Shown here one piece after another: positions 1-64,000 of a stretch of DNA of 64,000 nucleotides (positions within the stretch are counted from its first letter, which is position 1; each line of letters starts with the position of its first letter). This DNA comes from Gordonia jacobaea. Its GTDB lineage: Bacteria > Actinomycetota > Actinomycetes > Mycobacteriales > Mycobacteriaceae. Under the pieces are notes generated by a model. That model did not search any database, was not told the DNA's origin, and worked only from the letters and a program-made list of their open reading frames with translations. Where the stretch lies: positions 124,001-188,000 of the forward strand of contig NZ_LDTZ01000019.1 in the NCBI RefSeq assembly GCF_001186365.1, read 5' to 3'. Both the position numbers and the translations under genes were made by a program.

Positions 1-326
1 GTGAAGCGCGCACCGGTGTCCTGCGCGAACTTGATGTACGCGCCGACGACGTCCGACCGCACCCCGTCGTCGATGGTCAGCGCGAGATAGTTGCCGTGCC
101 CGGGTAGCGCGGTAATCGGCCCCTTGGGGAGCGGCGCCTTGCTGGGCACAACGGGTGGGGGTGCAACGAGGGGCGGCGTGAGCAACTGCTCAGGCAAGCC
201 CGGCAACCGGAGGTTCGGTGGAAGCCCCGGCGCCGCAGCGGCTTTCGATTCAGACAAACCGGATATCGCAACGACGGTGCCTGCCGCCAGTGCTGCGAGG
301 AAATGGCGACGGTCCACGCCGTCCAC
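1..326 (-). CDS. Polysaccharide deacetylase family protein, Tat-type signal (3' part outside window)
   Basis: Reading leftward from a GTG at 326, 108 codons are open to the window edge; an in-frame TAA lies directly before this GTG, so the start cannot be further upstream (a second GTG at 317 is the alternative). The N-terminus carries a twin-arginine motif (DRRHFL) followed by a small hydrophobic stretch and an AAAAP-like cleavage region, then a Pro-rich linker. Near residue 90 the motif LALTIDDG matches the first metal-binding motif of NodB-type carbohydrate esterases. Such exported enzymes deacetylate cell-wall or capsular sugars. The remaining catalytic motifs would lie beyond the edge, so activity cannot be judged. 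It follows the aldehyde dehydrogenase gene on the same strand, separated by a hairpin. Confidence 0.75.
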   Translation of the reverse strand, partial: MDGVDRRHFLAALAAGTVVAISGLSESKAAAAPGLPPNLRLPGLPEQLLTPPLVAPPPVVPSKAPLPKGPITALPGHGNYLALTIDDGVRSDVVGAYIKFAQDTGARF

Positions 327-376
327 TTAACAGCAGAGCCACTGGCCACACCAGTCACAAGAGGGGCACAGATGAT

Positions 377-418
377 TCATGGGTGGGTAAAGCCCCTGAA
401 GGATCTACCCACCCATGA
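377..418 (-). terminator. Perfect 13-bp inverted repeat, probable terminator
   Basis: Arms at 377-389 and 406-418 are perfect complements (TCATGGGTGGGTA and its reverse) around a 16-nt loop. It lies between the end of the aldehyde dehydrogenase gene and the start of the deacetylase gene. No U-run follows, as is common for actinobacterial terminators. Confidence 0.55.
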
Positions 419-431
419 CGGGGTGTGACGT

Positions 432-454
432 CGCTGAGCCTGAATGGCTCAGCG
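432..454 (-). terminator. 9-bp hairpin overlapping the aldehyde dehydrogenase stop codon
   Basis: CGCTGAGCC (432-440) and GGCTCAGCG (446-454) pair perfectly around a 5-nt loop, and the stop codon at 449-451 lies in one arm. With the neighbouring 13-bp hairpin it forms a double stem-loop at the end of the transcript. Confidence 0.4.
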
Positions 455-1969
455 CTTACGCGCCTTCTTCGCGGCGCGCTTGTTGAGCTTGCTCCAGAAC
501 TTGATCTGCCCGTTGGCCATTCGCGTGTCGCGCTTGGTGAACGGCGGCGCGATCATCTCGGCGACGGTGAACGGCATCGTCGAAAATGCCACTGCGCGTG
601 CATGGCTGAACGTCTCGAAGCCGGTCTTGCCGTGGTAGGCGCCCATACCGCTGCGGCCGATGCCGCCGAAGGGCAGTTCCGCACCGAACATGTGCAGTGC
701 GAAGTCGTTGCCGTTGATCGATCCACTGCGTGTGTTGTCGGCAAGCCGCTTGAAGTTGGCGTTGTCGTCGCCGCACCAGTACATGGTCAGCGGATGGGGA
801 TTCGCTGCGATGTGGGTGATCGCCTCGGTCAGATCGCGGTACGGGTAGACACTCAGGACCGGGCCGAACACCTCGTCGTCGGCGATCTTCATGCCTGCCT
901 TGACGCCGGTGAGCAGCGTCGGCGGGATCTTGCGGCGCTCGGCTGACGGAAGCTGCTCGCCTCCCGGGATCACCTGCCGCTTGGTCGCACCGAGCTCGAC
1001 GGCGTCGTCGATCAGTCCGACGATGCGGTCGTAGTTCTTCTGGTTGATCGTCGACGTGTAGTCGGAGTTGTCGTAGATCGTCGGGAAGCTCTTGGTCCAG
1101 TGGGCGATGACCTTGTCGGTGAACTCACCGAGCTTTGCCTCGGGAACGAACACGTAGTCGGGGCACAGACACACCTGTCCGCCGTTGGCCATGCGGGCCT
1201 CGGCCAGCATTTTCGCGGCCTTGCCGATGTCTGCCGAGACGTCGACGACGGCCGGGTTCTTGCCACCCAACTCGAGCGTCACCGGCACGAGGTTCTTGGC
1301 CGCCTCCTGCGCCACCGACGACCCCACCTCGGGCGAACCGGTGAAGAACAGATGGTCGACGGCGAGCTTCGCGAAGTCGGAGCCCGAACCATGCTTGGGC
1401 GTGATCACCGCGAGTTCTTCGATCGAGAAGTAGTCGGGTGCGTGCCGCGCGATGACCTCGGTGGTGCGGGCGGTGATCGACGACGGCCGCATCAGCACGC
1501 GGTTGCCTGCCGCGAACGCCGAGGCCGCGGGTACGAACGTCAACTGCAGCGGGAAGTTCCACGGCCCCATGATCCCGACCACGCCGAGCGGATCGTGCCG
1601 CACCCGCTGCTTGAACCCGATCAACCCCTGCACCCGCGCCGACGGGGTCTCCTTCATCCATTCCTTGACACCACGGCGCTGGTGGGTGATGTCGATGAGG
1701 CAGCCGGCGACGTCGGCCGTGATGCTCAATTCGGCTGGGCGCGTGCCGAAGTCGGCGGTCAGCGCCGCGCAGATCTCGTCGGAGTTGTCGAGCAGGAGTG
1801 ACCCGAGCCGCGTGATGCGGTCGATGCGCGTGTTGGCATCCGGGATGCCGTCACGCAGGAACGCGGCCTGCTGGATCTCGAGCAGTTCGGCCATCGAGTG
1901 AGCCTCCGACGAGACCCCCTTCTCGATGCGTCGACCCGCTCCGGTCGTCACGTCCGCAGGCTTGGTCAT
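449..1969 (-). CDS. Coniferyl-type aldehyde dehydrogenase
   Basis: 506-aa NAD(P)-dependent aldehyde dehydrogenase oxidising an aldehyde to the acid, closest in style to coniferyl aldehyde dehydrogenases. Visible family features: MGPWNFPLQL in the cofactor-binding region, FFTGSPEVG, the general-base glutamate in LELGGKNP, the catalytic cysteine in GGQVCLCPDYV, and EVFGPVL towards the C-terminus. The tail is rich in Lys/Arg (KRAAKKARKR). The ATG at 1969 is preceded by AAGGAG; the frame stays open upstream to 2059 but has no better site. It lies 330 bp downstream of fadA6 behind a repeat array, so membership in the steroid operon is doubtful. Substrate is inferred only at family level. Confidence 0.85.
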   Translation of the reverse strand: MTKPADVTTGAGRRIEKGVSSEAHSMAELLEIQQAAFLRDGIPDANTRIDRITRLGSLLLDNSDEICAALTADFGTRPAELSITADVAGCLIDITHQRRGVKEWMKETPSARVQGLIGFKQRVRHDPLGVVGIMGPWNFPLQLTFVPAASAFAAGNRVLMRPSSITARTTEVIARHAPDYFSIEELAVITPKHGSGSDFAKLAVDHLFFTGSPEVGSSVAQEAAKNLVPVTLELGGKNPAVVDVSADIGKAAKMLAEARMANGGQVCLCPDYVFVPEAKLGEFTDKVIAHWTKSFPTIYDNSDYTSTINQKNYDRIVGLIDDAVELGATKRQVIPGGEQLPSAERRKIPPTLLTGVKAGMKIADDEVFGPVLSVYPYRDLTEAITHIAANPHPLTMYWCGDDNANFKRLADNTRSGSINGNDFALHMFGAELPFGGIGRSGMGAYHGKTGFETFSHARAVAFSTMPFTVAEMIAPPFTKRDTRMANGQIKFWSKLNKRAAKKARKR

Positions 1970-2121
1970 GGTGGCTCCTTGAGGATCTACGGGTACTCGG
2001 GGGCATAGTCGAATGAGACACCGCCCCGATTGTGTATCACATGCTATGCCGTAGATCACACGAATGCGAGCGCGGGTCGACGGCGCACACCCCGCCTACG
2101 CACAGTCGACCCGGGCGAGCC

Positions 2122-2289
2122 GTCGACTGGGCGCTCGAGCGTGCCGACTGTGCGCCCGAGACCGTCGACTGTGCGCTTAAAACTGCCGACTGGGCGCACG
2201 AGAACCCTGACTGTGCGCTCGAGAGTGTCGACTGGGCGCCCGAGAGTGTCGACTGGGCGCCCGAGAGTGTCGACTGGGCGCTCTAGATG
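2122..2289. repeat. Tandem array of eight 21-bp units (GTCGACTGGGCGC family)
   Basis: Eight imperfect 21-bp units begin at 2122, 2143, 2164, 2185, 2206, 2227, 2248 and 2269; the core is GTCGACTGGGCGC and the units at 2227 and 2248 are identical. The array fills most of the 330-bp gap between fadA6 (stop at 2300) and the aldehyde dehydrogenase start (1969). The rest of the gap holds the aldehyde dehydrogenase ribosome-binding site. The reverse complement of the same core recurs inside fadD3 at 5769-5873. Confidence 0.9.
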
Positions 2290-2299
2290 ATCGACTGGG

Positions 2300-3457
2300 T
2301 CAGCCGAGGCGCTCGATGATCGTGACGTTGGCCGTGCCGCCGCCCTCGCACATGGTCTGTAGGCCGTAGCGGCCGCCGGTGCGCTCAAGTTCGGCCAACA
2401 TCGTCGCGAAGAGCTTGGCCCCCGTGGCTCCGAGAGGATGCCCGAGCGCGATTGCCCCGCCGTTCGGGTTGACGCGCGCCGGGTCGGCGCCGGTCTCCTT
2501 CAACCAGGCGAGGACTACCGAGGCGAACGCCTCGTTGATCTCGACGACGTCGATGTCGTCGATGCTCAGCCCCGACTTGGCCAGCGCGTACTTCGTCGCG
2601 GGGATGGGCGCGGACAGCATCATCACGGGGTCGTCGCCGCGGACCGAGATGTGATGGATGCGGGCACGCGGGGTCAGGCCGTACTCGGCGAGCGCCTGCT
2701 CGCTGACCACCAACGCGGCCGACGCCCCGTCGGAGATCTGCGACGCCACTGCCGCGGTCAGCCGCGAACCGTCGGCGAGCGGAGCTAGCCCGGCCATCTT
2801 CTCCAACGACGTCTCACGTGGGCATTCGTCGACGACGCAGTCGGCCAGTGGGACGGTCTCGCCGTCGAACCGTCCCTGTGCGATAGCGGCTTTGGCCCGC
2901 TGATGTGACTGCAGCGCCCAGGCCTCCATATCCTCGCGGCTGATGTCCCACTTTTGCGCCATCAGGTCGGCGCCGACGAACTGCGAGATCTCGGCGTCGC
3001 CGAATCGTTCGCGCCAGCCGACGGATTCGGCTGTCGGCGTGGTGAATCCGAACTCCTGGCCGGCAATCATGGCTTGCGAGATGGGGATTGCGCTCATGTT
3101 CTGCACACCACCGACCACGACGACGTCCTGCGTCCCACTCATCACACCCTGCGCTGCAAAGTGGATGGCCTGTTGGCTCGAACCACATTGACGGTCGACG
3201 GTGGTCCCGGGTACCTCCAGCGGCATTCCTGCAGCCAGCCATGCGGTTCGGGCGATATTGCCCGCCTGCGGACCGATTGCGTCGACACACCCGAAAACGA
3301 CGTCGTCGACGACTGCGGGATCGATTCCTGTCCGACTGACGAGTGCGGAGATGACATGCGCACCCATGTCGGCCGGATGCGTCTTGGCCAGCGAGCCGTT
3401 GCGTTTGCCGACGGGCGTGCGAATGGCGTCCACGATGTACGCCTGTGGTGTGCTCAT
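2300..3457 (-). CDS. fadA6: Thiolase of steroid C/D-ring degradation (FadA6-like)
   Basis: 385-aa thiolase that cleaves a 3-oxoacyl-CoA with CoA. The nucleophilic cysteine is in RQCGSSQQA, the catalytic histidine in GGAIALGHPLG, and the second cysteine in CEGGGTAN; the acyl loop NEAFAS is present. The ATG at 3457 has AGGAG upstream; the frame continues to 3619 without a supported start. It is the last gene of fadE30-ipdF-fadA6, 31 nt after ipdF. In M. tuberculosis FadA6 belongs to the KstR2 regulon for the HIP fragment of cholesterol. The assignment rests on this gene order plus thiolase motifs; a general acetyl-CoA acetyltransferase is the fallback. Confidence 0.85.
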   Translation of the reverse strand: MSTPQAYIVDAIRTPVGKRNGSLAKTHPADMGAHVISALVSRTGIDPAVVDDVVFGCVDAIGPQAGNIARTAWLAAGMPLEVPGTTVDRQCGSSQQAIHFAAQGVMSGTQDVVVVGGVQNMSAIPISQAMIAGQEFGFTTPTAESVGWRERFGDAEISQFVGADLMAQKWDISREDMEAWALQSHQRAKAAIAQGRFDGETVPLADCVVDECPRETSLEKMAGLAPLADGSRLTAAVASQISDGASAALVVSEQALAEYGLTPRARIHHISVRGDDPVMMLSAPIPATKYALAKSGLSIDDIDVVEINEAFASVVLAWLKETGADPARVNPNGGAIALGHPLGATGAKLFATMLAELERTGGRYGLQTMCEGGGTANVTIIERLG

Positions 3458-3488
3458 GAGAACTCCTGATAGATAACGGTCTTCGCGC

Positions 3489-4319
3489 TCAGGCGCGCTG
3501 ACTGGAGATGGACACCACTTCGCCCGTGAGATAGGTGGTGTAGTCGCTGGCGAGCATCGCGATGGTGGCCGCGACCTCCCATACCTCGGCCGCGCGGCCG
3601 TAGGCCTCGCGCTGCGCAAGGTCGTCGAGCAGTTCGTCGCTGGTCACCTTCGCAAGGAAGGGATGCTTGGCAATCGACGGAGCAACAGCGTTGATACGCA
3701 CCCCGAAATCGGCAGCCTCGACGGCTGAACAGCGCGTCAGTGCCATCACTCCCGCCTTGGCGGCGGCGTAATGTGCCTGTCCGCGTTGGGCTCTCCACCC
3801 GAGGACCGATGCGTTGTTGACGATCACGCCACCATGCTCGACGGCACGGAAGTAGCGGAGCGCGGCCCGCGTGGCCCGGAACGTCCCGGCGAGCGTTATG
3901 TCGACGACGCGGTCCCACTCCTCGTCCGACATGTCGGCGACGGGTGTCTCACCACCGAGGCCGGCGTTGTTCACCAACACGTCGATGCGGCCGAGTGAGT
4001 CTGCGGCACTTGCGATCAGCGCATCCACATCGGCAGTGGACTGCACATTGCACACCACCTTGCCGACAGTCTGACCGTCGAACTCGGCAGCGAGTTGGTC
4101 GGCGGCCTCGCCCAGTCGTCGCTCATGCCAGTCACTGAGCACGACGTCGGCGCCCTCGAGTAGCGCACGCCGCGCCGTCGCGAATCCGATACCCGTACCT
4201 GCCGCCGCGGTCACGACCACCTTGCGTCCCAACAACAATCCGTGGCCCGGCGTCTCCTCCGGAGGTGTTGCCAACGGCGACCTCGCACCATCGACCTGAC
4301 TCGACGTCGTTTGCGTCAT
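3489..4319 (-). CDS. ipdF: IpdF-like short-chain dehydrogenase (steroid ring degradation)
   Basis: 276-aa SDR oxidoreductase. The dinucleotide-binding turn is TAAAGTGIG near residue 37, NNAG follows, and the catalytic residues are the Ser in NNASVLGWR and YAAAK. The segment HGLLLGRKVVVTAAAGTG and the run MSDEEWDRVVDITL resemble what I recall of mycobacterial Rv3559c, the ring-D hydroxy-acyl-CoA reductase IpdF. It reduces or oxidises a hydroxy group on a CoA-bound HIP intermediate. It lies between fadE30 and fadA6 on the same strand, matching the KstR2 regulon order. Confidence 0.85.
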   Translation of the reverse strand: MTQTTSSQVDGARSPLATPPEETPGHGLLLGRKVVVTAAAGTGIGFATARRALLEGADVVLSDWHERRLGEAADQLAAEFDGQTVGKVVCNVQSTADVDALIASAADSLGRIDVLVNNAGLGGETPVADMSDEEWDRVVDITLAGTFRATRAALRYFRAVEHGGVIVNNASVLGWRAQRGQAHYAAAKAGVMALTRCSAVEAADFGVRINAVAPSIAKHPFLAKVTSDELLDDLAQREAYGRAAEVWEVAATIAMLASDYTTYLTGEVVSISSQRA

Positions 4320-4333
4320 CGTGTCCCAACCTC

Positions 4334-4414
4334 CCGTAGTGATTCCACACTCGTACCTCGTCGTGCTTCATTCATGCTCGCGCCTCGCTGTGCCCTCTTC
4401 ACGCTCGTGCCTCG
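4334..4414. repeat. Three imperfect 27-bp repeats between fadE30 and ipdF
   Basis: Units 4334-4360, 4361-4387 and 4388-4414 each end in CTCG(T/C)(A/G)CCTCG. The last unit runs into the 3' end of fadE30 (stop at 4399). It is a different repeat from the 21-bp family nearby. Confidence 0.6.
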
Positions 4415-5694
4415 CGGGGTAGGCCGAGTACGCGCTCGGCAATGATGTTGCGCTGCACCTCGTTCGAGCCGCCGTAGATGGTGTCGGCACGGGTGAAGAG
4501 GAACAGGCGTTGCCACTCGTCGAGTTCGACGTTCTCCGGATCGTGAATGTCGTTGAGGTGGCCCTCGACGGTCTCGCTGGGCCCGATCAACGACGCCGGA
4601 CCCGCCACCGCCATCGCGAGCTCGCCGAGGTCTCGATGCCAGTTGGCCCACAACAGCTTTGCCACCGAGGCTGTCCCCGCAGCGGCGGCCGCACCCCAGG
4701 TCCCCCCGGAAACTGTCGCGTCGTCGTCGAGTGTCCGTTGCGCATTGGCGCGCATCGCGCTCAGCCTGATGCGGGCGCGCACGAGGCGTGCGGCTATCTC
4801 CGGATTCTCGAGAGCTCCGTTGGCTCTTGCCATCTCGGTGATCGCGTCGAGTTCACGCGCGAAGCCCACCTGCTGTCCCAGCGTCGAGACGCCACGCTCA
4901 AACTGCAGCAGCCCCATCGCGACCCGCCAACCGTCGCCGGACTCGCCGACGATGAGGTCGGCGTCGGTGGTCGCGTCGTCGAAGAAGACCTCGTTGAATT
5001 CCGATGTTCCAGTCAGTTGCTGGATCGGCCGCACCGTGACGCCGGACTGGTCGATCGGAACCAACAGGAAACCGAGCCCCTTATGACGCGACGAACCAGC
5101 TTCGGTACGCGCCAGCACGAACACCCATTGCGCCACATGCGCGAGCGACGTCCAGATCTTCTGTCCGTTGACATGCCAACGCGCGCCGTCGTCGGAAAGT
5201 CGGGCCGTCGTGGAGACGCCCGCGAGATCGGAGCCCGCCCCGGGTTCGGAATAGCCCTGGGCCCACAGCTCGGTGACGTCGACGATTCCAGGAAGGAAGC
5301 GCTGCTTCTGCTCTTCCGTACCGAACTCGATCAGCGTCGGGCCGAGCAGCTCCTCACCGAGGTGATTCACCCTCGCAGGCGCGTTCGCGCGCGCATACTC
5401 CTGATGGAAGATGATTCGCTGCTCGAGTGTCGCGCCACGGCCCCCATACCGCGTGGGCCAACCGAGGCATGTCCAGCCGGACGCCGCGAGGTGGCGATCC
5501 CACGCCAGCCGCTCGGCGAAGAACTCGTGCTCGCTCCCCGGCCCACCCCGACCCTTGAGCGAGGCGAAGTCGCCGACGAGATTCTGCGCCAGCCACTCGC
5601 GCACCGCTCGCGTGAACTCTTCGGTCGCGTCGGGCGTGCTTCGCACCCATTCGCCCAGGTCGACGGCACGATCGGCAAGGTTGATCGACGTCAT
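4399..5694 (-). CDS. fadE30: Acyl-CoA dehydrogenase FadE30
   Basis: 431-aa FAD-dependent acyl-CoA dehydrogenase. Family motifs: EPGAGSDLAG, QKIWTSLAH, EFNEVFFDDA and the C-terminal TIYGGSNEVQRNIIAERVLG. The N-terminal stretches SLKGRGGPG and TCLGWPTRYGGRG resemble mycobacterial FadE30, a HIP-CoA side-chain dehydrogenase. The start is set at the ATG at 5694 because TATGCT, a good -10 hexamer, lies 7 nt upstream with no Shine-Dalgarno, suggesting a leaderless transcript; an ATG at 5706 is the alternative. First gene of the minus-strand operon, sharing a KstR2-type operator with divergent fadD3. The aa 335-395 region has an insert (DDDATVSGGTWGAAAAAG) relative to what I recall of the mycobacterial protein. 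Confidence 0.9.
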   Translation of the reverse strand: MTSINLADRAVDLGEWVRSTPDATEEFTRAVREWLAQNLVGDFASLKGRGGPGSEHEFFAERLAWDRHLAASGWTCLGWPTRYGGRGATLEQRIIFHQEYARANAPARVNHLGEELLGPTLIEFGTEEQKQRFLPGIVDVTELWAQGYSEPGAGSDLAGVSTTARLSDDGARWHVNGQKIWTSLAHVAQWVFVLARTEAGSSRHKGLGFLLVPIDQSGVTVRPIQQLTGTSEFNEVFFDDATTDADLIVGESGDGWRVAMGLLQFERGVSTLGQQVGFARELDAITEMARANGALENPEIAARLVRARIRLSAMRANAQRTLDDDATVSGGTWGAAAAAGTASVAKLLWANWHRDLGELAMAVAGPASLIGPSETVEGHLNDIHDPENVELDEWQRLFLFTRADTIYGGSNEVQRNIIAERVLGLPREARA

Positions 5695-5706
5695 GATCGC
5701 TAGCAT

Positions 5707-5730
5707 AACCTACCAAGCATTTGTTAGGTT
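5707..5730. promoter_or_regulatory. KstR2-type operator between fadE30 and fadD3
   Basis: The 24-bp palindrome 5707-5730 pairs at 9 of 12 positions (AACCTA ... TAGGTT). Its core ACCAAGCATTTGTT (5712-5725) matches the published KstR2 consensus AnCAAGnnCTTGnT with one change (C to T). Its right end TAGGTT doubles as a plausible -10 element 6 nt before the fadD3 ATG at 5737, so repressor binding would block both divergent promoters. Confidence 0.8.
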
Positions 5731-5736
5731 ATGGCC

Positions 5737-7416
5737 ATGGAGTCGATAGTCACCAACGGCGACGCACAGTCGGCGCGACAGAGCGCCCAGTCGACGGGAC
5801 AGAGCGCCCAGTCGGCGGGACAGAGCGCCCTGTCGGCGGGACAGAGTGCCCGGTCGACGGGAGAGAGCGCCCAGTCGACGCCCGCGGCGCTGATCCGGGC
5901 GGCGCGGACCTGGCCGGCGCAGCAGGCGATCGTCGACCGCCAGTGGAGTACAAGGGGTGCAGGCGTCGAGCTCACGTATTCGGAGCTGCTCGAGTGCGTC
6001 CGTGAGTTCGCCGCGGCGCTTGTCGCATCGGGTTTCGAGGCTGGCGACAGGGTGGCCATCTGGTCGCCCAACAGCTATCACTGGCCGATCGCCGCATTGG
6101 GCATCCAGTACGCGGGCGGGGTGCTGGTCCCCCTCAACACCCGCTACACGGCGACCGAGGCCGTCGACGTGATCGAGAGAGCTCAGGTGTCGGCGGTGGT
6201 GGTGTCGGGCGAGTTCCTCGGCGTCGACCACGCGGCGGAACTGCTTGCCGAGCATCGCGGCTCGCTGCCTGACCTCGTGGTGCGGGTACCGCTCGACGGG
6301 TCGGCGCCAGCACCCGAGGGCAGCGTCGACTGGTCGGACTTCGTCACGCGTGCCACCGACGAGACGCGTGCCGAAGCGGATCGTCGAGCAGATACTGTTG
6401 CGCCAGAAGATATCTCCGACATTCTGTTCACCTCAGGGACCACCGGGAAGTCGAAAGGCGTTCTGGCCGAGCACCAGCAGACCATCGCGGGCGCGCGGGC
6501 GTGGGGAGCCAACGGACTCCTGAGTCCAACCGATCGCTACTTGATGGTGAACCCGTACTTCCACACGTTCGGATACAAGGCGGGCATTCTGCCGTCGATT
6601 CTCTTCGGGACGACGATGATTCCGCTCGCGGTCTACTCCCCCACCGAAGCCATGCGGGTCGTCGAATCAGAGCGTGCGACAGTCTTTCCGGGTGCGCCGA
6701 CCATCTTCCAAACCATCCTCGACGACCCCGCGCGCGCAGCCCACGACCTGTCGTCGCTTCGCCTGGTGGTGACCGGCGCGGCCATCGTGCCGGTGGTGCT
6801 GATCGAGCGTATCCAGCGCGACCTCGGCGTCGACACGGTGATCACCGCCTACGGCCAAACCGAATCCAGCGGCTTCATCACCACGTGCACCCCCGATGAC
6901 GACGACGTCACGGTCGCGACAACGTGCGGCAGAGCCTTCGACGGCATGGAGATCGCGCTGTCGGACCAGGGCGAGGTGCTCACTCGTGGCGCGATGGTCA
7001 TGCGTGGCTACCTCGACGATCCCGCGGCGACCGAAGCGACCATCGACGCCGACGGGTGGTTACACACCGGCGACGTGGGTGTGATCGACGAGCGGGGGAA
7101 TCTCCGGATCACCGACCGGCTCAAGGACATGTTCATCTGTGGAGGGTTCAACGTGTACCCCGCCGAGGTCGAACAGACGCTCGCACGCCTCGACGGAGTC
7201 ACCGAAACCGCTGTGATCGGAGTTCCCGACGACCGACTCGGCGAGGTGGGGCGGGCCTACGTGACGATCCACGACGCTGCCCACCTCACCGAGAACGACG
7301 TACTCTCCTATGCGCGAACACATCTCGCGAACTTCAAGGTTCCCCGATCGGTGGTGTTCGTCGACGCGTTTCCCCGCAACGCGTCGGGCAAGATACTCAA
7401 ACGCGAACTGCGCTGA
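5737..7416 (+). CDS. fadD3: HIP-CoA ligase FadD3 with an extended repetitive N-terminus
   Basis: 559-aa acyl-CoA synthetase that adenylates the steroid HIP acid and transfers it to CoA. Visible: AMP-binding P-loop LFTSGTTGKSKGV, VAIWSPNSYHWP, AYGQTESSG, TGDVGVIDERGNLRITDRLKD-type hinge, CGGFNVYPAEVEQ, and the C-terminal lysine in NASGKILK. Sequence runs such as VPLNTRYTATEA recall M. tuberculosis FadD3. The start at 5737 follows TAGGTT by 6 nt (leaderless); an ATG at 5731 is in frame. Residues about 11-45 are five heptads of the QSAQSTG type encoded by a 21-bp tandem repeat, absent from the mycobacterial enzyme as I know it; no start codon exists between the repeat and the conserved domain. 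Confidence 0.9.
   Translation: MESIVTNGDAQSARQSAQSTGQSAQSAGQSALSAGQSARSTGESAQSTPAALIRAARTWPAQQAIVDRQWSTRGAGVELTYSELLECVREFAAALVASGFEAGDRVAIWSPNSYHWPIAALGIQYAGGVLVPLNTRYTATEAVDVIERAQVSAVVVSGEFLGVDHAAELLAEHRGSLPDLVVRVPLDGSAPAPEGSVDWSDFVTRATDETRAEADRRADTVAPEDISDILFTSGTTGKSKGVLAEHQQTIAGARAWGANGLLSPTDRYLMVNPYFHTFGYKAGILPSILFGTTMIPLAVYSPTEAMRVVESERATVFPGAPTIFQTILDDPARAAHDLSSLRLVVTGAAIVPVVLIERIQRDLGVDTVITAYGQTESSGFITTCTPDDDDVTVATTCGRAFDGMEIALSDQGEVLTRGAMVMRGYLDDPAATEATIDADGWLHTGDVGVIDERGNLRITDRLKDMFICGGFNVYPAEVEQTLARLDGVTETAVIGVPDDRLGEVGRAYVTIHDAAHLTENDVLSYARTHLANFKVPRSVVFVDAFPRNASGKILKRELR
5769..5873 (+). repeat. In-frame 21-bp tandem repeat within fadD3
   Basis: Five 21-bp units begin at 5769, 5790, 5811, 5832 and 5853. 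Their reverse complement contains GTCGACTGGGCGCTC, the core of the array at 2122-2289. Since 21 is a multiple of three, each unit adds one heptapeptide to FadD3. Confidence 0.9.
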
Positions 7417-7428
7417 ACTCCAACTCGT

Positions 7429-7953
7429 TCACGAATCGGACTGCGATGCAGCCCATTCGGCGACGCGCTGGGCGCTCTGCTCTTCGGAGAGATCCTCGAC
7501 GCGAGTCATCACCGACCATCGCACCCCGAACGGATCGAGGATCGACGCGAACCGGTCGCCCGAGACGAAGGTCGAGAGGGGCTCGCGGACCGTCGCGCCA
7601 GCGGCTTCGGCCTTGGCCACCACCTCGTCGGCGCTGGGGCAGTAGAAGCCCAACGAGTAGCACGCGGCAGGCCCGTCGGGCGCGGCGATCAGGCCGTACT
7701 CCTCGTTGGGCTCGCCGAGTTGCAGGTGGCCGGTGCCGAAGTCGAGGTCGGCGTGCACGACCACGCCGCTGAACTCCGTGGCATCGACCAGTCTCGCCCC
7801 GAAGACGCTGGTGTAGAACTCGATTGCCTGCTTCGCATTCGGTACGGCGATGAACGGGGTGAGACTCGTCAGGCCGTGCGGGATGCCGTCGGTGGTGTGG
7901 TCGCCGGTGACGCCGGTCGTCGGCTCGGTGGTGGTGTTCTGCTGTGTTGTCAT
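7429..7953 (-). CDS. VOC (glyoxalase/PhnB-like) family protein
   Basis: 174-aa protein of the vicinal-oxygen-chelate fold: TPFIAVPNAKQAIEFYTSVFGA opens a typical first beta-alpha-beta-beta-beta module, with SILDPFGVRWSV near the end. Family members include metal-dependent lyases, dioxygenases and resistance proteins; no specific reaction can be named. The ATG at 7953 is preferred because TAGCGT lies 7 nt upstream (leaderless -10 spacing); GTG at 7962 is possible. Residues 1-25 are Thr-rich and probably unstructured. It converges on fadD3 with 12 bp between stops and diverges from an AraC-type regulator. Confidence 0.8.
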   Translation of the reverse strand: MTTQQNTTTEPTTGVTGDHTTDGIPHGLTSLTPFIAVPNAKQAIEFYTSVFGARLVDATEFSGVVVHADLDFGTGHLQLGEPNEEYGLIAAPDGPAACYSLGFYCPSADEVVAKAEAAGATVREPLSTFVSGDRFASILDPFGVRWSVMTRVEDLSEEQSAQRVAEWAASQSDS

Positions 7954-8018
7954 GCGTTTCACGCTAGGGATCGTGTGCGGTGCGCGGCTTGTAGATTTGC
8001 GACGACTATCGTGGACGC
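7954..8018. promoter_or_regulatory. Divergent leaderless promoters, VOC gene / AraC gene
   Basis: In 65 bp each gene has a TANNNT hexamer close to its ATG without a Shine-Dalgarno: TAGCGT, 7 nt before the VOC start (minus strand), and TATCGT, 6 nt before the regulator start (plus strand). Confidence 0.5.
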
Positions 8019-8879
8019 ATGCCCGTCAGCGGAGCCGACCACTCCGGCGCCCCAGACACCCGCGCCCCAGACACCCCAGTCACGGACACCGCAGACACCC
8101 GCGGGGTGCTCTACCCCGCTCGCCTGCCCACCTTCGACCGCGTCGGCGCGCCCGACGACCTCTCGTCGATGGTCTCGTGGTTCTGGATACCCCAGTGGAG
8201 CCTTGCGCCCGGACGGACGTCGCGGCAGAACATTCTGCCGTTTCCCGCGTGCAACCTCGTCGTCGAACCTGATGCGGTGCTAATTGTCGGGCCGTCGACT
8301 CAGCGCACACACCGCGATCTGACCGGCTCCGGCTGGGCCGTCGGGGCATTGCTGCGACCCGCGGGCGCTGCCGCGCTCGACGTTTCGCCACGATCTCTGC
8401 GCGACACCGCGCAACCCTTCTGCGCGCCCGATCTGTTCCAATCTATCTCTGCAACAATGACTGTCGATCAACCCGACGTGTCCGATGCCGCGTCACACTT
8501 CGCGTCGTGGCTGCGTGAACACGCGACGCCGCCCCAGGAGTCGGCACTGCTCGCGAACGAGATGCAAGACCTGATCGCAGCGGATCGCAGCATCGTCCGC
8601 GTCGACGACCTCGCACGCGAGATGTCGATGTCGGTGCGCACACTGCAGCGCATCGCCGATCGCCACATCGGTCTCTCCCCATTGGCAGTCATCCGCCGAT
8701 ACCGATTGCAGGAGGCCGCGGAACGGCTGCGCGACGACCCGACGATCACCCTCGCCGACGTCGCCGCCGACCTCGCATACACCGATCAGGCGCACTTCTC
8801 CGCCGACTTCCGGCAGACCCTCGGCATGCCTCCAGGCGAATACCGCCGCGCCGTGGCCGAATCCGGTACGGACTCATGA
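8019..8879 (+). CDS. AraC-family transcriptional regulator
   Basis: 286 aa. A C-terminal AraC-type double helix-turn-helix spans about residues 185-280 (SMSVRTLQRIADRHIGLSPLAVIRRYRLQ-type first helix pair, then LADVAADLAYTDQAHFSADFRQTLGMPPGEYRR). The N-terminal part (WFWIPQW, FPACNLVVEP) resembles the uncharacterised sensor domain often paired with such regulators. Residues 8-28 are a low-complexity run of APDT/VTDT. It probably controls the divergent VOC gene or the kinase gene, which overlaps its end by 4 bp (ATGA). Confidence 0.85.
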   Translation: MPVSGADHSGAPDTRAPDTPVTDTADTRGVLYPARLPTFDRVGAPDDLSSMVSWFWIPQWSLAPGRTSRQNILPFPACNLVVEPDAVLIVGPSTQRTHRDLTGSGWAVGALLRPAGAAALDVSPRSLRDTAQPFCAPDLFQSISATMTVDQPDVSDAASHFASWLREHATPPQESALLANEMQDLIAADRSIVRVDDLAREMSMSVRTLQRIADRHIGLSPLAVIRRYRLQEAAERLRDDPTITLADVAADLAYTDQAHFSADFRQTLGMPPGEYRRAVAESGTDS

Positions 8880-10393
8880 ACGACACGGCACGAGCCGAGG
8901 ACCTGCTGGCCCAGGTCGGCGCCCTCGACCCTGACTCCCCGACCAGAAGCATCGTCACGCACGGCGCGGTGATCGTGCTCAACGGTCATCGCGCGTGGAA
9001 GCTCAAACGACCGGTTCGGTTGCGCTACTTCGACTTCAGTACGCCGGAGCGGCGTCGAGCAGCGCTTGACGCCGAACTCCGGCTCAATCGACGCTTCGCT
9101 CCCGGTCTCTATATCGCGGTCCACGCGATCCGACGCGCCCCAGACGGTTCGCTCTCGTTCGACGGCGCGGGAGAGATCGTCGACCACGTCCTGGAGATGA
9201 CGCGCTTCGACGACGACGCACTGATGGTCAACTACGCACATCCGGGTGGCCTCGACGACGACCTGCTGCAGCGACTCGCGATGCGCGTCGTCGAACTACA
9301 TCAGGGATCTGAGATCAGTGCGGATTCCCATGGTGCGCAACGATTGCAGGAGGTCGTCGACGGAAACCTCGCGAGCATGGCGGTGTTCCCGGAGATCATC
9401 GAACCCGTTGTGGCACAAAACCTCACCGACCGAATCACGGCACTCATCACAGAAAGTCGTGACCTCCTCGACGCTCGAGCACGCGGCGGACGCGTTCGCC
9501 ACTGTCACGGCGACCTGCATCTCGGGAACGTCGCGATCATCGACGGCGAGCCGATTCCGTTCGACTGCTTGGAGTTCGACGCGGAGCTTGCCACGACCGA
9601 CGTCCTCTACGATCTCGCGTTCCTCGTGATGGACCTGTGGGCGCGCGGGCTACGACACGAAGCCAACGTCGTCGCCAACACCTACTTCGATCATGCGACA
9701 TTCGATGGTTCTATCGACGACGAGGAGGCATTCCGCCTGCTGCCGGTACTGCTCGCGGTACGTGCCACCGTGCGCGCACACGTCGCGGCAGCCGAGCACG
9801 ACGTCGAACGCGCACACGAATACCTCGCGCTTGCACTGGGTTTCACCGACTTCTCGCTCCCGCAACTTGTCGCGATTGGCGGCGGTTCCGGTACCGGGAA
9901 GTCGACGATAGCGCGGGCGGTCGGAGGCAGTCTCGACCCCGCTCCGGGCGCCCGCATCCTCCGCACCGACGTACTGCGCAAACGTCTTGCGGGAGTAGGT
10001 ATCGCGGACAGGCTCCCGCGGTCGGCCTACACCGACGCCGCGCGGGCAGCGGTGTACACCGAGCTGTTCCGGCTCGCCGAAGCAGACCTGCGCGGCGGAA
10101 TGAGCGTCATCGCCGACGCCGTGTTCGGCCGAAGAAGTCAGTCCTCGGCAATAGCCGACGCAGCCGAGCGCGCGGGCGTCGACTTCACCGGAATCTGGCT
10201 GGAACTACCTGAGGCCGAGCGCATTTCACGTATCGAACATCGCGGACTCGACGCCTCGGACGCCGACGCGACTGTCGCACGCAGGCAGAGTGAGACGCTC
10301 GAACTGCCCGACGAGCGCTGGCGGCGCGTCGAGGCGTCGGGCGGCGTCGAATCCGTGGTCGCCGCGAGCGGGCTGGGTGCTGATCGCGGCTGA
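8876..10393 (+). CDS. Bifunctional aminoglycoside-phosphotransferase-like / P-loop kinase protein
   Basis: 505 aa with two kinase modules. The N-terminal half looks like the aminoglycoside/choline phosphotransferase fold (VKLKRPVR-type lysine region, HCHGDLHLGNV catalytic loop near residue 205, PFDCLEFD metal site). The C-terminal third starts with a Walker A loop GGGSGTGKST (about residue 340) and resembles gluconate/shikimate-type small-molecule kinases. The arrangement matches mycobacterial Rv2004c-like proteins, whose substrate is unknown. Its ATG overlaps the AraC gene stop (ATGA), indicating co-translation, and it converges on lysS with 17 bp between. Confidence 0.85.
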   Translation: MNDTARAEDLLAQVGALDPDSPTRSIVTHGAVIVLNGHRAWKLKRPVRLRYFDFSTPERRRAALDAELRLNRRFAPGLYIAVHAIRRAPDGSLSFDGAGEIVDHVLEMTRFDDDALMVNYAHPGGLDDDLLQRLAMRVVELHQGSEISADSHGAQRLQEVVDGNLASMAVFPEIIEPVVAQNLTDRITALITESRDLLDARARGGRVRHCHGDLHLGNVAIIDGEPIPFDCLEFDAELATTDVLYDLAFLVMDLWARGLRHEANVVANTYFDHATFDGSIDDEEAFRLLPVLLAVRATVRAHVAAAEHDVERAHEYLALALGFTDFSLPQLVAIGGGSGTGKSTIARAVGGSLDPAPGARILRTDVLRKRLAGVGIADRLPRSAYTDAARAAVYTELFRLAEADLRGGMSVIADAVFGRRSQSSAIADAAERAGVDFTGIWLELPEAERISRIEHRGLDASDADATVARRQSETLELPDERWRRVEASGGVESVVAASGLGADRG

Positions 10394-10410
10394 GGACGGC
10401 GTCTGGCAGC

Positions 10411-11949
10411 TCAGTCGCGCAGCGGCTTGACCAGCGGGAACAGGATTGTTTCGCGGATGCCCAGGCCGGTGAGCGCCATCAGCAGACGGTCGATGCCCAT
10501 GCCGGTGCCCGCCGTCGGGGGCATGCCGTACTCCATCGCGGCGAGGAACTCCTCGTCGAGTCGCATGGCCTCGTCGTCGCCGGCGGCAGCGAGGCGTGCC
10601 TGGTCGACGAAGCGCTCACGCTGGATGACCGGGTCGACGAGCTCGGAGTAGCCGGTGGCCAGCTCGAAGCCGCGGACGTAAAGGTCCCACTTCTCGACGA
10701 CGCCCGGCACGCTGCGGTGCGCGCGCACCAGCGGCGACGTCTCGACGGGGAAATCGCGCACGAACACGGGTTGCGAGAGTTTCTCGCCGACCATGTGCTC
10801 CCACAGTTCCTCGACGAGCTTCCCGTGACCGTAACCCTTGTCCTTGGGCACCTCGAGGCCGACGCGGGCGGCGATGGCGAGCAGCTCGTCGACGCTGGTC
10901 CCGGGATGCTCCGGGCCGCCGTCGGGAACGATCTCCTGGCCGAGCGCCTCCGAGAGCGACGGGTACATCTCCAACGAGGTCCACTCGCCGGAGAGGTCGT
11001 AGGTGGTGCCGTCCGGCATTTCCGGCGTGAGCGTGCCGATCGCGCCGAGTGCCACCTCCTGGATGATCTCGCGGGTCATCGTCGCGGCGTCGTCGTAGGT
11101 GCCGTAGGCCTGGTAGGTCTCGAGCATCGCGAATTCGGGCGAATGGGTGGAGTCGGCGCCCTCGTTGCGGAAGTTGCGGTTGATCTCGAAGACGCGCTCG
11201 ATTCCGCCGACCACGGCCCGCTTGAGGAACAGTTCCGGCGCGATACGCAGGTAGAGGTCGATGTCGAAGGCGTTGGAATGGGTCACGAACGGCCGTGCCG
11301 CCGCGCCGCCGTGCAGCGTCTGCAGCATCGGGGTCTCGACCTCGAGGAATCCTCGGGTGACGAGTGCCTTGCGCAGCTCGGCGATCACCGAGATACGGGT
11401 CCGCGCAGTCTCACGTGCTTCCGGACGCATGATGAGGTCGACGTAGCGCTGACGGACGCGCGTCTCCTCGTTCATCTCCTTGTGCGCAACCGGCAACGGG
11501 CGCAACGACTTCGACGCCATCGCCCAGTCGTCGGCCATCACCGACAGTTCGCCGGTACGCGAGCTGATGACCTCACCGTGGACGTAGACGATGTCGCCGA
11601 GGTCGACGTCGGACTTCCATCGCGCGAGCGACTCCTCGCCGACCCCGTTGAAGCTGATCATCGCCTGGAGCTGGGTACCGTCGCCCTCCTGCAGCGTGGC
11701 GAAGCACAGCTTGCCCTTGTTGCGCAGGAAGATCACACGTCCGGCGACGCCGACGTTCGTGCCCGTCTCGGTGCCCGCTTCGAGGTCGGGGTGTGCCTCG
11801 CGGATCTCGGCGAGGCTGTGCGTACGGCCGATCGACACCGGATAGGCCTCGCGTCCCTCGTCGAGGATGCGGTCGCGCTTCTCCCGACGGATACGCAGTT
11901 GCTCGGGCGTCTGGTCGTCGTTTTCGGTGGTCGAGGGGTGATCACTCAC
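10411..11949 (-). CDS. lysS: Lysyl-tRNA synthetase, class II
   Basis: 512-aa cytoplasmic enzyme that charges tRNA-Lys. An N-terminal OB-fold anticodon-binding domain (about 60-170: [14 protein letters not shown]) precedes the class II core: motif 2 [18 protein letters not shown] and motif 3 [15 protein letters not shown]; the C-terminus ends [11 protein letters not shown] as usual. GTG start at 11949 with only a weak GGGA upstream. In M. tuberculosis lysS lies close to coaX; here about 10 kb of catabolic genes separate them. Confidence 0.95.
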
Positions 11950-12012
11950 TCCCGAACCCTATCGGATCGGCTTTTCCCGCCGGTGCGGGACCGACGCCGC
12001 CCGGCGCTGCGG

Positions 12013-12927
12013 TCACACACCGGTCGGCGCCAACACGATGTCGAATCTAGTGCGCGACCAGCTACCGGTCACCACCCTGCCGTCGGGTGTCGGCGTCCCA
12101 GCGGGCTGTTCGACGAAGTCGTGCACGAGGGAGTCTTTCACTCCGAACACCGAATCAGAGCCCAGCAGCCGATCGCCGCGAACAAAGATGTGCGTCACGA
12201 GCGTGCGGCATCCCTCGTGCGACACCATGAAGTGCAGGTGAGATGCCCGCATCGGGGACCGACCGACCGCGGCGAGCATCTCACCGACCGGACCGTCGGC
12301 CGGGATCGGATACGGAGTGGGTGTCACGCCCCAGAACCGGTACGACCCATCCGCGCCGGTGAAGAGATGCGCGCGACCGGCGACCCGATCATCGTCGTAC
12401 TGCACGTCGTAGAAGCCGTCCTCGTCGGCCTCCCATACCTCCACCCGCGCGCCGTCGAGCGCGTTCCCGAGGTGATCGCGAACGGTTCCCTCGACCCAGC
12501 ACGGCTGACCCGACGCACCGGCCGCGATGTCGCCGCCGTCGGGTATCCGCGGCGAGTCGTCGACGAAGAACGGCCCGAACACCGTCGCCTCGGTCGCGTC
12601 GCCGTAGGCGGCGTTGTTCACGGCGATCGTTTGCATCGACGCGCCCAATACGTCGGAGAGCAGGATGAACTCCTGACGACGGTCATCGGTGATGTGTCCG
12701 GCGCGGGTGAGGAAGTCGATGGCGGTGCTCCATTCGGCCTCGGTGAGGCGGGTTTCCCGGATGAAAGCGTGCACGTGTTCGACAATGCCGATCATCAACT
12801 CCCGCAGCCTCGGATCGGCACAGTGTTCGAAGGAGGCCACGACGTCGGCGATGAGTTGCGCTTCGCGTCGCTGCTGCTCGTCGACCGAGTCGACGGCACG
12901 GTCCACAGTGGAGTCGGTGGTGCTCAT
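12013..12927 (-). CDS. Hydroxyquinol 1,2-dioxygenase (intradiol)
   Basis: 304-aa non-haem Fe(III) intradiol dioxygenase that opens hydroxyquinol to maleylacetate. The dimerisation helices ([31 protein letters not shown]) are followed by the catalytic beta-sandwich; likely iron ligands are the tyrosines in [15 protein letters not shown]-flanking segments and the histidines in [10 protein letters not shown] and [18 protein letters not shown] is typical of the hydroxyquinol rather than the catechol branch. The ATG at 12927 overlaps the maleylacetate reductase stop (ATGA) with AAAGGA upstream; an ATG at 12948 is less likely. Last gene of the catabolic operon. Confidence 0.88.
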
Positions 12928-13979
12928 GTGATCGGTGTTCCTTTCCATGCGCGGCGAAGCAGCGCTGCGAGGTTGACTTCGGTCAGCTCGACCGGGTTGC
13001 CGGCGGGCATGACGCCGATGATGGCGAGCGCAGCACGTTCGATTCCGGCTTCGGGCATACCGAGTTCGGCCAGTGAGCGCGGCGCATCCAAGCGCTGGTA
13101 GAGGTCGGCAAGTCCGTCATTGGCTGTGGACGAACCCAGCGCTCTGGAGATGCGGGTATTCGCGGCATCGTCGGCGGGTGCGTTGAGCGCCACGACGTGC
13201 GGCAGCACGACGGCATGGGTCTGCGCGTGGGGCAGGTTGAACATGCCGCCCAAGACGTGGCAGACCTTGTGGTGCAGCCCGGAACCCGCCGATGCGAACG
13301 CGACCGCGGCCAGATATGCGCCGTACAGGGTGCGCTCCCGTCCGGAGATTGCGCCGGGATCGTCGACGATCTCCCCCAGTCCATACGCCAGTGACCGGAT
13401 GGCCTCCTCGGCCAGCGCCTGATCGATCGGATCCGACCGCGGTGCCCACATCGAATCCACCCCGTGGGCCAGTGCATTCAGCCCGCTGGCCACCGCCATG
13501 TTTGACGGCATCGACGCGGTCAACGTCGCGTCGTAGATCACCGCGCGCGGCAGCACCCTCGGGTCGACGCCGGTGCTCTTCGTAGCGTTCTGCGTCATCC
13601 CCCACATATCGGTGGCCTCCGATCCGGCGAAGGAGGTAGGCACCGCGATGATCGGCAGCCCGGTGGTCAGCGCCACCGCTTTGGCCAGCCCGATTGCCGA
13701 CCCGCCGCCGACACTCATCACCGCATCGACATCGGCGATCTTGGCGCGCTCTCGTGCGGTGTCGGCGAGTTCGACGGGCACGTGCATGGTGACCTCATGC
13801 TGCCGAATCGCGACCGGCAGGCCCTCGGCGAGCCTGTCAGCGTGCCCGCCGGATGAGCCGATCAGCATCAACCGTCGGACCCCGAGCCGTTCCACTTCGT
13901 CTGACACCGCACGGGCTGCATCGTCGGGAGCGAACACCACTCGCTGAGGATTGCTGACGTGCACGAAACTCATCGTCAT
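12924..13979 (-). CDS. Maleylacetate reductase
   Basis: 351-aa iron-type alcohol dehydrogenase family enzyme reducing maleylacetate to 3-oxoadipate with NAD(P)H. Nucleotide-binding [13 protein letters not shown] near residue 95, [19 protein letters not shown], and the metal-ligand region HKVCHVLGG ... [12 protein letters not shown]. Its ATG at 13979 overlaps the upstream hydroxylase stop (ATGA); the open frame up to 14309 is antisense noise over that gene. Immediately followed by the hydroxyquinol dioxygenase, the usual pairing in resorcinol/hydroxyquinol operons (TsdCD in Rhodococcus, NCgl1112-1113 in Corynebacterium). Confidence 0.9.
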
Positions 13980-15766
13980 GTGCGGCACAGCAATTGGGTC
14001 ATGGCAGCACGCAGCGCGGCCTCCGGATCGGTCGGCAGGTCTTGTGACCGCCAGGCCACATGTTTGTCCGGCCGGATCAGCAGCGCACCGGCCTCGCCGA
14101 CTTCGCGCAGCCTGGCCCAGTCGAAGTAGAGGTCGGTCACCTCGCGTCCGGGCCCGATCACGATGGCCTCCAACGGGATTCCCATGGTCGCCGACACCTT
14201 CGCGGCAGCCTCCTCCCACTGCTCGCCTGCCACGCCGGTGATCAGGGTCCAGCGACGGTAGGGTGCAAGATCCATCGTGGCGAGCTTGGTGTTCTGATCT
14301 CCGACCCAAGCGTGCGGCAGGTGGGCACCAGGGCTGGTCGACATGACGTGATAAAGATCCGGATCGAGGCTCGGTGGTGGCGACGTTCCATCGGAGATGA
14401 CCGCGTCGGACTGATAGAACTGACCGAGTTCCACTCCGTGAGCGTTGAACTCGTAGTTCTTGGTCTCCATGGCGTCGACCAGTGCGGCGCGCATCGCGGC
14501 ACCTTCTGGGGTGTTCTCCTTGCGACGGTTCATGGCCGCAGCCATCTCTGCCGGGTCGGTCAGTCCCTCGATATCGAGTGCAGTGAAGATGTCTGCGAAC
14601 TCTCGCGCCGACCGATTCGCCCGTGTGACAATGCGTTTGGCGACCGGCGCCCGTTCAGCGGTGTAGGTGTCGAGCAGTCCCTGCCCGGCCTGACCGGACA
14701 GCACGGCGGCGATCTTCCACACCAGGTTGTAGGAGTCCTGGATGCTGGTGTTGGACCCCAGTCCGTTGCTGGGCGGATGGCGGTGCACGGCGTCGCCCAC
14801 GCAGAACACCCGTCCGCGCTGCAAATTCGTCGCATACATTTCGTTGACGCCCCAGAGGCTGTAGCCGGTGATCTCCGGTTCCAGATCCGGCATGCCGAGT
14901 AGATCGCGGACGATCTGGGTGGCGGCGGCATCGTCGAGAACCGGTGGCGGCTGGTTGATGTCGTAGCCCCACACGATCAGCCACTCGTTCCACGGCCGGA
15001 CCATCCGGACCAGTCCGGTGCCGATGCCACCGACGTTGGAGCCGGGCTGGATGACCCAGTAGAGGACACTCGGGCGGTGGTCGACGAGGGCGGCGATGTC
15101 GGCGGTGAAGGTGATGTTCATCGACCCGGCGATGTCCATCGCCCCCTCGAACGGCAGGTCGATGTCGGCGGCGATCTGCGAGCGGGCGCCGTCGGCCCCG
15201 ATCAAGTACTTGGCGCGGATGCGGTAACGGTGGGCGGTGAGTCGGTCGAGGACTTCGACGGTCACCCCGTCGTCGTCCTGGGTGTGCGAGAGGTACTCGG
15301 TGGAGAACCTGGCCTGCGTACCGCGAATCGTGGCGTTGCGCACCAGAATCGGCTCGAGGTAGGTCTGCGGGATATCCACCGTCAGGCATGGCGAAGCGAG
15401 CTGGTAGTCGGCCTCCCGGTCGGGACGGGTGCCCCAGGTGCGGATTCTGCCGATCTCCTCGCCGGCGATTGATGTGCAAAACACCGTGTCGCCGACGAGG
15501 TCGTGCGCGGTGGCGTCGACCAATACCTGGTCCTCGATGCCCAGGTCTCGAAAGACCTCCATCGCACGCTGATTGGTGATGTGCGCACGCGGCGTGTTGG
15601 CCGTCCAGCGGTACTTGGTGATCATGATGTTGTCGATGCCGAGTTCGCTGAGCATCAGCGACGCGGCCGCCCCGGACGGTCCGGATCCGACGACGAGCAC
15701 ATCGGTTTCGACCACCTGGCCGGTGGGTATCTCGGTCTGGGCCATGCCGTCGTCGAATGCAGGCAT
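13976..15766 (-). CDS. FAD-dependent phenol/resorcinol hydroxylase (TfdB type)
   Basis: 596-aa class A flavoprotein monooxygenase. Motifs: FAD-binding VVGSGPSGAAASLMLSELG at residue 20, NTPRAHITNQRAMEV, the DG motif LIGADGARS, and GDAVHRHPPSNGLGSNT, followed by a C-terminal thioredoxin-like domain. PSVLYWVIQPGS and VRMVRPWNEWL recall 2,4-dichlorophenol hydroxylase TfdB and corynebacterial resorcinol hydroxylase. With the two genes behind it, conversion of resorcinol (or another dihydroxybenzene) to hydroxyquinol is the most likely role. ATG at 15766 with AAAGGTGG upstream. A 110-bp gap containing a hairpin separates it from the upstream dehydrogenase gene, so it may head its own transcript. 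Confidence 0.85.
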   Translation of the reverse strand: MPAFDDGMAQTEIPTGQVVETDVLVVGSGPSGAAASLMLSELGIDNIMITKYRWTANTPRAHITNQRAMEVFRDLGIEDQVLVDATAHDLVGDTVFCTSIAGEEIGRIRTWGTRPDREADYQLASPCLTVDIPQTYLEPILVRNATIRGTQARFSTEYLSHTQDDDGVTVEVLDRLTAHRYRIRAKYLIGADGARSQIAADIDLPFEGAMDIAGSMNITFTADIAALVDHRPSVLYWVIQPGSNVGGIGTGLVRMVRPWNEWLIVWGYDINQPPPVLDDAAATQIVRDLLGMPDLEPEITGYSLWGVNEMYATNLQRGRVFCVGDAVHRHPPSNGLGSNTSIQDSYNLVWKIAAVLSGQAGQGLLDTYTAERAPVAKRIVTRANRSAREFADIFTALDIEGLTDPAEMAAAMNRRKENTPEGAAMRAALVDAMETKNYEFNAHGVELGQFYQSDAVISDGTSPPPSLDPDLYHVMSTSPGAHLPHAWVGDQNTKLATMDLAPYRRWTLITGVAGEQWEEAAAKVSATMGIPLEAIVIGPGREVTDLYFDWARLREVGEAGALLIRPDKHVAWRSQDLPTDPEAALRAAMTQLLCRT

Positions 15767-15782
15767 TGGTGGCCACCTTTCC

Positions 15783-15803
15783 ACGACCGGTCCGGCCGGT
15801 CGT
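15783..15803 (-). other. Hairpin between upper and lower parts of the catabolic operon
   Basis: ACGACCGG (15783-15790) and CCGGTCGT (15796-15803) pair perfectly around 5 nt, in the 110-bp gap upstream of the hydroxylase gene. It could be a partial terminator, a processing site or an mRNA stabiliser. Confidence 0.45.
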
Positions 15804-15876
15804 CTACGTTGTTTGTCGCTCGTGTCCCGAGAGGCACTGGCGAGAGATGAGTTGTGGTGAGCTAAGACGAAATCCG

Positions 15877-17025
15877 TCAGAACACGATGACCGGCTTGAT
15901 GACTCGGCCGCTCTTGGCCGCGGCGATCGCATCGTTGATCGCGTCCATATCGAAGGTGGTGACCAGCCGTTCCACCGGCAGATCACCGTTGCGCCAATGG
16001 TCGACGAGTTCGGGTATCACCTGGTTCGCGTCGCAGTCGCCGATCGCCACACCGGAGATGGAGATATTGCGGGCGATGAACATGGTGACATCGGTCGTGA
16101 ACGCGGTGCCCGGTGGCGGCGCGCCGATCACACCGCAGTGTCCGCCGGTGATCGTCGCCGCCATCGCGACGTCGAGAACTCCTGCCGCACCGCTGGTTTC
16201 GAGCGTCTGGTCGGCGCCGCCACCGGTGATGCGCTGAATCTCTTCGACGGAATCCGATGCCGACGGATCGATGACGTCGGTGGCACCGAGCTCGAGGGCC
16301 AGCTCGCGCCGCGAGGCGACCGGGTCCACACCGATCACCCGGTCGATGCCACGAATCCGGGCCGCCATCACGGCTCCGAGACCGACGGTGCCCAAGCCGA
16401 ATACCGCCAGGCTGTCCATCGGGCGGGTGGTCTGGGGATGAAGGACCGGCCCGGCGCCGGTGATGATGCCGCATCCCAGCGGCGCCGCGACCTCTGCCGG
16501 CACGTCATCGGCGACGACGATCGCAGTCGAGCGGGGCGCAAGAATCGTTGCAGCAAAGGAGGATTGACCGAACCAGTGCGAGTGGATCGGGCTGCCGTCC
16601 AGAGAGAACGCCGTTGTGCCGTCGGGTCGACCGCCTGCGATGTTCATCCCGAAGGCGTTGGCGCACGCCCAGTACCGACCGCGATCGCAGCTTCGGCAAT
16701 GTCCGCAGTGATCAATGGTCAGCACCACCCGATCACCGATACGCACATCGTCGACTCCCTCACCCACCGCTGTGACGGATCCGGTTCCCTCATGGCCGAG
16801 GACGATCGGGAACTGTGCCGGAAACTGTCCGTCGCGCGCGCTGAGATCGGTGTGGCAGATACCGCTCGCGGCCAGGTCGATCCGGAGTTCGCCTGCGGCC
16901 GGTGCGCCGATCTCCACCTCCTCGACTTTCAATGGCGCGCCGATGGTGGCGGCGACCGCGGCGCGCACCGTGCGTGATGGGCCTGCCGATTCGTCGGCGG
17001 CGGGGTCGGTGACGGAAACACTCAT
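15877..17025 (-). CDS. Zinc alcohol dehydrogenase, aryl-alcohol type
   Basis: 382-aa medium-chain dehydrogenase. Catalytic zinc site: Cys in GICHTDL, HE in LGHEGTG, and the Cys of PLGCGIITGAG; structural zinc cysteines in DHCGHCRSCDRGRYWACAN; Rossmann turn GLGTVGLGAV. It resembles benzyl/aryl-alcohol dehydrogenases. Start ATG overlaps the flavin reductase stop (ATGA). Within the cluster it may oxidise or reduce a side-chain alcohol of the aromatic substrate; the compound is unknown. Confidence 0.85.
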   Translation of the reverse strand: MSVSVTDPAADESAGPSRTVRAAVAATIGAPLKVEEVEIGAPAAGELRIDLAASGICHTDLSARDGQFPAQFPIVLGHEGTGSVTAVGEGVDDVRIGDRVVLTIDHCGHCRSCDRGRYWACANAFGMNIAGGRPDGTTAFSLDGSPIHSHWFGQSSFAATILAPRSTAIVVADDVPAEVAAPLGCGIITGAGPVLHPQTTRPMDSLAVFGLGTVGLGAVMAARIRGIDRVIGVDPVASRRELALELGATDVIDPSASDSVEEIQRITGGGADQTLETSGAAGVLDVAMAATITGGHCGVIGAPPPGTAFTTDVTMFIARNISISGVAIGDCDANQVIPELVDHWRNGDLPVERLVTTFDMDAINDAIAAAKSGRVIKPVIVF

Positions 17026-17579
17026 GACGACTCCTGTTTTGGTGTGGCGCTGTGTGATGCGGCGCTCCAGGCGCCGAAAGCGCTGCGGAAGAACAGCAAC
17101 GGCTCGGCGTCGGGATGGCCGTCAAGGGCAACTACTCGTCCGACGGATAGGAAGTGGTCACCGACGATGTGCTCGGCGTACAGCTCGCACTCGATGTGGG
17201 CGACCGCGTCGTCGAGCAGCGGTGCGCCGGTTTCACCGAGATGCCATGGCGCAAGCGCGAATCGGTCGATGCCGCGGCGTGCGAAACCCAGCGCGGTCGC
17301 CGATTGCGTGCTGGACAGCACGTTCACCGCGAACGACCCGCTATCCCGGATCGCAGGATAGGTCGACGACGTGGCCGCAGGCGCGAAAGCCACCAGCGGT
17401 GGGTCCAGCGACATGCTCATGAATGACTGGCAGGTCATGCCGACGTTCTCCCCGCTCCTGGAAGCGGTGATCACCACGACGCCGGAACAGAATCGCCCGA
17501 GAACGTCGCGGAACAGATCCGAATCGAACGGGTCGCGAGTTGGGCGAGCGGCACCTGCCCTGATGTCGAGCGCGGTCAT
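17022..17579 (-). CDS. Flavin reductase, partner of the HsaA-like monooxygenase
   Basis: 185-aa FMN-binding split-barrel reductase (HpaC/HsaB/DszD type): FRDVLGRFCSGVVVITA, GMTCQSFMSMSLDPPLVAF, SGSFAVNVLS and the late DHFLSVGRVVAL histidine-containing segment. It supplies reduced FMN or FAD to an oxygenase using NAD(P)H. Start and stop both overlap neighbours by 4 bp (ATGA), so it is translated together with the two dehydrogenases, two genes downstream of the oxygenase component. Confidence 0.88.
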   Translation of the reverse strand: MTALDIRAGAARPTRDPFDSDLFRDVLGRFCSGVVVITASRSGENVGMTCQSFMSMSLDPPLVAFAPAATSSTYPAIRDSGSFAVNVLSSTQSATALGFARRGIDRFALAPWHLGETGAPLLDDAVAHIECELYAEHIVGDHFLSVGRVVALDGHPDAEPLLFFRSAFGAWSAASHSATPKQESS

Positions 17580-18694
17580 CGTCGCGGCTCCACAACAGCT
17601 GCGACGACCTCGCAGTCGGCCACCTGATTGAGGACGCCGTCGATGGCGTCGAGGCCCACAGTGGTCGAAACCATTGAATCGAAGTCCAATTCACCGCGTT
17701 CGAGAAGCCCCGTCCACACCGGGATGTCACGCAACAGGTTGGTCTGTCCCCACTGGCAGCCGTGAATCTGTTTGCCGTTCATCGCTGCGTCGAACGCGCT
17801 GATCGGCAGTGTCGCAGTGAGGAAGTCCTTGGTGACGCTGGCGAGGACGACGTGACCCGTCGGGCGCGTGATCGCCATGGCGGTACCCATCGCGGTCGCC
17901 TCACCCGAGGCCTCGAAAGCGAACTCGACGCCGCGCTTGTCGCCGAAGAGAGCCGGATAGCTGCCGGCCACCTCTTTGACCTTCTCGACGAGGTCGGGAT
18001 CATTGGCGTCGAAGGTGTGTGTGGCGCCGAACTTTTCGGCAATTTCCCGACGATGCGCCAGCGGATCGATGGCGATGATCGTTTCTGCTCCGAGAACACG
18101 CGCGCTCTGCAGGTATGCGAGCCCCGTCATGCCACACCCGACGACCGCGACGCTGGCTCCCGCGGTGACCGGCGCGACGTTGAACGCTCCACCTACGCCA
18201 CCTGCACCGCCGTCGGCCAGGACGGCCAGCGCCTGATGGGATAGACCTGTGGTCAGCGGCACCACCTGGATTTCCCTGGTCAGCATCTGTTCGGCGTAGG
18301 ACCCGAGGTAGGAGTGCGCGACCGTGGAACCCGTTCTGGCGAGCTCGATCTCGGGCCCGAGGAAGGTCAGCTCGCCGCACATGTCCGGCCGATCGCGTAG
18401 ACATGCGTAGCAGACACCGCACCACGGATTGGCCGATGCGAGCACGGTGTCGCCCACGCGTACCCGACTGACGTCGGAGCCCACGGCAGACACGATGCCC
18501 ACACCCCCGTGACCGGGGATCTGCGGGATGTGTGCGCCGGGCGGGAACGGGGGATTGTCGAAGGCGATGACGTCGGTGATGCAGGCGACCACCGCGGTGG
18601 TGTCGACAACCACTTCGTGCGGGCCGGGAGCGGGCAGGTTCACATCGTCGACCTCGACGTGGCGGCCGTTTCCGTGCCAGAGTGCCGCGCGCAT
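17576..18694 (-). CDS. Zinc-type alcohol dehydrogenase, second paralogue
   Basis: 372-aa medium-chain dehydrogenase. IPGHGGVGIVSAVG replaces the canonical GHE with GHG at the catalytic-zinc glutamate position; cysteines in NPWCGVCYACLRDRPDMC fit the structural zinc site; Rossmann motif GCGMTGLAYLQSA. The first catalytic cysteine is in VACITDV. It is distinct from the neighbouring dehydrogenase. Start ATG shares one base with the monooxygenase stop (TGATG), and its stop overlaps the flavin reductase start. A step on the same unknown aromatic substrate is inferred from context. Confidence 0.82.
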   Translation of the reverse strand: MRAALWHGNGRHVEVDDVNLPAPGPHEVVVDTTAVVACITDVIAFDNPPFPPGAHIPQIPGHGGVGIVSAVGSDVSRVRVGDTVLASANPWCGVCYACLRDRPDMCGELTFLGPEIELARTGSTVAHSYLGSYAEQMLTREIQVVPLTTGLSHQALAVLADGGAGGVGGAFNVAPVTAGASVAVVGCGMTGLAYLQSARVLGAETIIAIDPLAHRREIAEKFGATHTFDANDPDLVEKVKEVAGSYPALFGDKRGVEFAFEASGEATAMGTAMAITRPTGHVVLASVTKDFLTATLPISAFDAAMNGKQIHGCQWGQTNLLRDIPVWTGLLERGELDFDSMVSTTVGLDAIDGVLNQVADCEVVAAVVEPRR

Positions 18695-19941
18695 CAGGCG
18701 TTCGCCTCTGCGAGTGCGGCAACGGCGTATCCGCTGGCGGTGGCTTCGCGAATGGTCTGCGCGACGTGGCTGCGGTACATGGTGAAGTCTCGCCAATAAC
18801 GTTGTGTGCGTGTGCCATCCTTCATCGCGCTGGACCCGGTCACACGAGCCATCAGATCCATCGCTTCGGTGAGCACCTTGCCAGCCTGGATGGCCAGCGA
18901 GACCAAGCGCTGATTCTCGGCAATGGTGACCGGCCTGCCGGTCGCCGCCGACTCGGCGCACAGTTGGGTGTAGGAGGCGGTGACGCTGAGCAGGCAGGCT
19001 TCAGCCTGATCGATCAGGGTGGTTGCCTCGCCGTACCACTGCCGATAGAACGAGTCCTCTGCGCGGACAGCCATCGGTGGCCACATCGTCTTCTTCACCG
19101 GCATCGTCGCCGCGAACTCGTCGAACATCGCCTTGGTCATTCCCAATGCGACGGCGAGCAATTCGGCGAAGAAGAACGGCTGGATCGGCCCGATGTACAT
19201 CGGATTGCCATACAGCTCAAGCCCATAGGTCTGATCCGGACGAATGGCGTTGATATCGATGTCGAGGACGTATCCATGGTCGACGACGCAGTGGTCGACC
19301 TTGACCGAGTTGGAACCGCTGCCCTTGAGGCCGATCAACGTGCCCCAGTCGTCGAGGATCTCGTACTTGTCGCGCGGTACCAGCGCCAGCCCCGGATGGG
19401 GACGACCGCCGTCGGCGGGCATGATCATCACCGCATTGAAAACGTGTGTCGAGTAGGGCACGCCTGAGCAGTAGTCCCAGAGCCCGTTGAGTTCCCAACC
19501 ACCGTCCACCGGCGTCGCGGTCACCGAGGGCACCACGCGGGAGGGCGCGATGAAATGTCCGTCGGCGCCCATGGCCTCGGCTTGAACGTCGGCATCGAAC
19601 AGCCCGGCAAGGTTGACCACGTGGGCCGAGCCCAGGCACAAACACCATGCTGTCGAAGGACATCCGCGACCGATTTCGACGACGACGCGCAGGAAGTCTT
19701 GAATCGACAGTTCGTAGCCGCCCAGAGCAGCCGGCTGCAGCATCCGGTAAAAGCCGAGCCGCCTGAACTCCTCGTGCAGCTCCGGCGAGTAGCGGGTGCG
19801 TCGCTCGGTTTCGGCTTGCTCCTCGCGCAGCCTGTCCCTCAACCCACGCGCACGAGCCAAGAAGTCGTCAACGGTCAGTCCTGGCTCGGGGACCGGGATC
19901 TGCTTCCGCACAGACGTTTTGGTGGAATCAATGACGGTCAT
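18694..19941 (-). CDS. Group D flavin-dependent monooxygenase (HsaA-like)
   Basis: 415-aa protein with the acyl-CoA dehydrogenase fold but oxygenase-type motifs: FYRMLQPAALGGYE, GCPSTAWCLCLGSAH, LNGLWDYCSGVPYSTH, IGLKGSGSNSVKVD, and a C-terminal RYWRDFTMYRSHVAQ. These are features of two-component oxygenases such as HsaA, not of dehydrogenases. It would hydroxylate a phenolic ring using flavin reduced by the nearby reductase. The ATG at 19941 follows GAGGAG at good spacing. First gene of the operon, 187 bp downstream of the AraC-type regulator gene. Substrate not deducible. Confidence 0.85.
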   Translation of the reverse strand: MTVIDSTKTSVRKQIPVPEPGLTVDDFLARARGLRDRLREEQAETERRTRYSPELHEEFRRLGFYRMLQPAALGGYELSIQDFLRVVVEIGRGCPSTAWCLCLGSAHVVNLAGLFDADVQAEAMGADGHFIAPSRVVPSVTATPVDGGWELNGLWDYCSGVPYSTHVFNAVMIMPADGGRPHPGLALVPRDKYEILDDWGTLIGLKGSGSNSVKVDHCVVDHGYVLDIDINAIRPDQTYGLELYGNPMYIGPIQPFFFAELLAVALGMTKAMFDEFAATMPVKKTMWPPMAVRAEDSFYRQWYGEATTLIDQAEACLLSVTASYTQLCAESAATGRPVTIAENQRLVSLAIQAGKVLTEAMDLMARVTGSSAMKDGTRTQRYWRDFTMYRSHVAQTIREATASGYAVAALAEANA

Positions 19942-20011
19942 CGACACTCCTCTGATTGAGACCCACGGCCGACACCAGTGACGGTGGCGGCTCGCTTCTG
20001 TTCTCGAGTGT

Positions 20012-20048
20012 GATGCGGCGCACATCGGTAATGAAAGGAGATGCGGCG
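20012..20048 (-). promoter_or_regulatory. 9-bp direct repeat upstream of the monooxygenase operon
   Basis: GATGCGGCG occurs at 20012-20020 and 20040-20048, 28 bp apart, in the 187-bp gap between the regulator and operon. AraC-family activators bind direct repeats of this spacing class, so these may be its half-sites; they could also be chance in GC-rich DNA. Confidence 0.35.
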
Positions 20049-20128
20049 AGGTTGGCCGAAATCAGCCGCGATGTCTGATCACCGGAGGGCGTTGACCGAA
20101 TTCCAAAGCCGTTCCACGACTTGCTCGT

Positions 20129-21103
20129 TCACCCATCGCCCCGAAGTGCACGGCGAAGTGCGTTGTCGCGCAATATGTCGTCGGGCCTGTTCCCGAACCT
20201 GGCGTGGTACGTGCGCGAGAAGTTTCCGACCGAGCCGAAACCGCAGCGAACCGCGATCTGTGCCACGGTCAAACCGTCGTCGGCTTGGAGCAACATCCCC
20301 CTGGAGCGCAGAAGACGTTGCTCACGAACATATTTGGGCACACTGGTGTGCGCCTCGGCGAAGATCCGGGACAGGTGCCGTTCGCTGATCCCGACAGCAC
20401 GTGCCACATGTGGTGCGGTCAGACCTGGATCGGACAGATTGGCCGCGATGTAGTCACGTGCTCGGTCAAAATGATTGTGGACGGCTGGCTCCGGTCGCGG
20501 AGAGAGGACAGCGGAGATGAGCTCCACCAGGTCGTCCTCCGCGAGCGACTCGGCCGCCTGATCGCTCGTCGCGGCAATCAATCGCGTTCTCAAAGCGGCA
20601 CCGGCGAAATTGTTGCCGATGTCGATGACCCGCGGAGTGAATCCGATTGGCACACCCGTCGATCGTTGCAGAAGTGGCGTCGGAACGACGACGGCCAGAG
20701 CTTCGGTGTCCTCGCCGAAGCCACTGACGAACGGGCGCTCGAGGCTCGTGACCAACAACCGATCGACCGTGGCGAAGTGGGTTTGGCCGTCGGTGAACAG
20801 GAAAGTATGGCCTTTGAGGGTGATCGTGATCAGCGTGGCGGGCACACCATCGTCGGATACAAATCTGCCCGACATCTCGACGATGTGGGACCCCATTCGC
20901 AACGACATGACACGCAGCGAACCGACCTCGGCCACCGTTCCCGTTGCATCGAGTCGCTCGTCACCGAGGACTTTGGCGTGCAGCGGCAGAAAGGTACTGC
21001 TGGTGAACTCCTCCCACCGGGCCGCGGATTCGACACCGAGCCCATCGGTGGTGAAGGCGATCGGATCAGGAGCCGACGGCCGCCCCGACGCCCCACGTGC
21101 CAT
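20129..21103 (-). CDS. AraC-family regulator of the hydroxyquinol-type catabolic operon
   Basis: 324 aa. The C-terminal AraC DNA-binding domain covers about residues 225-315 (DYIAANLSDPGLTAPHVARAVGISERHLSRIFAE-type first HTH; VAQIAVRCGFGSVGNFSRTYHARFGNRPDD second). The N-terminal 200 residues resemble the AraC-binding-like domain of NphR/Feaf-type activators of aromatic catabolism. ATG at 21103 with GGAG upstream; an open frame to 21169 has no support. Same strand as, and directly upstream of, the operon it most likely activates. Confidence 0.85.
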   Translation of the reverse strand: MARGASGRPSAPDPIAFTTDGLGVESAARWEEFTSSTFLPLHAKVLGDERLDATGTVAEVGSLRVMSLRMGSHIVEMSGRFVSDDGVPATLITITLKGHTFLFTDGQTHFATVDRLLVTSLERPFVSGFGEDTEALAVVVPTPLLQRSTGVPIGFTPRVIDIGNNFAGAALRTRLIAATSDQAAESLAEDDLVELISAVLSPRPEPAVHNHFDRARDYIAANLSDPGLTAPHVARAVGISERHLSRIFAEAHTSVPKYVREQRLLRSRGMLLQADDGLTVAQIAVRCGFGSVGNFSRTYHARFGNRPDDILRDNALRRALRGDG

Positions 21104-21266
21104 GTCTACTCCCACGTCCTCCAGTGCTCGCGGCGAAAGACGCGATGAAACCGCACTGCCACGCCGCACCTGGCCATGTTATCCAGGTCACACGATGGTT
21201 CGGCAAGTGGCGTGAAAGCATGACCGAAATGACGCCGGATGGCCGATTCCCACAGGAGACGGACCC

Positions 21267-21716
21267 TCAGTGCGCGGAGAAGACCGCCAGTTCGCCCGCG
21301 CTGATCTGGCCGTTGATGCCGTCGCGACGCAGGCCGCGGAACCCGCCGACGACGAACACAGCACCACTGACACCGCGTGCCTGCAGGTGCCAGGCCAGCC
21401 ACTCGGCCTCGTGGCCGTCGTCGCTCACGACGACCCAGCGCCGATCGGCGGTTGCCGTGCGCAGCGAGGTCGGTGAGCCGGGGGTCAGCAGGTCGAGCGC
21501 TTCCGCGGCGTCGACCGCCAGCGCACCGAGCAGCGCGCCGTCGAGCCTGCGCTTGCGGTGACTGCGGATGTCGACCGGCACTGCTCCTGCAGCGATCGCG
21601 GCGCGGTAGGCCGTGGGCTGAAGCGAGAGCGGAACGTCGGGGACGGGCTGTGTGACCGGCGCCTGTGCGAAAGAGTGAACCTGGACCAGTGCGTTAACCA
21701 GCGGTGATGCGGTCAT
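21267..21716 (-). CDS. Rhodanese-like sulfurtransferase domain protein
   Basis: 149-aa single-domain rhodanese-like protein: PVDIRSHRKRRLDGAL opens the fold and WLAWHLQARGVSGAVFVVGGFRGL closes it. The active-site loop expected around VVVSDDGHEAEW has Asp-Asp rather than a catalytic Cys, so classic thiosulfate sulfurtransferase activity is doubtful. The start at 21716 has GAGG upstream. It is preceded by an 11-codon cysteine-rich leader ORF (21785-21820), implying control by cysteine supply. Downstream of coaX on the same strand. Confidence 0.75.
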   Translation of the reverse strand: MTASPLVNALVQVHSFAQAPVTQPVPDVPLSLQPTAYRAAIAAGAVPVDIRSHRKRRLDGALLGALAVDAAEALDLLTPGSPTSLRTATADRRWVVVSDDGHEAEWLAWHLQARGVSGAVFVVGGFRGLRRDGINGQISAGELAVFSAH

Positions 21717-21784
21717 GAGAGAAACCTCGAGAGTGATCGAAACGAGCGGGGGGCGTCGACGAAGGGCGGCCGCATGATGCGGAC

Positions 21785-21820
21785 TCAGCCCTGACAACAC
21801 TCCTGACAGCTCTTGATCAC
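21785..21820 (-). CDS. Cysteine-rich leader peptide upstream of the rhodanese gene
   Basis: GTG-initiated 11-codon ORF reading MIKSCQECCQG, then TGA; three of eleven codons are Cys, two adjacent. It ends 68 nt before the rhodanese ATG. A possible -10 (CAAACT/AAACTT) lies 6-7 nt upstream, so the GTG may be the first base of the transcript. Published work on mycobacteria shows short leaderless polycysteine ORFs acting as cysteine-responsive attenuators of downstream sulfur genes; this ORF fits that pattern. The function here is inferred. Confidence 0.7.
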   Translation of the reverse strand: MIKSCQECCQG

Positions 21821-21925
21821 GGCGACAAGTTTGCCACAGTGCACCGCCGCGGGCCATGCCTGCGGGAGTTTTGTGCTCGCGGCGCGCAAAAAGAAGAAGT
21901 TCGACGCCGCGCTGGGCGTGCCAGG

Positions 21926-22735
21926 TCAGCGGCTCCCGCGCCCACGGCCCTGCTGTTTGGCCCGCTCGGACACCAACCGGAGCCCCTCGAGAGTCAGATA
22001 CGAGTGGTGCGTGGTGAGCGTGCGGCTCTCCGGGAAGATCAGCGGTGCCAGCGACCCGGTCGCCACGACCGTCAGATCCCGGCCGTCGAAGCCGTCGACG
22101 GTGCCGCGCACCCGGTCGACGAGTCCGTCGACCTGCCCGGCGAATCCGTACAGGATTCCCGACTGCAACGCTTCGACGGTGTTCTTGCCCAATACGCTGC
22201 GCGGAGGCATGAGCTCGACGCGGCGAACTGTCACCGTGTGCTCGGCGAGGGCCTCGACGCCGAGGTTCACTCCGGGCGCGATGGCACCGCCGAGGAACTC
22301 GCCCTTCGCAGAGACCGCGTCGACAACTGTGGCCGTGCCGAATGCGACAACGATGCACGGCCCACCGTAGATATGGTGCGCGGCAAGACAATTGGCAACA
22401 CGATCAGTGCCGACCTCTTTGGGGTTGTCGACGAGCAGCGGAACCCCGGTGCGCACACCCGGTTCGAGGAGCACGTGATGGACGCCGTCGTAGTAGCGCG
22501 AGACCATGACACGGAGCTCGCGCAACAACGCCGGCACCGTCGACAACGCGGCCACGCCGGTGATCTGCTCGATGTCGCCGCCGAGTAGCCCGCGGATCGC
22601 CATCGCGAGTTCGTCGGCGGTCAGGTGTGGGTCGGTGTGAATCCGCCAGTCCCGCACCAGGGTGGCGTGCTCACCCGACCCCGCGAACACCCCGAGATGG
22701 ATGTTCGTGTTCCCGACCTCGACGGCGAGCAGCAT
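21926..22735 (-). CDS. coaX: Type III pantothenate kinase
   Basis: 269-aa ASKHA-fold kinase phosphorylating pantothenate, first step of CoA synthesis. VEVGNTNIHLGVF is the phosphate-1 motif, VGTDRVANCLAAHH and VAFGTATVVDAV the adenosine/phosphate-2 region, GGAIAPGVNLGVEAL and VVATGSLAPLI follow. The ATG at 22735 lies 7 nt after the panD stop. Conserved neighbourhood coaX-panD-panC as in mycobacteria. Confidence 0.95.
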   Translation of the reverse strand: MLLAVEVGNTNIHLGVFAGSGEHATLVRDWRIHTDPHLTADELAMAIRGLLGGDIEQITGVAALSTVPALLRELRVMVSRYYDGVHHVLLEPGVRTGVPLLVDNPKEVGTDRVANCLAAHHIYGGPCIVVAFGTATVVDAVSAKGEFLGGAIAPGVNLGVEALAEHTVTVRRVELMPPRSVLGKNTVEALQSGILYGFAGQVDGLVDRVRGTVDGFDGRDLTVVATGSLAPLIFPESRTLTTHHSYLTLEGLRLVSERAKQQGRGRGSR

Positions 22736-22742
22736 CGACGAC

Positions 22743-23195
22743 CTACACCGTTGAATCTGCGAAGTCGGTTCGCGCCGAGTCAGTTTCGGGGTGGCGGGGG
22801 TCCAGCAGTCCTGATCCTTCTGGTGCGTGCGCGGGATCTGTGCCGTTCTCGACGACGCGGTTGGCCTCGTCGACGAAGACCACGTGCGGGCTGTAGGCAC
22901 GCACCTCCGCTTCGTCGAGGATCCCGTAGGCGATGATGATCACCAGATCACCGGGATGAACGAGATGTGCTGCCGCGCCGTTGATCCCGATGACGCCGGT
23001 ACCGCGGTCGCCCGCGATCGCATAGGTCTCGAGACGGGCGCCGTTGGTGATGTCGACGATGGTGACCTGTTCGCCTTCGAGAAGGTCCGCGGCGTCGAGC
23101 AGGTCGGCGTCGATGGTCACCGACCCGACGTAGTGCAGATCGGCCTGAGTGACGGTCGCCCGGTGGATCTTCGACGTCATCATGGTGCGAAACAT
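22743..23195 (-). CDS. panD: Aspartate 1-decarboxylase proenzyme
   Basis: 150-aa pyruvoyl enzyme making beta-alanine. Self-cleavage occurs at the Gly-Ser of [12 protein letters not shown] (residues about 23-25), generating the pyruvoyl group; [11 protein letters not shown] and [13 protein letters not shown] complete the fold. The tail after about residue 115 is a longer acidic extension. Starts at an ATG at 23195 with a second in-frame ATG pair (MFRTMM). Upstream lies a 366-bp repeat-filled gap before panC. Confidence 0.95.
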
Positions 23196-23252
23196 GCTGT
23201 CATTCCTCTGTGTTGGCGTGCATTGCGGGCGGGCTGCAGAGTCTGTGGGGGC

Positions 23253-23456
23253 GTGATCTCGACAAGCTCGATCAACGGGGAACGGCGCTCGATCAGCGAG
23301 GGGGTGATCTCGACAAGCTCGATCAGCGGGGAGCGGCGCTCGATCAGCGAGGGAGTGATCTCGACAAGCTCGATCAGCGGGGAACGGCGCTCGATCAGCG
23401 AGGGCGTGATCTCGACAAGCTCGATCAACGGGGAACGGCGCTCGATCAGCGAGGGG
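23253..23456. repeat. Four tandem 51-bp repeats between panC and panD
   Basis: Units begin at 23253, 23304, 23355 and 23406, each containing GATCTCGACAAGCTCGATCA and a second GCTCGATCAGCG. Differences between units are a few substitutions. The array occupies the middle of the 366-bp panC-panD gap; the remainder holds the panD upstream region and one further repeat (23477-23518). No spacers are present. Related sequence recurs at 36704, 45368 and 49982. Confidence 0.92.
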
Positions 23457-23476
23457 CGGCGAATCCTTGGCCCGCT

Positions 23477-23518
23477 GGTCGAGCGGGCGCGAGCGGAGCG
23501 AGCACCCGAGTCGAGACC
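23477..23518. repeat. Dispersed GC-rich repeat element (GAGCGGAGCGAGC type)
   Basis: GGTCGAGCGGGCGCGAGCGG and the following GAGCACCCGAGTCGAGACC form an element internally symmetric around GAGCGGAGCGAGC. Sequence of this style is widespread between genes in related actinobacteria; it directly follows the 51-bp array. Confidence 0.5.
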
Positions 23519-23561
23519 ACTCTCCGCCGCCGCGAACCCGACCAGCGAGAGCCGGTGCGGG

Positions 23562-24476
23562 TCAGTACGCATCGGGATTCCCGATGTCCTCGGGCTCGAT
23601 GCCGATCGATACGCCGACGTTGTCGATCAGCCGCGCGGCGCCGAGGCGGGCGGCGACGAGCAGGCGTCCGTCGCCCTTGTCGGGCGCTTCGCCGAGGGCG
23701 CGGTCGCGTAGCGCGAGGTAGTCGAGTTCGATGTCAGGCGACGTCGCCAGAACCGCTTGTGCGGCAGCGAGAATCGCGTCCTTGCCGCCGGGGGCGGCGT
23801 GCGCTCCTGCGGTGAGCGCCGCAGACAGCGTGGTGGCGATCTCCCGCTGCTCCGGTGTCAGGTAGCGGTTGCGCGACGACAGCGCCAGGCCGTCTGCCTC
23901 GCGCACCGTCGGCACCCCGACGATGTCGACGTCGAGGTTGAGGTCGGCGACCATCTGCGCGATCAACACCAACTGCTGGTAGTCCTTCTCCCCGAAGAAC
24001 GCGGCGTGCGGTGCCGCGATGTTGAGGAGTTTGCACACAACGGTCAGCATCCCCGCGAAATGCCCCGGGCGCACTGCGCCGTCGAGGATGTCGCCCGCCG
24101 GTCCCGGCACGATCGTGGTGCGCGGCCCAAGTGGATACATGTCGTCGACGGTCGGCGCGAACACCAATTCCACACCGGCGGAACGCAACAGCTCGATGTC
24201 GTCGTCGAAGGTCCGCGGGTATGCGTCGAGGTCTTCGCTCTCGCCGAACTGCAGCGGGTTGACGAAGATCGACACGATGACCACCACGTTGCCGACGCTC
24301 TTGGCGGCGTCGATCAACTGCAAGTGGCCCGCGTGGAGCGCACCCATCGTCGGTACCAACGCCACGCGCTTACCCGCGCGACGCAACGCCTGACTGACCC
24401 GGTGCAACGTCGCAGGGTCGCGATGCACCGTCAGTTCACCTCGGGCGTAGGCGTCTGGACTCAGCGGCGCGGTCAT
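23562..24476 (-). CDS. panC: Pantothenate synthetase
   Basis: 304-aa ATP-dependent ligase joining pantoate and beta-alanine. [14 protein letters not shown] contains the HIGH-like motif, [39 protein letters not shown] and the KMSKS-equivalent [10 protein letters not shown] are all present. The ATG at 24476 has GGAGGAG upstream. Sixty-eight bp after the Rossmann protein gene on the same strand, followed by a repeat array before panD. Confidence 0.95.
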
Positions 24477-24544
24477 CGTTCTCCTCCTACACGGCGCGAA
24501 AGGCCGTGCGTCACAACATCTGTCGACATCTGTTCGGTGTCCAC

Positions 24545-25573
24545 TCACTGCTCCAATACGTCGAGGAGCGGTGCGGGTGCGTCGGTGTATGCGGCTGCCC
24601 GGCGCGCAAGGATGCGATACGCCTCGGCGATCGCGTCCGGTCGATGGCCGCCGGGTAGTGCTCGGAGAGCGTCGAGGTGGTCTGCGACGGCCTGCGCGTC
24701 GCCCCTCGCCACGGGGCCGGTCAGCGCGGAGGGACCGAGGTCGAGCACATTGTGCAGAGCTGCGGTCAGAAGCGGCGCGAGAATGCGTTCGGCCAACCGT
24801 TCCGAAGATCCGTCGACTGTTGCCGCGTCCCGACCGGACTCCCCCGCGCCGCCCTCGATGGCCGCGTTCATCGCCACGACCGCATCGCTGACAAGTGCGA
24901 CGAGATGATTGGCACCGTGCGCGAGTGCGGCGTGATAGAGCGTGCGGTCGGCCTCGGCGATCCGGACAGGCTCACCGCCCATCTCGAGCACGAGGGCCGA
25001 CGCTATCGCGAGACCCACCTCGTCGGAAGCGGTGACGCCAAAGCAAGCCTGCGGCAGTCGGGCGGTGTCGTCGTCGGTTCCGACGAACGTCATCGCGGGA
25101 TGAATGGCGAGCGGAAGCGCCCCGAGCGCGGTGAGGGGCGCCAAGATGTCGACGCCGTGCGCGCCCGCCGTGTGTACGACGAGCGTCCGAGGACGGAGCC
25201 GTCCGCTGTCCACGATCTCGGCGACGACGTCGGAGATGCGGTCGTCGGGTACGGCGATGATCAGGAGCTCCGAGCGGGCGACCACGTCGGGGAGATCGAG
25301 AATCTGCGATTCGGGAAGGCGTTGGGCGGCGCGGCGTCGAGACTGCGGCGACCTGGCCACGACCGCTCCGACCACGTGGCCTGCGCGTTCGAGTGCCTCG
25401 CCGAGTGCGGTTCCGACACGTCCCGCCGAAATGATGCCGATGGTCAGGCGCGCGGGCGTCGGCAGATTGCTGACCCCTGCGAATTCGGCGGAGAAGGATC
25501 CGGAATGGCCTGCTCGCCCCGCGTCGCGGGGTGGCTGATTCGACACGGCGGGATCGCCGTTCGGTGAGGTCAC
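24545..25573 (-). CDS. Rossmann-fold/DUF2520 oxidoreductase-like protein
   Basis: 342 aa. [22 protein letters not shown] is a dinucleotide-binding start at about residue 45, [14 protein letters not shown] follows, and the C-terminal half matches DUF2520 ([21 protein letters not shown]). It resembles mycobacterial Rv3603c, always next to panC, and has been suspected of acting in pantoate supply like a ketopantoate reductase; this is unproven. The GTG at 25573 is chosen because GGGAGG lies 6 nt upstream. Confidence 0.82.
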
Positions 25574-25750
25574 CGGTGTCCTCCCAGATCGTTCCAGTCC
25601 CAACTGCAGCGTGGGTACCGGACGTGCACCGCAATGCTAGGCGCTCGACGCATCGTCGGGCCAATGCCTGTGAGACGGGTCACCCAAGCGGATCGTCGAC
25701 GACACGGGTGAGACGCTCGACGGCTCTGACAGGTGGGCGGAAGGGGAAAG

Positions 25751-27220
25751 TCAGTCCTCGCGACGACGACGTCCGCCGCCACTGCCACCGGGCGACTGGC
25801 GAAGCTGATTGAGCAGCTCTGCGACGGGCAGCCCAGCGGTGTGCGCGGCGTCGTGGTCCTCATCGTCCTCACGACGTCGTCGGCCACCGCTGTAGGTACT
25901 CGCGGGCGCACCGTCGCCGGTCTCGTGACGACCCGCCGAGGAGTCAGGGGTGTCGACCGTTTCGGAATCACCGGACTCGGGCGCCGACGTTGCCGTCTCA
26001 GCCTGGGCCTCCTGCTCCGGCGCCGCGACGGTGTCGGCGGCTGAAGGGGTCGTCTCCGCAGTGGGGACATAGAACCCGCCGGAAAACGGTGACGCCGAGG
26101 TCGATCCTGCACGGGGTTCCTCGTCGTATCCCGAGGTGTAGGGCGCCCGTGGCTGTTCGTCGACCACATCGACGACGACCTCGTCAGCCCTCACCTCTTC
26201 TGCACCGAAATCCTCCGGGCCGAATTCCGGGCCCGATCCCGCTGCGCCCGAACCCTCTGAGCCCGAGCCTTCTGGGCCAACGTTCTGCTCGTCGGCCTCA
26301 GCTTGCGCCGCGGGCCCCTCGTCGACAGCGACCGTCTCGACCTCGTCGGCGCTTACGTCCTCGACGGCCGCATACTCGACCGCGCCATACTCAACCGCCC
26401 CGTACTCGACGGCTGTGTCTTCGGCGTGGATGTCGTCGAGCGGGACCTCGGCGGCGATGCGCCCGGAGATGGGTGCGTCACCCGGAACCACCGGGAGCAC
26501 TTCGGTCAGTTCGTTGGGGTCGACGTCGGTCCCGAAGCGTCGCGGAGCGTCGAACGGACGGGAGTCGCGTCGACGATGCTCAGCACCGGGAGCGGTCTGC
26601 TCGAAGTCGCGCGCGGCAACGGCGCCGTCGTCGTGAGCGGTGTAGTCGGTCGTGCCGTACCCGCCGGAATAGCCCGAGTCGCCGTAACCCCCGTTGCCGT
26701 ACCCGGTATGGGATTGACCCGACTCGGCGCCGAGACCACCGAGGCCCGAAGCCAGCTCACGTAGCTTCTCGTTGGGGAGAGCCGCGCGCTGATCGGGCAG
26801 CGACTCACCCAGCAGCATCTCGAGGCTCGATCGCAGTGCGAGCACCTGCGCCTTGAGTTCGGCCAGTTCGACGCCCGCTTCGTCGCTGATCTCCTTGCGG
26901 ATCGTCGACTCGACGTCGAGCTCGTACTGCCTGCGCGCGGCGATCTCGCGCTCGAGTTGCAGTTCGTACACCAGGCGCAGGTCGCGGCTCTTGCTCTCGG
27001 CGCTTTCGGCCTGCCTGCGGTAGCGCGTGACAAGAATCGCCGCGATCACCGCCGCCCACAGCGCCGCGATCACCGCCAGCGATCCGAGCACCGAGATTTG
27101 ATCAGTGAAAAGCATCAGCACGCTGGCCACAACGGCCAGCACGATCAGGAGACCCACCAACCACTGCCCGACGCGACCGGAACGGCGTGTGTCGGCGGCA
27201 CGGCCAGTCGAGGTCGTCAT
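25751..27220 (-). CDS. DUF6779-type membrane protein with long acidic tail
   Basis: 489 aa. Two membrane helices lie at about residues 20-42 and 46-66, followed by a charged coiled-coil-like segment (ESAESKSRDLRLVYELQLE) to about residue 140. The remaining 350 residues are low-complexity, Gly/Tyr then Glu/Ala-rich, with a VEYGAVEYGAVEYAAVED repeat near 280 and basic RRRRED at the end. It corresponds by position to mycobacterial Rv3604c, between the DUF2520 and DUF3180 genes. Function unknown; a membrane-anchored scaffold is one reading. Confidence 0.8.
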   Translation of the reverse strand: MTTSTGRAADTRRSGRVGQWLVGLLIVLAVVASVLMLFTDQISVLGSLAVIAALWAAVIAAILVTRYRRQAESAESKSRDLRLVYELQLEREIAARRQYELDVESTIRKEISDEAGVELAELKAQVLALRSSLEMLLGESLPDQRAALPNEKLRELASGLGGLGAESGQSHTGYGNGGYGDSGYSGGYGTTDYTAHDDGAVAARDFEQTAPGAEHRRRDSRPFDAPRRFGTDVDPNELTEVLPVVPGDAPISGRIAAEVPLDDIHAEDTAVEYGAVEYGAVEYAAVEDVSADEVETVAVDEGPAAQAEADEQNVGPEGSGSEGSGAAGSGPEFGPEDFGAEEVRADEVVVDVVDEQPRAPYTSGYDEEPRAGSTSASPFSGGFYVPTAETTPSAADTVAAPEQEAQAETATSAPESGDSETVDTPDSSAGRHETGDGAPASTYSGGRRRREDDEDHDAAHTAGLPVAELLNQLRQSPGGSGGGRRRRED

Positions 27221-27322
27221 GATCGTGAACTTACCCTCTGACAGCCGCCACGACCGCCAGGCTGGTGCGGAGAGTCACGATTGGACCCATAAGAAGTCGT
27301 CCGATCGCGTCACACATGCAAG

Positions 27323-27865
27323 TCACGCGGGTCCGGGATGACCGTCTGCCCGCGGCTGCGTCGGCTGGTCGGTCGGGTCATCGGGTGCCCGGCAGCAGTA
27401 CTCGAGCCACAGCGCCGCACCGACGAGCGCGAGTCCGCCGAAGGCGCCCACGATCGCGCCGGGTCTGTCGTGCTCGGCGGCATTCACGCCGTGCTGACTC
27501 CACAGGAACACCAGCATTCCCACCCACACGCCGACGGCAACAGCGCCGAGGATCGCGGACGCCTTCGCCAGGGCGAGCACACGCGCGGCCGTCAGCGGGT
27601 GCAACTGTCCGCGAGCCCGACCCACCTGACGGTCGGCGACACGTGCGCGCACCACGAAAGCCATCGCCGTCTCGATCGCGGCGAGCACGTAGAGAACGAT
27701 TCCAGCAAGCAGCGGCAGCGGGGGCAGCGCCGAGTAGTTGTAGCGCACCAGAATCCACGAGACCACGGCGACGAAGACCGCAATGATCAACAGATCGCGT
27801 GGTCGCGTCGGACCCAGGCCGGGTTCGTCGGACTCCGGTGGCGTCGACGGCTGCGGGACGGTCAC
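27323..27865 (-). CDS. DUF3180 family membrane protein
   Basis: 180-aa integral membrane protein with four predicted helices (about 24-42, 50-70, 100-122 and 135-155) and a Pro-rich hydrophilic tail. GTG start at 27865 overlapping the folK stop (GTGA). It sits at the end of the folate operon, as Rv3605c does in mycobacteria. No enzymatic motif is visible. Confidence 0.85.
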
Positions 27866-28413
27866 CTCGACACCTCACTCCCAGGTCGGCCCGGCTGCGA
27901 GTTCCCGGGTCGCGCGGACAGTCGGCGCACGCCCGCGCGTTCACTCGCGGGTATCGCCGCAACCAGGTCGACGACCGACCGGACACCGTCGGGCGTCCAC
28001 AGCGTCGCGTCGGGTTCGATCTCCAGCCACGGAACGAGTACGAAGGCCCTGTCCGCGGCACGCGGATGTGGCAGCGTCAGCACCTCGTCGTCGCTGATGA
28101 TCGACTGTCCGCCTGCGTCGGTCGCGCAGATCACGTCGACGTCGAGTGTCCTTGGCCCCCAACGAATGTCACGGGTCCTATCGGCAGCACGTTCGAGTTC
28201 GAAGCCCTGCTCCAACCAGTCGCGCGCCGAAATCGGGGCGTCGACGATCAGCGTGATGTTGTAGAAGTCGGGTTGTTCGACGCCGCCCCACGGGGCCGTC
28301 GAATAGATGCTCGACGCCGCGACCAGGTTGTCGGCGAAGGCATCGACGACCTCGCGAAGCCGGGCCTCGCGGTCGCCGAGATTGGTACCTGCGGACAGCA
28401 CGGCGCGAGTCAC
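27862..28413 (-). CDS. folK: 6-hydroxymethyl-dihydropterin pyrophosphokinase
   Basis: 183 aa. Transfers pyrophosphate from ATP to the pterin, step before dihydropteroate synthase. [42 protein letters not shown] (metal-binding DxD) and [16 protein letters not shown] are hallmark segments. GTG start overlaps the folB stop (GTGA), so translation is coupled. Confidence 0.95.
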
Positions 28414-28790
28414 CGGACACCACCGGCCGACTTGCGAGAGCGTCGGGTCACGACGGCGACGTCGGCGAAATCCAGCGGGATCGGCGCGGACGGCTTGTGC
28501 ACCACCACCTCGCAGGCGTGGATGCGGTCGTCGAGCATGATCTTCTCCGCGATCTCCCCGCCGACGGCCTCGATCAGATTGCGCGGGTCACCAGCGACGA
28601 CGTCGTGGACCTGCTGTGCGAGAGATCCGTAGTCGATGGTGTCGGCCAGATCGTCCGACGCCGCAGCAGCACGCAAATCGGCCCACAGCGTCACGTCGAT
28701 GATGAAGTCCTGCCCGTCACGGCGCTCGTGGTCGAAGACGCCGTGGTTGCCACGCACGCGCAGACCACGCAGTTCGATGCGGTCAGCCAT
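28410..28790 (-). CDS. folB: Dihydroneopterin aldolase
   Basis: 126-aa aldolase cleaving dihydroneopterin to hydroxymethyl-dihydropterin. [47 protein letters not shown] and the C-terminal catalytic-lysine segment [12 protein letters not shown]. The ATG at 28790 has GGGAG 7 nt upstream and gives the MADRIEL start typical of actinobacteria; an ATG two codons earlier is possible. Overlaps folP by 8 bp and folK by 4 bp. Confidence 0.93.
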
Positions 28791-29700
28791 CTCCATGCTC
28801 CCGCCGGACGGCGTGCCGGTCGCGCCCACCTGTACGCCACGCCGCAGCAACAGTCACCGCATCACGGTTGGCTGCGACGTCGTGTACCCGAACCCCCCAC
28901 GCACCGTGCACCGCGGCGAGCGCGCTGATCGACGCCGTGGCGATTTCGCGGCCCTCCGGCGCACGATCATGGCCGTCCGCGGCGAGCAGCGTGCCGAGGA
29001 AGCGCTTGCGCGACGCCCCGACGAGCACCGGGAAACCGAGATCGACCAGGGTCGGCAACGCGTTCAGTAGCGCCCAATTGTGTTGTGCGGTCTTGGCGAA
29101 TCCGAGACCGGGATCGAGGATGATGTTGTCGGGATCGACGCCGACGTCGACGGCGGCGTCGACTTGGCCGAGCAGTTCACGACTGACCTCTGCGACAACG
29201 TCGCGGTATCCACCCGTGTCGTCGACCCGGTGGGTGAATCGTCGACCGGCATCCGATTCGGCTGCCGCGGGACGCCAATGCATCAGAATCCAGGGCAGCC
29301 CGGCGTCGGCGAGGAGCGCTGCCATGCCCGGGTCGGCGCGACCGCCCGAGACGTCGTTGACGATCGTCGCCCCGGCCTCGATGGCGGCCGCCGCCACGCC
29401 TGCGCGCATCGTGTCGACCGAGACCTGCACACCTTCGGCAGCGAGTGCCGAGATCACCGGAACCACGCGCTTGATCTCGACGGACTCATCGACGCGCACC
29501 GCACCCGGGCGCGTCGATTCACCACCGACATCGATGATGTCGGCGCCGTCGGCGAGGAGACGCACACCGTGTTCGACGGCGCGGTCGGGGTCGAGGTAGC
29601 GACCACCGTCGGAGAACGAGTCGGCGGTGACATTGACGACGCCCATCACCTTCGTGCGTGCGGCATCGACCGTGTCGGCGGCGACCGGGTGAGCGGTCAC
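28783..29700 (-). CDS. folP: Dihydropteroate synthase
   Basis: 305-aa TIM-barrel enzyme condensing the pterin pyrophosphate with p-aminobenzoate; the sulfonamide target. Conserved pieces: [59 protein letters not shown] and [13 protein letters not shown] at 29700 overlaps the folE stop (GTGA); an internal ATG 18 codons on is less likely. Confidence 0.95.
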
Positions 29701-30335
29701 CGGGTGATGAGGTCGAGTGCCTCGCCGCGCGAAACGGCGCTTGTCTTGAAGATGCCGCGCACCGCGGACGTCGTCGTGCGAGCGCCCGGCTTGCGAATAC
29801 CACGCATAGCCATGCACAGGTGCTCTGCTTCGATCACGACGATCACGCCGCGCGGATTGAGCCGCTCAACAAGGGCATCGGCGATCTGGCTGGTCAACCG
29901 CTCCTGCACCTGCGGACGCTTGGCATAGAGGTCGACGACGCGCGCCAGCTTCGACAGCCCTGTCACCTGGCCGGTCGGGCCGGGAATGTAGCCGACGTGG
30001 GCGACACCGTGGAACGAGACGAGATGGTGCTCGCACGTGGAGTACATCGGGATGTCTTTGACCAGCACCAACTCGTCGTGATCTTCGTCGAAGATGGTGG
30101 CGAGGACCTCCGACGGGTCGGTGTAGAGACCGGCGAACATCTCGCGGTACGCATTCGCCACGCGGGTCGGTGTGCGCCGCAACCCCTCGCGGTCGGGATC
30201 CTCACCGACCGCGATCAGCAACTCCCGCACAGCCGCCTCTGCGCGCTCTTGGTCGAAGAAGCGCCCATCACCGGTCGACAATTCACGCGACGCGTCGTCG
30301 TGAGTCGCGATGTCGTGACCCTCGCTGATTGTCAT
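29697..30335 (-). CDS. folE: GTP cyclohydrolase I
   Basis: 212-aa enzyme opening GTP to dihydroneopterin triphosphate. Zinc ligands in [12 protein letters not shown] and [34 protein letters not shown] and [16 protein letters not shown] match the family core. Eleven nt after the ftsH stop; first dedicated folate gene of the folE-folP-folB-folK run. Confidence 0.96.
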
Positions 30336-30346
30336 CGATCCGGCCC

Positions 30347-32830
30347 TCAGGCTCCGTCTCCGGGTGAACGGTTGTCTCCGTGCGAACCGGTCTCCCCATG
30401 CGCACTGTTGCGCTGCGACCCGTCGCCGGCATCATCGCGATGCTGCCCGCCGTTGCTGCCCGCGCCGTGCTGGCCGCCGTACGAACCGTTGCCATAGCCA
30501 TACCCGTTGGGCTGGTTTCCGTTTGGTTGATTTCCGTTGGCGCCGTTCGGGTTTCCGTTCTGCGGGTACCCCTGCGACTGCGGATATCCCTGCGACTGGG
30601 GATATCCCTGCGACGGTGGATTCCCCTGCGATTGGGGCGGCCAACCCGGCGCCGACCAGTCACGCGGAGCACCGTAGTCGGGGCGAGTGCCGCCACCCTG
30701 CGAACCCTGCGGGTAGCCCTGCTGAGGATAGGGCTGTCCGTAACCCTGACCCGAGTACGAACCCTGGCCCGGATAGGAACCCTGACCCTGATGAGGGGTT
30801 CCGTAGTAGGGCTGCTGCCCACCGGGGTAACCCGGGGCGGCGGGCGCACTGCCTGCACCGACCGGCTCGCGCACCGGCTCCGGCGGAGGCGGAGGCCACG
30901 GCTCGCCGCGCTCGATGGCCAACTCGCCCGGGGTCTTCACCGGGGGCTTGTCGCTCGGGGTGCGCTCGCCGAACTCGTTGAACGTCGTGATCCGCGGACG
31001 CTTCTCGACGTCGGACAGGATGTTCTCGAGATCCTTGCGGGTCAGCGTCTCCTTCTCCAAGAGTTCGCTGGCAAGCACGTCGAGGGTGTCGCGGTACTCG
31101 GACAGGATCGCCCACGCCTCGGTGTGCGCGGCCTCGATCAGTCGGCGCACCTCGTCGTCGATCTCACTCGCGACCTCGGCGGAGTAGTCACTCTGCGCGC
31201 CCATGCTGCGGCCGAGGAACGGATCGCCCTGCTCCTGCCCGTAGCGCACGGCGCCGAGCTTAGCGCTCATGCCGTATTCGGTGACCATCGCGCGTGCGAT
31301 CTTGGTCGCCTGGTCGATGTCCGACGACGCGCCGGTCGTCGGCTCGTGGAAGACCAACTCCTCCGATGCACGACCGCCCATGGCCATCACCAGACGAGCG
31401 ATCATCTCCGAACGCGTCATCAGGTCTTTGTCCTGCTCGGGCACGGCGAGCGCGTGACCACCCGTTCGTCCACGCGCGAGGATCGTCACCTTGTAGATCG
31501 GGTCGAGATCGGGCATCGCCCACGCGGCGAGCGTGTGTCCACTCTCGTGGTACGCGACGACCTTCTTCTCGTGTTCGCTGATGATCCGGCTCTTGCGACG
31601 CGGTCCGCCGATGACGCGGTCGACCGCCTCCTCGAGCATTTCCGCCGTGATCTGCGTCTTGTTCTCGCGCGCGGCGAGCAGTGCGGCTTCGTTGACGACG
31701 TTGGCGAGGTCGGCGCCCGACATTCCTGGCGTGCGCTTGGCCAAACCGTCGAGATCGGCATCCTCGGCGATGGGCTTGCCCTTGGCGTGCACCTTGAGGA
31801 TTGCCCGACGACCCGCGATGTCGGGGTTGCCGACGGGAATCTGCCGGTCGAAACGTCCGGGACGCAGGAGCGCCGGGTCGAGGATGTCGGGACGGTTGGT
31901 CGCCGCGATCAGGATCACACCCGAGCGGTCGCCGAAGCCGTCCATTTCCACGAGCAACTGGTTCAGCGTCTGCTCACGCTCGTCGTGACCACCGCCGAGA
32001 CCAGCACCACGCTGACGGCCGACGGCGTCGATCTCGTCGACGAAGATGATGCACGGACTGTTGTTCTTGGCCTGCTCGAACAGATCACGCACACGCGATG
32101 CACCGACACCGACGAACATCTCGACGAAATCGGAACCCGAGATGGTGAAGAACGGCACGCCCGCCTCCCCCGCGACTGCCCGCGCGAGCAACGTCTTGCC
32201 CGTTCCGGGCGGACCGTAGAGCAGCACGCCCTTCGGGATCTTGGCGCCGAGAGCCTGGTAGCGCGCGGGGTTCTGCAGGAAGTCCTTGATCTCGTAGAGC
32301 TCTTCGACGGCCTCGTCGGCACCCGCGACGTCGGCGAAGGTGGTCTTGGGCATGTCCTTGGACAACTGCTTGGCCTTGGACTTGCCGAAGCCCATCACGC
32401 CGCCCTTGCCGCCACCCTGCATGCGGTTCATGACGAAGAAGAACAGTCCGAACAGCAGCAGCATCGGCAGCAGGAAGATCATGATCTGCCAGAACACCGA
32501 CTGCTGCGTCACGTTGGTCTGGTAGCCGGCCCCGGTCGACTTGACCGAGTCGAAGACCTGCTCGCCCGCCGAAGCCGGGTATTTGGTCGAGATCTTCGTG
32601 ACGTCCTGACCGTCGACCTTGATTGCATCCTTGGTCTCGATCCGCAACTGCTGTTCGCGATCGTCGATCTGGATGAACTTGGTGTTCTTTGTGTTGAGCT
32701 GCGTCAACGCGACAGAGGTGTCGACCCCGGTATAGCCGCGATCACCATCGCGCATCGCGCTCCAGCCCCACAGGGCGAGCACCAGCACCGCGAGGATCGC
32801 GAGGTTACGGAAGACTGTCTTTCGGTTCAT
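30347..32830 (-). CDS. ftsH: ATP-dependent membrane zinc protease FtsH
   Basis: 827 aa. Two membrane helices (about 8-24 and 110-133) flank the extracellular part; then the AAA domain with Walker A GPPGTGKT, Walker B IIFVDEID and the arginine-finger region [11 protein letters not shown]; the peptidase site is HESGH. It degrades membrane and regulatory proteins. The start at 32830 (MNRKTVF) aligns with mycobacterial FtsH; an ATG two codons earlier exists. The last 170 residues are low-complexity Pro/Gln/Gly/Asn with YPQSQG repeats, longer than usual. It heads the folate operon. Confidence 0.95.
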
Positions 32831-32991
32831 GCGCATTGGTGGAGGTCCAGGCTACGTGGGGCCGCCCGGCGCCGTTACCACTGTCCTTCCCATCGGTTCG
32901 TGAACGATGTGAACGCCACCCAAGGGTTCGGTCGTACACATTGAGGCTACCGGTCAACGATCACGCAGGTGAAACCGTTCCCTGTTTATCT

Positions 32992-33010
32992 GCGCGAGCT
33001 CCGCTCGCGC
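32992..33010 (-). terminator. Hairpin after hpt
   Basis: GCGCGAG (32992-32998) pairs with CTCGCGC (33004-33010) around 5 nt, just beyond the hpt stop (33021). No T-run follows. Confidence 0.4.
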
Positions 33011-33020
33011 GCTGTGCGGG

Positions 33021-33596
33021 CTAGTTCTCGTAGACCGACGCGCGCAGGCGGCCGATGAAGGGGAGGTCGCGGTAGCGCTCCGCATAGTCGAGGCCATAGC
33101 CCACGACGAACTCGTTGGGGATGTCGAAGCCGACATCGGCGACGTCGACGGGCGAGCGGACCGCCTCCGGCTTACGGAGCAGGGTGCACACCGCCAACGA
33201 CCGCGGCTGACGGGTGGCGAGGTTCTTCATCAGCCACGACAGCGTCAGCCCCGAGTCGATGATGTCCTCGACGATCAAGACGTCACGACCTGCGATGTCG
33301 CGGTCGAGGTCCTTGAGGATGCGCACCACGCCCGACGACGACGTCGCCGACCCGTAGCTCGACACCGCCATGAACTCCATCTGCGAGGGAATGGGCAGCG
33401 CGCGGGCGAAATCGGTCATGAACATGATTGCGCCCTTGAGGACGCCGATCAGGACCAGATCGTCCTGCAGATCCGTGTAGCGCTGCGCCACCGACTGGGC
33501 CAGCTCCGCGGTCCGCGCCTTGATCTGTTCCTCCGTTATGAGGACAGCTTCGATGTCGTCGCCGTAGTGGTGCTCGATCTCGATCTCGGAATGCAC
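33021..33596 (-). CDS. hpt: Hypoxanthine phosphoribosyltransferase
   Basis: 191-aa purine-salvage enzyme forming IMP/GMP from [20 protein letters not shown] holds the PPi loop, MAVSSYG the flexible loop, and [14 protein letters not shown] the PRPP-binding motif; [18 protein letters not shown] closes the base site. GTG start at 33596. Normally next to tilS; here a secreted-protein gene on the other strand is wedged between them. Confidence 0.95.
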
Positions 33597-33804
33597 GGAT
33601 ACCAGCTTGACACGTCCACCGAACCGGCCGATGCCCGCGGTGCCGTCCGCTGTGTCTGAACACCATTACCCACCCAAGGAAATGTCGTCTGAAAACAGGA
33701 CGAATCCATCACAAGAGAATAACGGATCGAAACATGCGTCACCCGCGGGCGCGGTTGTGCCCACGCCCCAAGAAAAGCAGCCACTATCTATTTTCGGGCA
33801 TCGT

Positions 33805-33820
33805 AGTGATCGGTATCACT
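33805..33820. promoter_or_regulatory. Palindrome upstream of the secreted-protein gene
   Basis: AGTGATCGGTATCACT has perfect 6-bp arms around 4 nt. It lies 95 bp upstream of the gene start in the 318-bp AT-richer stretch 33597-33914, which otherwise shows no gene. It may be an operator. Confidence 0.4.
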
Positions 33821-33914
33821 CACTAACGATTCTCGGATTTTATTTGAGGATCACGGAGCGGCGTAATCGCCGATGACAAGCAAACTCAACGTCGGATCAA
33901 GGACGAGGACGACA

Positions 33915-34661
33915 ATGAACCAACAGCGGCGATACAACCCCAAGCCACCCTCTCAACTAGCACATTTGCCTGGCGAAACATATTTGCCGACAAAGTATTT
34001 GATACGTGCGATTGCAATCTTCGCCGCCGCTGTGCTCGCGATCCCCCTGCTGCAGGCAACTGCCCACGCTGCGCCGTCGTCGGAATCGGTTCACTACCGC
34101 CTTTCCGCTGGACCGTCGTCAGTGAGCCTCTCCGTCACCGACGGCACGATAGCTCGTGAGGGCTCTGACCTGGTCATCAAGAACGGCGCGGGAAAGCCCC
34201 TTTTCCGCATGGCTTTGTGGTATCGGGATGAATTTCTCGAATTGCCCATCGACGCGCAAGTGACCCCGACATCCGCGACTTTGGTCCCGTCCCGCGACAA
34301 ACTACGTGCACATCTCGCCGACCCGGTTCAGGTGAACGCGATGCGTGCGGTCGCCGCGAAGGAAGCCCAGACGAAGCAGACGAAGCAACAACGCGACAAC
34401 GAGGCGCTCACCCGCTTCAACGGTCAGCTGTCGGCCGGAATGACCATTTCTTCTCTGGTCGGACTCGGTCTCGGCGCTGTTGTCGGGGCTGTGGTCGGAT
34501 GTGGATTCGGTGCGGCGCTGGGCGCGGGAATCGGCTGCCTCTTTCCTGGCATTCAGATCGGTGCGGCGCTCGGGTCGATCGTCGGAATCATCCTCGGCGG
34601 AGGTGGGACGCTGATCCTCTCCGCGATCCAGTACTTCCAGACCATCAACTCACCCGTTTAG
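33915..34661 (+). CDS. Secreted/membrane protein of unknown function with glycine-rich hydrophobic C-terminus
   Basis: 248 aa. I do not recognise the family with confidence; similar-looking exported proteins occur in Nocardia and Rhodococcus. After a basic N-terminus, a signal sequence (IRAIAIFAAAVLAIPLLQATAHA, about residues 30-52, cleavage after AHA) precedes a beta-rich domain with HYRLSAGPSSVSLSVTDG. A Lys/Gln-rich helix follows (KEAQTKQTKQQRDNEAL), then a hydrophobic Gly-zipper-like tail (GLGLGAVVGAVVGCGFGAALGAG). ATG at 33915 has GAGG upstream; an ATG at 33873 is in frame but poorly placed. Opposite strand to all neighbours and in AT-richer DNA, suggesting insertion between hpt and tilS. 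Confidence 0.65.
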   Translation: MNQQRRYNPKPPSQLAHLPGETYLPTKYLIRAIAIFAAAVLAIPLLQATAHAAPSSESVHYRLSAGPSSVSLSVTDGTIAREGSDLVIKNGAGKPLFRMALWYRDEFLELPIDAQVTPTSATLVPSRDKLRAHLADPVQVNAMRAVAAKEAQTKQTKQQRDNEALTRFNGQLSAGMTISSLVGLGLGAVVGAVVGCGFGAALGAGIGCLFPGIQIGAALGSIVGIILGGGGTLILSAIQYFQTINSPV

Positions 34662-34681
34662 GACGGCTAAAAGCGATCCCT

Positions 34682-34723
34682 CCGCGGTGACCCGGCCACG
34701 CTTTGGTGACCGGGTCATCGCGG
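34682..34723. terminator. Bidirectional terminator hairpin
   Basis: CCGCGGTGACCCGG (34682-34695) pairs with CCGGGTCATCGCGG (34710-34723) with one mismatch. It lies between the secreted-protein gene (+) and tilS (-), containing the tilS stop, and can serve both. Confidence 0.6.
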
Positions 34724-35671
34724 AAGGCGCGTCACCCTCATCCCATCGGCTGTCCGTTCGACCGCCAGCCGGTGATCAGGCGCTCCGCCGATCGCCACCT
34801 GGCCCGGCCGAACACCCCGAAGCAGCTCGTCGACGGCCTCGATCACCCGCGTCGTGGGTTCTGTCGCTCCGACCTCCCGCAGCCAGCGCCGCACGACCCT
34901 GGTTCGCACCGCGGCGGGAAGGTCGGCGACCGAAGCGACGTCGAGTTCGGCGTGCTCGCCGATCCTCGACGACGTCGAGTAGATCTCGTCCGCGACGTCG
35001 TCGAGAGCGTCGACGTCAGCCTGCAGGGAGGTCGCGGTGCGCGCCAGCGCCTCGACGACCCCACCGTGCAGGACATCGTCGAGCAACGGGATCACCTCTG
35101 CTCGTAGCCGCACGCGAGTGAATCTCGGGTCGCGGTTGTGCGGATCGGCGTGCGCTGGCAGTGCCAGCTCTGTACACGTTCCGACCGTCTGCGAACGACG
35201 TACACCCAGCAGCGGCCGACCCCACGGCTCACGCCACGCACGCATACCAGCGAGCGAACGCGACCCCGAACCCCTTCCGAGGCCGAGGAGGACTGTCTCG
35301 GCCTGATCGTCCATGGTGTGGGCCAGCAGGACCGGCAGTCCGTCGCGAGCGGCGTCGAGTGCCGCGTACCGGGCGTCTCGTGCCGCCGCTTCCATGCCTC
35401 CGGCGGTACCGACGCTCACGCGCAGCACCTGCGCCGACGCACCGAGGCCTATGGCGGTCCGCGCCGCATCGGCCGCAACAGCATCAGAGCCTGGCTGCAG
35501 CGCATGGTCGACGATCAGCGCGCGGACCGTCAGACCCGCACGGAGCGCTCCTGCGGTGAGCGCCAACGAGTCCGGGCCTCCGGACAACCCGACGCACACC
35601 TCGGTGAGTCCGGCCAGGTGAGCAGTCGCAAAATCTGCGACCGCGCGTGTCACAACACGCGTGCAATCCAT
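34715..35671 (-). CDS. tilS: tRNA(Ile)-lysidine synthase
   Basis: 318-aa N-type ATP pyrophosphatase that makes lysidine at C34 of tRNA-Ile(CAU). The PP-loop SGGPDSLAL is at about residue 30, VDHALQPGS and LLAHTMDDQAETVLL follow, and HADPHNRDPRFTRVRLR is typical. The ATG at 35671 lies inside the 3' end of the metalloprotease gene (22-bp overlap). Downstream hpt is interrupted by the inserted gene. Confidence 0.93.
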   Translation of the reverse strand: MDCTRVVTRAVADFATAHLAGLTEVCVGLSGGPDSLALTAGALRAGLTVRALIVDHALQPGSDAVAADAARTAIGLGASAQVLRVSVGTAGGMEAAARDARYAALDAARDGLPVLLAHTMDDQAETVLLGLGRGSGSRSLAGMRAWREPWGRPLLGVRRSQTVGTCTELALPAHADPHNRDPRFTRVRLRAEVIPLLDDVLHGGVVEALARTATSLQADVDALDDVADEIYSTSSRIGEHAELDVASVADLPAAVRTRVVRRWLREVGATEPTTRVIEAVDELLRGVRPGQVAIGGAPDHRLAVERTADGMRVTRLPR

Positions 35672-36837
35672 CGCGACGGCTCGTCGATCTCGTCTGGCCG
35701 GGGCAGCGTCTCCGCATCGGTCCAGATGGTGTTGAAACGCTCCATTCCGACGGTCCCGACGACCTCGTCGACGAAAGCCTTACCCCGAATGTATTGCGCG
35801 AGTTTGGCATCCATACCGATCAACGCCCTGATGATGCGCTGCACGGGATTTCGCGGTGCGGTGCGTCGTTTGTCGAACGACGCGCGGATCTGCTCGACTG
35901 TCGGAACCTGTGCCGGGCCAACGGCATCCATGACGTGGTCGGCATGCCCCTCCAGGAGGGTGCCGAGCATCATCATGCGGGTGAACGCCTCGTACTGCTC
36001 GGGCGTCTGCAGCATCTGCATCACACCGATGACACCCTTCTCCCGCTTGGCGCCACCGCGCACAGCCGAATTGATCCGTGCGACAACGTCTGTCACCGAC
36101 TCTCCCGCATCGGACGTCAGCACTGCGATGTTGTCGAGCATGTACTGACGCAGCCAGGGGTTGGCGGAGAACTGCACGCGATGGGTCACCTCGTGCAGAC
36201 ACACCCACAGACGGAAATCCGACGGCACGACGCGCAGACTGCGCTCCACCGCGATGATGTTCGGCGTCACCAGCATGAGCACGCCCGGATTACTTGGCTC
36301 GCTCGCGTCCGAACCACTCGGCGTGAACGGGTCGTACTGCCCGAGGATGGCGCCCGCGAGGAACGCGAGGAGACCGCCTGCCTGTAGGCCGCCGACCTTC
36401 CCCGACAGTCCGCCACCGGACTCGCCGTCGTCGTCGCCGTCGAGCATCGATCGCATCGACTGAGACGCGGCGTCGACCCAGCCGCGCCGATCGACCACGA
36501 GCGCACTCGGTACGCGCAGACCGTCCGCGAGTCCGGTGACCTCGCGCACCGGTCCCTCGGCCCGCACTGCGGCGTCGGCCAGTTCGGCCTGCGCGGCGTC
36601 GAGCGTGTACTCGGTGACCTTCGGTCCCGGACGCACCAGCCGTTTCCCGACCGTCGCGGCAAGCGACCAGTCGATGCGCGCACCGATCGACTCGCCGCTC
36701 TCCTCCCGCTCGTCTCGCTCGTCTCGCTGGTCGAGCTTGTCGAGACCACCCCGCTGGTCGAGCTCACCCCGCTGGTCAGCTCCACCCCGCTGGTCGAGCT
36801 TGTCGAGACCACTTCCCACGTCGGTCGGCTCGGTCAT
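35650..36837 (-). CDS. Zinc-dependent metalloprotease (DUF2342/hydrolase-associated family)
   Basis: 395 aa. LHEVTHRVQF carries the HExxH zinc motif at about residue 195; further family pieces are LMLVTPNIIAVERSL and GHADHVMDAVG. Equivalent to Rv3626c, found between dacB and tilS in mycobacteria. ATG at 36837 overlaps the dacB stop (ATGA). Residues about 8-45 (DKLDQRGG repeated, then DERDEREE) are encoded by the dispersed CTCGACAAGCTCGACCAGCG repeat, so the N-terminus is repeat-derived and probably disordered. Confidence 0.85.
   Translation of the reverse strand: MTEPTDVGSGLDKLDQRGGADQRGELDQRGGLDKLDQRDERDEREESGESIGARIDWSLAATVGKRLVRPGPKVTEYTLDAAQAELADAAVRAEGPVREVTGLADGLRVPSALVVDRRGWVDAASQSMRSMLDGDDDGESGGGLSGKVGGLQAGGLLAFLAGAILGQYDPFTPSGSDASEPSNPGVLMLVTPNIIAVERSLRVVPSDFRLWVCLHEVTHRVQFSANPWLRQYMLDNIAVLTSDAGESVTDVVARINSAVRGGAKREKGVIGVMQMLQTPEQYEAFTRMMMLGTLLEGHADHVMDAVGPAQVPTVEQIRASFDKRRTAPRNPVQRIIRALIGMDAKLAQYIRGKAFVDEVVGTVGMERFNTIWTDAETLPRPDEIDEPSRWIARVL
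36704..36812. repeat. Dispersed repeat inside the metalloprotease gene
   Basis: Imperfect copies of the GGTCGAGCTTGTCGAGACCA element, the same family as at 23253, 45368 and 49982, lie within the first codons of the metalloprotease gene, in frame. Confidence 0.8.
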
Positions 36838-38240
36838 CGGCACCCGCACTCCCTCAACTTGCCCGCGACGTTGTCGAGGGCCGGCCGCGCGTCCGCGGGA
36901 GATGTGCCTCCCGAGATCAACGCGAACGACAGCACCCGACCGTCGACCGTCTGAACTATGCCGGTCAACGAACTGACGCCGGTCAGTGTTCCGGTCTTCG
37001 CGCGCACCCACCCCGCGCCGGGATTCTCGCCGACGGCGAAACGGTCGGCGAGTGTGCCGGTGCCGCCTGCGACCGGCAGCCCGTCGAGCATCGGGCGGAT
37101 CTTGGAATCGATCGGCTGATCGCTCCCGGTCGGTCCGCTGGCAGCGGCCATCAGCTTGTCGAGCAGTGCTGCGGGCACGAGGTTGCGGTACGACAGCCCC
37201 GACGTATCGCGCAGCGTCACGTTCGAGACGTCGAACTTGTTGTCGGCGAGCGTCTGCTTCACCGCCGACGTACCGCCAGCGAGCGTTGCGGGTCCACCAC
37301 GAGCGACTGACAGTTCGACGCCGAGCGCCTCGGCGAGCACATTGTCGGAGTAGCGGAGCATGTCGTTGACCCTGGTGACCAGTGGTGCCGAACGGACCGT
37401 CGCCACGGTCCGCGCACCAGCGGGAGCGGTGACGTTCGTGACCGGGACGTCGACGCCGAGCGCCTTGGCGAGTTGTTCTCCGGCGGTTATCGCAGGGTTG
37501 TCGACGCGCGGGGAGTATTCGTTGAGCGGATCTATGCGCGCGCCGTCGGTCATCAATGCCTCGATCGGAGCGATGTCGCCGCCCTTGATGTCGTCGCGGC
37601 TCCAACTGCTGTCCATCGTCGGACCGGTGTACGCACTGGTGTCGACGGCGACGGAGGTGACCGGAACCCCCGACCTACGGACCTGGTCGGCAAGGTCGCT
37701 GATCCGACCGGGGTCGGTGTAGAACGTCTGCGACCGTTTCGACTGGGCCGATAGCGTCGGGTCGCCTGCGCCCTTGACGATCACCTGGCCGTCGGTTCCG
37801 ACCACGACAGTCGTCGTCAGGCGCGCATCGTGCGGGAGTCCGAGCAGCGCGGCAGCCGCAGTCAGGATCTTGGTGTTCGATGCGGGCAACCGTGGGGTGC
37901 TCGGGCTCTTCGACCACAGGATTGCGCCGGTCAACGAGTCGCTGACCTGGCCGGTGAACTCGCCGAGCTGCGGCGCGCGGGCCGCCGCGGCGATCTGCCT
38001 GGTCACGCCGGACGCCGTCGGCTGTGGTGCCGTCGCCGACACCGCGTTGATCTCAGGCGTCGCGGCGATCGGCGCAGGCCTCGGCGGCACACCTGCCGGG
38101 AGGTCGTCGGACTTGTTCATGCGCAACGCCACGAACAGCACGCTCGATGCGACCAATGCCAGCACGATCACCGACACCAGGGTCCACACAACCGCGCGAC
38201 GTCGACCGCGCAACCGACCGTCCTGATTCCTCGCGCCCAC
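36834..38240 (-). CDS. dacB: D-alanyl-D-alanine carboxypeptidase/endopeptidase (PBP4 class)
   Basis: 468-aa penicillin-binding protein trimming peptidoglycan peptides. One N-terminal membrane helix ([20 protein letters not shown]) anchors it; the catalytic triad of motifs is ASNTK (SxxK), RYSDN (SxN) and AKTGT (KTG). It ends in CGC like mycobacterial Rv3627c. The GTG at 38240 has GGAGG 4 nt before it; the frame is open to 38279. Divergent from ppa. Confidence 0.9.
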
Positions 38241-38376
38241 TCGACCTCCGGTCTCGACCCATCTCTTCCGACGCCCCACAGTATCGTTGAGGCGATTCGC
38301 ACAGCCGGACCGCGGCTGTCGACACCCGCCGACGGCGCACCGATCCCGCCCGAGGCGCCACGATCAAGGAGGAACC

Positions 38377-38859
38377 GTGGAATTCGATGTGACCATCGAG
38401 ATCCCCAAGGGAAGTCGCAACAAGTACGAGGTCGATCACGAGAGCGGAAAGGTCTTCCTCGACCGCTATCTCTACACCGCATTCGGCTACCCCGCCGACT
38501 ACGGCTACATCGACAACACACTCGGCGAAGACGGCGACCCGCTCGACGCGCTGGTCCTGCTGCCCGAGTCGGTGTACCCGGGCGTCGTGGTCAAGGCACG
38601 TGTGGTCGCGATGTACACGATGACCGACGAGGCAGGCGGCGACGACAAGCTGCTGTGCGTGCCCGCCAAGGACGTGCGCTGGGACCACATTCAGGACGTC
38701 GGCGACGTGTCGGAGTTCGAGCTGAACGCGATCTCGCACTTCTTCGAGCACTACAAGGATCTCGAGCCCGGCAAGTCGGTCACACCGGGCGGTTGGGTCG
38801 GCAAGGACGAGGCGGAGAAGGTGGCACAGGCCGCCGTCGAGCGCTTCCCGGGACACTGA
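38377..38859 (+). CDS. ppa: Inorganic pyrophosphatase
   Basis: 160-aa family I enzyme hydrolysing pyrophosphate. [42 protein letters not shown] (the DGDPLD metal site) and [11 protein letters not shown] are conserved. GTG start at 38377 with a strong AAGGAGG. Ends before a large palindrome. Confidence 0.96.
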
Positions 38860-38885
38860 TCGACGCCTCTGCCGCTACATACTGA

Positions 38886-38958
38886 AAAATCCACCTCATC
38901 TGTTGCACGTCACCTTCGGCACTGCCGAAGGTGAACTGGCACAGATGAGGTGGATTTT
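38886..38958. terminator. 73-bp two-tier palindrome, bidirectional terminator
   Basis: Outer arms 38886-38903 and 38941-38958 are 18 bp and perfect (AAAATCCACCTCATCTGT). Inside, TCACCTTCGGCA (38910-38921) pairs with 38923-38934. It sits between convergent ppa and the MFS gene, and the A/T ends give a U-tract in both directions. Confidence 0.85.
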
Positions 38959-38979
38959 CTTTGGTACTACTCGCTGGCC

Positions 38980-40671
38980 CTACTCGGCAGCCACAGTCTC
39001 GGCGGCAGGCTTCCCGCGACGCAGTGGGAGTTCCTTCCACGTGACCGTGCCGATGATCGCGAGCAGCGAGACGATCGACACCGTCAGGAACACCGTGTCC
39101 ATCGAGTTCGCGAAGCCCTCCTTGATCGGATCGCCCAATTCGGCGGGCAACTTCTCGATGATCGACGTATCGCTCATCACCGCGTCCGACGACCCCGACG
39201 CTCCCCCGGGATTCTGCGACGCCGCGATCAGACCCTTGGCGAACTCGCTGACCTGCGGATCATCACTGCCCGCTGCCCGCACGACTGCGGCGCGGTACTC
39301 GGGAGTCTGCGCTGCAGACACCATCTCGTCCTTGATGTTCGGTCCCATCATGCTGAACAGCAGTGAGAAGAACACGGCCACACCGAGAGTCGCGCCGATC
39401 TGGCGGAAGAAGGTCGCGGTGCCGGTCGACAGGCCCATGTCCTTGGGCGGCAGGATGTTCTGCATCGCGAGCGTGATCGGCTGCATCAGGTTGCCGAGTC
39501 CGAAGCCGAGCAGGAACGCCATGAGCATGACGATCCAGACCGGTGTCGACGTGCTCACCAGGTGCAGCAGGAACGTGGCGACGGTGATGAGCACCGCGCC
39601 CACGATCGTGAACACCTTGTATCTGCCTGTGCGCGAGATCATCTGACCCGACGCGATCGAACCCATCATCAGACCGAGAACCATCGGCAGCATCTGCAGG
39701 CCCGCGACCATCGGGCTCGAGCCGCGCAGCACCTGGAAGTACTGGGGCAGCATCGAGATCCCGCCGAACATCACCGCACCGACGACCATCGAGATCACGA
39801 TGCCCTGCGCGAACACCCGATTCTTGAAGACGCGCAACGGGATCAGCGCGTCGTCGCCCATCTTGTGTTCGATCCAGACGAACAGCGCGATGCCGAAGGC
39901 TCCGACGCCGTAACAGAGCCATGCCCAACCCGAGAACCAGCCCCATTCGCGGCCCTGCTCGGCCACAATCAGCAGCGGCGCGATGCCGACGGCGAGCGCG
40001 AACGCACCCCAGTAGTCGGTACGGCCGCCCCGACCCTTCTGTTGGTCGTAGTTGAGCACCTTGGCGACGACGATCAGCGCGAGGATGCCGATCGGCACGT
40101 TCACCAGGAAGACCCAGCGCCACCCCGACACCCAGAGGATCGTCGACTGACCGGCGAAGAAGCCACCTAGTACCGGACCGAGCACACTCGACGTGCCGAA
40201 CACCGCGAGGAAGTAGCCCTGGTATTTCGCGCGCTCACGCGGTGGGACGATGTCGCCGATCGTCGTCAGCGCCAGGGTGAACAGACCGCCCGCGCCGAGC
40301 CCCTGCAGAGCGCGGAATGCCGCGAGCTCGTACATCGACGTCGCGAGCGAGCACAGCAGCGATCCGACGATGAAGATCGAAATGGCAAGCAGGAAAAAGG
40401 GTTTGCGACCGTAGAGGTCGGAGAGCTTGCCGTAGAGCGGAGTGACGATGGTCGACGTGACGAGGTAGGCGGTGGTCACCCATGCCTGCATGTCGTAGCC
40501 GTGCAGGTCGTCGGCGATGGTGCGGATCGCGGTCGACACGATGGTCTGGTCGAGCGCCGCGAGGAACATTCCCAGCATCAAGCCGGCCAGGATCGTGAGG
40601 ATCTGCCGGTGGGTCAGACCGGCGCCCGCCACCTCGTCAGAAGGCGTGGACACCTGCGTCTCGTCTGTCAT
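38980..40671 (-). CDS. DHA2-family (14-TM) drug:proton antiporter
   Basis: 563-aa major facilitator of the EmrB/QacA type. Antiporter motifs: LDQTIVSTAIRTIADDL, PLYGKLSDLYGRKP (motif A) and LGPVLGGFF (motif C); about 14 hydrophobic segments. It should export hydrophobic drugs; substrate unknown. ATG overlaps the MarR gene stop (ATGA), so both are expressed together. Confidence 0.9.
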   Translation of the reverse strand: MTDETQVSTPSDEVAGAGLTHRQILTILAGLMLGMFLAALDQTIVSTAIRTIADDLHGYDMQAWVTTAYLVTSTIVTPLYGKLSDLYGRKPFFLLAISIFIVGSLLCSLATSMYELAAFRALQGLGAGGLFTLALTTIGDIVPPRERAKYQGYFLAVFGTSSVLGPVLGGFFAGQSTILWVSGWRWVFLVNVPIGILALIVVAKVLNYDQQKGRGGRTDYWGAFALAVGIAPLLIVAEQGREWGWFSGWAWLCYGVGAFGIALFVWIEHKMGDDALIPLRVFKNRVFAQGIVISMVVGAVMFGGISMLPQYFQVLRGSSPMVAGLQMLPMVLGLMMGSIASGQMISRTGRYKVFTIVGAVLITVATFLLHLVSTSTPVWIVMLMAFLLGFGLGNLMQPITLAMQNILPPKDMGLSTGTATFFRQIGATLGVAVFFSLLFSMMGPNIKDEMVSAAQTPEYRAAVVRAAGSDDPQVSEFAKGLIAASQNPGGASGSSDAVMSDTSIIEKLPAELGDPIKEGFANSMDTVFLTVSIVSLLAIIGTVTWKELPLRRGKPAAETVAAE

Positions 40672-41144
40672 CTCGTTCCTTTCCCGGAATGTTCGCCTGC
40701 GGGCGCAATCAGCTGCTCCGCGGCGTCGACGAAGCGGTCGAACAACACCACCAGCGTCGACAGTTCGTCTTGGCTCCAGTCCGTCATCGCGGACTCGAAC
40801 GCTTCACGACGCATCGCTCGCATGCCCTCGACGCGTCGACGTCCCGCTTCGGTGATCACCAGGAGCGTTGCGCGTCCGTCGGCCGGATCGGCCTCGCGAC
40901 GCACCAGGTCGAGGTCGACGAGTTGTGCGACGTGTCGCGACACGGTCGACGGATCAGCGTTGAGTGCGGCGGCGAGTTCGCTCGATCGCATGGGCGCACG
41001 GTCGAGGTGGAACAGCCCGCGGAACGCCGCGGTCTCGAACTCCCCGTCCTTGGTGCGGAACGTGGTGTGGACCGCACGATCCCGAACACGCAGGTATCGG
41101 CTGAGCGAATCGAAGAGCTGGTCGATCGACTCCGGGTCGAGCAC
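40668..41144 (-). CDS. MarR-family regulator of the exporter
   Basis: 158-aa winged-helix regulator. Recognition region: MRSSELAAALNADPSTVSRHVAQLVDLDLV and wing RREADPADGRATLLVITEAG. It probably represses itself and the exporter until a ligand binds. GTG start at 41144. Upstream are repeated TTGCAA boxes. Confidence 0.9.
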   Translation of the reverse strand: MLDPESIDQLFDSLSRYLRVRDRAVHTTFRTKDGEFETAAFRGLFHLDRAPMRSSELAAALNADPSTVSRHVAQLVDLDLVRREADPADGRATLLVITEAGRRRVEGMRAMRREAFESAMTDWSQDELSTLVVLFDRFVDAAEQLIAPAGEHSGKGTR

Positions 41145-41189
41145 TGTTACCGCCTTTTACTACCTAACGGACAAAGCCGACGGATGTTA

Positions 41190-41220
41190 CCTATTGCAAG
41201 TAGTTGCATGTTGCAAGCAA
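41190..41220. promoter_or_regulatory. TTGCAA boxes, likely MarR operator
   Basis: TTGCAA at 41194-41199, TTGCA at 41204-41208 and TTGCAA at 41211-41216 include the inverted pair GCAA-GTAG-TTGC. They lie about 50 bp upstream of the MarR gene and upstream of divergent allantoicase. Confidence 0.5.
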
Positions 41221-41284
41221 ATGCCGAGCGCAAGTATGCGCTCGAGTTCTGCGCCACGCAAACAGCCAACTACCATCGACATTC

Positions 41285-42319
41285 GTGACTCCTCAGCCTC
41301 CACCACCGTCAGGTAGCCGCCCCCACTTCACCTCCATGCCCGACCTCGCGCTTCGCGATCTCGGCGGCGCGGTCGTGTGGACCAACGACGATCTGTTCGC
41401 TGAGGTACAGAACCTGATCAAGACCGGCCCGGCCGAGTACCGGCCCGCAACCTTCGGGCACAAGGGCCAGGTCTACGACGGCTGGGAGACACGACGCCGA
41501 CGCCGCGACGGCGTCGACCAGGCGATCATCCGCCTCGGCGCACCCGGTGTGATCTACGGCGTCGTCGTCGACACGTCGTGGTTCAAGGGCAACTATCCGC
41601 CCGAGATCTCGGTGGAGGCCACCGCGGTCGAAGGCGTCGTGTCGGCGCAACAACTCGTCGACGACGCGGACTGGACAACGATCGTCGAGAAGACCCAGGT
41701 CGACGGCGACACCCGCAATCCGTTCAAGGTCGACGCAAAGGGCCGCTTCACCCACGTCCGACTCACCATGCATCCCGACGGCGGTGTCGCACGCTTCCGT
41801 GTTCACGGCCGCGGTGTGCCTAATCCGCACTTCTTCCGCTACGGCCACTTCGATCTCGCCGCCCTCGAGAACGGCGGACTGATCACGGCATGCTCGAACA
41901 TGTTTTACAGCTCACCGAACAACCTGCTGATGCCCGGCCGCGCACGCCACATGGGCGAGGGATGGGAGACCAGCCGCCGTCGCGACTCCGGCAACGACTG
42001 GGTACAGGTGCGCCTCGCGGGCCAGGGCAGGGTCAGTCTCGTCGAACTCGACACCAGCTACTTCATCGGCAACGCGCCGGGAGCAGCGACGGTGCGTGGC
42101 CGAGACGGCGAGGACGGCGAATGGTTCGATGTGTTGCCGCGCACCGAGCTGCAACCCGACACTCGCCACCGCTTCGTCATCGATCTTGACCGGCCGATGA
42201 CCGAAGCGCGGATGGACATCTTCCCCGACGGCGGCATGGCACGGTTCAAGCTCTACGGACTGCTGACCGAGGAGTCGCAGGCGGGCCTGATCGAGCAGTG
42301 GGAGCGCGGCGAGGCCTGA
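41285..42319 (+). CDS. alc: Allantoicase
   Basis: 344-aa enzyme splitting allantoate to ureidoglycolate and urea in purine breakdown. Two homologous jelly-roll repeats are visible: DGWETRRRRR ... VDTSWFKGNYPPE ... MHPDGGVARFRVHG in the first half, and GWETSRRRDSGNDW ... LDTSYFIGNAPGA ... IFPDGGMARFKLYG in the second. GTG at 41285 with TACCAT 8 nt upstream and no Shine-Dalgarno; a start at the later MPDLALRD Met is the alternative. No other allantoin or urease genes are in the window. Confidence 0.92.
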   Translation: MTPQPPPPSGSRPHFTSMPDLALRDLGGAVVWTNDDLFAEVQNLIKTGPAEYRPATFGHKGQVYDGWETRRRRRDGVDQAIIRLGAPGVIYGVVVDTSWFKGNYPPEISVEATAVEGVVSAQQLVDDADWTTIVEKTQVDGDTRNPFKVDAKGRFTHVRLTMHPDGGVARFRVHGRGVPNPHFFRYGHFDLAALENGGLITACSNMFYSSPNNLLMPGRARHMGEGWETSRRRDSGNDWVQVRLAGQGRVSLVELDTSYFIGNAPGAATVRGRDGEDGEWFDVLPRTELQPDTRHRFVIDLDRPMTEARMDIFPDGGMARFKLYGLLTEESQAGLIEQWERGEA

Positions 42320-42386
42320 GCGTCGACACCCGTCGTTCACCTGAAACACCCAATCCGGTCACATGGCGGGTTTTGACTGACTCCTC

Positions 42387-44138
42387 GTGGCTCACAGACT
42401 TCCGAAATCGGTCAGCAATCCGCTGCCTTCGCAGTTGACACAGACTCCGCAGTTGGCACAGTCTTCGCAGATGTCACATGTGACGCGCAGGACGTTCCTG
42501 AAGTCGGCGACGGTGGCTGCGGGCACCGCCGCCGTCGCGTCGGCTGTGATTCCGTCGGCAGCGGCGGCCCCGGGAGGCTCCGGCGTCTTTGCGCATTCGG
42601 TGGCTTCGGGTGATCCGCTCCCCGACCGCGTGATCCTGTGGACGCGCGTCACACCCCACGCACGCGCGACACCCGGCTCCGGCCTTGGCGACCCGACCGC
42701 GGTGCGCTGGGAAGTCGCGCACGACAACGCATTCGGCAGTGTCGTCGCGTCCGGAAGCGTGACGACGACGGCGCAGCGCGACCACACGGTCAAGGTCGAC
42801 GCCGCGGGACTTGCTCCCGCGACGCGATACTTCTACCGCTTCACCGTGCTCGACGGTCCCGCGGCGGGCACCGTGTCGCCAGTGGGCAGAACGAAGACAG
42901 CCCCCACGGCCTCCGCGGATATCGACCGTCTGCGGTTCGGAGTCTGCTCGTGCTCGAATTACGAAGCAGGACACTTCATCTCGTACCGGGCCATGGCCGA
43001 GCGCACCGACATCGACTTCATCCTGCACCTCGGCGACTACACCTACGAGTACGAATCCGGCGGCTACACAGGAGCATTCGGCGAGATTGTTCGCAAGGTC
43101 GAACCGAGACACGCGACGGTGAGCCTGACCGACTACCGCATCCGGCAGGGAAAGTACCACCAGGACCCCGACCTTGCCCGCGCCCATGCCGCGCATCCGT
43201 TTGTCTGCATATGGGACGACCACGAATCGGCCGACAACTCCTACCGCGACGGCGCGGCGAACCACGACCCGCGGACGCAGGGCAGTTGGACTGCTCGCAA
43301 ACGTGCAGCAACACAGGCGTACTTCGAGTGGATGCCGGTACGCCCGAACTCGCTCGAGAACGGCGAGCACCTGTATCGACGCCTCCGTTTCGGCACACTG
43401 ACCGAGCTCATCATTCCCGATCTCCGCTCGTATCGCGACAAGCAATCGACTGCGCGCGTTGATGATCCGAAGCAGTCGATCACCGGTGCACAGCAGTACA
43501 CCTGGTTGGAGACCTCGATCACGACGTCGTCGACCCGCTGGCAGGTGATCGGCAGCGAAGTGATGATGGTGCCGCTGACGATTCCCGCGTCGACCGATCC
43601 AAGACTCGCCGAGTGGTTACACGACACGGTCGGAGTCCCCCAAGACGGCTTCCCGGTCAACAACGATCAGTGGGACGGGTACGCGGCGCAGCGTCGACAA
43701 CTGTTGTCCGCGATCGACAAGGCGGGCAAGCGAAACGTGGTTCTGGTCGCGGGAGACATCCACAGCTCGTGGGCAAGCGAGTTGCCGCTCAACGTTTCCC
43801 ACTATGGCAAGGACCGCTCGGGACGCGCCGTCGCGTGCGAGTTCACCGTCCCCAGCATCACAGCCGCGAGTGCGCACGACAGCATCGCGGTCAGCCGCAC
43901 ACTCGACGCCCCGACGGTCGCGGTGCTGTCCGCCGGTCAGGAGGCCATCAAATTGGCCAACCCGTGGATCAAGGATGTCGAACTGACGACACACGGATTC
44001 GGGGTGATGACCGTGACGCCCGCGCGGGCCACAATGGAATGGTTCTACGTCGAGGATGTATTCGACCCGCGTTCGACGACTCGGCGAGCATTCGGTTGGT
44101 CGACGCGGGCGGGTACCCCGAAACTGTTTCGCACATAA
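42387..44138 (+). CDS. PhoD-family alkaline phosphatase, Tat-exported (copy 1)
   Basis: 583 aa. Twin-arginine signal TRRTFLKSA then an Ala-rich region to AAAAPGG. The metallophosphatase core shows CSCSNYEAGHF (iron-binding cysteine), LGDYTYEY, WDDHESADNSYRDG and GDIHSSWASE. It hydrolyses phosphate esters outside the cell. GTG at 42387; an ATG at 42471 (MSHVTRRTF) gives a shorter signal and is equally possible, as neither has a ribosome-binding site. Residues 12-28 are encoded by an 18-bp tandem repeat. Followed by a PAP2 phosphatase. Confidence 0.88.
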   Translation: MAHRLPKSVSNPLPSQLTQTPQLAQSSQMSHVTRRTFLKSATVAAGTAAVASAVIPSAAAAPGGSGVFAHSVASGDPLPDRVILWTRVTPHARATPGSGLGDPTAVRWEVAHDNAFGSVVASGSVTTTAQRDHTVKVDAAGLAPATRYFYRFTVLDGPAAGTVSPVGRTKTAPTASADIDRLRFGVCSCSNYEAGHFISYRAMAERTDIDFILHLGDYTYEYESGGYTGAFGEIVRKVEPRHATVSLTDYRIRQGKYHQDPDLARAHAAHPFVCIWDDHESADNSYRDGAANHDPRTQGSWTARKRAATQAYFEWMPVRPNSLENGEHLYRRLRFGTLTELIIPDLRSYRDKQSTARVDDPKQSITGAQQYTWLETSITTSSTRWQVIGSEVMMVPLTIPASTDPRLAEWLHDTVGVPQDGFPVNNDQWDGYAAQRRQLLSAIDKAGKRNVVLVAGDIHSSWASELPLNVSHYGKDRSGRAVACEFTVPSITAASAHDSIAVSRTLDAPTVAVLSAGQEAIKLANPWIKDVELTTHGFGVMTVTPARATMEWFYVEDVFDPRSTTRRAFGWSTRAGTPKLFRT

Positions 44139-44188
44139 CTCGTTTCGCCGGAACCCGACCCCGCCCTTCTATCGACAGGAACCACGAC

Positions 44189-45361
44189 ATGAGACTCCCG
44201 CGACAACTCGCCAGCGGACTCGTCGCAACAACAGCGGTGATGTGTGCGGTGTTCGGCGCCCCCGCCACCGCGCAGGCAGCGCCGCCGAAACCGACACCCA
44301 CCGCATTCCCGGTCGGAGCGTTGGCCACCCTCTATCAGTCGGATGTCCACGGCAGTGACGTCATCTACTGGCCGGTGATCTCGAGCTTCACCGACATTCG
44401 TGCGCATCACCCCGCGACGATGTCGGAGAACCTGGAGAAGGCTGTCGCGATCAACAATGCGGCACAGGATGATCCGGCATTGCGCAAGCGCGCACTCGAC
44501 GACGCGTACGCGATTGACGGGTTGTCGCAGAAGCAATTGCACGCCATGACCGATGCGTTCGGGACCGAGCTCGGCGCTGATGTGCGCCAAGCGCTCACCG
44601 AGAAGCGACTGCCGAAGGTGACCGCACTCATCGACACACTCGCCGCACGCGGGCAAGGCATCGCGTCGTCGACGCTCGTCGAGAAGGAGATCTCCGACAA
44701 TCCCAGGCCGTACAAGGTGGCGCCGAACCGGATCAAGGTCTACAACCTGCCGGGCAAGACCGACGAGGACGTGCTCTCCGTCGGCTCGTCGTACCCGTCG
44801 GGGCACACCGCGTCGGCGATGATCCGCACCGGACTACTCGCCGTTATGGTGCCGGAGTTCGCTCCGCAACTCCTCGCACGCGGCAGCGAGGCCGGCTATC
44901 ACCGCGTCGTCCTCGGGGTGCACTACCCGCTCGACGTGATCGCCGGACGCATGGTCGCCGACGCCGCCGTCGCCGACCGATACGCCGACCCACGCTTCCG
45001 CCCACTGATCGTGGCAGCAGGCCAAGAACTCCGCGCCGAACTCGAATGGCGTTGCCGCGCAGCACTTTCGACGTGCATTGCGCGCGACACACCATACCGC
45101 AGCACACCCGACGCCGTCGCAGAGTACAACGAGCGCATGTCCTACGGACTCTCCCGCATCGGCTCGCCGAGTGCAGCGTTCGTCGTACCGGGCGCAGCCG
45201 TCGATCTGGTGCTGCGCGCACATCCTCGCCTCACCCGCGCACAAGCAACCGATCTGCTGCGACGCACCGCCTACCCGGCCGGATACCCGCTCGACGACCA
45301 ACGCCCCGGCGCACAGTCGTGGCAGCGGCTCGACCTAGCCCGCGCCTACGCCGCCCGCTGA
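44189..45361 (+). CDS. Secreted PAP2/class A acid phosphatase (copy 1)
   Basis: 390 aa. Signal peptide with cleavage near TAQAAPP (residue 30). Phosphatase signature: PRPY upstream, SSYPSGHTASA and SEAGYHRVVLGVHYPLD, as in class A non-specific acid phosphatases. ATG at 44189 with AGGA upstream, 50 bp after the PhoD gene, so likely co-transcribed for phosphate scavenging. The half from PSGHT onward differs from copy 2 at only about a dozen residues. Confidence 0.88.
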   Translation: MRLPRQLASGLVATTAVMCAVFGAPATAQAAPPKPTPTAFPVGALATLYQSDVHGSDVIYWPVISSFTDIRAHHPATMSENLEKAVAINNAAQDDPALRKRALDDAYAIDGLSQKQLHAMTDAFGTELGADVRQALTEKRLPKVTALIDTLAARGQGIASSTLVEKEISDNPRPYKVAPNRIKVYNLPGKTDEDVLSVGSSYPSGHTASAMIRTGLLAVMVPEFAPQLLARGSEAGYHRVVLGVHYPLDVIAGRMVADAAVADRYADPRFRPLIVAAGQELRAELEWRCRAALSTCIARDTPYRSTPDAVAEYNERMSYGLSRIGSPSAAFVVPGAAVDLVLRAHPRLTRAQATDLLRRTAYPAGYPLDDQRPGAQSWQRLDLARAYAAR

Positions 45362-45367
45362 GACCCG

Positions 45368-45499
45368 GGCCGCTGATCGAGCTTGCTACCCGCTCATCGA
45401 GCTTGCTACCGGCTGATCGAGCCCACCCGCCGACCGAGCCCACCCCGCTGATCGAGCTTGTCGAGATCACCACCCGCCGATCGAGCTTGTCGAGATCAC
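45368..45499. repeat. Dispersed CTGATCGAGCTTGTCGAGATC repeat, block 1 copy
   Basis: Several imperfect units of GCTGATCGAGCTTG, some extended with TCGAGATCACC, follow the PAP2 stop. The gap 45362-45717 (356 bp) holds this repeat, the gene remnant described next, and then the upstream region of the second PhoD gene. Confidence 0.85.
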
Positions 45500-45580
45500 C
45501 CGTCCCGCCGAGACTCGAACTGGGGCAACGCCTCTGCGCCCACGCGGTGCTCGTCGGCACGGCCACGTGGATCGTGTGGT
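45496..45580 (-). pseudogene. 3' remnant of the gene intact at 50056-50559
   Basis: On the minus strand this stretch reads ADEHRVGAEALPQFESRRDG then stop, against TEHRVRAEVLPQFESRRAA at the end of the intact gene. Over 45481-45547 versus 50041-50107 I count 9 mismatches in 67 nt. Upstream of about 45580 the similarity stops. Both copies follow a PAP2 gene and the same repeat, so this is the trace of a block duplication. Confidence 0.7.
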
Positions 45581-45717
45581 CGCAACCACATAGTCGCGCG
45601 CCCGTCCGGCAACTCGCTGCGGCACAAACTGAGTGGGGATTCACATACGCGTCTCATGAGGTCTTCTTTGCCTGCTGTTCGCCTATTGGACAACAAAGAC
45701 CGCTTCGCTAACTTCTC

Positions 45718-47427
45718 GTGACCCGCGAACCTCACAGCCTGCCCGATTCGAAGACCTCTGCTGTTCCGTCGATGTCGCGTCGGCGGCTCATGCAGACCGC
45801 TGCCGCCGCAGCCGGCACAGCGGCCGCGCTCGCATCCGGTGTATCCGAAGCGGTTGCCGCGCCGCACCATCAGGCCTTCCTGCACTCGGTGGCATCCGGA
45901 GATCCGCTGTCTGACCGCGTCATCCTGTGGACCCGGGTCACTCCCGAGCCGCGGGCAACACCCGGGTCGGGATTCGGCGAGCCGACGAACGTCCGGTGGC
46001 AGGTGTCCCAAGACCCGGGCTTCGCGCGCGTCGTGTCGTCGGGCGTCTTCACCACCTCTGTCGATCGCGACCACACCGTCAAGGTCGACGCGGCCGGCCT
46101 GTCGCCGTCGACGCGGTACTTCTATCGTTTCGTCGTGGCCGACGGCCCACTGGCAGGCGCTGTTTCACCGACCGGGCGCACCAAGACCGCACCAGCGCTG
46201 TCGGCCGACATCGACAAGCTCCGATTCGCGGTCTGTTCGTGCGCGAATTACGAAGCGGGCCATTTCATCTCCTACCGCGGCATGGCTCAGCGGGATGACC
46301 TCGACTTCGTGCTTCACCTCGGCGACTACACCTACGAATACGAGACCGGCGGATATCCCGGCGCTTACAACGAGACCGTCCGCACCACCGCTCCGGTCCA
46401 CGCGACCGTCACCGTCGACGACTACCGGATCCGGCAGGGCAAGTACCACCAGGATCCCGATCTCGCCCGCGCACATGCCGCTCACACCTTCATCTGCATG
46501 TGGGATGACCACGAATCCGCCAACAACTCCTACCGAGACGGCGCCGAGAACCACAAGACTCTCACCCAGGGCAGCTGGAGCGCCCGCAAACGCGCGTCGG
46601 ACAAGGCGTACTTCGAGTGGATGCCGGTGCGCCCCAATTCAATCGACAACGGCGAACACCCCTACCGCCGGTTCCGCTTCGGTCAGCTCGCCGAGCTGAT
46701 CATCCCCGATCTACGCTCCTACCGCGACAAGCAGTCCTACCTCAAGGTCGACGATCCCAACCAGAGCATCACCGGTAAGACGCAATACAAGTGGCTCGAG
46801 ACCTCGATCACGACGTCGTCAGCGCGCTGGCAGGTGATCGGCAACGAGGTGATGATGGCTCCGCTGGTGATTCCCGAGACCACCGACCCGCGCGTCGCTG
46901 ACTGGCTGCACAAGCAGATCGGCCTGCCCGCCGACGGGATCACGGTCAACAACGACCAGTGGGACGGATATCAAGCGGAACGCCGTGCGCTGCTGCACGC
47001 GATCGACAAGGCGGGCAAGAAGAGTGTCGTGCTCGTCACCGGCGACATCCACAGCTCGTGGGCCAGCGAGATTCCCCTCAACGTGCTCCACTACGGCAAG
47101 GATGCGAGCGGGCGCGTGGTCGCGTGCGAATTCACCCCGCCGAGCATCACCGTGGCCAGCGGCTACGACACCATCGCCATCAACAGGGCACTCGCGGCGC
47201 CCGTCACGACGACCATGGACGTCGCCCAGGAGACCATCAAGACCGCGAACCCCTGGATCAAGGACGTCGAGCTCACCACACACGGTTTCGGAGTCATGGA
47301 GATCGACAGGTCACGCGCGCAGATGAACTGGTTCTACGTGAAGGACGTGACGAACCCAGCGTCGTCGGTGTACCCCGCCTTCAGTTGGTACACACGCGTC
47401 GGACAGCCAAAACTACGGCGCGCCTGA
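45718..47427 (+). CDS. PhoD-family alkaline phosphatase, Tat-exported (copy 2)
   Basis: 569 aa, closely similar to copy 1 along its whole length. Tat signal SRRRLMQTA at residue 19, then AVAAPHHQ. Core motifs CSCANYEAGHF, LGDYTYEYETGG, WDDHESANNSYRDG and GDIHSSWASE are all intact. GTG at 45718; an ATG at 45772 (MSRRRLM) is possible. Followed after 69 bp by an unrelated exported protein and then a second PAP2 gene. Confidence 0.88.
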   Translation: MTREPHSLPDSKTSAVPSMSRRRLMQTAAAAAGTAAALASGVSEAVAAPHHQAFLHSVASGDPLSDRVILWTRVTPEPRATPGSGFGEPTNVRWQVSQDPGFARVVSSGVFTTSVDRDHTVKVDAAGLSPSTRYFYRFVVADGPLAGAVSPTGRTKTAPALSADIDKLRFAVCSCANYEAGHFISYRGMAQRDDLDFVLHLGDYTYEYETGGYPGAYNETVRTTAPVHATVTVDDYRIRQGKYHQDPDLARAHAAHTFICMWDDHESANNSYRDGAENHKTLTQGSWSARKRASDKAYFEWMPVRPNSIDNGEHPYRRFRFGQLAELIIPDLRSYRDKQSYLKVDDPNQSITGKTQYKWLETSITTSSARWQVIGNEVMMAPLVIPETTDPRVADWLHKQIGLPADGITVNNDQWDGYQAERRALLHAIDKAGKKSVVLVTGDIHSSWASEIPLNVLHYGKDASGRVVACEFTPPSITVASGYDTIAINRALAAPVTTTMDVAQETIKTANPWIKDVELTTHGFGVMEIDRSRAQMNWFYVKDVTNPASSVYPAFSWYTRVGQPKLRRA

Positions 47428-47496
47428 ACTATTCGCCATCTCTGACAACCCGACCGACACTCACGACGGCCGACTTCCCGCAACGATTGGACTCTC

Positions 47497-48786
47497 ATGC
47501 ATTCCGAGCACTCCGCCGTGACTCCACGGCGCACACTGGCCCTCGCTGCGGGGCTGACGGCGGTTGCCGTGGCCGCGACGGTAGCCGTCGGCGCGACGTC
47601 CGCGCATGCCGCACCCCTCGGCCAACCGTCCGCGCCGTTCCCCACCGAATGCAGGTCGGGTAGCACACTGACACTCGGTGAACTCGTGCCGATCGTTGCC
47701 AAGTCGCTCGACGCCCGAGCGCCCGGAGCCGCAACGACGATCGACAGCGCCGCCGGCCGCTTCTCCACGCAACTGCACAACAGCACCGTCAGCACGCTCG
47801 TGGTCACTCAGCGCGGGTCGGAAGTGAGTCCAGGTCAAGGCGTGCAGGCCACCCACGGCGCCAATGCGCTGGTCCAGCAGGTGTTGTCGATCAAGAACGG
47901 CACCTACCGTGACGGTTACCGGCTCTCCTCGATCACGCTCAACGACGCGATCGAGACCGTTCTCGTAGGGATCGAGGCAAACGACGCGATCGTCCTCGGC
48001 AACATCGCGACCATCCTCGACGAGGTCGCATCGAAGGCCGTCTCGGGTGCCGTCGGTGTGCCGATCGTCAGCAGCATCATCGGCTCCATCGCGGGAAAGA
48101 TCGTGAAAACGGTCGTCGAGCTGCCGGGGACCGTGGCCGAGAAGGGCGGAAACGCCCTCGGAGACAAGGCAGACAGCACGTGTCTGGCGGCCGGGGACGG
48201 CACCAAACCGGTTCAACGGGAAAGGGTCAAGAACGCCTTCGCCGTGAACGTCAGCCCTGAGCTGACCACCTTCGCGAAGTCGTTGAGTCCGTCGAGTGAC
48301 GACTGTCGCCCGCTGGCAGGCTTGAGCCTGGACGAGGCCGTCGTCTACGTCGGCGCGACGCATGGATCGACGCTGCCGAAATCGCAACAGGCGTCGTTTG
48401 CGGCGAGCGTCAAGAGCGTCCGAGCCAACCTACGCAAGGTGTACCTCAGCAACGCATTCGTCCCGAAGGACAAGGACGAGCTGATCGGCGTATTCGAAAA
48501 GGTGGCGGGTCTGCCGATCATCGGCGGCCCTGGCCTGACCTATGCTGCCGGAGTGCTGCAGAACCTCAGTGCCGGCGGCGAACTCAGCCACTACATCCCA
48601 TTGTCGGATGTCTCGGTCAACGCCGTGTTCAACGGGGGCCGTGCCGTCAACGATCTCCGAACTTTCAAAGCAACACCCGAATGGGCGCTCGCGAGCGCAC
48701 AGGGTGCTACAAAAGCGTTGTGCCGCACCACCGATGAAGGTAAGCCCTACCCGGGCGCCGACAAGACCGTCTACCTGGGCAAGTGA
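47497..48786 (+). CDS. Exported protein of unknown function between the second phosphatase pair
   Basis: 429 aa. I do not recognise it. A signal peptide (TLALAAGLTAVAVAATVAVG, cleavage near SAHAAP, residue 39) leads a mature protein with four cysteines (CRSG, STCL, DDCR, LCRT). It has a hydrophobic helix around VGVPIVSSIIGSIAGKIVK and no catalytic motif I can name. Co-directional with and tightly linked to the PAP2 gene (stop overlaps a GTG of that frame). The first phosphatase block lacks it. Confidence 0.7.
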   Translation: MHSEHSAVTPRRTLALAAGLTAVAVAATVAVGATSAHAAPLGQPSAPFPTECRSGSTLTLGELVPIVAKSLDARAPGAATTIDSAAGRFSTQLHNSTVSTLVVTQRGSEVSPGQGVQATHGANALVQQVLSIKNGTYRDGYRLSSITLNDAIETVLVGIEANDAIVLGNIATILDEVASKAVSGAVGVPIVSSIIGSIAGKIVKTVVELPGTVAEKGGNALGDKADSTCLAAGDGTKPVQRERVKNAFAVNVSPELTTFAKSLSPSSDDCRPLAGLSLDEAVVYVGATHGSTLPKSQQASFAASVKSVRANLRKVYLSNAFVPKDKDELIGVFEKVAGLPIIGGPGLTYAAGVLQNLSAGGELSHYIPLSDVSVNAVFNGGRAVNDLRTFKATPEWALASAQGATKALCRTTDEGKPYPGADKTVYLGK

Positions 48787-48797
48787 GGAAACACTCG

Positions 48798-49985
48798 ATG
48801 TCATCGATCCACATTCCCGTCAGATCGCTCAGGCGCGTCGTCGCGGCCACCGCTCTGACCGCCTGCGCACTCCTCGGCGCCCAGGTACCCACGGCCGTCG
48901 CGGCGCCGCCTCGACCCAACCCGACGCCGTTCCCCGCGGGTGCGATCGCGACGGTGTACCAGTCCGACGTCCACGGCTCTGACGTCATCTATTGGCCAGT
49001 GATCTCGAGCTTCACCGACATTCGCAAAAACCACCCCGACACGATCGCCGAGAACTCGGACAGGGCCGCGGCGATCAATCAGTCGGCGAAGAACGATCCG
49101 GCACGTCAGAAGCGGGCACTCGACGACGGCTACGCGATTGACGGCTTGTCGCAGACGCAGCTCTACACAATGTCGGATGCGTTCGGCACCAACCTCGGTA
49201 GAGATTTCCGTCAGGCCCTTGCTGACAAACGACTGCCCAAGGTCTCGGCTCTGCTCGACACACTATTCGCCCGGGGCCAAGGCATCGCTGCGTCCACGGC
49301 GGTCGAGAAGGCCCTGTCTGACAACGACCGTCCGTATGTGGCCGAACCCGACCGCATCACGGTGTACAACCGGCCCGGCAGGTCCAAGAGCGACGTGCAG
49401 TCCAGCGGCTCGTCGTACCCGTCCGGGCACACCGCGTCGGCAATGATCCGCACCGGGCTGCTCGCACTGATGATTCCCGAACTCGCACCACAATTCCTCG
49501 CGCGCGGCAGCGAAGCCGGCTACAACCGCGTCGTCCTCGGCGTGCACTACCCGCTCGACGTGATCGCCGGACGCATGGTCGCCGACGCCGCCGTCGCCGA
49601 CAGATACGCCGACCCCAGGTTCCGACCGTTGATCGTTGCTGCCGGGCAGGAACTCCGTGCAGAACTCGAATGGCGTTGCCGCGCAGTACTATCAACGTGC
49701 ATCGCGCGCGACACACCATACCGCAGCACACCCGACGCACTGGCCGACTACAACAAGCGCATGTCCTACGGACTCTCGCGCATCGGCTCGCCGAGTGCAG
49801 CGTTCGTCGTACCGCCGACGGCCGTCGACCTCGTGCTGCGCGCACACCCCCAACTCACCCGCGCACAAGCAACCGATCTACTACGGCGCACCGCCTACCC
49901 GGCCGGATACCCGCTCGACGACCAACGCCCCGGCGCACAGTCGTGGCAGCGCCTCGACCTCGCCCGCGCCTACGCCGCCCGCTGA
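48798..49985 (+). CDS. Secreted PAP2/class A acid phosphatase (copy 2)
   Basis: 395 aa. Signal peptide ending near TAVAAPP. SSYPSGHTASA and SEAGYNRVVLGVHYPLD show the phosphatase signature is intact. ATG at 48798 with GAGG upstream; a GTG at 48783 overlaps the preceding stop. Its 5' half has diverged from copy 1 (about two thirds identical by eye), while the 3' half is nearly identical. Confidence 0.87.
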   Translation: MSSIHIPVRSLRRVVAATALTACALLGAQVPTAVAAPPRPNPTPFPAGAIATVYQSDVHGSDVIYWPVISSFTDIRKNHPDTIAENSDRAAAINQSAKNDPARQKRALDDGYAIDGLSQTQLYTMSDAFGTNLGRDFRQALADKRLPKVSALLDTLFARGQGIAASTAVEKALSDNDRPYVAEPDRITVYNRPGRSKSDVQSSGSSYPSGHTASAMIRTGLLALMIPELAPQFLARGSEAGYNRVVLGVHYPLDVIAGRMVADAAVADRYADPRFRPLIVAAGQELRAELEWRCRAVLSTCIARDTPYRSTPDALADYNKRMSYGLSRIGSPSAAFVVPPTAVDLVLRAHPQLTRAQATDLLRRTAYPAGYPLDDQRPGAQSWQRLDLARAYAAR

Positions 49986-50059
49986 TCGAGCCCCACCCGC
50001 TGATCAGCTTGTTACCCGCTGATCGAGCCCCACCCGCTGATCGAGCTTGTCGAGATCAC
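49982..50059. repeat. Dispersed CTGATCGAGCTTGTCGAGATC repeat, block 2 copy
   Basis: Four imperfect units of CCGCTGATCGAGC, the last extended TTGTCGAGATCAC, join the PAP2 stop to the stop of the convergent gene at 50056. Same position as the copy at 45368 relative to its PAP2 gene. Confidence 0.85.
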
Positions 50060-50559
50060 GCAGCGCGGCGAGACTCGAACTGCGGCAGCACCTCTGCGCG
50101 CACGCGGTGCTCGGTGGCCGAGCCGTCGATCGGAACGATGAGCACGGCGTCGGCGACCTCTGCCGCGTAGATGTCGCGGATCAGTGTGGCCAGGCCGTGC
50201 GGGGTACCGACGTAGCGCACGGTCTCTGCGGGATCGCCGGCGGACGTCACCGACGAGCCGGCAGCCGACACCGAGGCGACAGACGCGCGCGCCGACCCCG
50301 GATGCGGTGCGATCGCAACCTCGACAGCCAGTGCTACCGAGAAGTTCGCGGTGTCACGGGTGCCGGCCCGCAGTAGCGAGCGAGTGCGCTGGGCGTCGCG
50401 CAGCGTCGAACGTCGCACGACGATCGGCAGTTCGGCGGCACCGGCGTCGCCGACGATCGCAACCCGCAGCGCCGGGCGGCCGATGGTGATGACGCCGGTG
50501 TCGGCAGCAAGGAGCTGGTCGGCGAGAACGTCTGTCGGAGAACTCGATTGGATCGTCAC
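50056..50559 (-). CDS. Short protein resembling the C-terminal part of luciferase-like monooxygenases
   Basis: 167 aa. DPAETVRYVGTPHGLATLIRDIYAAEVADAVLIVP followed by EVLPQFESRR looks like the C-terminal end of LLM-class flavin oxidoreductases, but the protein is about half the usual 330+ aa and lacks an obvious flavin site. It may be a remnant or a divergent small family. GTG start overlaps the aminotransferase stop (GTGA), so it lies in the same SAM-riboswitch-controlled operon. Confidence 0.55.
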   Translation of the reverse strand: MTIQSSSPTDVLADQLLAADTGVITIGRPALRVAIVGDAGAAELPIVVRRSTLRDAQRTRSLLRAGTRDTANFSVALAVEVAIAPHPGSARASVASVSAAGSSVTSAGDPAETVRYVGTPHGLATLIRDIYAAEVADAVLIVPIDGSATEHRVRAEVLPQFESRRAA

Positions 50560-51884
50560 GAGTGTGCCTTTCGGTGGTGGATGTCGGGGGCGTCGGCGCT
50601 GCGATCGCTCAGGCAACGCAGCGCGTGGAGCAGGCGGTCGACGTCGTCGGACGAGCTGCCGAGTCCGAAGCTCGCGCGTACAGCGCCGTCGGGATAACCG
50701 AGTCGGTCGAGAAGCGGGTGCGCGCAGAACTTTCCGTCGCGTACACCGATGCCGTGTTCCGAACTCAGGTACTCCGCCACCTCGCGCGGGCTATGGCCGT
50801 CGACGGTGAAGCCTGCGATGCCGACGCGCTCGAGGCCGTCGTCGAAGACACGCAAGGGGGTGACTCCGTCGATCTCGGCGAGTCCGGCGTCGAGTTGTGC
50901 GCACAGGTACGCCTCGTGCGCGCCGATCCACTCGTGTCCGAGGTCGGTGATCGCGTCGCATGCGGCAGCAATCGCAATGACGCCCAACACATTAGGAGAA
51001 CCGGCTTCGTGGCGCGCCGCACCCGTGTGCCACGACACCGACGCGCAACCGGCCTCGACGTCGACGTCTGCCGTTGCACCGCCGCCCGCCAGGTACGGCT
51101 GCGCGGCGTCGAGCCAGTCGGTGCGTCCGATCAGCACACCCGCGCCGAACGGCGCGTAGAGCTTATGGCCCGAGAAGACGAGGTAGTCGATGCCGTGGCT
51201 GACGATCGACACCGGGCGATGCGCGACGAGTTGTGCGGCGTCGACGAGGATTCGGGCGCCGTGCCGGTGCGCAATCGATGCGAGTCGCGAGATCGGGAGG
51301 ACCTCGCCGGTCACGTTCGACGCCGCGGTCACCGCAAGTAGCGCGGCGGGCTTGGCTGCGAGTTCGCGCTCGACGGCGGCGAGAGTCTCGTCGATGGTCG
51401 AAGCAACTTCGACGATGCGCGTCCACTTGTCTTTGCGTTCGACCCACGGAAGCAGGTTCGCGTGGTGCTCGATGTCGAGAACGACAACGTCACCGGGCGT
51501 CACATGCGCCGCGAGGTTGATCGCGTCGGTGGTGTTGCGAGTGAACACGACGGCGTCGTCGGCGCGACCACGGACGAAGCGTCGAACGGTCTCGCGGCAC
51601 TCCTCGTAGCGACGCGTCGTGACCTGCGACAGATGTCCCGCGCCGCGGTGCACGCTGGCGTAGGTGCTCAGCGAGTCGGCGACGGCATCAGCCACCGCTG
51701 TGAGTGCGGGGGCGCTGGCGGCGTAGTCGAAGTTGGCGTAGCGCACCGTCGTACCGTCGGAAAGCGGCGCGCATTCGGCGGCTCCGACAACGTCGGCGAG
51801 TGGGGCGATAGTTGGGGTCTGCACAGGCGAAACAGCCTTGGCCTGCGAGAACTCGGTGTGCGAACGGGTGACGACAGCAGTCAT
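50556..51884 (-). CDS. Class V aminotransferase, cysteine desulfurase-like
   Basis: 442-aa PLP enzyme. FDYAASAPALTAVADAV near the start, RNTTDAINLAA, HHANLLPW, VDAAQLVAHRPVSI and the PLP lysine in YLVFSGHKLYAPFGAGVL are as in SufS/CsdA-type desulfurases. A Cys-containing loop near the end (DGKFCAHPLL) could hold the persulfide cysteine. ATG at 51884 with AAGGAG. A SAM-IV riboswitch lies in its 5' leader, so it is a sulfur-metabolism gene turned down when SAM is high. Confidence 0.83.
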   Translation of the reverse strand: MTAVVTRSHTEFSQAKAVSPVQTPTIAPLADVVGAAECAPLSDGTTVRYANFDYAASAPALTAVADAVADSLSTYASVHRGAGHLSQVTTRRYEECRETVRRFVRGRADDAVVFTRNTTDAINLAAHVTPGDVVVLDIEHHANLLPWVERKDKWTRIVEVASTIDETLAAVERELAAKPAALLAVTAASNVTGEVLPISRLASIAHRHGARILVDAAQLVAHRPVSIVSHGIDYLVFSGHKLYAPFGAGVLIGRTDWLDAAQPYLAGGGATADVDVEAGCASVSWHTGAARHEAGSPNVLGVIAIAAACDAITDLGHEWIGAHEAYLCAQLDAGLAEIDGVTPLRVFDDGLERVGIAGFTVDGHSPREVAEYLSSEHGIGVRDGKFCAHPLLDRLGYPDGAVRASFGLGSSSDDVDRLLHALRCLSDRSADAPDIHHRKAHS

Positions 51885-51898
51885 CGAATAGTCTCCTT

Positions 51899-52016
51899 GG
51901 AATCCACGCTTGCCGTACCCACCCTGGGCACGGCCAGGTCGTCACCCGGAGCACCCCACCGCGGAGGAGGGTTGCCGACCAGCTAGCCGGGGCTTGTCGC
52001 TGGCACTCATGACCTG
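51899..52016 (-). promoter_or_regulatory. SAM-IV riboswitch
   Basis: On the minus strand the leader runs GGTCATGAGTGCCAGCGACA, then AAGCCCCGGC, CGGCAACCCTCC, CCGCGGTGGGGTGC, CCGGGTGACGACC and finally GCAAGCGTGGATTCC, in the order of actinobacterial SAM-IV aptamers: P1 closed by GGTC/GACC and a 3' pseudoknot segment. The aptamer's 3' end abuts the AAGGAG of the aminotransferase gene (51893-51898), suggesting translational control. Confidence 0.85.
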
Positions 52017-52180
52017 TTCCAAGGATCACCGACGCGACGCTGAGCTGTCAACTTTCGCTCAGCGTGCACGAAAGGCCGCCGAGGGTGCGATCACCGAGCG
52101 TGTTAATGACCCCGATTCTGTGCGCCAGCCCGGTCGGTCTGTGCGCGGTCGCGCTTCCACGCAACCGGTAGCGTGAATCC

Positions 52181-53281
52181 ATGCCAGCTTCGGAGGTCTT
52201 CGTCCTGTCCAGGCCGCACGGCACCGTTCGAGCACGTGGCGCGTCCGCGGGATTCACCGACGCTACCGAGGCTGCAGAGGAGCTACGTTCCGGGCGCATC
52301 GGCGCCGTCACCGGGGCGATCGGGTTCACGACCGCCGACGACGCCGCGCTGCTGGTTCCCGAAACCATCACGCACAGCGGTTCGGCGATCGTGGGGCAAG
52401 CGCCGGAGCCTGCTCACGCCGAGCGCGTCACATTGATTCCCGACGCCGCGACGCATCGGGACCGGGTCGCACGTGCCATCGACGAGATCGACGCGGGGGC
52501 GTTGTCGAAGGTCGTGCTCGCGCGCGCCGTCGAATTCGACGTCGAACCTCCCGTCGACCCGGATCGACTTCTCGACGCACTGGCGTACGGAAACGCCGAT
52601 CACTCTGCGTTTCTCGTCGACCTCAGCGTCGACGAGCACACCGACCCGCGAGCTCGATGGCTCATCGGAGCGAGCCCAGAAGTGTTGCTGCGCAAACAAG
52701 GTCTCGAGGTTACGTGCCGTCCCTACGCGGGATCGGCGGCGCGCTCAGCAGACCCCGACGTCGACCACGCTGCCGGCCGAGCACTGCTCGCCTCGACGAA
52801 GGACCGCGCCGAGCACGCGTTCGTCGTCGACCATCTCCGTAACGCGCTCGAGCCGATCTGTCGTGAACTCGACGTGCCTGATCAGCCGTCGCTCGTCTCG
52901 ACCGGCGAGATGTGGCACCTCGCGACACCGATTCGCGGCGTGCTGAGCGATCCGACGATCACCGCCCTCGACCTGGCGCTGCTACTGAGCCCGACCCCCG
53001 CAGTGTGCGGAACACCGGGAGATGTTGCAGCACAGTTCATCTCAGCTCACGAGGAGCGTCGTGGATTCTACGCGGGCGCCGTCGGATGGTCGGGCTCCGC
53101 GGGCGACGGCGAGTGGATGGTGACGATCCGTTCGCTCGAGCTGTCCGACGACCGTCGCCATGTCCACACCTGGGCAGGCGGCGGCATCGTCACCGGGTCG
53201 GAGCCGCAGGCAGAGCTCGACGAGACGTCGGCGAAGCTCGCGACCGTCCTGCGCGCGCTCGGCGTCGACGAGCTCGGTTGA
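52181..53281 (+). CDS. Isochorismate synthase
   Basis: 366-aa chorismate-utilising enzyme making isochorismate for siderophore or menaquinone routes. The C-terminal chorismate-binding domain shows LSKVVLARAVEFD, IGASPEVLLRK, CRPYAGSAARS, STKDRAEHAFVVDHLRNAL, SPTPAVCGTP and FYAGAVGWSG. No -associated lyase or ligase is adjacent. ATG at 52181 has TAGCGT 6 nt upstream and no Shine-Dalgarno, so probably leaderless. EntC/DhbC- and MenF-type roles cannot be told apart here. Confidence 0.88.
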   Translation: MPASEVFVLSRPHGTVRARGASAGFTDATEAAEELRSGRIGAVTGAIGFTTADDAALLVPETITHSGSAIVGQAPEPAHAERVTLIPDAATHRDRVARAIDEIDAGALSKVVLARAVEFDVEPPVDPDRLLDALAYGNADHSAFLVDLSVDEHTDPRARWLIGASPEVLLRKQGLEVTCRPYAGSAARSADPDVDHAAGRALLASTKDRAEHAFVVDHLRNALEPICRELDVPDQPSLVSTGEMWHLATPIRGVLSDPTITALDLALLLSPTPAVCGTPGDVAAQFISAHEERRGFYAGAVGWSGSAGDGEWMVTIRSLELSDDRRHVHTWAGGGIVTGSEPQAELDETSAKLATVLRALGVDELG

Positions 53282-53291
53282 CGCCGGGGTC

Positions 53292-53321
53292 GTGGGTCCA
53301 CGCCCGCGTCGTGGAGCCCAC
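53292..53321. terminator. Hairpin between convergent isochorismate synthase and dgdA genes
   Basis: GTGGGTCCACG (53292-53302) pairs with CGTGGAGCCCAC (53310-53321) with one bulged base, in the 64-bp gap between the two stops. Confidence 0.5.
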
Positions 53322-53345
53322 ACCCCCGCGCCGAACCACCCGCAC

Positions 53346-55648
<2,303 letters not shown>

Positions 55649-55664
<16 letters not shown>

Positions 55665-56848
55665 TCCAGATCGCCGAGCAGGTCGTCGACGCCCTCGAGT
55701 CCGACCGAGAGCCGCACCACCGAGTCGCTGAGCCCGATCGCCGCCCGACCATCCGGACCCATCGCGCGGTGCGTCGTCGTGGCGGGGTGGGTGATGAGCG
55801 ACTTGGAGTCGCCGAGGTTGTTCGAGATGTCGATGACCTGCAACGCGTTGAGCACCTCGAACGCCCGCTTCTTGCCGTCGACGCCGTCGTGGTCATTGAG
55901 TTCGAACGTCACGACGGTGCCGCCGCCCGACATCTGCTTGGTCGCGAGGTCGTACTGCGGATGCGATGTGATGAACGGGTACTTGGTCCACCGCACGCGT
56001 GGATCGGCCTCGAGGAATTCGGCGATGCGCAACGCCGACGCCACAGACGCGTCGACGCGCAGGCGCATGGTCTCGAGCCCCTTGAGCAGAGTCCACGCGT
56101 TGAACGGACTCAATGCGGGACCGGTATGACGCATCAGAGTCTGCACCGGACCGTCGATGTACTCCTTGGTTCCCAACACCGCACCGCCCATCACACGGCC
56201 CTGGCCGTCGATGTGCTTGGTACCCGAGTAGACGATCACGTCGGCACCGAGATCGAATCCGCGTTGCAGTAGTGGTGTGGCGAAGACGTTGTCCAACACC
56301 ACCTTTGCGCCCGCGGCGTGAGCAAGCTCAGACACCTTCGCGACGTCGACGAGAGTCTGCATCGGATTCGACGGCGTCTCGAAGAACACTGCGTCGGTCG
56401 GCGTCGACAGCGCCTGCTCCCATTGGTCGAGGTCCTCGCCGTCGACGAAAACCGTTTCGACGCCCCAGCGCGGCAGGATCTCGTTGCACACCACGAAGCA
56501 CGAACCGAACAGGCTGCGCGCCGCGACGAGCCGATCGCCCGCCTTCAGCAGTGCGCCGAGCGCCACGAACACCGCGGCCATGCCGCTCGCCGTCGCGAAG
56601 CATGCCTCGGCACCGTCGAGTAAGCGCAGTCGCTCCTCGAACATGGCGGTCGTCGGATTTCCGTAGCGGGAGTAGACGAATCGCTCGTCCTCACCGGTGA
56701 ATGCGCGCTCGGCCGCTTCTGCGGAGTCGTACACGTAACCGCTGGTGAGGTAGAGCGCCTCGGAGGTCTCGAAGAAGCCGGAGCGAGCCAGGCCGCCGCG
56801 CACGGCGAGGGTGTCGAAGGAAACGCCTTCTGGCAGTTCGTGACTCAC
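55649..56848 (-). CDS. metZ: O-succinylhomoserine sulfhydrylase
   Basis: 399-aa Cys/Met-metabolism PLP enzyme making homocysteine from O-succinylhomoserine and sulfide. SRYGNPTTAMFEERL, GMAAVFVALGALL, FFETPSNPMQTLVD, DNVFATPLLQRG and the PLP lysine in YSGTKHIDGQGR. GTG at 56848 overlaps the rhodanese stop (GTGA) with GGAGG upstream. The rhodanese-metZ pair is conserved in mycobacteria (Rv0390-Rv0391). Confidence 0.93.
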
Positions 56849-57258
56849 GACTGCCTCCACGGAAGATTGGAGGCACGCCACCCGACGGCGCCGCGGTGGT
56901 CGTTCTCGTCGAGTGCGCCCTCGAATCCGTCGAGAACGTTGTACGCCTTGGTGATTCCGGCCGCGGTCGCCGCCTCGGCAGCTCCGATCGAACGATGTCC
57001 GGAGCGGCACAAGAAGATCACTTCGTTGTCGTCACGAATACCCGCATCGCGCAGTTCCGCAATGAATGCCTGGTTGGGCGACCCGTCGGGAAAGGTGTTC
57101 CACTCGACGAAGACAGCGTTCTTCTCGATGACTTCCAGATCCGGAACGCCGACGAATGCCCATTCCGCCGTCGTGCGACAGTCGACCAGAACCGTGTTGG
57201 GGTCGGTCTCCAGCATCTCCCAGGCCTGCTGGGGAGTCAGATCGCCTGCATAGGTCAT
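56845..57258 (-). CDS. Rhodanese-like sulfurtransferase coupled to metZ
   Basis: 137-aa single-domain rhodanese. LVDCRTTAEWAFVGVPDL and the active-site loop FLCRSGHRSIGAA with an intact catalytic cysteine; GFEGALDENDHRG near the end. Probably delivers sulfane sulfur towards homocysteine synthesis. ATG at 57258; the open frame further upstream is not supported. First gene of the pair with metZ. Confidence 0.9.
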   Translation of the reverse strand: MTYAGDLTPQQAWEMLETDPNTVLVDCRTTAEWAFVGVPDLEVIEKNAVFVEWNTFPDGSPNQAFIAELRDAGIRDDNEVIFLCRSGHRSIGAAEAATAAGITKAYNVLDGFEGALDENDHRGAVGWRASNLPWRQS

Positions 57259-57365
57259 GCCCTGCACACCTTCCGCTCTCTGTTGTCGCCTATCCCGAAC
57301 GCACTGCTGGCCGGGAGTTTCGTCGCCTAGCAATGTACTCGCGCGCCGGTCGTGGCGTGATTTCG

Positions 57366-57413
57366 ACCCGAGCCCACCACAACCCGAGCCCACCACGACC
57401 CGAGCCCGCCACG
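57366..57413. repeat. Three tandem 16-bp repeats
   Basis: ACCCGAGCCCACCACA, ACCCGAGCCCACCACG and ACCCGAGCCCGCCACG follow each other in the gap between the rhodanese start and the LysR gene stop. Confidence 0.85.
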
Positions 57414-57443
57414 ACGCCGGCAGTCCCACCCGGACCCCGACAG

Positions 57444-58310
57444 TCACGCGTCCACCGCAAGTGCTGCGACGACGGCGTCGAGATCGTCGCTGTCGGCGCG
57501 CCTGATCGCCCACGTGTCCATGGGCATGGCGAGATCGGAGATGGGAAGAAGCGTGAACTCACTGCGATCGATGGCGCGCATCGACTCCGTCTCCTCCGGA
57601 ACCAGGGTGAATCGGTCGCCGCCGCGGAGCATCAATGCCATTCCCGAGATGGTGGAGTAGCGGTGCGAGGCGTCGACGAGCACACCGAGATCGCGCAGGA
57701 GCCGCGTGTACGGCCCGTACCGCAGGTCCCAGTGCCTGGGGCCGGACACCAACGTCATGCCCCGCAGGTCAGCGGTCGTGATTGCGGCCGCCCCCGCGAA
57801 TCGCGACGCGTCGACGACGGCCACGACTCTCGACGACGCGAGCAACGTGCCCACAAGGTCGGGATGGTGTTCGGGAAGATGCGAAATCGCGAGATCGATC
57901 TCGCCGCCGAGGAGCTGCTCCGGCATCTCCAGCGACGGCATCTGGGAGAAGATCACCCGATGTGTCTCGTCAACCTGGTCGGCAACCGCCGAGATGCGTC
58001 GACGCTGTGCGTGTGTGAGCTCGTCCGGAACGGCAACCCGCAGGTCCGTGTGCTGGCTCGCACGCACCGCGGACGGTAGTGCGTCGAGATCTGCGACGAC
58101 CCGCTCGGCGAGCGGAATCAATGCTCGACCCGCATCGGTGAGTGCGGTGTGATGTGTCGACCTGTCGAAGAGGCGGACGCCGAGCTCGGACTCCAGCGCC
58201 TTGATCCGCTTACTCAGCGGAGGCGCGGACATGTGGAGTGATTCCGCAGCCCTGGTGAAGTTCAGCTCACGTGCCACAGCGAGGAAGTACCGCAGGTGCA
58301 TGACATCCAT
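57444..58310 (-). CDS. LysR-family transcriptional regulator
   Basis: 288 aa. N-terminal HTH: MHLRYFLAVARELNFTRAAESLHMSAPPLSKRIKALESELG in the classic arrangement, effector domain from about residue 90 (DLRVAVPDEL, EIDLAISHLPEHH, TLVPEETESM). ATG at 58310, or 58301. Divergent from the beta-propeller gene, which it probably controls through the inverted repeat at 58362-58405. Confidence 0.9.
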   Translation of the reverse strand: MDVMHLRYFLAVARELNFTRAAESLHMSAPPLSKRIKALESELGVRLFDRSTHHTALTDAGRALIPLAERVVADLDALPSAVRASQHTDLRVAVPDELTHAQRRRISAVADQVDETHRVIFSQMPSLEMPEQLLGGEIDLAISHLPEHHPDLVGTLLASSRVVAVVDASRFAGAAAITTADLRGMTLVSGPRHWDLRYGPYTRLLRDLGVLVDASHRYSTISGMALMLRGGDRFTLVPEETESMRAIDRSEFTLLPISDLAMPMDTWAIRRADSDDLDAVVAALAVDA

Positions 58311-58361
58311 AGAAATATCCAACGCTCCACATCGAACTCGGTATTTCCGTTTGGGCAACAC

Positions 58362-58405
58362 AGGAGCGTCCGAACCGATCGTTCCCTTCCGTTCACGACG
58401 CTCCT
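58362..58405. promoter_or_regulatory. Spaced 9-bp inverted repeat, possible LysR site
   Basis: AGGAGCGTC (58362-58370) and GACGCTCCT (58397-58405) are perfect complements 26 nt apart in the divergent gap 58311-58452. The spacing suits two regulator dimers or a repression loop. Confidence 0.5.
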
Positions 58406-58452
58406 AGCGTTGAGGTAAATGAGCTCTGTTCGCGAGCACACCGGGAGGCACC

Positions 58453-59367
58453 ATGTTCGAGCATCTGTACGTTCTGGATGGCCGCAACCACTCCATCCTG
58501 CGGGTCGATCCCGGTGACGGCTCCGTCGAGACCGTGACCGACGAGACGGGCTACATGCCGGACGGGATCGTCACCACGCCCGACCGCATCTACTGGACGA
58601 CGATGGGCAAGCCCACCCGTGCCGCGGTGACAGCCGACACCTCGTCAGACGAGGCCTGGGATTTCAGCGCTCCGAACGGCTCGGTGCGCACCTGCGCCCT
58701 TGACGGTTCCGGACAGGCCCACCTGGTTCCCGACGGCGCCATCACCACCGGCAAGCAGCTCACCGCCGACTTCGACGCCGGCCTGCTCTACTTCTGCGAC
58801 CGTGAGGGCACGACGGTCTATCGCGTGGCCACCGACGGCACCGGCCTCACCCCGCTGGTGCACAACACCCGCGACGACACCTGGACACAGGAATGCGTCG
58901 GTGTCGCGAGCGACCCTGTCGGCGGGTTCCTGTACTGGACGCAGAAGGGCCCGAGCAAGGGCGGACGCGGAAAGATCTTGCGCGCAGGCCTCGACCTCCC
59001 GGAGGGCGAAACCGCTTCCACCCGAACGGATATCGAAGTGCTGTGGCACGACCTACCGGAGCCGATCGACCTCCATCTGGACCTCAACACGAACACCGTC
59101 TTCTGGACCGATCGTGGAGCAGCACCCTCGGGCAACACGCTCAACCAGGCGGCGATTCCAGACAAGGGTCACGCAGGCGCTACCCCGGAGATCCTCGCAC
59201 GCGGCTTCGACGAGGCGATCGGCCTGGCCGTCGACTCCGACGCCGGATTGGTCTACGTCAGCGACCTCGGCGGCTCGATCCGGTCTGTCGAGATCGGTGG
59301 CGACCACACCGTACGCGACATCATCCATCTGCCCGACTCGTCGTTCACGGGCATCGCCGGCCTCTGA
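58453..59367 (+). CDS. YWTD/NHL-type beta-propeller protein
   Basis: 304 aa made of repeating propeller blades: DRIYWTTMG, GLLYFCDREGTTVYRVATDG, GFLYWTQKGPSKGGRGKI, NTVFWTDRGAAPSGNTL and GLVYVSDLGGSIRSVE. No signal peptide, so cytoplasmic. Related to low-density-lipoprotein-receptor YWTD or SMP-30-like folds; some are lactonases or gluconolactonases. ATG at 58453 with GGGAGG. Followed after 64 bp by a hydroxyacyl-CoA dehydrogenase gene. Substrate unknown. Confidence 0.8.
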   Translation: MFEHLYVLDGRNHSILRVDPGDGSVETVTDETGYMPDGIVTTPDRIYWTTMGKPTRAAVTADTSSDEAWDFSAPNGSVRTCALDGSGQAHLVPDGAITTGKQLTADFDAGLLYFCDREGTTVYRVATDGTGLTPLVHNTRDDTWTQECVGVASDPVGGFLYWTQKGPSKGGRGKILRAGLDLPEGETASTRTDIEVLWHDLPEPIDLHLDLNTNTVFWTDRGAAPSGNTLNQAAIPDKGHAGATPEILARGFDEAIGLAVDSDAGLVYVSDLGGSIRSVEIGGDHTVRDIIHLPDSSFTGIAGL

Positions 59368-59431
59368 GACGCCGGGCCCTGGGGACACCGAACATCCACC
59401 ACCACAACATCTCTCGAAAGAAGTACACGCG

Positions 59432-60298
59432 ATGAGCAATTACGCGAAGTCCCTCGACGACATCGACGCACGGCCGGTTGCCGTCGTCGGGGCAGGCACC
59501 CTCGGACGTCGAATCGCTCTCATGTTCTCCACCCGGGGCGGCGAGGTGCGGATCTTCGACCAGAGCGCCGACCAACGCGAAGCAGCCGTTCAGTACGTCG
59601 AGGACACCATCGACGAGACGCTGAAGATCATCGGCAAAGGCGTTGCGGGAAAGGTGATCCCGGCATCAACCCTCTCAGATGCGGTTGCCGGTGCGTGGCT
59701 GGTCGTCGAGGCCGTACCCGAGCGCCTCGACATCAAGATCCCACTGTGGGGCGAGATCGACGCAGCCGCAGACGGCGACGCGATCTTCGCGACCAACTCG
59801 TCGTCGTATGCGTCGTCGACGATGACCGAGAACGTGCGAAACCCGGAACGTCTGTGCAACATGCACTTCTACATGCCGCCGACGGCGAATGCCGTCGACC
59901 TCATGTCCGACGGCGACACGGCCCGCGACGTCCTCGACTCACTGCTCACCGTGCTACCCGAGTTCGGTATCCACCCGTTCGAAGCACGCAGGGAGAGCAC
60001 GGGATTCATCTTCAACCGCATCTGGGCAGCCATCAAGCGGGAGTCGCTCGAAGTCGTCGCAGAGGGCGTGTCGACGCCGCACGACGTCGATGAGATGTTC
60101 AAGATCAACTGGCACATGCCAACCGGCCCGTTCGCGATGATGGACAGCGTGGGCCTCGACGTAGTGCTCGACATCGAAAACCACTACGCCGCAGAGAATC
60201 CGAACCTGCCGACCGGTCCGCGTGAATTGCTCAAGCGCTACGTCGACGACGGCAAGCTCGGCCGCAAGACCGGCGAGGGCTTCTACACCTACGAGTGA
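59432..60298 (+). CDS. 3-Hydroxyacyl-CoA dehydrogenase family protein
   Basis: 288-aa NAD-dependent dehydrogenase. GAGTLGRRIALMFSTRGGEV is the Rossmann start, VVEAVPERLDIKIPLWGEID and ATNSSSYASSTMTE follow (the usual SxxS loop), and FIFNRIWAAIKRES plus GKLGRKTGEGFYTYE end the C-terminal domain. The catalytic His is probably in NMHFYMPP, where the usual HFFNPP reads HFYMPP. Resembles 3-hydroxybutyryl-CoA or L-gulonate-type dehydrogenases. Same operon as the propeller gene. Confidence 0.85.
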   Translation: MSNYAKSLDDIDARPVAVVGAGTLGRRIALMFSTRGGEVRIFDQSADQREAAVQYVEDTIDETLKIIGKGVAGKVIPASTLSDAVAGAWLVVEAVPERLDIKIPLWGEIDAAADGDAIFATNSSSYASSTMTENVRNPERLCNMHFYMPPTANAVDLMSDGDTARDVLDSLLTVLPEFGIHPFEARRESTGFIFNRIWAAIKRESLEVVAEGVSTPHDVDEMFKINWHMPTGPFAMMDSVGLDVVLDIENHYAAENPNLPTGPRELLKRYVDDGKLGRKTGEGFYTYE

Positions 60299-60319
60299 CT
60301 TCGATCCACGAGTCAACCG

Positions 60320-60838
60320 TCAGCTTGTGCAGAGCTTCCACGTACCGTCGTCCTTGACCACGACGACGCTGGTGGTCTGCTTGTCGTCGGGCGTCTTGTC
60401 GTAGTGCCAGTTCACCTTTGCCGTCGCGCGGTCGCCGTTGACCGCCACGTCGGTGATCTCCGGAATCACGATGCGCCCCTTGGACTCCACCAACGTCCGG
60501 TTCTGCCTGACGAATTCCTGCTCGGAGATGAACGACGACGACGACGTGTCGGCAGCGCACGTCGTCTGCTTGTACTTGCCGTAGTCGACGTTGTTGCGGG
60601 CTGTGTAGTTGTCGTTGATCGCGAACTGGACCTGTCCGGAATCGCTTGCGCGCTCCTCCGCCGGACGCAGCACGTTGGACAACACGACGCCGAGAATCGC
60701 CAGCACCACGATCACCAACGCAACCCAGAACGGCCAGGCGTCTTTCCAGGTGCGTGGGCGCTCGTCGTCGGCATCGAGATCGCTACCGGGGTTTTTGCTG
60801 TCACGTGCACCGCTGGCCATGCCGGGCAGTGTAGTCAT
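60320..60838 (-). CDS. Single-pass membrane protein, Rv0361-like
   Basis: 172 aa. A cytoplasmic acidic N-terminus, one membrane helix (WPFWVALVIVVLAILGVVL, about 36-54), then an outside domain with two cysteines (TTCAAD, WKLCTS) likely disulfide-bonded. The tail domain resembles DUF4878-type folds. Function unknown. An ATG at 60820 could be the start. Converges with the hydroxyacyl-CoA dehydrogenase gene, 21 bp apart. Confidence 0.75.
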   Translation of the reverse strand: MTTLPGMASGARDSKNPGSDLDADDERPRTWKDAWPFWVALVIVVLAILGVVLSNVLRPAEERASDSGQVQFAINDNYTARNNVDYGKYKQTTCAADTSSSSFISEQEFVRQNRTLVESKGRIVIPEITDVAVNGDRATAKVNWHYDKTPDDKQTTSVVVVKDDGTWKLCTS

Positions 60839-60891
60839 CGTCGAATCCGACCTTCACTACCCCCGATCCGGACATCTGCGGCAACACATCT

Positions 60892-60907
60892 CGTAAGGTG
60901 ACCCTAA
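60892..60907. promoter_or_regulatory. Possible IdeR/DtxR iron box
   Basis: CGTAAGGTGACCCTAA matches about 11 of 16 positions of the iron box TTAGGTTAGGCTAACCTAA. It lies just upstream of the siderophore-binding protein gene, the expected place, but the fit is modest. Confidence 0.4.
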
Positions 60908-60934
60908 GAGCGCCATCTACGAGAGGACCACCCC

Positions 60935-61975
60935 GTGCCCCACTCACGACACGTCCGCCCACTGCTCGCCGTGTTCGCGACCATCGCGGCGTCGACTCTG
61001 GTTCTCGTTGGATGCTCAGCCCCCGACGAACAAGAAGACTCTGCCGGTTCGTCGGCACCCGCAGCCGAACCCGGCGCACTGCCGGTCACCATCGAGCACA
61101 AGTACGGCTCGACGACCATCTCCACCCAGCCTTCTCGCGTCGCCGCAATGGGGGTTGGCGACGGGGACACGCTGCTCGCCCTCGGGATCACTCCGACGAC
61201 GATCGCTCCGTTCGCCGATCCCACACAGCGCAGCGCCCCGTGGAATGCCGAACTCCTCGGCGACGCCAAGCCCGAGATTCTGCCCAACGTGTCGGCGGAG
61301 TTCGGTGCGCAGATCTCCAAGGCACTCTCGACCAACCCGCAGCTGGTCACCGCGGTCGGCGCGGCGCCCACCCGCGAGCAGTACGACACCCTGAGTAGGG
61401 CCGTGCCGACCATCGTGCGACCCGCCCAGTACCAGGACTGGCAGGTGCCGTGGGATGTACAGACCACCGAGATCGGCAAGGCCGTCGGACTTCCCGACGC
61501 GGCGTCGAAGAAGATCGCCGAGTCGAAGAAGCACGTCGCCGATCTGGTTGCCCAACATCCGGAGCTGAAGGGCAAGACGGGTGTCGTGGTCACCGGGTCG
61601 ACGGACGGAGGTGTCTCCATCTACGGGCCGGGGGACGGGCGTGCGCAGATGCTCGCCGACTACGGACTCAGCTTCCCCGACTCGCTCAAACCGACGATCA
61701 CCAGCGGCTTCTACGGTTCGATCTCGGCCGAGAGGCTCGACATGCTCAACGCAGCGGACGTGGTGGTCACCGTGGACTGGTCAGGCGCGAACGCCAAGCT
61801 CAAGGCCGATCCGACGTGGAACCGTCAGGCGTACGTGACGCAGGGCCGAACCGTCTATCTCGACCAGCAGGTCGGAAGCGCGATGTCGGTGCCGACGGTC
61901 CTCACGGTCCCATGGGTCGCCGACCAGGCGGTCGCACCGATCGCCGAAGCAGCGGGTAAGCGCCCGACGAGTTAG
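60935..61975 (+). CDS. Iron-siderophore ABC transporter substrate-binding lipoprotein
   Basis: 346 aa. Lipoprotein signal ending LVLVGCSAP (lipid-bearing Cys near residue 27), a Ser/Ala/Glu linker, then a FepB/FhuD-type domain: GSTTISTQPSRVAAMGVGDGDTLLALG and RVYLDQQV-like late segment. It captures ferric siderophores outside the membrane for import. GTG at 60935 with GAGAGGA upstream. No permease or ATPase gene is adjacent in the window. Confidence 0.88.
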   Translation: MPHSRHVRPLLAVFATIAASTLVLVGCSAPDEQEDSAGSSAPAAEPGALPVTIEHKYGSTTISTQPSRVAAMGVGDGDTLLALGITPTTIAPFADPTQRSAPWNAELLGDAKPEILPNVSAEFGAQISKALSTNPQLVTAVGAAPTREQYDTLSRAVPTIVRPAQYQDWQVPWDVQTTEIGKAVGLPDAASKKIAESKKHVADLVAQHPELKGKTGVVVTGSTDGGVSIYGPGDGRAQMLADYGLSFPDSLKPTITSGFYGSISAERLDMLNAADVVVTVDWSGANAKLKADPTWNRQAYVTQGRTVYLDQQVGSAMSVPTVLTVPWVADQAVAPIAEAAGKRPTS

Positions 61976-62123
61976 CGAAGCTACTGAGGTAACCCTCACA
62001 GATGATTTTGGTTAGCGGTGCCCAGCGCCTACCGTAGAGGGGATAAGCGTCGACGCTCCGCCGCACTCCAGCGACATACCTGGCGCGTCGAGAAACCCCT
62101 GAGCACGAGGTAGACGACACTCT

Positions 62124-63515
62124 ATGACTGATCAGAGCCGCCCGCTGCGGGTTGCCATCGTCGGAGCCGGCCCCGCCGGCATCTACGCCGCCGATGCCTT
62201 GATGAAGTCCGACACCGCCAAGGATCGCGGCGTCAGCATCGATCTGTACGAGCGCATGCCCGCGCCGTTCGGCCTGATTCGCTACGGCGTCGCGCCCGAC
62301 CACCCGCGCATCAAGGGCATCATCACCGCGCTGCACAAGGTCCTCGACAAGCCGCAGGTCCGTCTGCTCGGCAACATCGACTACGGCACCGACATCACGC
62401 TTGACGAGCTCAAGTCGCACTACGACGCCGTGGTCTTCTCGACCGGCGCCACCGACGACCGCGCACTCGACATCCCCGGCATCGACCTCGACCGCAGCTA
62501 CGGCGCGGCACAGTTCGTCGCCTGGTACGACGGACATCCCGACTTCCCGCGCGAGTGGCCGCTCGAGCAGGAGAAGGTCGCGGTCATCGGCGTCGGCAAC
62601 GTCGCACTCGACGTCGCGCGCGTGCTGGCCAAGACCGGCGACGAACTGCTCCCCACCGAGATCCCCGCCAACGTCTACGAGGGCCTCAAGTCCAACAAGG
62701 CCGTCGAGGTCCACGTGTTCGGACGCCGCGGCCCCGCACAGGCGAAGTTCACGCCGCTCGAGCTCAAGGAGCTCGACCACTCGCCCAACATCGAGGTCGT
62801 CGTGAGCCCCGAGGACATCGACTACGACGAGGGCTCGGCCGTCGCCCGTCGCGGTTCCAAGATCACCGACCAGGTCGCGACGATCATCGAGAACTACGCG
62901 ATGCGTGAGCCCAAGGAAGGCGCGATCCACAAGCTCTTCCTGCACTTCTTCGAGAGTCCGATCGAGATCCTCGGCGAGAACGGCGAGGTCGTCGGACTGC
63001 GCACCGAGCGCACCCAGCTCGACGGCACCGGCAACGTCAAGCCGACCGGCAAGCACACCGACTGGGACGTCACCGCGGTGTACCGCGCCGTCGGCTACCT
63101 CTCGGACAACCTGCCCCACATCCCGTTCGACTCGCAGGCGGGCGTCATTCCCAACGAGGCAGGCCGCATCTTCGATGACGGCTCCCACCTCACCGGCCTC
63201 TACGCAACCGGGTGGATCAAGCGTGGCCCGGTCGGCCTCATCGGTCACACCAAGGGCGACGCCAACGAGACCGTCGAGTGCATCATCGAAGACATGGGTA
63301 ACGGCGCACTGCTCGACCCCGCCAACCCGTCGGAAGACGCGATCATCGAGCTGCTGGAGTCCAAGAACATCCCGTTCACCACGTGGGACGGCTGGTACCG
63401 CCTCGACGAGCACGAGCGCGCCCTCGGCGCCGCTGAGGGCCGCGAGCGCGTGAAGGTCGTCGAGCGCGAGGACATGATCGCCGCATCGGAACCGCACAAG
63501 GTTCAGAAGGCCTGA
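62124..63515 (+). CDS. fprA: NADPH-ferredoxin reductase FprA
   Basis: 463-aa adrenodoxin-reductase-type flavoprotein passing electrons from NADPH to ferredoxins and hence P450s. FAD site VAIVGAGPAGIYAADAL at residue 9, MPAPFGLIRYGVAPDHP, NADPH site VIGVGNVALDVARVLAKT, VFGRRGPAQAKFT and GWIKRGPVGLIGHTKGDA. The 150-bp gap before it contains TGAGG-TAAC-CCTCA. Ends in a strong terminator. May serve steroid-oxidising P450s elsewhere. Confidence 0.95.
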   Translation: MTDQSRPLRVAIVGAGPAGIYAADALMKSDTAKDRGVSIDLYERMPAPFGLIRYGVAPDHPRIKGIITALHKVLDKPQVRLLGNIDYGTDITLDELKSHYDAVVFSTGATDDRALDIPGIDLDRSYGAAQFVAWYDGHPDFPREWPLEQEKVAVIGVGNVALDVARVLAKTGDELLPTEIPANVYEGLKSNKAVEVHVFGRRGPAQAKFTPLELKELDHSPNIEVVVSPEDIDYDEGSAVARRGSKITDQVATIIENYAMREPKEGAIHKLFLHFFESPIEILGENGEVVGLRTERTQLDGTGNVKPTGKHTDWDVTAVYRAVGYLSDNLPHIPFDSQAGVIPNEAGRIFDDGSHLTGLYATGWIKRGPVGLIGHTKGDANETVECIIEDMGNGALLDPANPSEDAIIELLESKNIPFTTWDGWYRLDEHERALGAAEGRERVKVVEREDMIAASEPHKVQKA

Positions 63516-63526
63516 CAGACAGCAAT

Positions 63527-63561
63527 AAAGAACGCGACCGGATTTCCGGTCGGCGTTCTTT
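63527..63561 (+). terminator. Intrinsic terminator after fprA
   Basis: AAAGAACGC and GACCGGA pair with TCCGGTC and GCGTTCTTT with a one-base bulge; the A/T ends serve both fprA and the convergent gene at 63599. Confidence 0.85.
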
Positions 63562-63598
63562 GTGTGAGAGGGACCGATCGCCGGGCGATCGGGGTGTA

Positions 63599-64000
63599 TC
63601 AGTTCTGAGCGGCCGTGACTGCGGCGGCCGGAGGAGCCTGGTTACCCGCGTTGTTGTTCGACGGCGCAACCTTCTGCGTGTTCGGGGCGGTTCCGTTCTC
63701 GCCCTTCTGCTGGTCGATGTTCCACCAGAAGCCCGCGTTGTTGAGAATGTTCTCGGTCTGGGCTCCGATGGTGTACCCGGAGATCGACGACGGGAAGCAG
63801 CTACGCCAGGTGGTCTCCGATGCCATGTAGAACTGGTTCGGCTTCAGAACACCCGCGGGCTGACCCTTGATCGCGGTCTTCTTCGTCGGGCCACCGAACT
63901 CGGTGACGTTCACGTTCGTCATGGTCGATCCGCCGACGTTCTTCACGCCCATCCAGCGGTGCATGCGCCAGCCCGGTAGGTTGTCCCAGGTGGGTCCCCA
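63599..64000 (-). CDS. Hypothetical protein, 5' part outside the window
   Basis: The frame is open from the right edge (WGPTWDNLPGWR ...) to a stop at 63599, 133 codons. An internal ATG exists (MHRWMG) but the reading frame continues upstream, so the gene probably starts beyond 64000. Trp-rich patches, NVNVTEFGG, and a single cysteine (WRSCFPSS) are followed by a Gln/Asn/Pro/Ala tail (NNNAGNQAPPAAA). The composition suggests an exported protein. I do not recognise the family. Confidence 0.6.
   Translation of the reverse strand, partial: WGPTWDNLPGWRMHRWMGVKNVGGSTMTNVNVTEFGGPTKKTAIKGQPAGVLKPNQFYMASETTWRSCFPSSISGYTIGAQTENILNNAGFWWNIDQQKGENGTAPNTQKVAPSNNNAGNQAPPAAAVTAAQN

Follow-up and report, generated by a model that had tools for sequence, protein, structure and literature searches.

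A resorcinol-type operon of Gordonia jacobaea preceded by a rare oxygenase-dehydrogenase module: a candidate route for a phenolic compound into hydroxyquinol

The window analysed here is a stretch of 64,000 nucleotides from Gordonia jacobaea, to which the coordinates refer unless another locus is named. By ORF and domain search, eight open genes were found on its minus strand, from an AraC gene to a hydroxyquinol 1,2-dioxygenase gene; all are open where the first-pass annotation, made from the sequence alone, had called them, and carry the expected domains. The features of the block are the following:

20129..21169, minus strand: AraC-family regulator (AraC_binding_2 and HTH_18), with an alternative ATG start at 21103
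19942..20128, minus strand: intergenic region ahead of the oxygenase gene, with a tentative candidate shared operator at 20033-20063
18694..19941, minus strand: oxygenase component of a predicted HsaA-like group-D two-component flavin monooxygenase, 415 aa (Acyl-CoA_dh_N/_2)
17576..18694, minus strand: ADH1, divergent Zn-dependent dehydrogenase, 372 aa (ADH_N/ADH_zinc_N; Cys/His/Asp catalytic zinc site)
17022..17579, minus strand: HsaB/HpaC-type flavin reductase, 185 aa (Flavin_Reduct)
15877..17025, minus strand: ADH2, benzyl-alcohol-dehydrogenase-like Zn-dependent dehydrogenase, 382 aa (ADH_N/ADH_zinc_N)
15767..15876, minus strand: 110-bp gap separating front module and core, with a second candidate operator copy at 15844-15874
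13976..15766, minus strand: single-component FAD phenol hydroxylase (HbpA/PheA type), probable resorcinol 4-hydroxylase, 596 aa (FAD_binding_3 and Rng_hyd_C)
12924..13979, minus strand: maleylacetate reductase (MAR), 351 aa (Fe-ADH)
12013..12927, minus strand: hydroxyquinol 1,2-dioxygenase, 304 aa (Dioxygenase_N/C; 469 bits to 1TMX)

In the sequence, a 1-bp overlap (TGATG) joins the oxygenase and ADH1 genes, and 4-bp ATGA overlaps are found at the ADH1/reductase, reductase/ADH2, hydroxylase/MAR and MAR/dioxygenase junctions. The ADH2 gene (ending at 15877) and the hydroxylase gene (starting at 15766) do not overlap and are 110 bp apart, so that two coupled blocks are present, rather than one. 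The tight coupling reported earlier is therefore real inside each block, but does not extend across the gap, which parts the four-gene module from the core. The eight genes are flanked by lysS (10411-11949) and by a rhodanese-like gene (21267 to about 21716), the latter followed by coaX and panD. Decarboxylase and transporter genes, already reported missing, are absent between lysS and the rhodanese gene by domain search of the block, and promoter and terminator scans gave no signal above chance. GC content is about the window average, slightly low for the AraC and oxygenase genes only, and composition therefore says little about the origin of the block. Between panD and panC, a 51-bp tandem array is found (23249-23455), with a unit of the CTCGATCAGCG type, which recurs in other arrays of the window (36735-36798, 45370-45500 and 49978-50050).

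The last three genes cluster the activities expected of a resorcinol/hydroxyquinol operon, namely a flavin hydroxylase, a MAR and a hydroxyquinol 1,2-dioxygenase. The dioxygenase matches the hydroxyquinol 1,2-dioxygenase 1TMX far above catechol dioxygenases, and the MAR scores 227-356 bits against solved maleylacetate reductases and their relatives. The hydroxylase had been called "TfdB-type", which proves a loose label, 2-hydroxybiphenyl 3-monooxygenase being nearer (596 bits) than 2,4-dichlorophenol hydroxylase (460 bits). It is 63.5% identical to a monooxygenase adjoining catA on pPHE20; since such an enzyme is among its near relatives, phenol is also a possible substrate. By analogy with known operons, the substrate of the core is most likely resorcinol or a related diphenol, processed via hydroxyquinol to 3-oxoadipate. 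Genes for the subsequent steps are on contig C2 of the same genome, where pcaI is found above cut-off at 431461 and an intradiol dioxygenase gene at 435900, together with a thiolase gene at 429450, which scores below the strict pcaF cut-off.

Besides three further Gordonia, plasmids of Pseudarthrobacter, Citricoccus, Kocuria and Streptomyces carry the same core, usually accompanied by an AraC gene; of 20 sampled order genomes that have the hydroxylase, most contain it as well. This recurrence agrees with the earlier description of the three genes as a standard set and, by gene content, the core is an ordinary actinobacterial operon of the resorcinol/hydroxyquinol type. The oxygenase-ADH-reductase-ADH module was found ahead of the core in none of the plasmids, order genomes and three further Gordonia examined. 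The AraC-FMO-MAR-HQD locus on pACHL02 of Pseudarthrobacter chlorophenolicus A6, for example, has the order of the Gordonia core and the AraC gene in front (hydroxylase 68.8% and dioxygenase 67.6% identical), but lacks the four genes between the AraC and hydroxylase genes.

Among known systems, the rol operon and the tsd genes likewise keep an FAD hydroxylase, a MAR and a hydroxyquinol 1,2-dioxygenase together. The tsd genes of R. jostii RHA1 include an IclR regulator, a decarboxylase and a transporter, and we know of no oxygenase-ADH-reductase-ADH module in either rol or tsd. The rol operon of C. glutamicum is a characterised resorcinol operon (PMC7764795, PMC3086911), controlled by the TetR-type RolR (PMC3086911), whereas the Gordonia block has an AraC-type regulator. 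The block also differs from gamma-resorcylate operons (tsd/gra) in having neither a resorcylate decarboxylase nor a dedicated transporter.

The oxygenase heading the four-gene module matches acyl-CoA dehydrogenase domains in Pfam, and the first-pass annotation, which described an HsaA-like two-component oxygenase with its reductase, had itself named a CoA dehydrogenase as the finding that would speak against it. By sequence, the nearest solved relatives are the flavin monooxygenases HsaA, HPAH C2, Rv3094c and XiaF. A structure model (19 homologues, mean pLDDT 86.6) gave fold Z-scores of 40-43 with these four proteins, and of at most about 35 with acyl-CoA dehydrogenases. His107, Ser134, Ser159 and His392 align with His120, Ser146, Ser171 and His396 of HPAH C2; Ser159 and His392, the Ser and His for flavin-monooxygenase chemistry, are invariant across the 19-sequence family alignment, and a partner reductase is encoded two genes downstream. 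With an acyl-CoA-dehydrogenase-like fold, active-site Ser and His and a reductase in the operon, the protein is, as judged from sequence and model, a group-D two-component flavin monooxygenase, and a misannotated acyl-CoA dehydrogenase is very improbable.

In HPAH C2, residues of this site serve phenol binding and flavin-hydroperoxide chemistry, and Arg263 binds the substrate carboxylate. Arg263 is replaced by Gln254 in the Gordonia oxygenase, which does not qualify as an arylacetate hydroxylase of the HPAH C2 kind; we infer a phenol hydroxylase, acting on a substrate without an arylacetate-type acid. The steroid enzyme HsaA was considered and rejected as an identity: the pair resembles HsaAB, the steroid 3-HSA hydroxylase, in fold and two-component arrangement, but the oxygenase reaches only 163 bits against the HsaA equivalog (NCBIfam cut-off 450), and the true HsaA of the same genome (650 bits) is encoded elsewhere, on contig C2.

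The flavin reductase is HsaB/HpaC-like by profile and sequence search. ADH2 scores 262 bits against the benzyl alcohol dehydrogenase 1F8F, with the Cys/His/Cys zinc ligands aligned and intact; by both similarity and ligands, it is a predicted aryl-alcohol dehydrogenase. ADH1 is 32% identical to ADH2 and keeps the structural-zinc cysteines, while at its catalytic zinc Cys/His/Asp replaces Cys/His/Cys. An Asp after the second Rossmann strand is a sign of NAD preference; both dehydrogenases have it, and NAD is therefore their likely cofactor. Models for NDMA-dependent alcohol dehydrogenase and mycothiol-dependent formaldehyde dehydrogenase are their best or near-best matches, far below cut-offs.

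The oxygenase was searched for in 59 Gordonia, 299 genomes of the order, 395 genomes of the class, plasmids and a collection of 84,980 species. Only two of the 59 Gordonia carry a close orthologue, this genome and G. aichiensis (96%), and the same two alone have the four-gene module. Apart from the G. aichiensis orthologue, no relative above 43% was found in the order and class genomes. Gordonia aichiensis NBRC 108223 (96%) was also the only close relative in the 84,980-species collection, which was searched by exact short peptide patterns, so that only close relatives could surface. For ADH1, plasmids and 396 phylum genomes were searched; the 395 other genomes of the phylum gave no match at 1e-100. 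The full gene order, for which a search had been proposed, was likewise found elsewhere only in G. aichiensis. No described operon with this order was met in the literature searched (hydroxyquinol, resorcinol), key resorcinol-operon papers lying outside its coverage. The core is of a known operon type; what appears new, on these comparisons, is the module ahead of it, found elsewhere only in G. aichiensis.

The G. aichiensis block lies at the same site and is collinear, with 87-88% DNA identity, which argues against a chance arrangement. In that draft genome a frameshift near 13865 divides the ADH2 homologue (L043 12962-14105), which may reflect a sequencing error, a decaying gene or a dispensable ADH2. 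All 15 other Gordonia examined have an uninterrupted rhodanese-lysS junction; either the eight genes entered together or they were lost repeatedly, joint entry being simpler. With the same block at the same site in G. aichiensis and the site empty elsewhere, the block was most likely acquired horizontally, as a unit. Its edges show no clear flanking repeats and no mobile genes.

The region upstream of the oxygenase gene and the 110-bp gap have a 31-nt stretch in common (20033-20063 and 15844-15874), in which 22 of 31 bases match, a value reached by one in 1000 shuffled pairs of both regions. In G. aichiensis the copy ahead of the oxygenase gene is well conserved and that in the gap only in part, and the best ungapped match there is no better than chance. 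The stretch is tentatively regarded as a candidate AraC operator, no more; AraC genes adjoin the core operon in other genomes too.

Taken together, the extra genes probably let two closely related Gordonia feed a phenolic compound into a resorcinol-type route. The preferred reading, to which we assign a probability of about 0.6, is that of an acquired eight-gene block under one AraC-type regulator, whose upper part would turn an uncharged phenol bearing an alcohol group into a substrate of the lower, hydroxyquinol part. In the upper part, the flavin reductase would provide reduced flavin, the HsaA-like oxygenase would hydroxylate the ring, and the two NAD-linked zinc dehydrogenases would oxidise alcohols on a side chain or on a leaving group. 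In the lower part, a diphenol (most likely resorcinol, possibly hydroquinone) would be converted to hydroxyquinol by the FAD hydroxylase; ring cleavage would yield maleylacetate, whose reduction would give 3-oxoadipate for a beta-ketoadipate pathway with its genes elsewhere in the genome. Sequence and comparison establish the gene identities, the modular structure, the rarity of the block and its position at a site that is empty in other Gordonia. Each reaction is the one expected from the family of the enzyme, while substrate, order of the upper steps and manner of side-chain loss are speculative. The pathway put forward in the first-pass annotation, with oxidation of the side chain preceding hydroxylation of the ring, is plausible as a claim, its substrate and reaction order being speculative.

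To our knowledge, only a few peripheral routes lead into hydroxyquinol, most of them described for nitro- and chlorophenols or resorcylate. A rare module travelling with the core would indicate a substrate class not known to enter by this route, for example hydroxybenzyl or alkoxy phenols, and would add a new phenol hydroxylase and two dehydrogenases to the enzymes available for biocatalysis; its value hinges on identifying the substrate.

As it stands, the upper route lacks a step, since the operon contains no aldehyde dehydrogenase, hydrolase or decarboxylase by which an oxidised side chain could be taken off. The simplest guess is that one of the two hydroxylases removes it by ipso-hydroxylation. 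The more specific proposal, that the module strips an oxidised carbon side chain from a phenol by an undescribed route, with the zinc dehydrogenases converting alcohol to carbonyl, a group-D ipso-hydroxylation following and the diphenol passing on to hydroxyquinol, seems rather unlikely. As alternatives to side-chain oxidation ahead of ring hydroxylation, action of the dehydrogenases on a leaving group, or of the oxygenase first, could equally fit. The oxygenase could, for instance, be an ipso- or para-hydroxylase expelling an alkoxy, hydroxymethyl or acyl group, with the dehydrogenases oxidising the released alcohol or aldehyde. This would account for the absence of ring-side-chain enzymes and is in line with the sub-threshold matches of ADH1 and ADH2 to the NDMA- and mycothiol-dependent models; HcdA is an example of a flavin hydroxylase with ipso chemistry (PMC6222606), and hydroxylation at the para position is documented for a group-D relative (PMC12442392). 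Still, the best alignment of ADH2 is with a close homologue, the aryl-alcohol enzyme benzyl alcohol dehydrogenase, and ipso chemistry in this oxygenase subfamily is without direct evidence, which leaves such an expulsion doubtful.

A different possibility is that the module serves a separate pathway, lies beside the resorcinol core by chance, and sends no products into hydroxyquinol. The 110-bp gap, the occurrence of the core alone in other genomes and the presence of related oxygenases in unrelated clusters are in its favour. Strand and order, however, are the same in two species, the module was never found without the core, and other Gordonia clusters join such an oxygenase and ADHs with a MAR-like gene; a chance neighbourhood is distinctly improbable. 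The eight-gene block acting as one route into hydroxyquinol is preferred, with several findings weighing against it: the 110-bp gap, the missing step in the upper route, the weakness of the shared operator in G. aichiensis and the split ADH2 homologue there. In addition, oxygenase homologues of about 40% identity occur in biosynthetic clusters, so that family membership does not settle the reaction.

The other Gordonia clusters (L039, G. aichiensis C78:26001-42000, 1532-12142; L040, 3436-14357) contain genes for hydantoinase A/B, an HsaA-like oxygenase, a GntR regulator, a zinc ADH, a flavin reductase, a RibB-type DHBP synthase, a MAR-like Fe-ADH (50%) and a second zinc ADH; the hydantoinase A gene of L039 is split into two frames. 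They resemble the block in that oxygenase, reductase and two zinc ADHs occur together with a MAR homologue (50%), so that a tie of such modules to maleylacetate is not unique to it, but hydroxyquinol dioxygenase and FAD hydroxylase were not found in them and their module proteins are only 31-37% identical. A comparable pair is IppA1A2 of Rhodococcus sp. D-6, in which an HsaA-like group-D oxygenase and a separate flavin reductase belong to a phenol catabolic cluster (PMC12442392). IppA1, 32% identical to the Gordonia oxygenase, para-hydroxylates 2-isopropylphenol and is the precedent for a catabolic role of such an oxygenase; that cluster differs in that extradiol cleavage of a hydroquinone follows, a RibB gene lies alongside and zinc dehydrogenases are not listed (PMC12442392).

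The neighbourhoods of oxygenase homologues at about 40% identity, which are NRPS/HpaB, transporter or unrelated clusters, gave no clue to the substrate. In three of these loci (L053, L146 and L148) the homologue lies near HpaB-type hydroxylases, and in L053 it belongs to a cluster that also has NRPS genes and a gene for a tyrosine 2,3-aminomutase. In another family of the order (L018, 7516-10490), an FAD hydroxylase gene (52%) directly precedes that of an HsaA-like oxygenase (36%), with CoA-transferase and LigB-type dioxygenase genes upstream of the pair. An oxygenase-reductase pair (about 40% each) adjoins LysR regulators and an RPE65-type oxygenase in L145 (8030-13341).

Follow-up and report, generated by a model that had tools for sequence, protein, structure and literature searches.

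A conserved cysteine-codon leader ORF upstream of a rhodanese-fold gene in Gordonia jacobaea and of dioxygenase genes in related genera: a putative cysteine-responsive attenuator

Between coaX and the gene of a rhodanese-like protein, Gordonia jacobaea carries an open reading frame of only 11 codons, three of them for cysteine, which raises the question whether so short a frame is a gene and, if so, how it might act on the gene behind it. The locus was analysed within a window of 64,000 nucleotides, by which we mean the whole stretch of DNA examined. An earlier note on this DNA had described a frame MIKSCQECCQG with a GTG start located 68 nt 5′ of a sulfur-protein gene, and re-reading of the minus strand confirmed all of these points. 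The frame extends from 21820 to 21785 (GTG ATC AAG AGC TGT CAG GAG TGT TGT CAG GGC TGA), and exactly 68 nt lie between its stop codon and the ATG at 21716 of the next gene. The features of the locus, in the direction of transcription, are as follows.

21926..22735, minus strand: coaX (type III pantothenate kinase), the upstream neighbour
21828..21833, minus strand: -10-like hexamer CAAACT, part of the conserved TGTGGCANACT; 7 nt separate the end of the hexamer from the GTG
21785..21820, minus strand: leader ORF (V/M)IKSCQECCQG-stop, GTG to TGA, 11 codons, 3 TGT cysteine codons
21815..21820, minus strand: 5′ arm of the basal stem, GUGAUC, including the leader start codon
21770..21782, minus strand: apical hairpin CCGCAUCAUGCGG, just 3′ of the leader stop
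21733..21738, minus strand: GAUCAC, 3′ arm of the basal stem, followed after 4 nt by the Shine-Dalgarno (SD) motif
21725..21728, minus strand: SD-like GAGG of the rhodanese-like gene
21267..21716, minus strand: orphan rhodanese-fold protein, 149 aa, zero cysteines, Ser98 in place of the active-site Cys
21423..21425, minus strand: Ser98 codon, in the alignment column of the rhodanese catalytic Cys

The search for cysteine leaders upstream of orthologues that the earlier note had suggested was run in Gordonia and was anchored on the orthologue first, the upstream region being inspected only afterwards. It yielded a leader before the rhodanese-like orthologue in 25 of 25 sampled genomes, G. jacobaea included, with Cys8 and Cys9 invariant and Cys5 retained in 24 of them. 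The start codon is kept as GTG or ATG and the stop alternates between TGA and TAG and is never missing, while residues 6, 7, 10, and 11 vary (Q/R/L, E/K/M, Q/R, and G/R/S, respectively) around the constant CysCys. Column identity amounted to 0.93 across the leader compared to 0.53 at positions -45 to -20. All cysteine codons of the Gordonia leaders are TGT except for one TGC; among the genes of the window, TGT accounts for 19% of the cysteine codons (23/124). Judged by this comparison of sequences, the leader ORF at the locus is real and not a chance frame. The nearest named relative is G. sputi with 94% identity, and all named relatives found belong to Gordonia. Longer in-frame upstream starts of the leader were ruled out, as conservation begins at the GTG. 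An in-frame fusion, in which the GTG inside GGAGTGTTG would open into the main ORF, was likewise ruled out for Gordonia, as the distance between leader and gene is not conserved modulo 3.

The arrangement in front of the leader is equally regular. A hexamer of the form [TC]A...T is located exactly 7 nt 5′ of the start codon in 23 of the 25 Gordonia genomes and at almost no other spacing, and outside Gordonia the same 7-nt spacing was observed for 38 of 42 leaders. An SD-like motif upstream of the leader was detected in none of the 25 Gordonia genomes, in agreement with the statement of the earlier note that there is no room for a ribosome-binding site before the GTG. A -10-like hexamer at fixed spacing and the missing SD together predict that the transcript is probably leaderless.

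The gene behind the leader encodes a protein of 149 amino acids with a Pfam rhodanese (PF00581) score of 15.8 bits, which is below the gathering cut-off of 22.2. Nevertheless, the rhodanese fold is clear in the AlphaFold2 model (pLDDT 84.8), which matches rhodaneses at Z 14-16; the highest VIA Z was 16.5 (2hhg, 4.8 Å, 117 aligned), and 3tp9 matched with Z 14.7 and 2.0 Å over 100 residues. The suspicion that this protein lacks the catalytic cysteine proved correct, since the active-site position is Ser98 here and Ser or Thr in every Gordonia orthologue examined. In the orphan rhodaneses of other genera the active site is mostly Ser or Gly, with Cys retained in few. Sulfur-starvation proteomics of Rhodococcus lists rhodanese changes, none of which could be assigned to the leader locus (PMC8557817).

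The leader is found far beyond Gordonia. A search of 301 genomes from the GTDB family detected the pattern CNGGAGTGTTGTCNNNGCTRR with the core QECCRG-stop in 175 of them, representing 18 of 31 genera, and nearly always in a single copy; the reversed pattern used as control gave 0 matches in the same genomes. For comparison with Gordonia, 60 further leader regions were retrieved and parsed. These leaders usually comprise 11-13 codons, end in a nearly invariant QECCRG, contain only two cysteines each in many genera, and are highly conserved in the nucleotides of their core. The core is absent from the sampled members of Mycobacterium, a genus recognised by its PPE proteins (34 or more in two members). 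Neither a scan with the Rfam covariance models (no match up to E 1) nor the NCBIfam HMMs NF042933, NF042934, and NF042936 (against which five leaders were scanned in an in-frame extended form, the peptides of 11-13 aa being too short alone) gave a match to a known family, and our literature search found no report of a QECCRG-type leader, which is not proof of none. By its sequence, the leader family looks like an undescribed cysteine-sensing switch: the principle is the ordinary one of the known mycobacterial kind, and the leader itself is real, new, and widespread.

Which genes does it usually precede? The leader lies directly 3′ of coaX in G. jacobaea and in most family genomes checked. Outside Gordonia, the next gene usually belongs to the cysteine dioxygenase family; PF05995 identified the dioxygenase in 35 of 49 genomes, in many of them right after coaX and the leader. 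The dioxygenase gene is commonly succeeded immediately by an active rhodanese whose VCSEGYTSS active site is intact, and a tree splits these partner rhodaneses from the orphan ones. Leader and downstream gene, be it the dioxygenase or a rhodanese-fold gene, are on the same strand and 39-111 nt apart, and in many genera the dioxygenase begins only 39-42 nt beyond the leader stop. Gordonia and some other genera carry the dioxygenase and partner rhodanese at a different site, and their leader precedes an orphan rhodanese-fold gene. The relocated pair of G. jacobaea is on contig C3 at about 520022-520807, and a search upstream of its dioxygenase gave no clear leader. From its spread over genera, we infer that the dioxygenase arrangement is ancestral.

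The relocated operons of some other genera are preceded by different short candidate cysteine leaders, namely at L129 and L130 (genus g26) and L126 (genus g32), for example VNAHQMPLWNRMCCR and ...GPAGSCCRRI, which end about 33-43 nt before the gene. In other families of the order (L029, L031), the candidates AVDLLRVAACACPRS and TIDLLLVASCGC, which resemble the DLxRVAxxxC leader type, are located at dioxygenase-family genes or ahead of them. Two genomes of genus g22 (L060, L061) share a short conserved frame, VIRLCGRCCRT(A/E), that has no evident sulfur gene behind it.

The substrate of the dioxygenase bears on the expected direction of regulation. By sequence, the nearest solved enzyme is the ergothioneine dioxygenase of Thermocatellispora with E 4e-18 compared to 2e-8 for cysteine dioxygenase, and by fold, ergothioneine dioxygenases score Z 17.8-18.9 compared to at most 15.2 for cysteine dioxygenases. 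An ergothioneine dioxygenase has been described alongside a second enzyme of ergothioneine breakdown. These similarities in sequence and fold are suggestive of a role in salvaging sulfur from another thiol such as ergothioneine. On the other hand, Arg70 of the dioxygenase is invariant, the aligned residue in the solved ergothioneine dioxygenase is Ser, and Arg70 presumably corresponds to the substrate (cysteine)-binding Arg of mammalian cysteine dioxygenase. The leader-linked dioxygenases contain only 2 cysteines in 8679 aa, compared to 0.84% Cys in the genes of the window. This depletion was considered as a sign of expression under starvation and discarded as uninformative, as the relocated dioxygenases without a QECCRG-type leader are likewise almost free of cysteine.

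We next consider how the leader RNA might fold onto the downstream gene. Outside Gordonia, the leader stretch GCAUGAG pairs with CUCAUGC, a sequence spanning the start codon of the dioxygenase (or rhodanese) gene. Standard pairs were obtained at 346 of 371 positions, a value reached by 0 of 2000 shuffles (shuffle mean 336) in a test that is inflated by the kinship of the sequences. Matched changes (GCACGAG/CUCGUGC and GCAUGGG/CCCGUGC) represent covariation in this pairing. A second pairing is formed between the leader stretch CCAGGAGUG and CACnUCCUGG around the SD, and the leader end is closed by a hairpin GUCGAGGC/GCCUCGAC. For the dioxygenase type, the computed accessibility of the start codon is 0.08 when the RNA is free, rises to 0.46 when a ribosome covers CysCys, and amounts to 0.28 when the ribosome is at the stop codon. 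Accessibility of the SD runs opposite, with 0.30, 0.12, and 0.22, respectively; no conserved sequestering structure that would explain the lower SD accessibility was found for the ribosome-stalled state of this type.

The Gordonia leader RNA adopts a different shape and is predicted to form one long hairpin with the basal stem GUGAUC/GAUCAC. GAUCAC ends 2-4 nt 5′ of the SD in most Gordonia genomes, every position of the basal stem shows a standard pair in 36 or more of the 38 aligned sequences, and compensatory changes occur at two loci (L019, L033) where the leader starts with GTGATG or ATGATC. Much of this stem is unable to vary, since it carries the start codon. The RNA at the locus of the window is only moderately more stable than its shuffles (z -1.9), and the computed accessibility of SD and AUG in Gordonia is the same in the free and the ribosome-bound state. 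The stretch between leader and gene is C-rich, and a search of the minus strand revealed no intrinsic terminator in it.

Taking these findings together, we propose, with a probability of roughly 0.65, that the leader is a leaderless, cysteine-codon, translation-coupled attenuator of the next gene that is ON when Cys-tRNA is scarce. With the -10 element ending 7 nt before the GTG, the transcript would start at the start codon or within one nucleotide of it, and ribosomes would load directly on the 5′ end and translate the TGT and TGTTGT codons. Without a ribosome on the leader, its mRNA would fold back on the start region of the next gene: GCAUGAG would hide the start codon via CUCAUGC in the majority of genera, and in Gordonia GUGAUC would pair with GAUCAC immediately 5′ of the SD. 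Scarce Cys-tRNA would slow the ribosome at the cysteine codons, keeping the leader unpaired and allowing translation of the downstream gene. Because the computed SD and AUG accessibility in Gordonia is unchanged by the ribosome, the block in this genus would have to be steric. The earlier note had assigned the leader to the mycobacterial cysteine-responsive attenuators; the leaderless cysteine-codon leader in this assignment is well supported by the comparison (fixed promoter spacing, 0/25 SD, CysCys near the stop), and a response to cysteine is what the assignment predicts.

Do other explanations account for the same data? The conserved stretch might be a DNA site or an antisense or UTR element in which the ORF is incidental, as the very high nucleotide conservation could suggest; however, the stop stays TGA or TAG and the start GTG or ATG, the CysCys codons never change in the set anchored on the orthologue, and the promoter keeps a fixed spacing to the start, all of which makes this barely credible. 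A sequence-specific arrest peptide, with the nascent QECCRG stalling the ribosome, would fit the nearly invariant C-terminus outside Gordonia, yet we regard it as very unlikely because in Gordonia residues 6, 7, 10, and 11 vary while CysCys stays, and the fixed nucleotides outside Gordonia are also explained by the hairpin at the leader end. If, alternatively, the position of the leader ribosome set the exposure of the untranslated stretch to early termination, by Rho or another transcriptional route, the C-rich intergenic stretch of Gordonia and the missing intrinsic terminator on the minus strand would be understandable, and Rho was proposed for the mycobacterial cys leaders by Seliverstov 2005 (PMC1262725). 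We consider this improbable, though, as the conserved pairing aims at the start codon or the SD neighbourhood, which points to translation, and the 39-42 nt available in many genera are short for a Rho site.

The strongest objection concerns the sign of the response, since inducing the dioxygenase at low cysteine would be a waste if cysteine itself is its substrate. In the opposite case, the leader would be completed at ample cysteine and thereby promote downstream translation by reinitiation or leader occupancy, so that the dioxygenase is ON at excess. Membership of the usual target in the cysteine dioxygenase family would suit a catabolic enzyme, and the invariant Arg70, the short distance from leader stop to dioxygenase start in many genera, and the reduced SD accessibility with a ribosome at CysCys relative to free RNA all point in this direction. 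Against it, accessibility of the start codon peaks with the stalled ribosome, the alternative pairing of the SD lacks conservation, and the mycobacterial precedent ties elongation speed at cysteine codons to downstream regulation. Moreover, the nearest solved structures are ergothioneine dioxygenases, for which induction by starvation would be sensible, as it would not be for direct cysteine catabolism. An inverted response is thus unlikely in our judgement, if far from negligible. For the family as a whole, we hold it slightly better than an even bet that a cysteine-codon RNA switch acts on a thiol-dioxygenase/rhodanese operon, serving either salvage (e.g., of ergothioneine) when ON at scarcity or breakdown when ON at high cysteine, and in Gordonia on a rhodanese-fold protein without catalytic Cys.

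The closest known systems to the proposed attenuator are leaderless ORFs with cysteine codons in M. smegmatis and M. tuberculosis (PMC4633059; PMC9094748). In M. smegmatis, as summarised in PMC9031893 with reference to Canestrari 2020, such ORFs regulate downstream genes by attenuation. The mycobacterial polycysteine sORFs (Canestrari 2020; Shell 2015) include those of cysA2/Msmeg_5788, Rv0485/Msmeg_0932, and nirA/Msmeg_4527. Leaders of mycobacterial cys operons had been noted in 2005 (PMC1262725). Common to these sORFs and the leader described here are the shortness of the ORF, a predicted leaderless start (hexamer at 7 nt, without SD), adjacent cysteine codons near the stop, and a co-directional sulfur gene downstream without an intrinsic terminator. 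In contrast to them, the peptide is QECCRG or IKSCQECCQG with no NCBIfam leader match for the forms scanned, the target is a thiol dioxygenase plus rhodanese or an orphan rhodanese, the pairing with the downstream start is conserved, and the leader is absent from the sampled Mycobacterium. The families leader_Ms5788A (NF042933) and cis_reg_atten (NF042934) are likewise cysteine-rich leaders, but the QECCRG type is separate in sequence. More distant is the cysS leader uORFC-8-2 of Rhodobacterales, which also has tandem cysteine codons and a proposed regulation via Cys-tRNA but, unlike the Gordonia leader, possesses an intrinsic terminator and controls a cysteinyl-tRNA synthetase (PMC8632094). 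The LEU element of actinobacterial leuA resembles our system in that regulatory codons pair with the SD region and a terminator is not needed, and differs in its leucine codons, its pseudoknot, and its target leuA (PMC1262725).

If the proposed reading is correct, a widespread family of cysteine leaders outside Mycobacterium would be linked to a thiol oxidation operon and not to cysteine synthesis. The sign of the response would in turn inform the role of the dioxygenase: ON at starvation would favour sulfur salvage (e.g., ergothioneine), whereas ON at excess, if true, would represent a cysteine-codon attenuator for catabolism. The leaders also constitute a large set of genes of 11-13 aa that are likely missed by standard gene finders, and in Gordonia a rhodanese-fold protein would have been retained under leader control after loss of its catalytic Cys.

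Two further observations were made in G. jacobaea. A second leader, MQLRRELLLTRRRAIDFCRVADCCCL, reached an NF042933 score of 34 bits, under the cut-off of 45, and is related to leader_Ms5788A. It is of the leaderless type with a TACCCT hexamer and precedes a rhodanese with two domains and a length of about 294 aa (locus L077, contig C2, upstream of about 287985). Within the window, tandem repeats at 23180-23572 between panD and panC, which were read as an n-fold protein unit of 17 letters, are apparently an intergenic repeat array.
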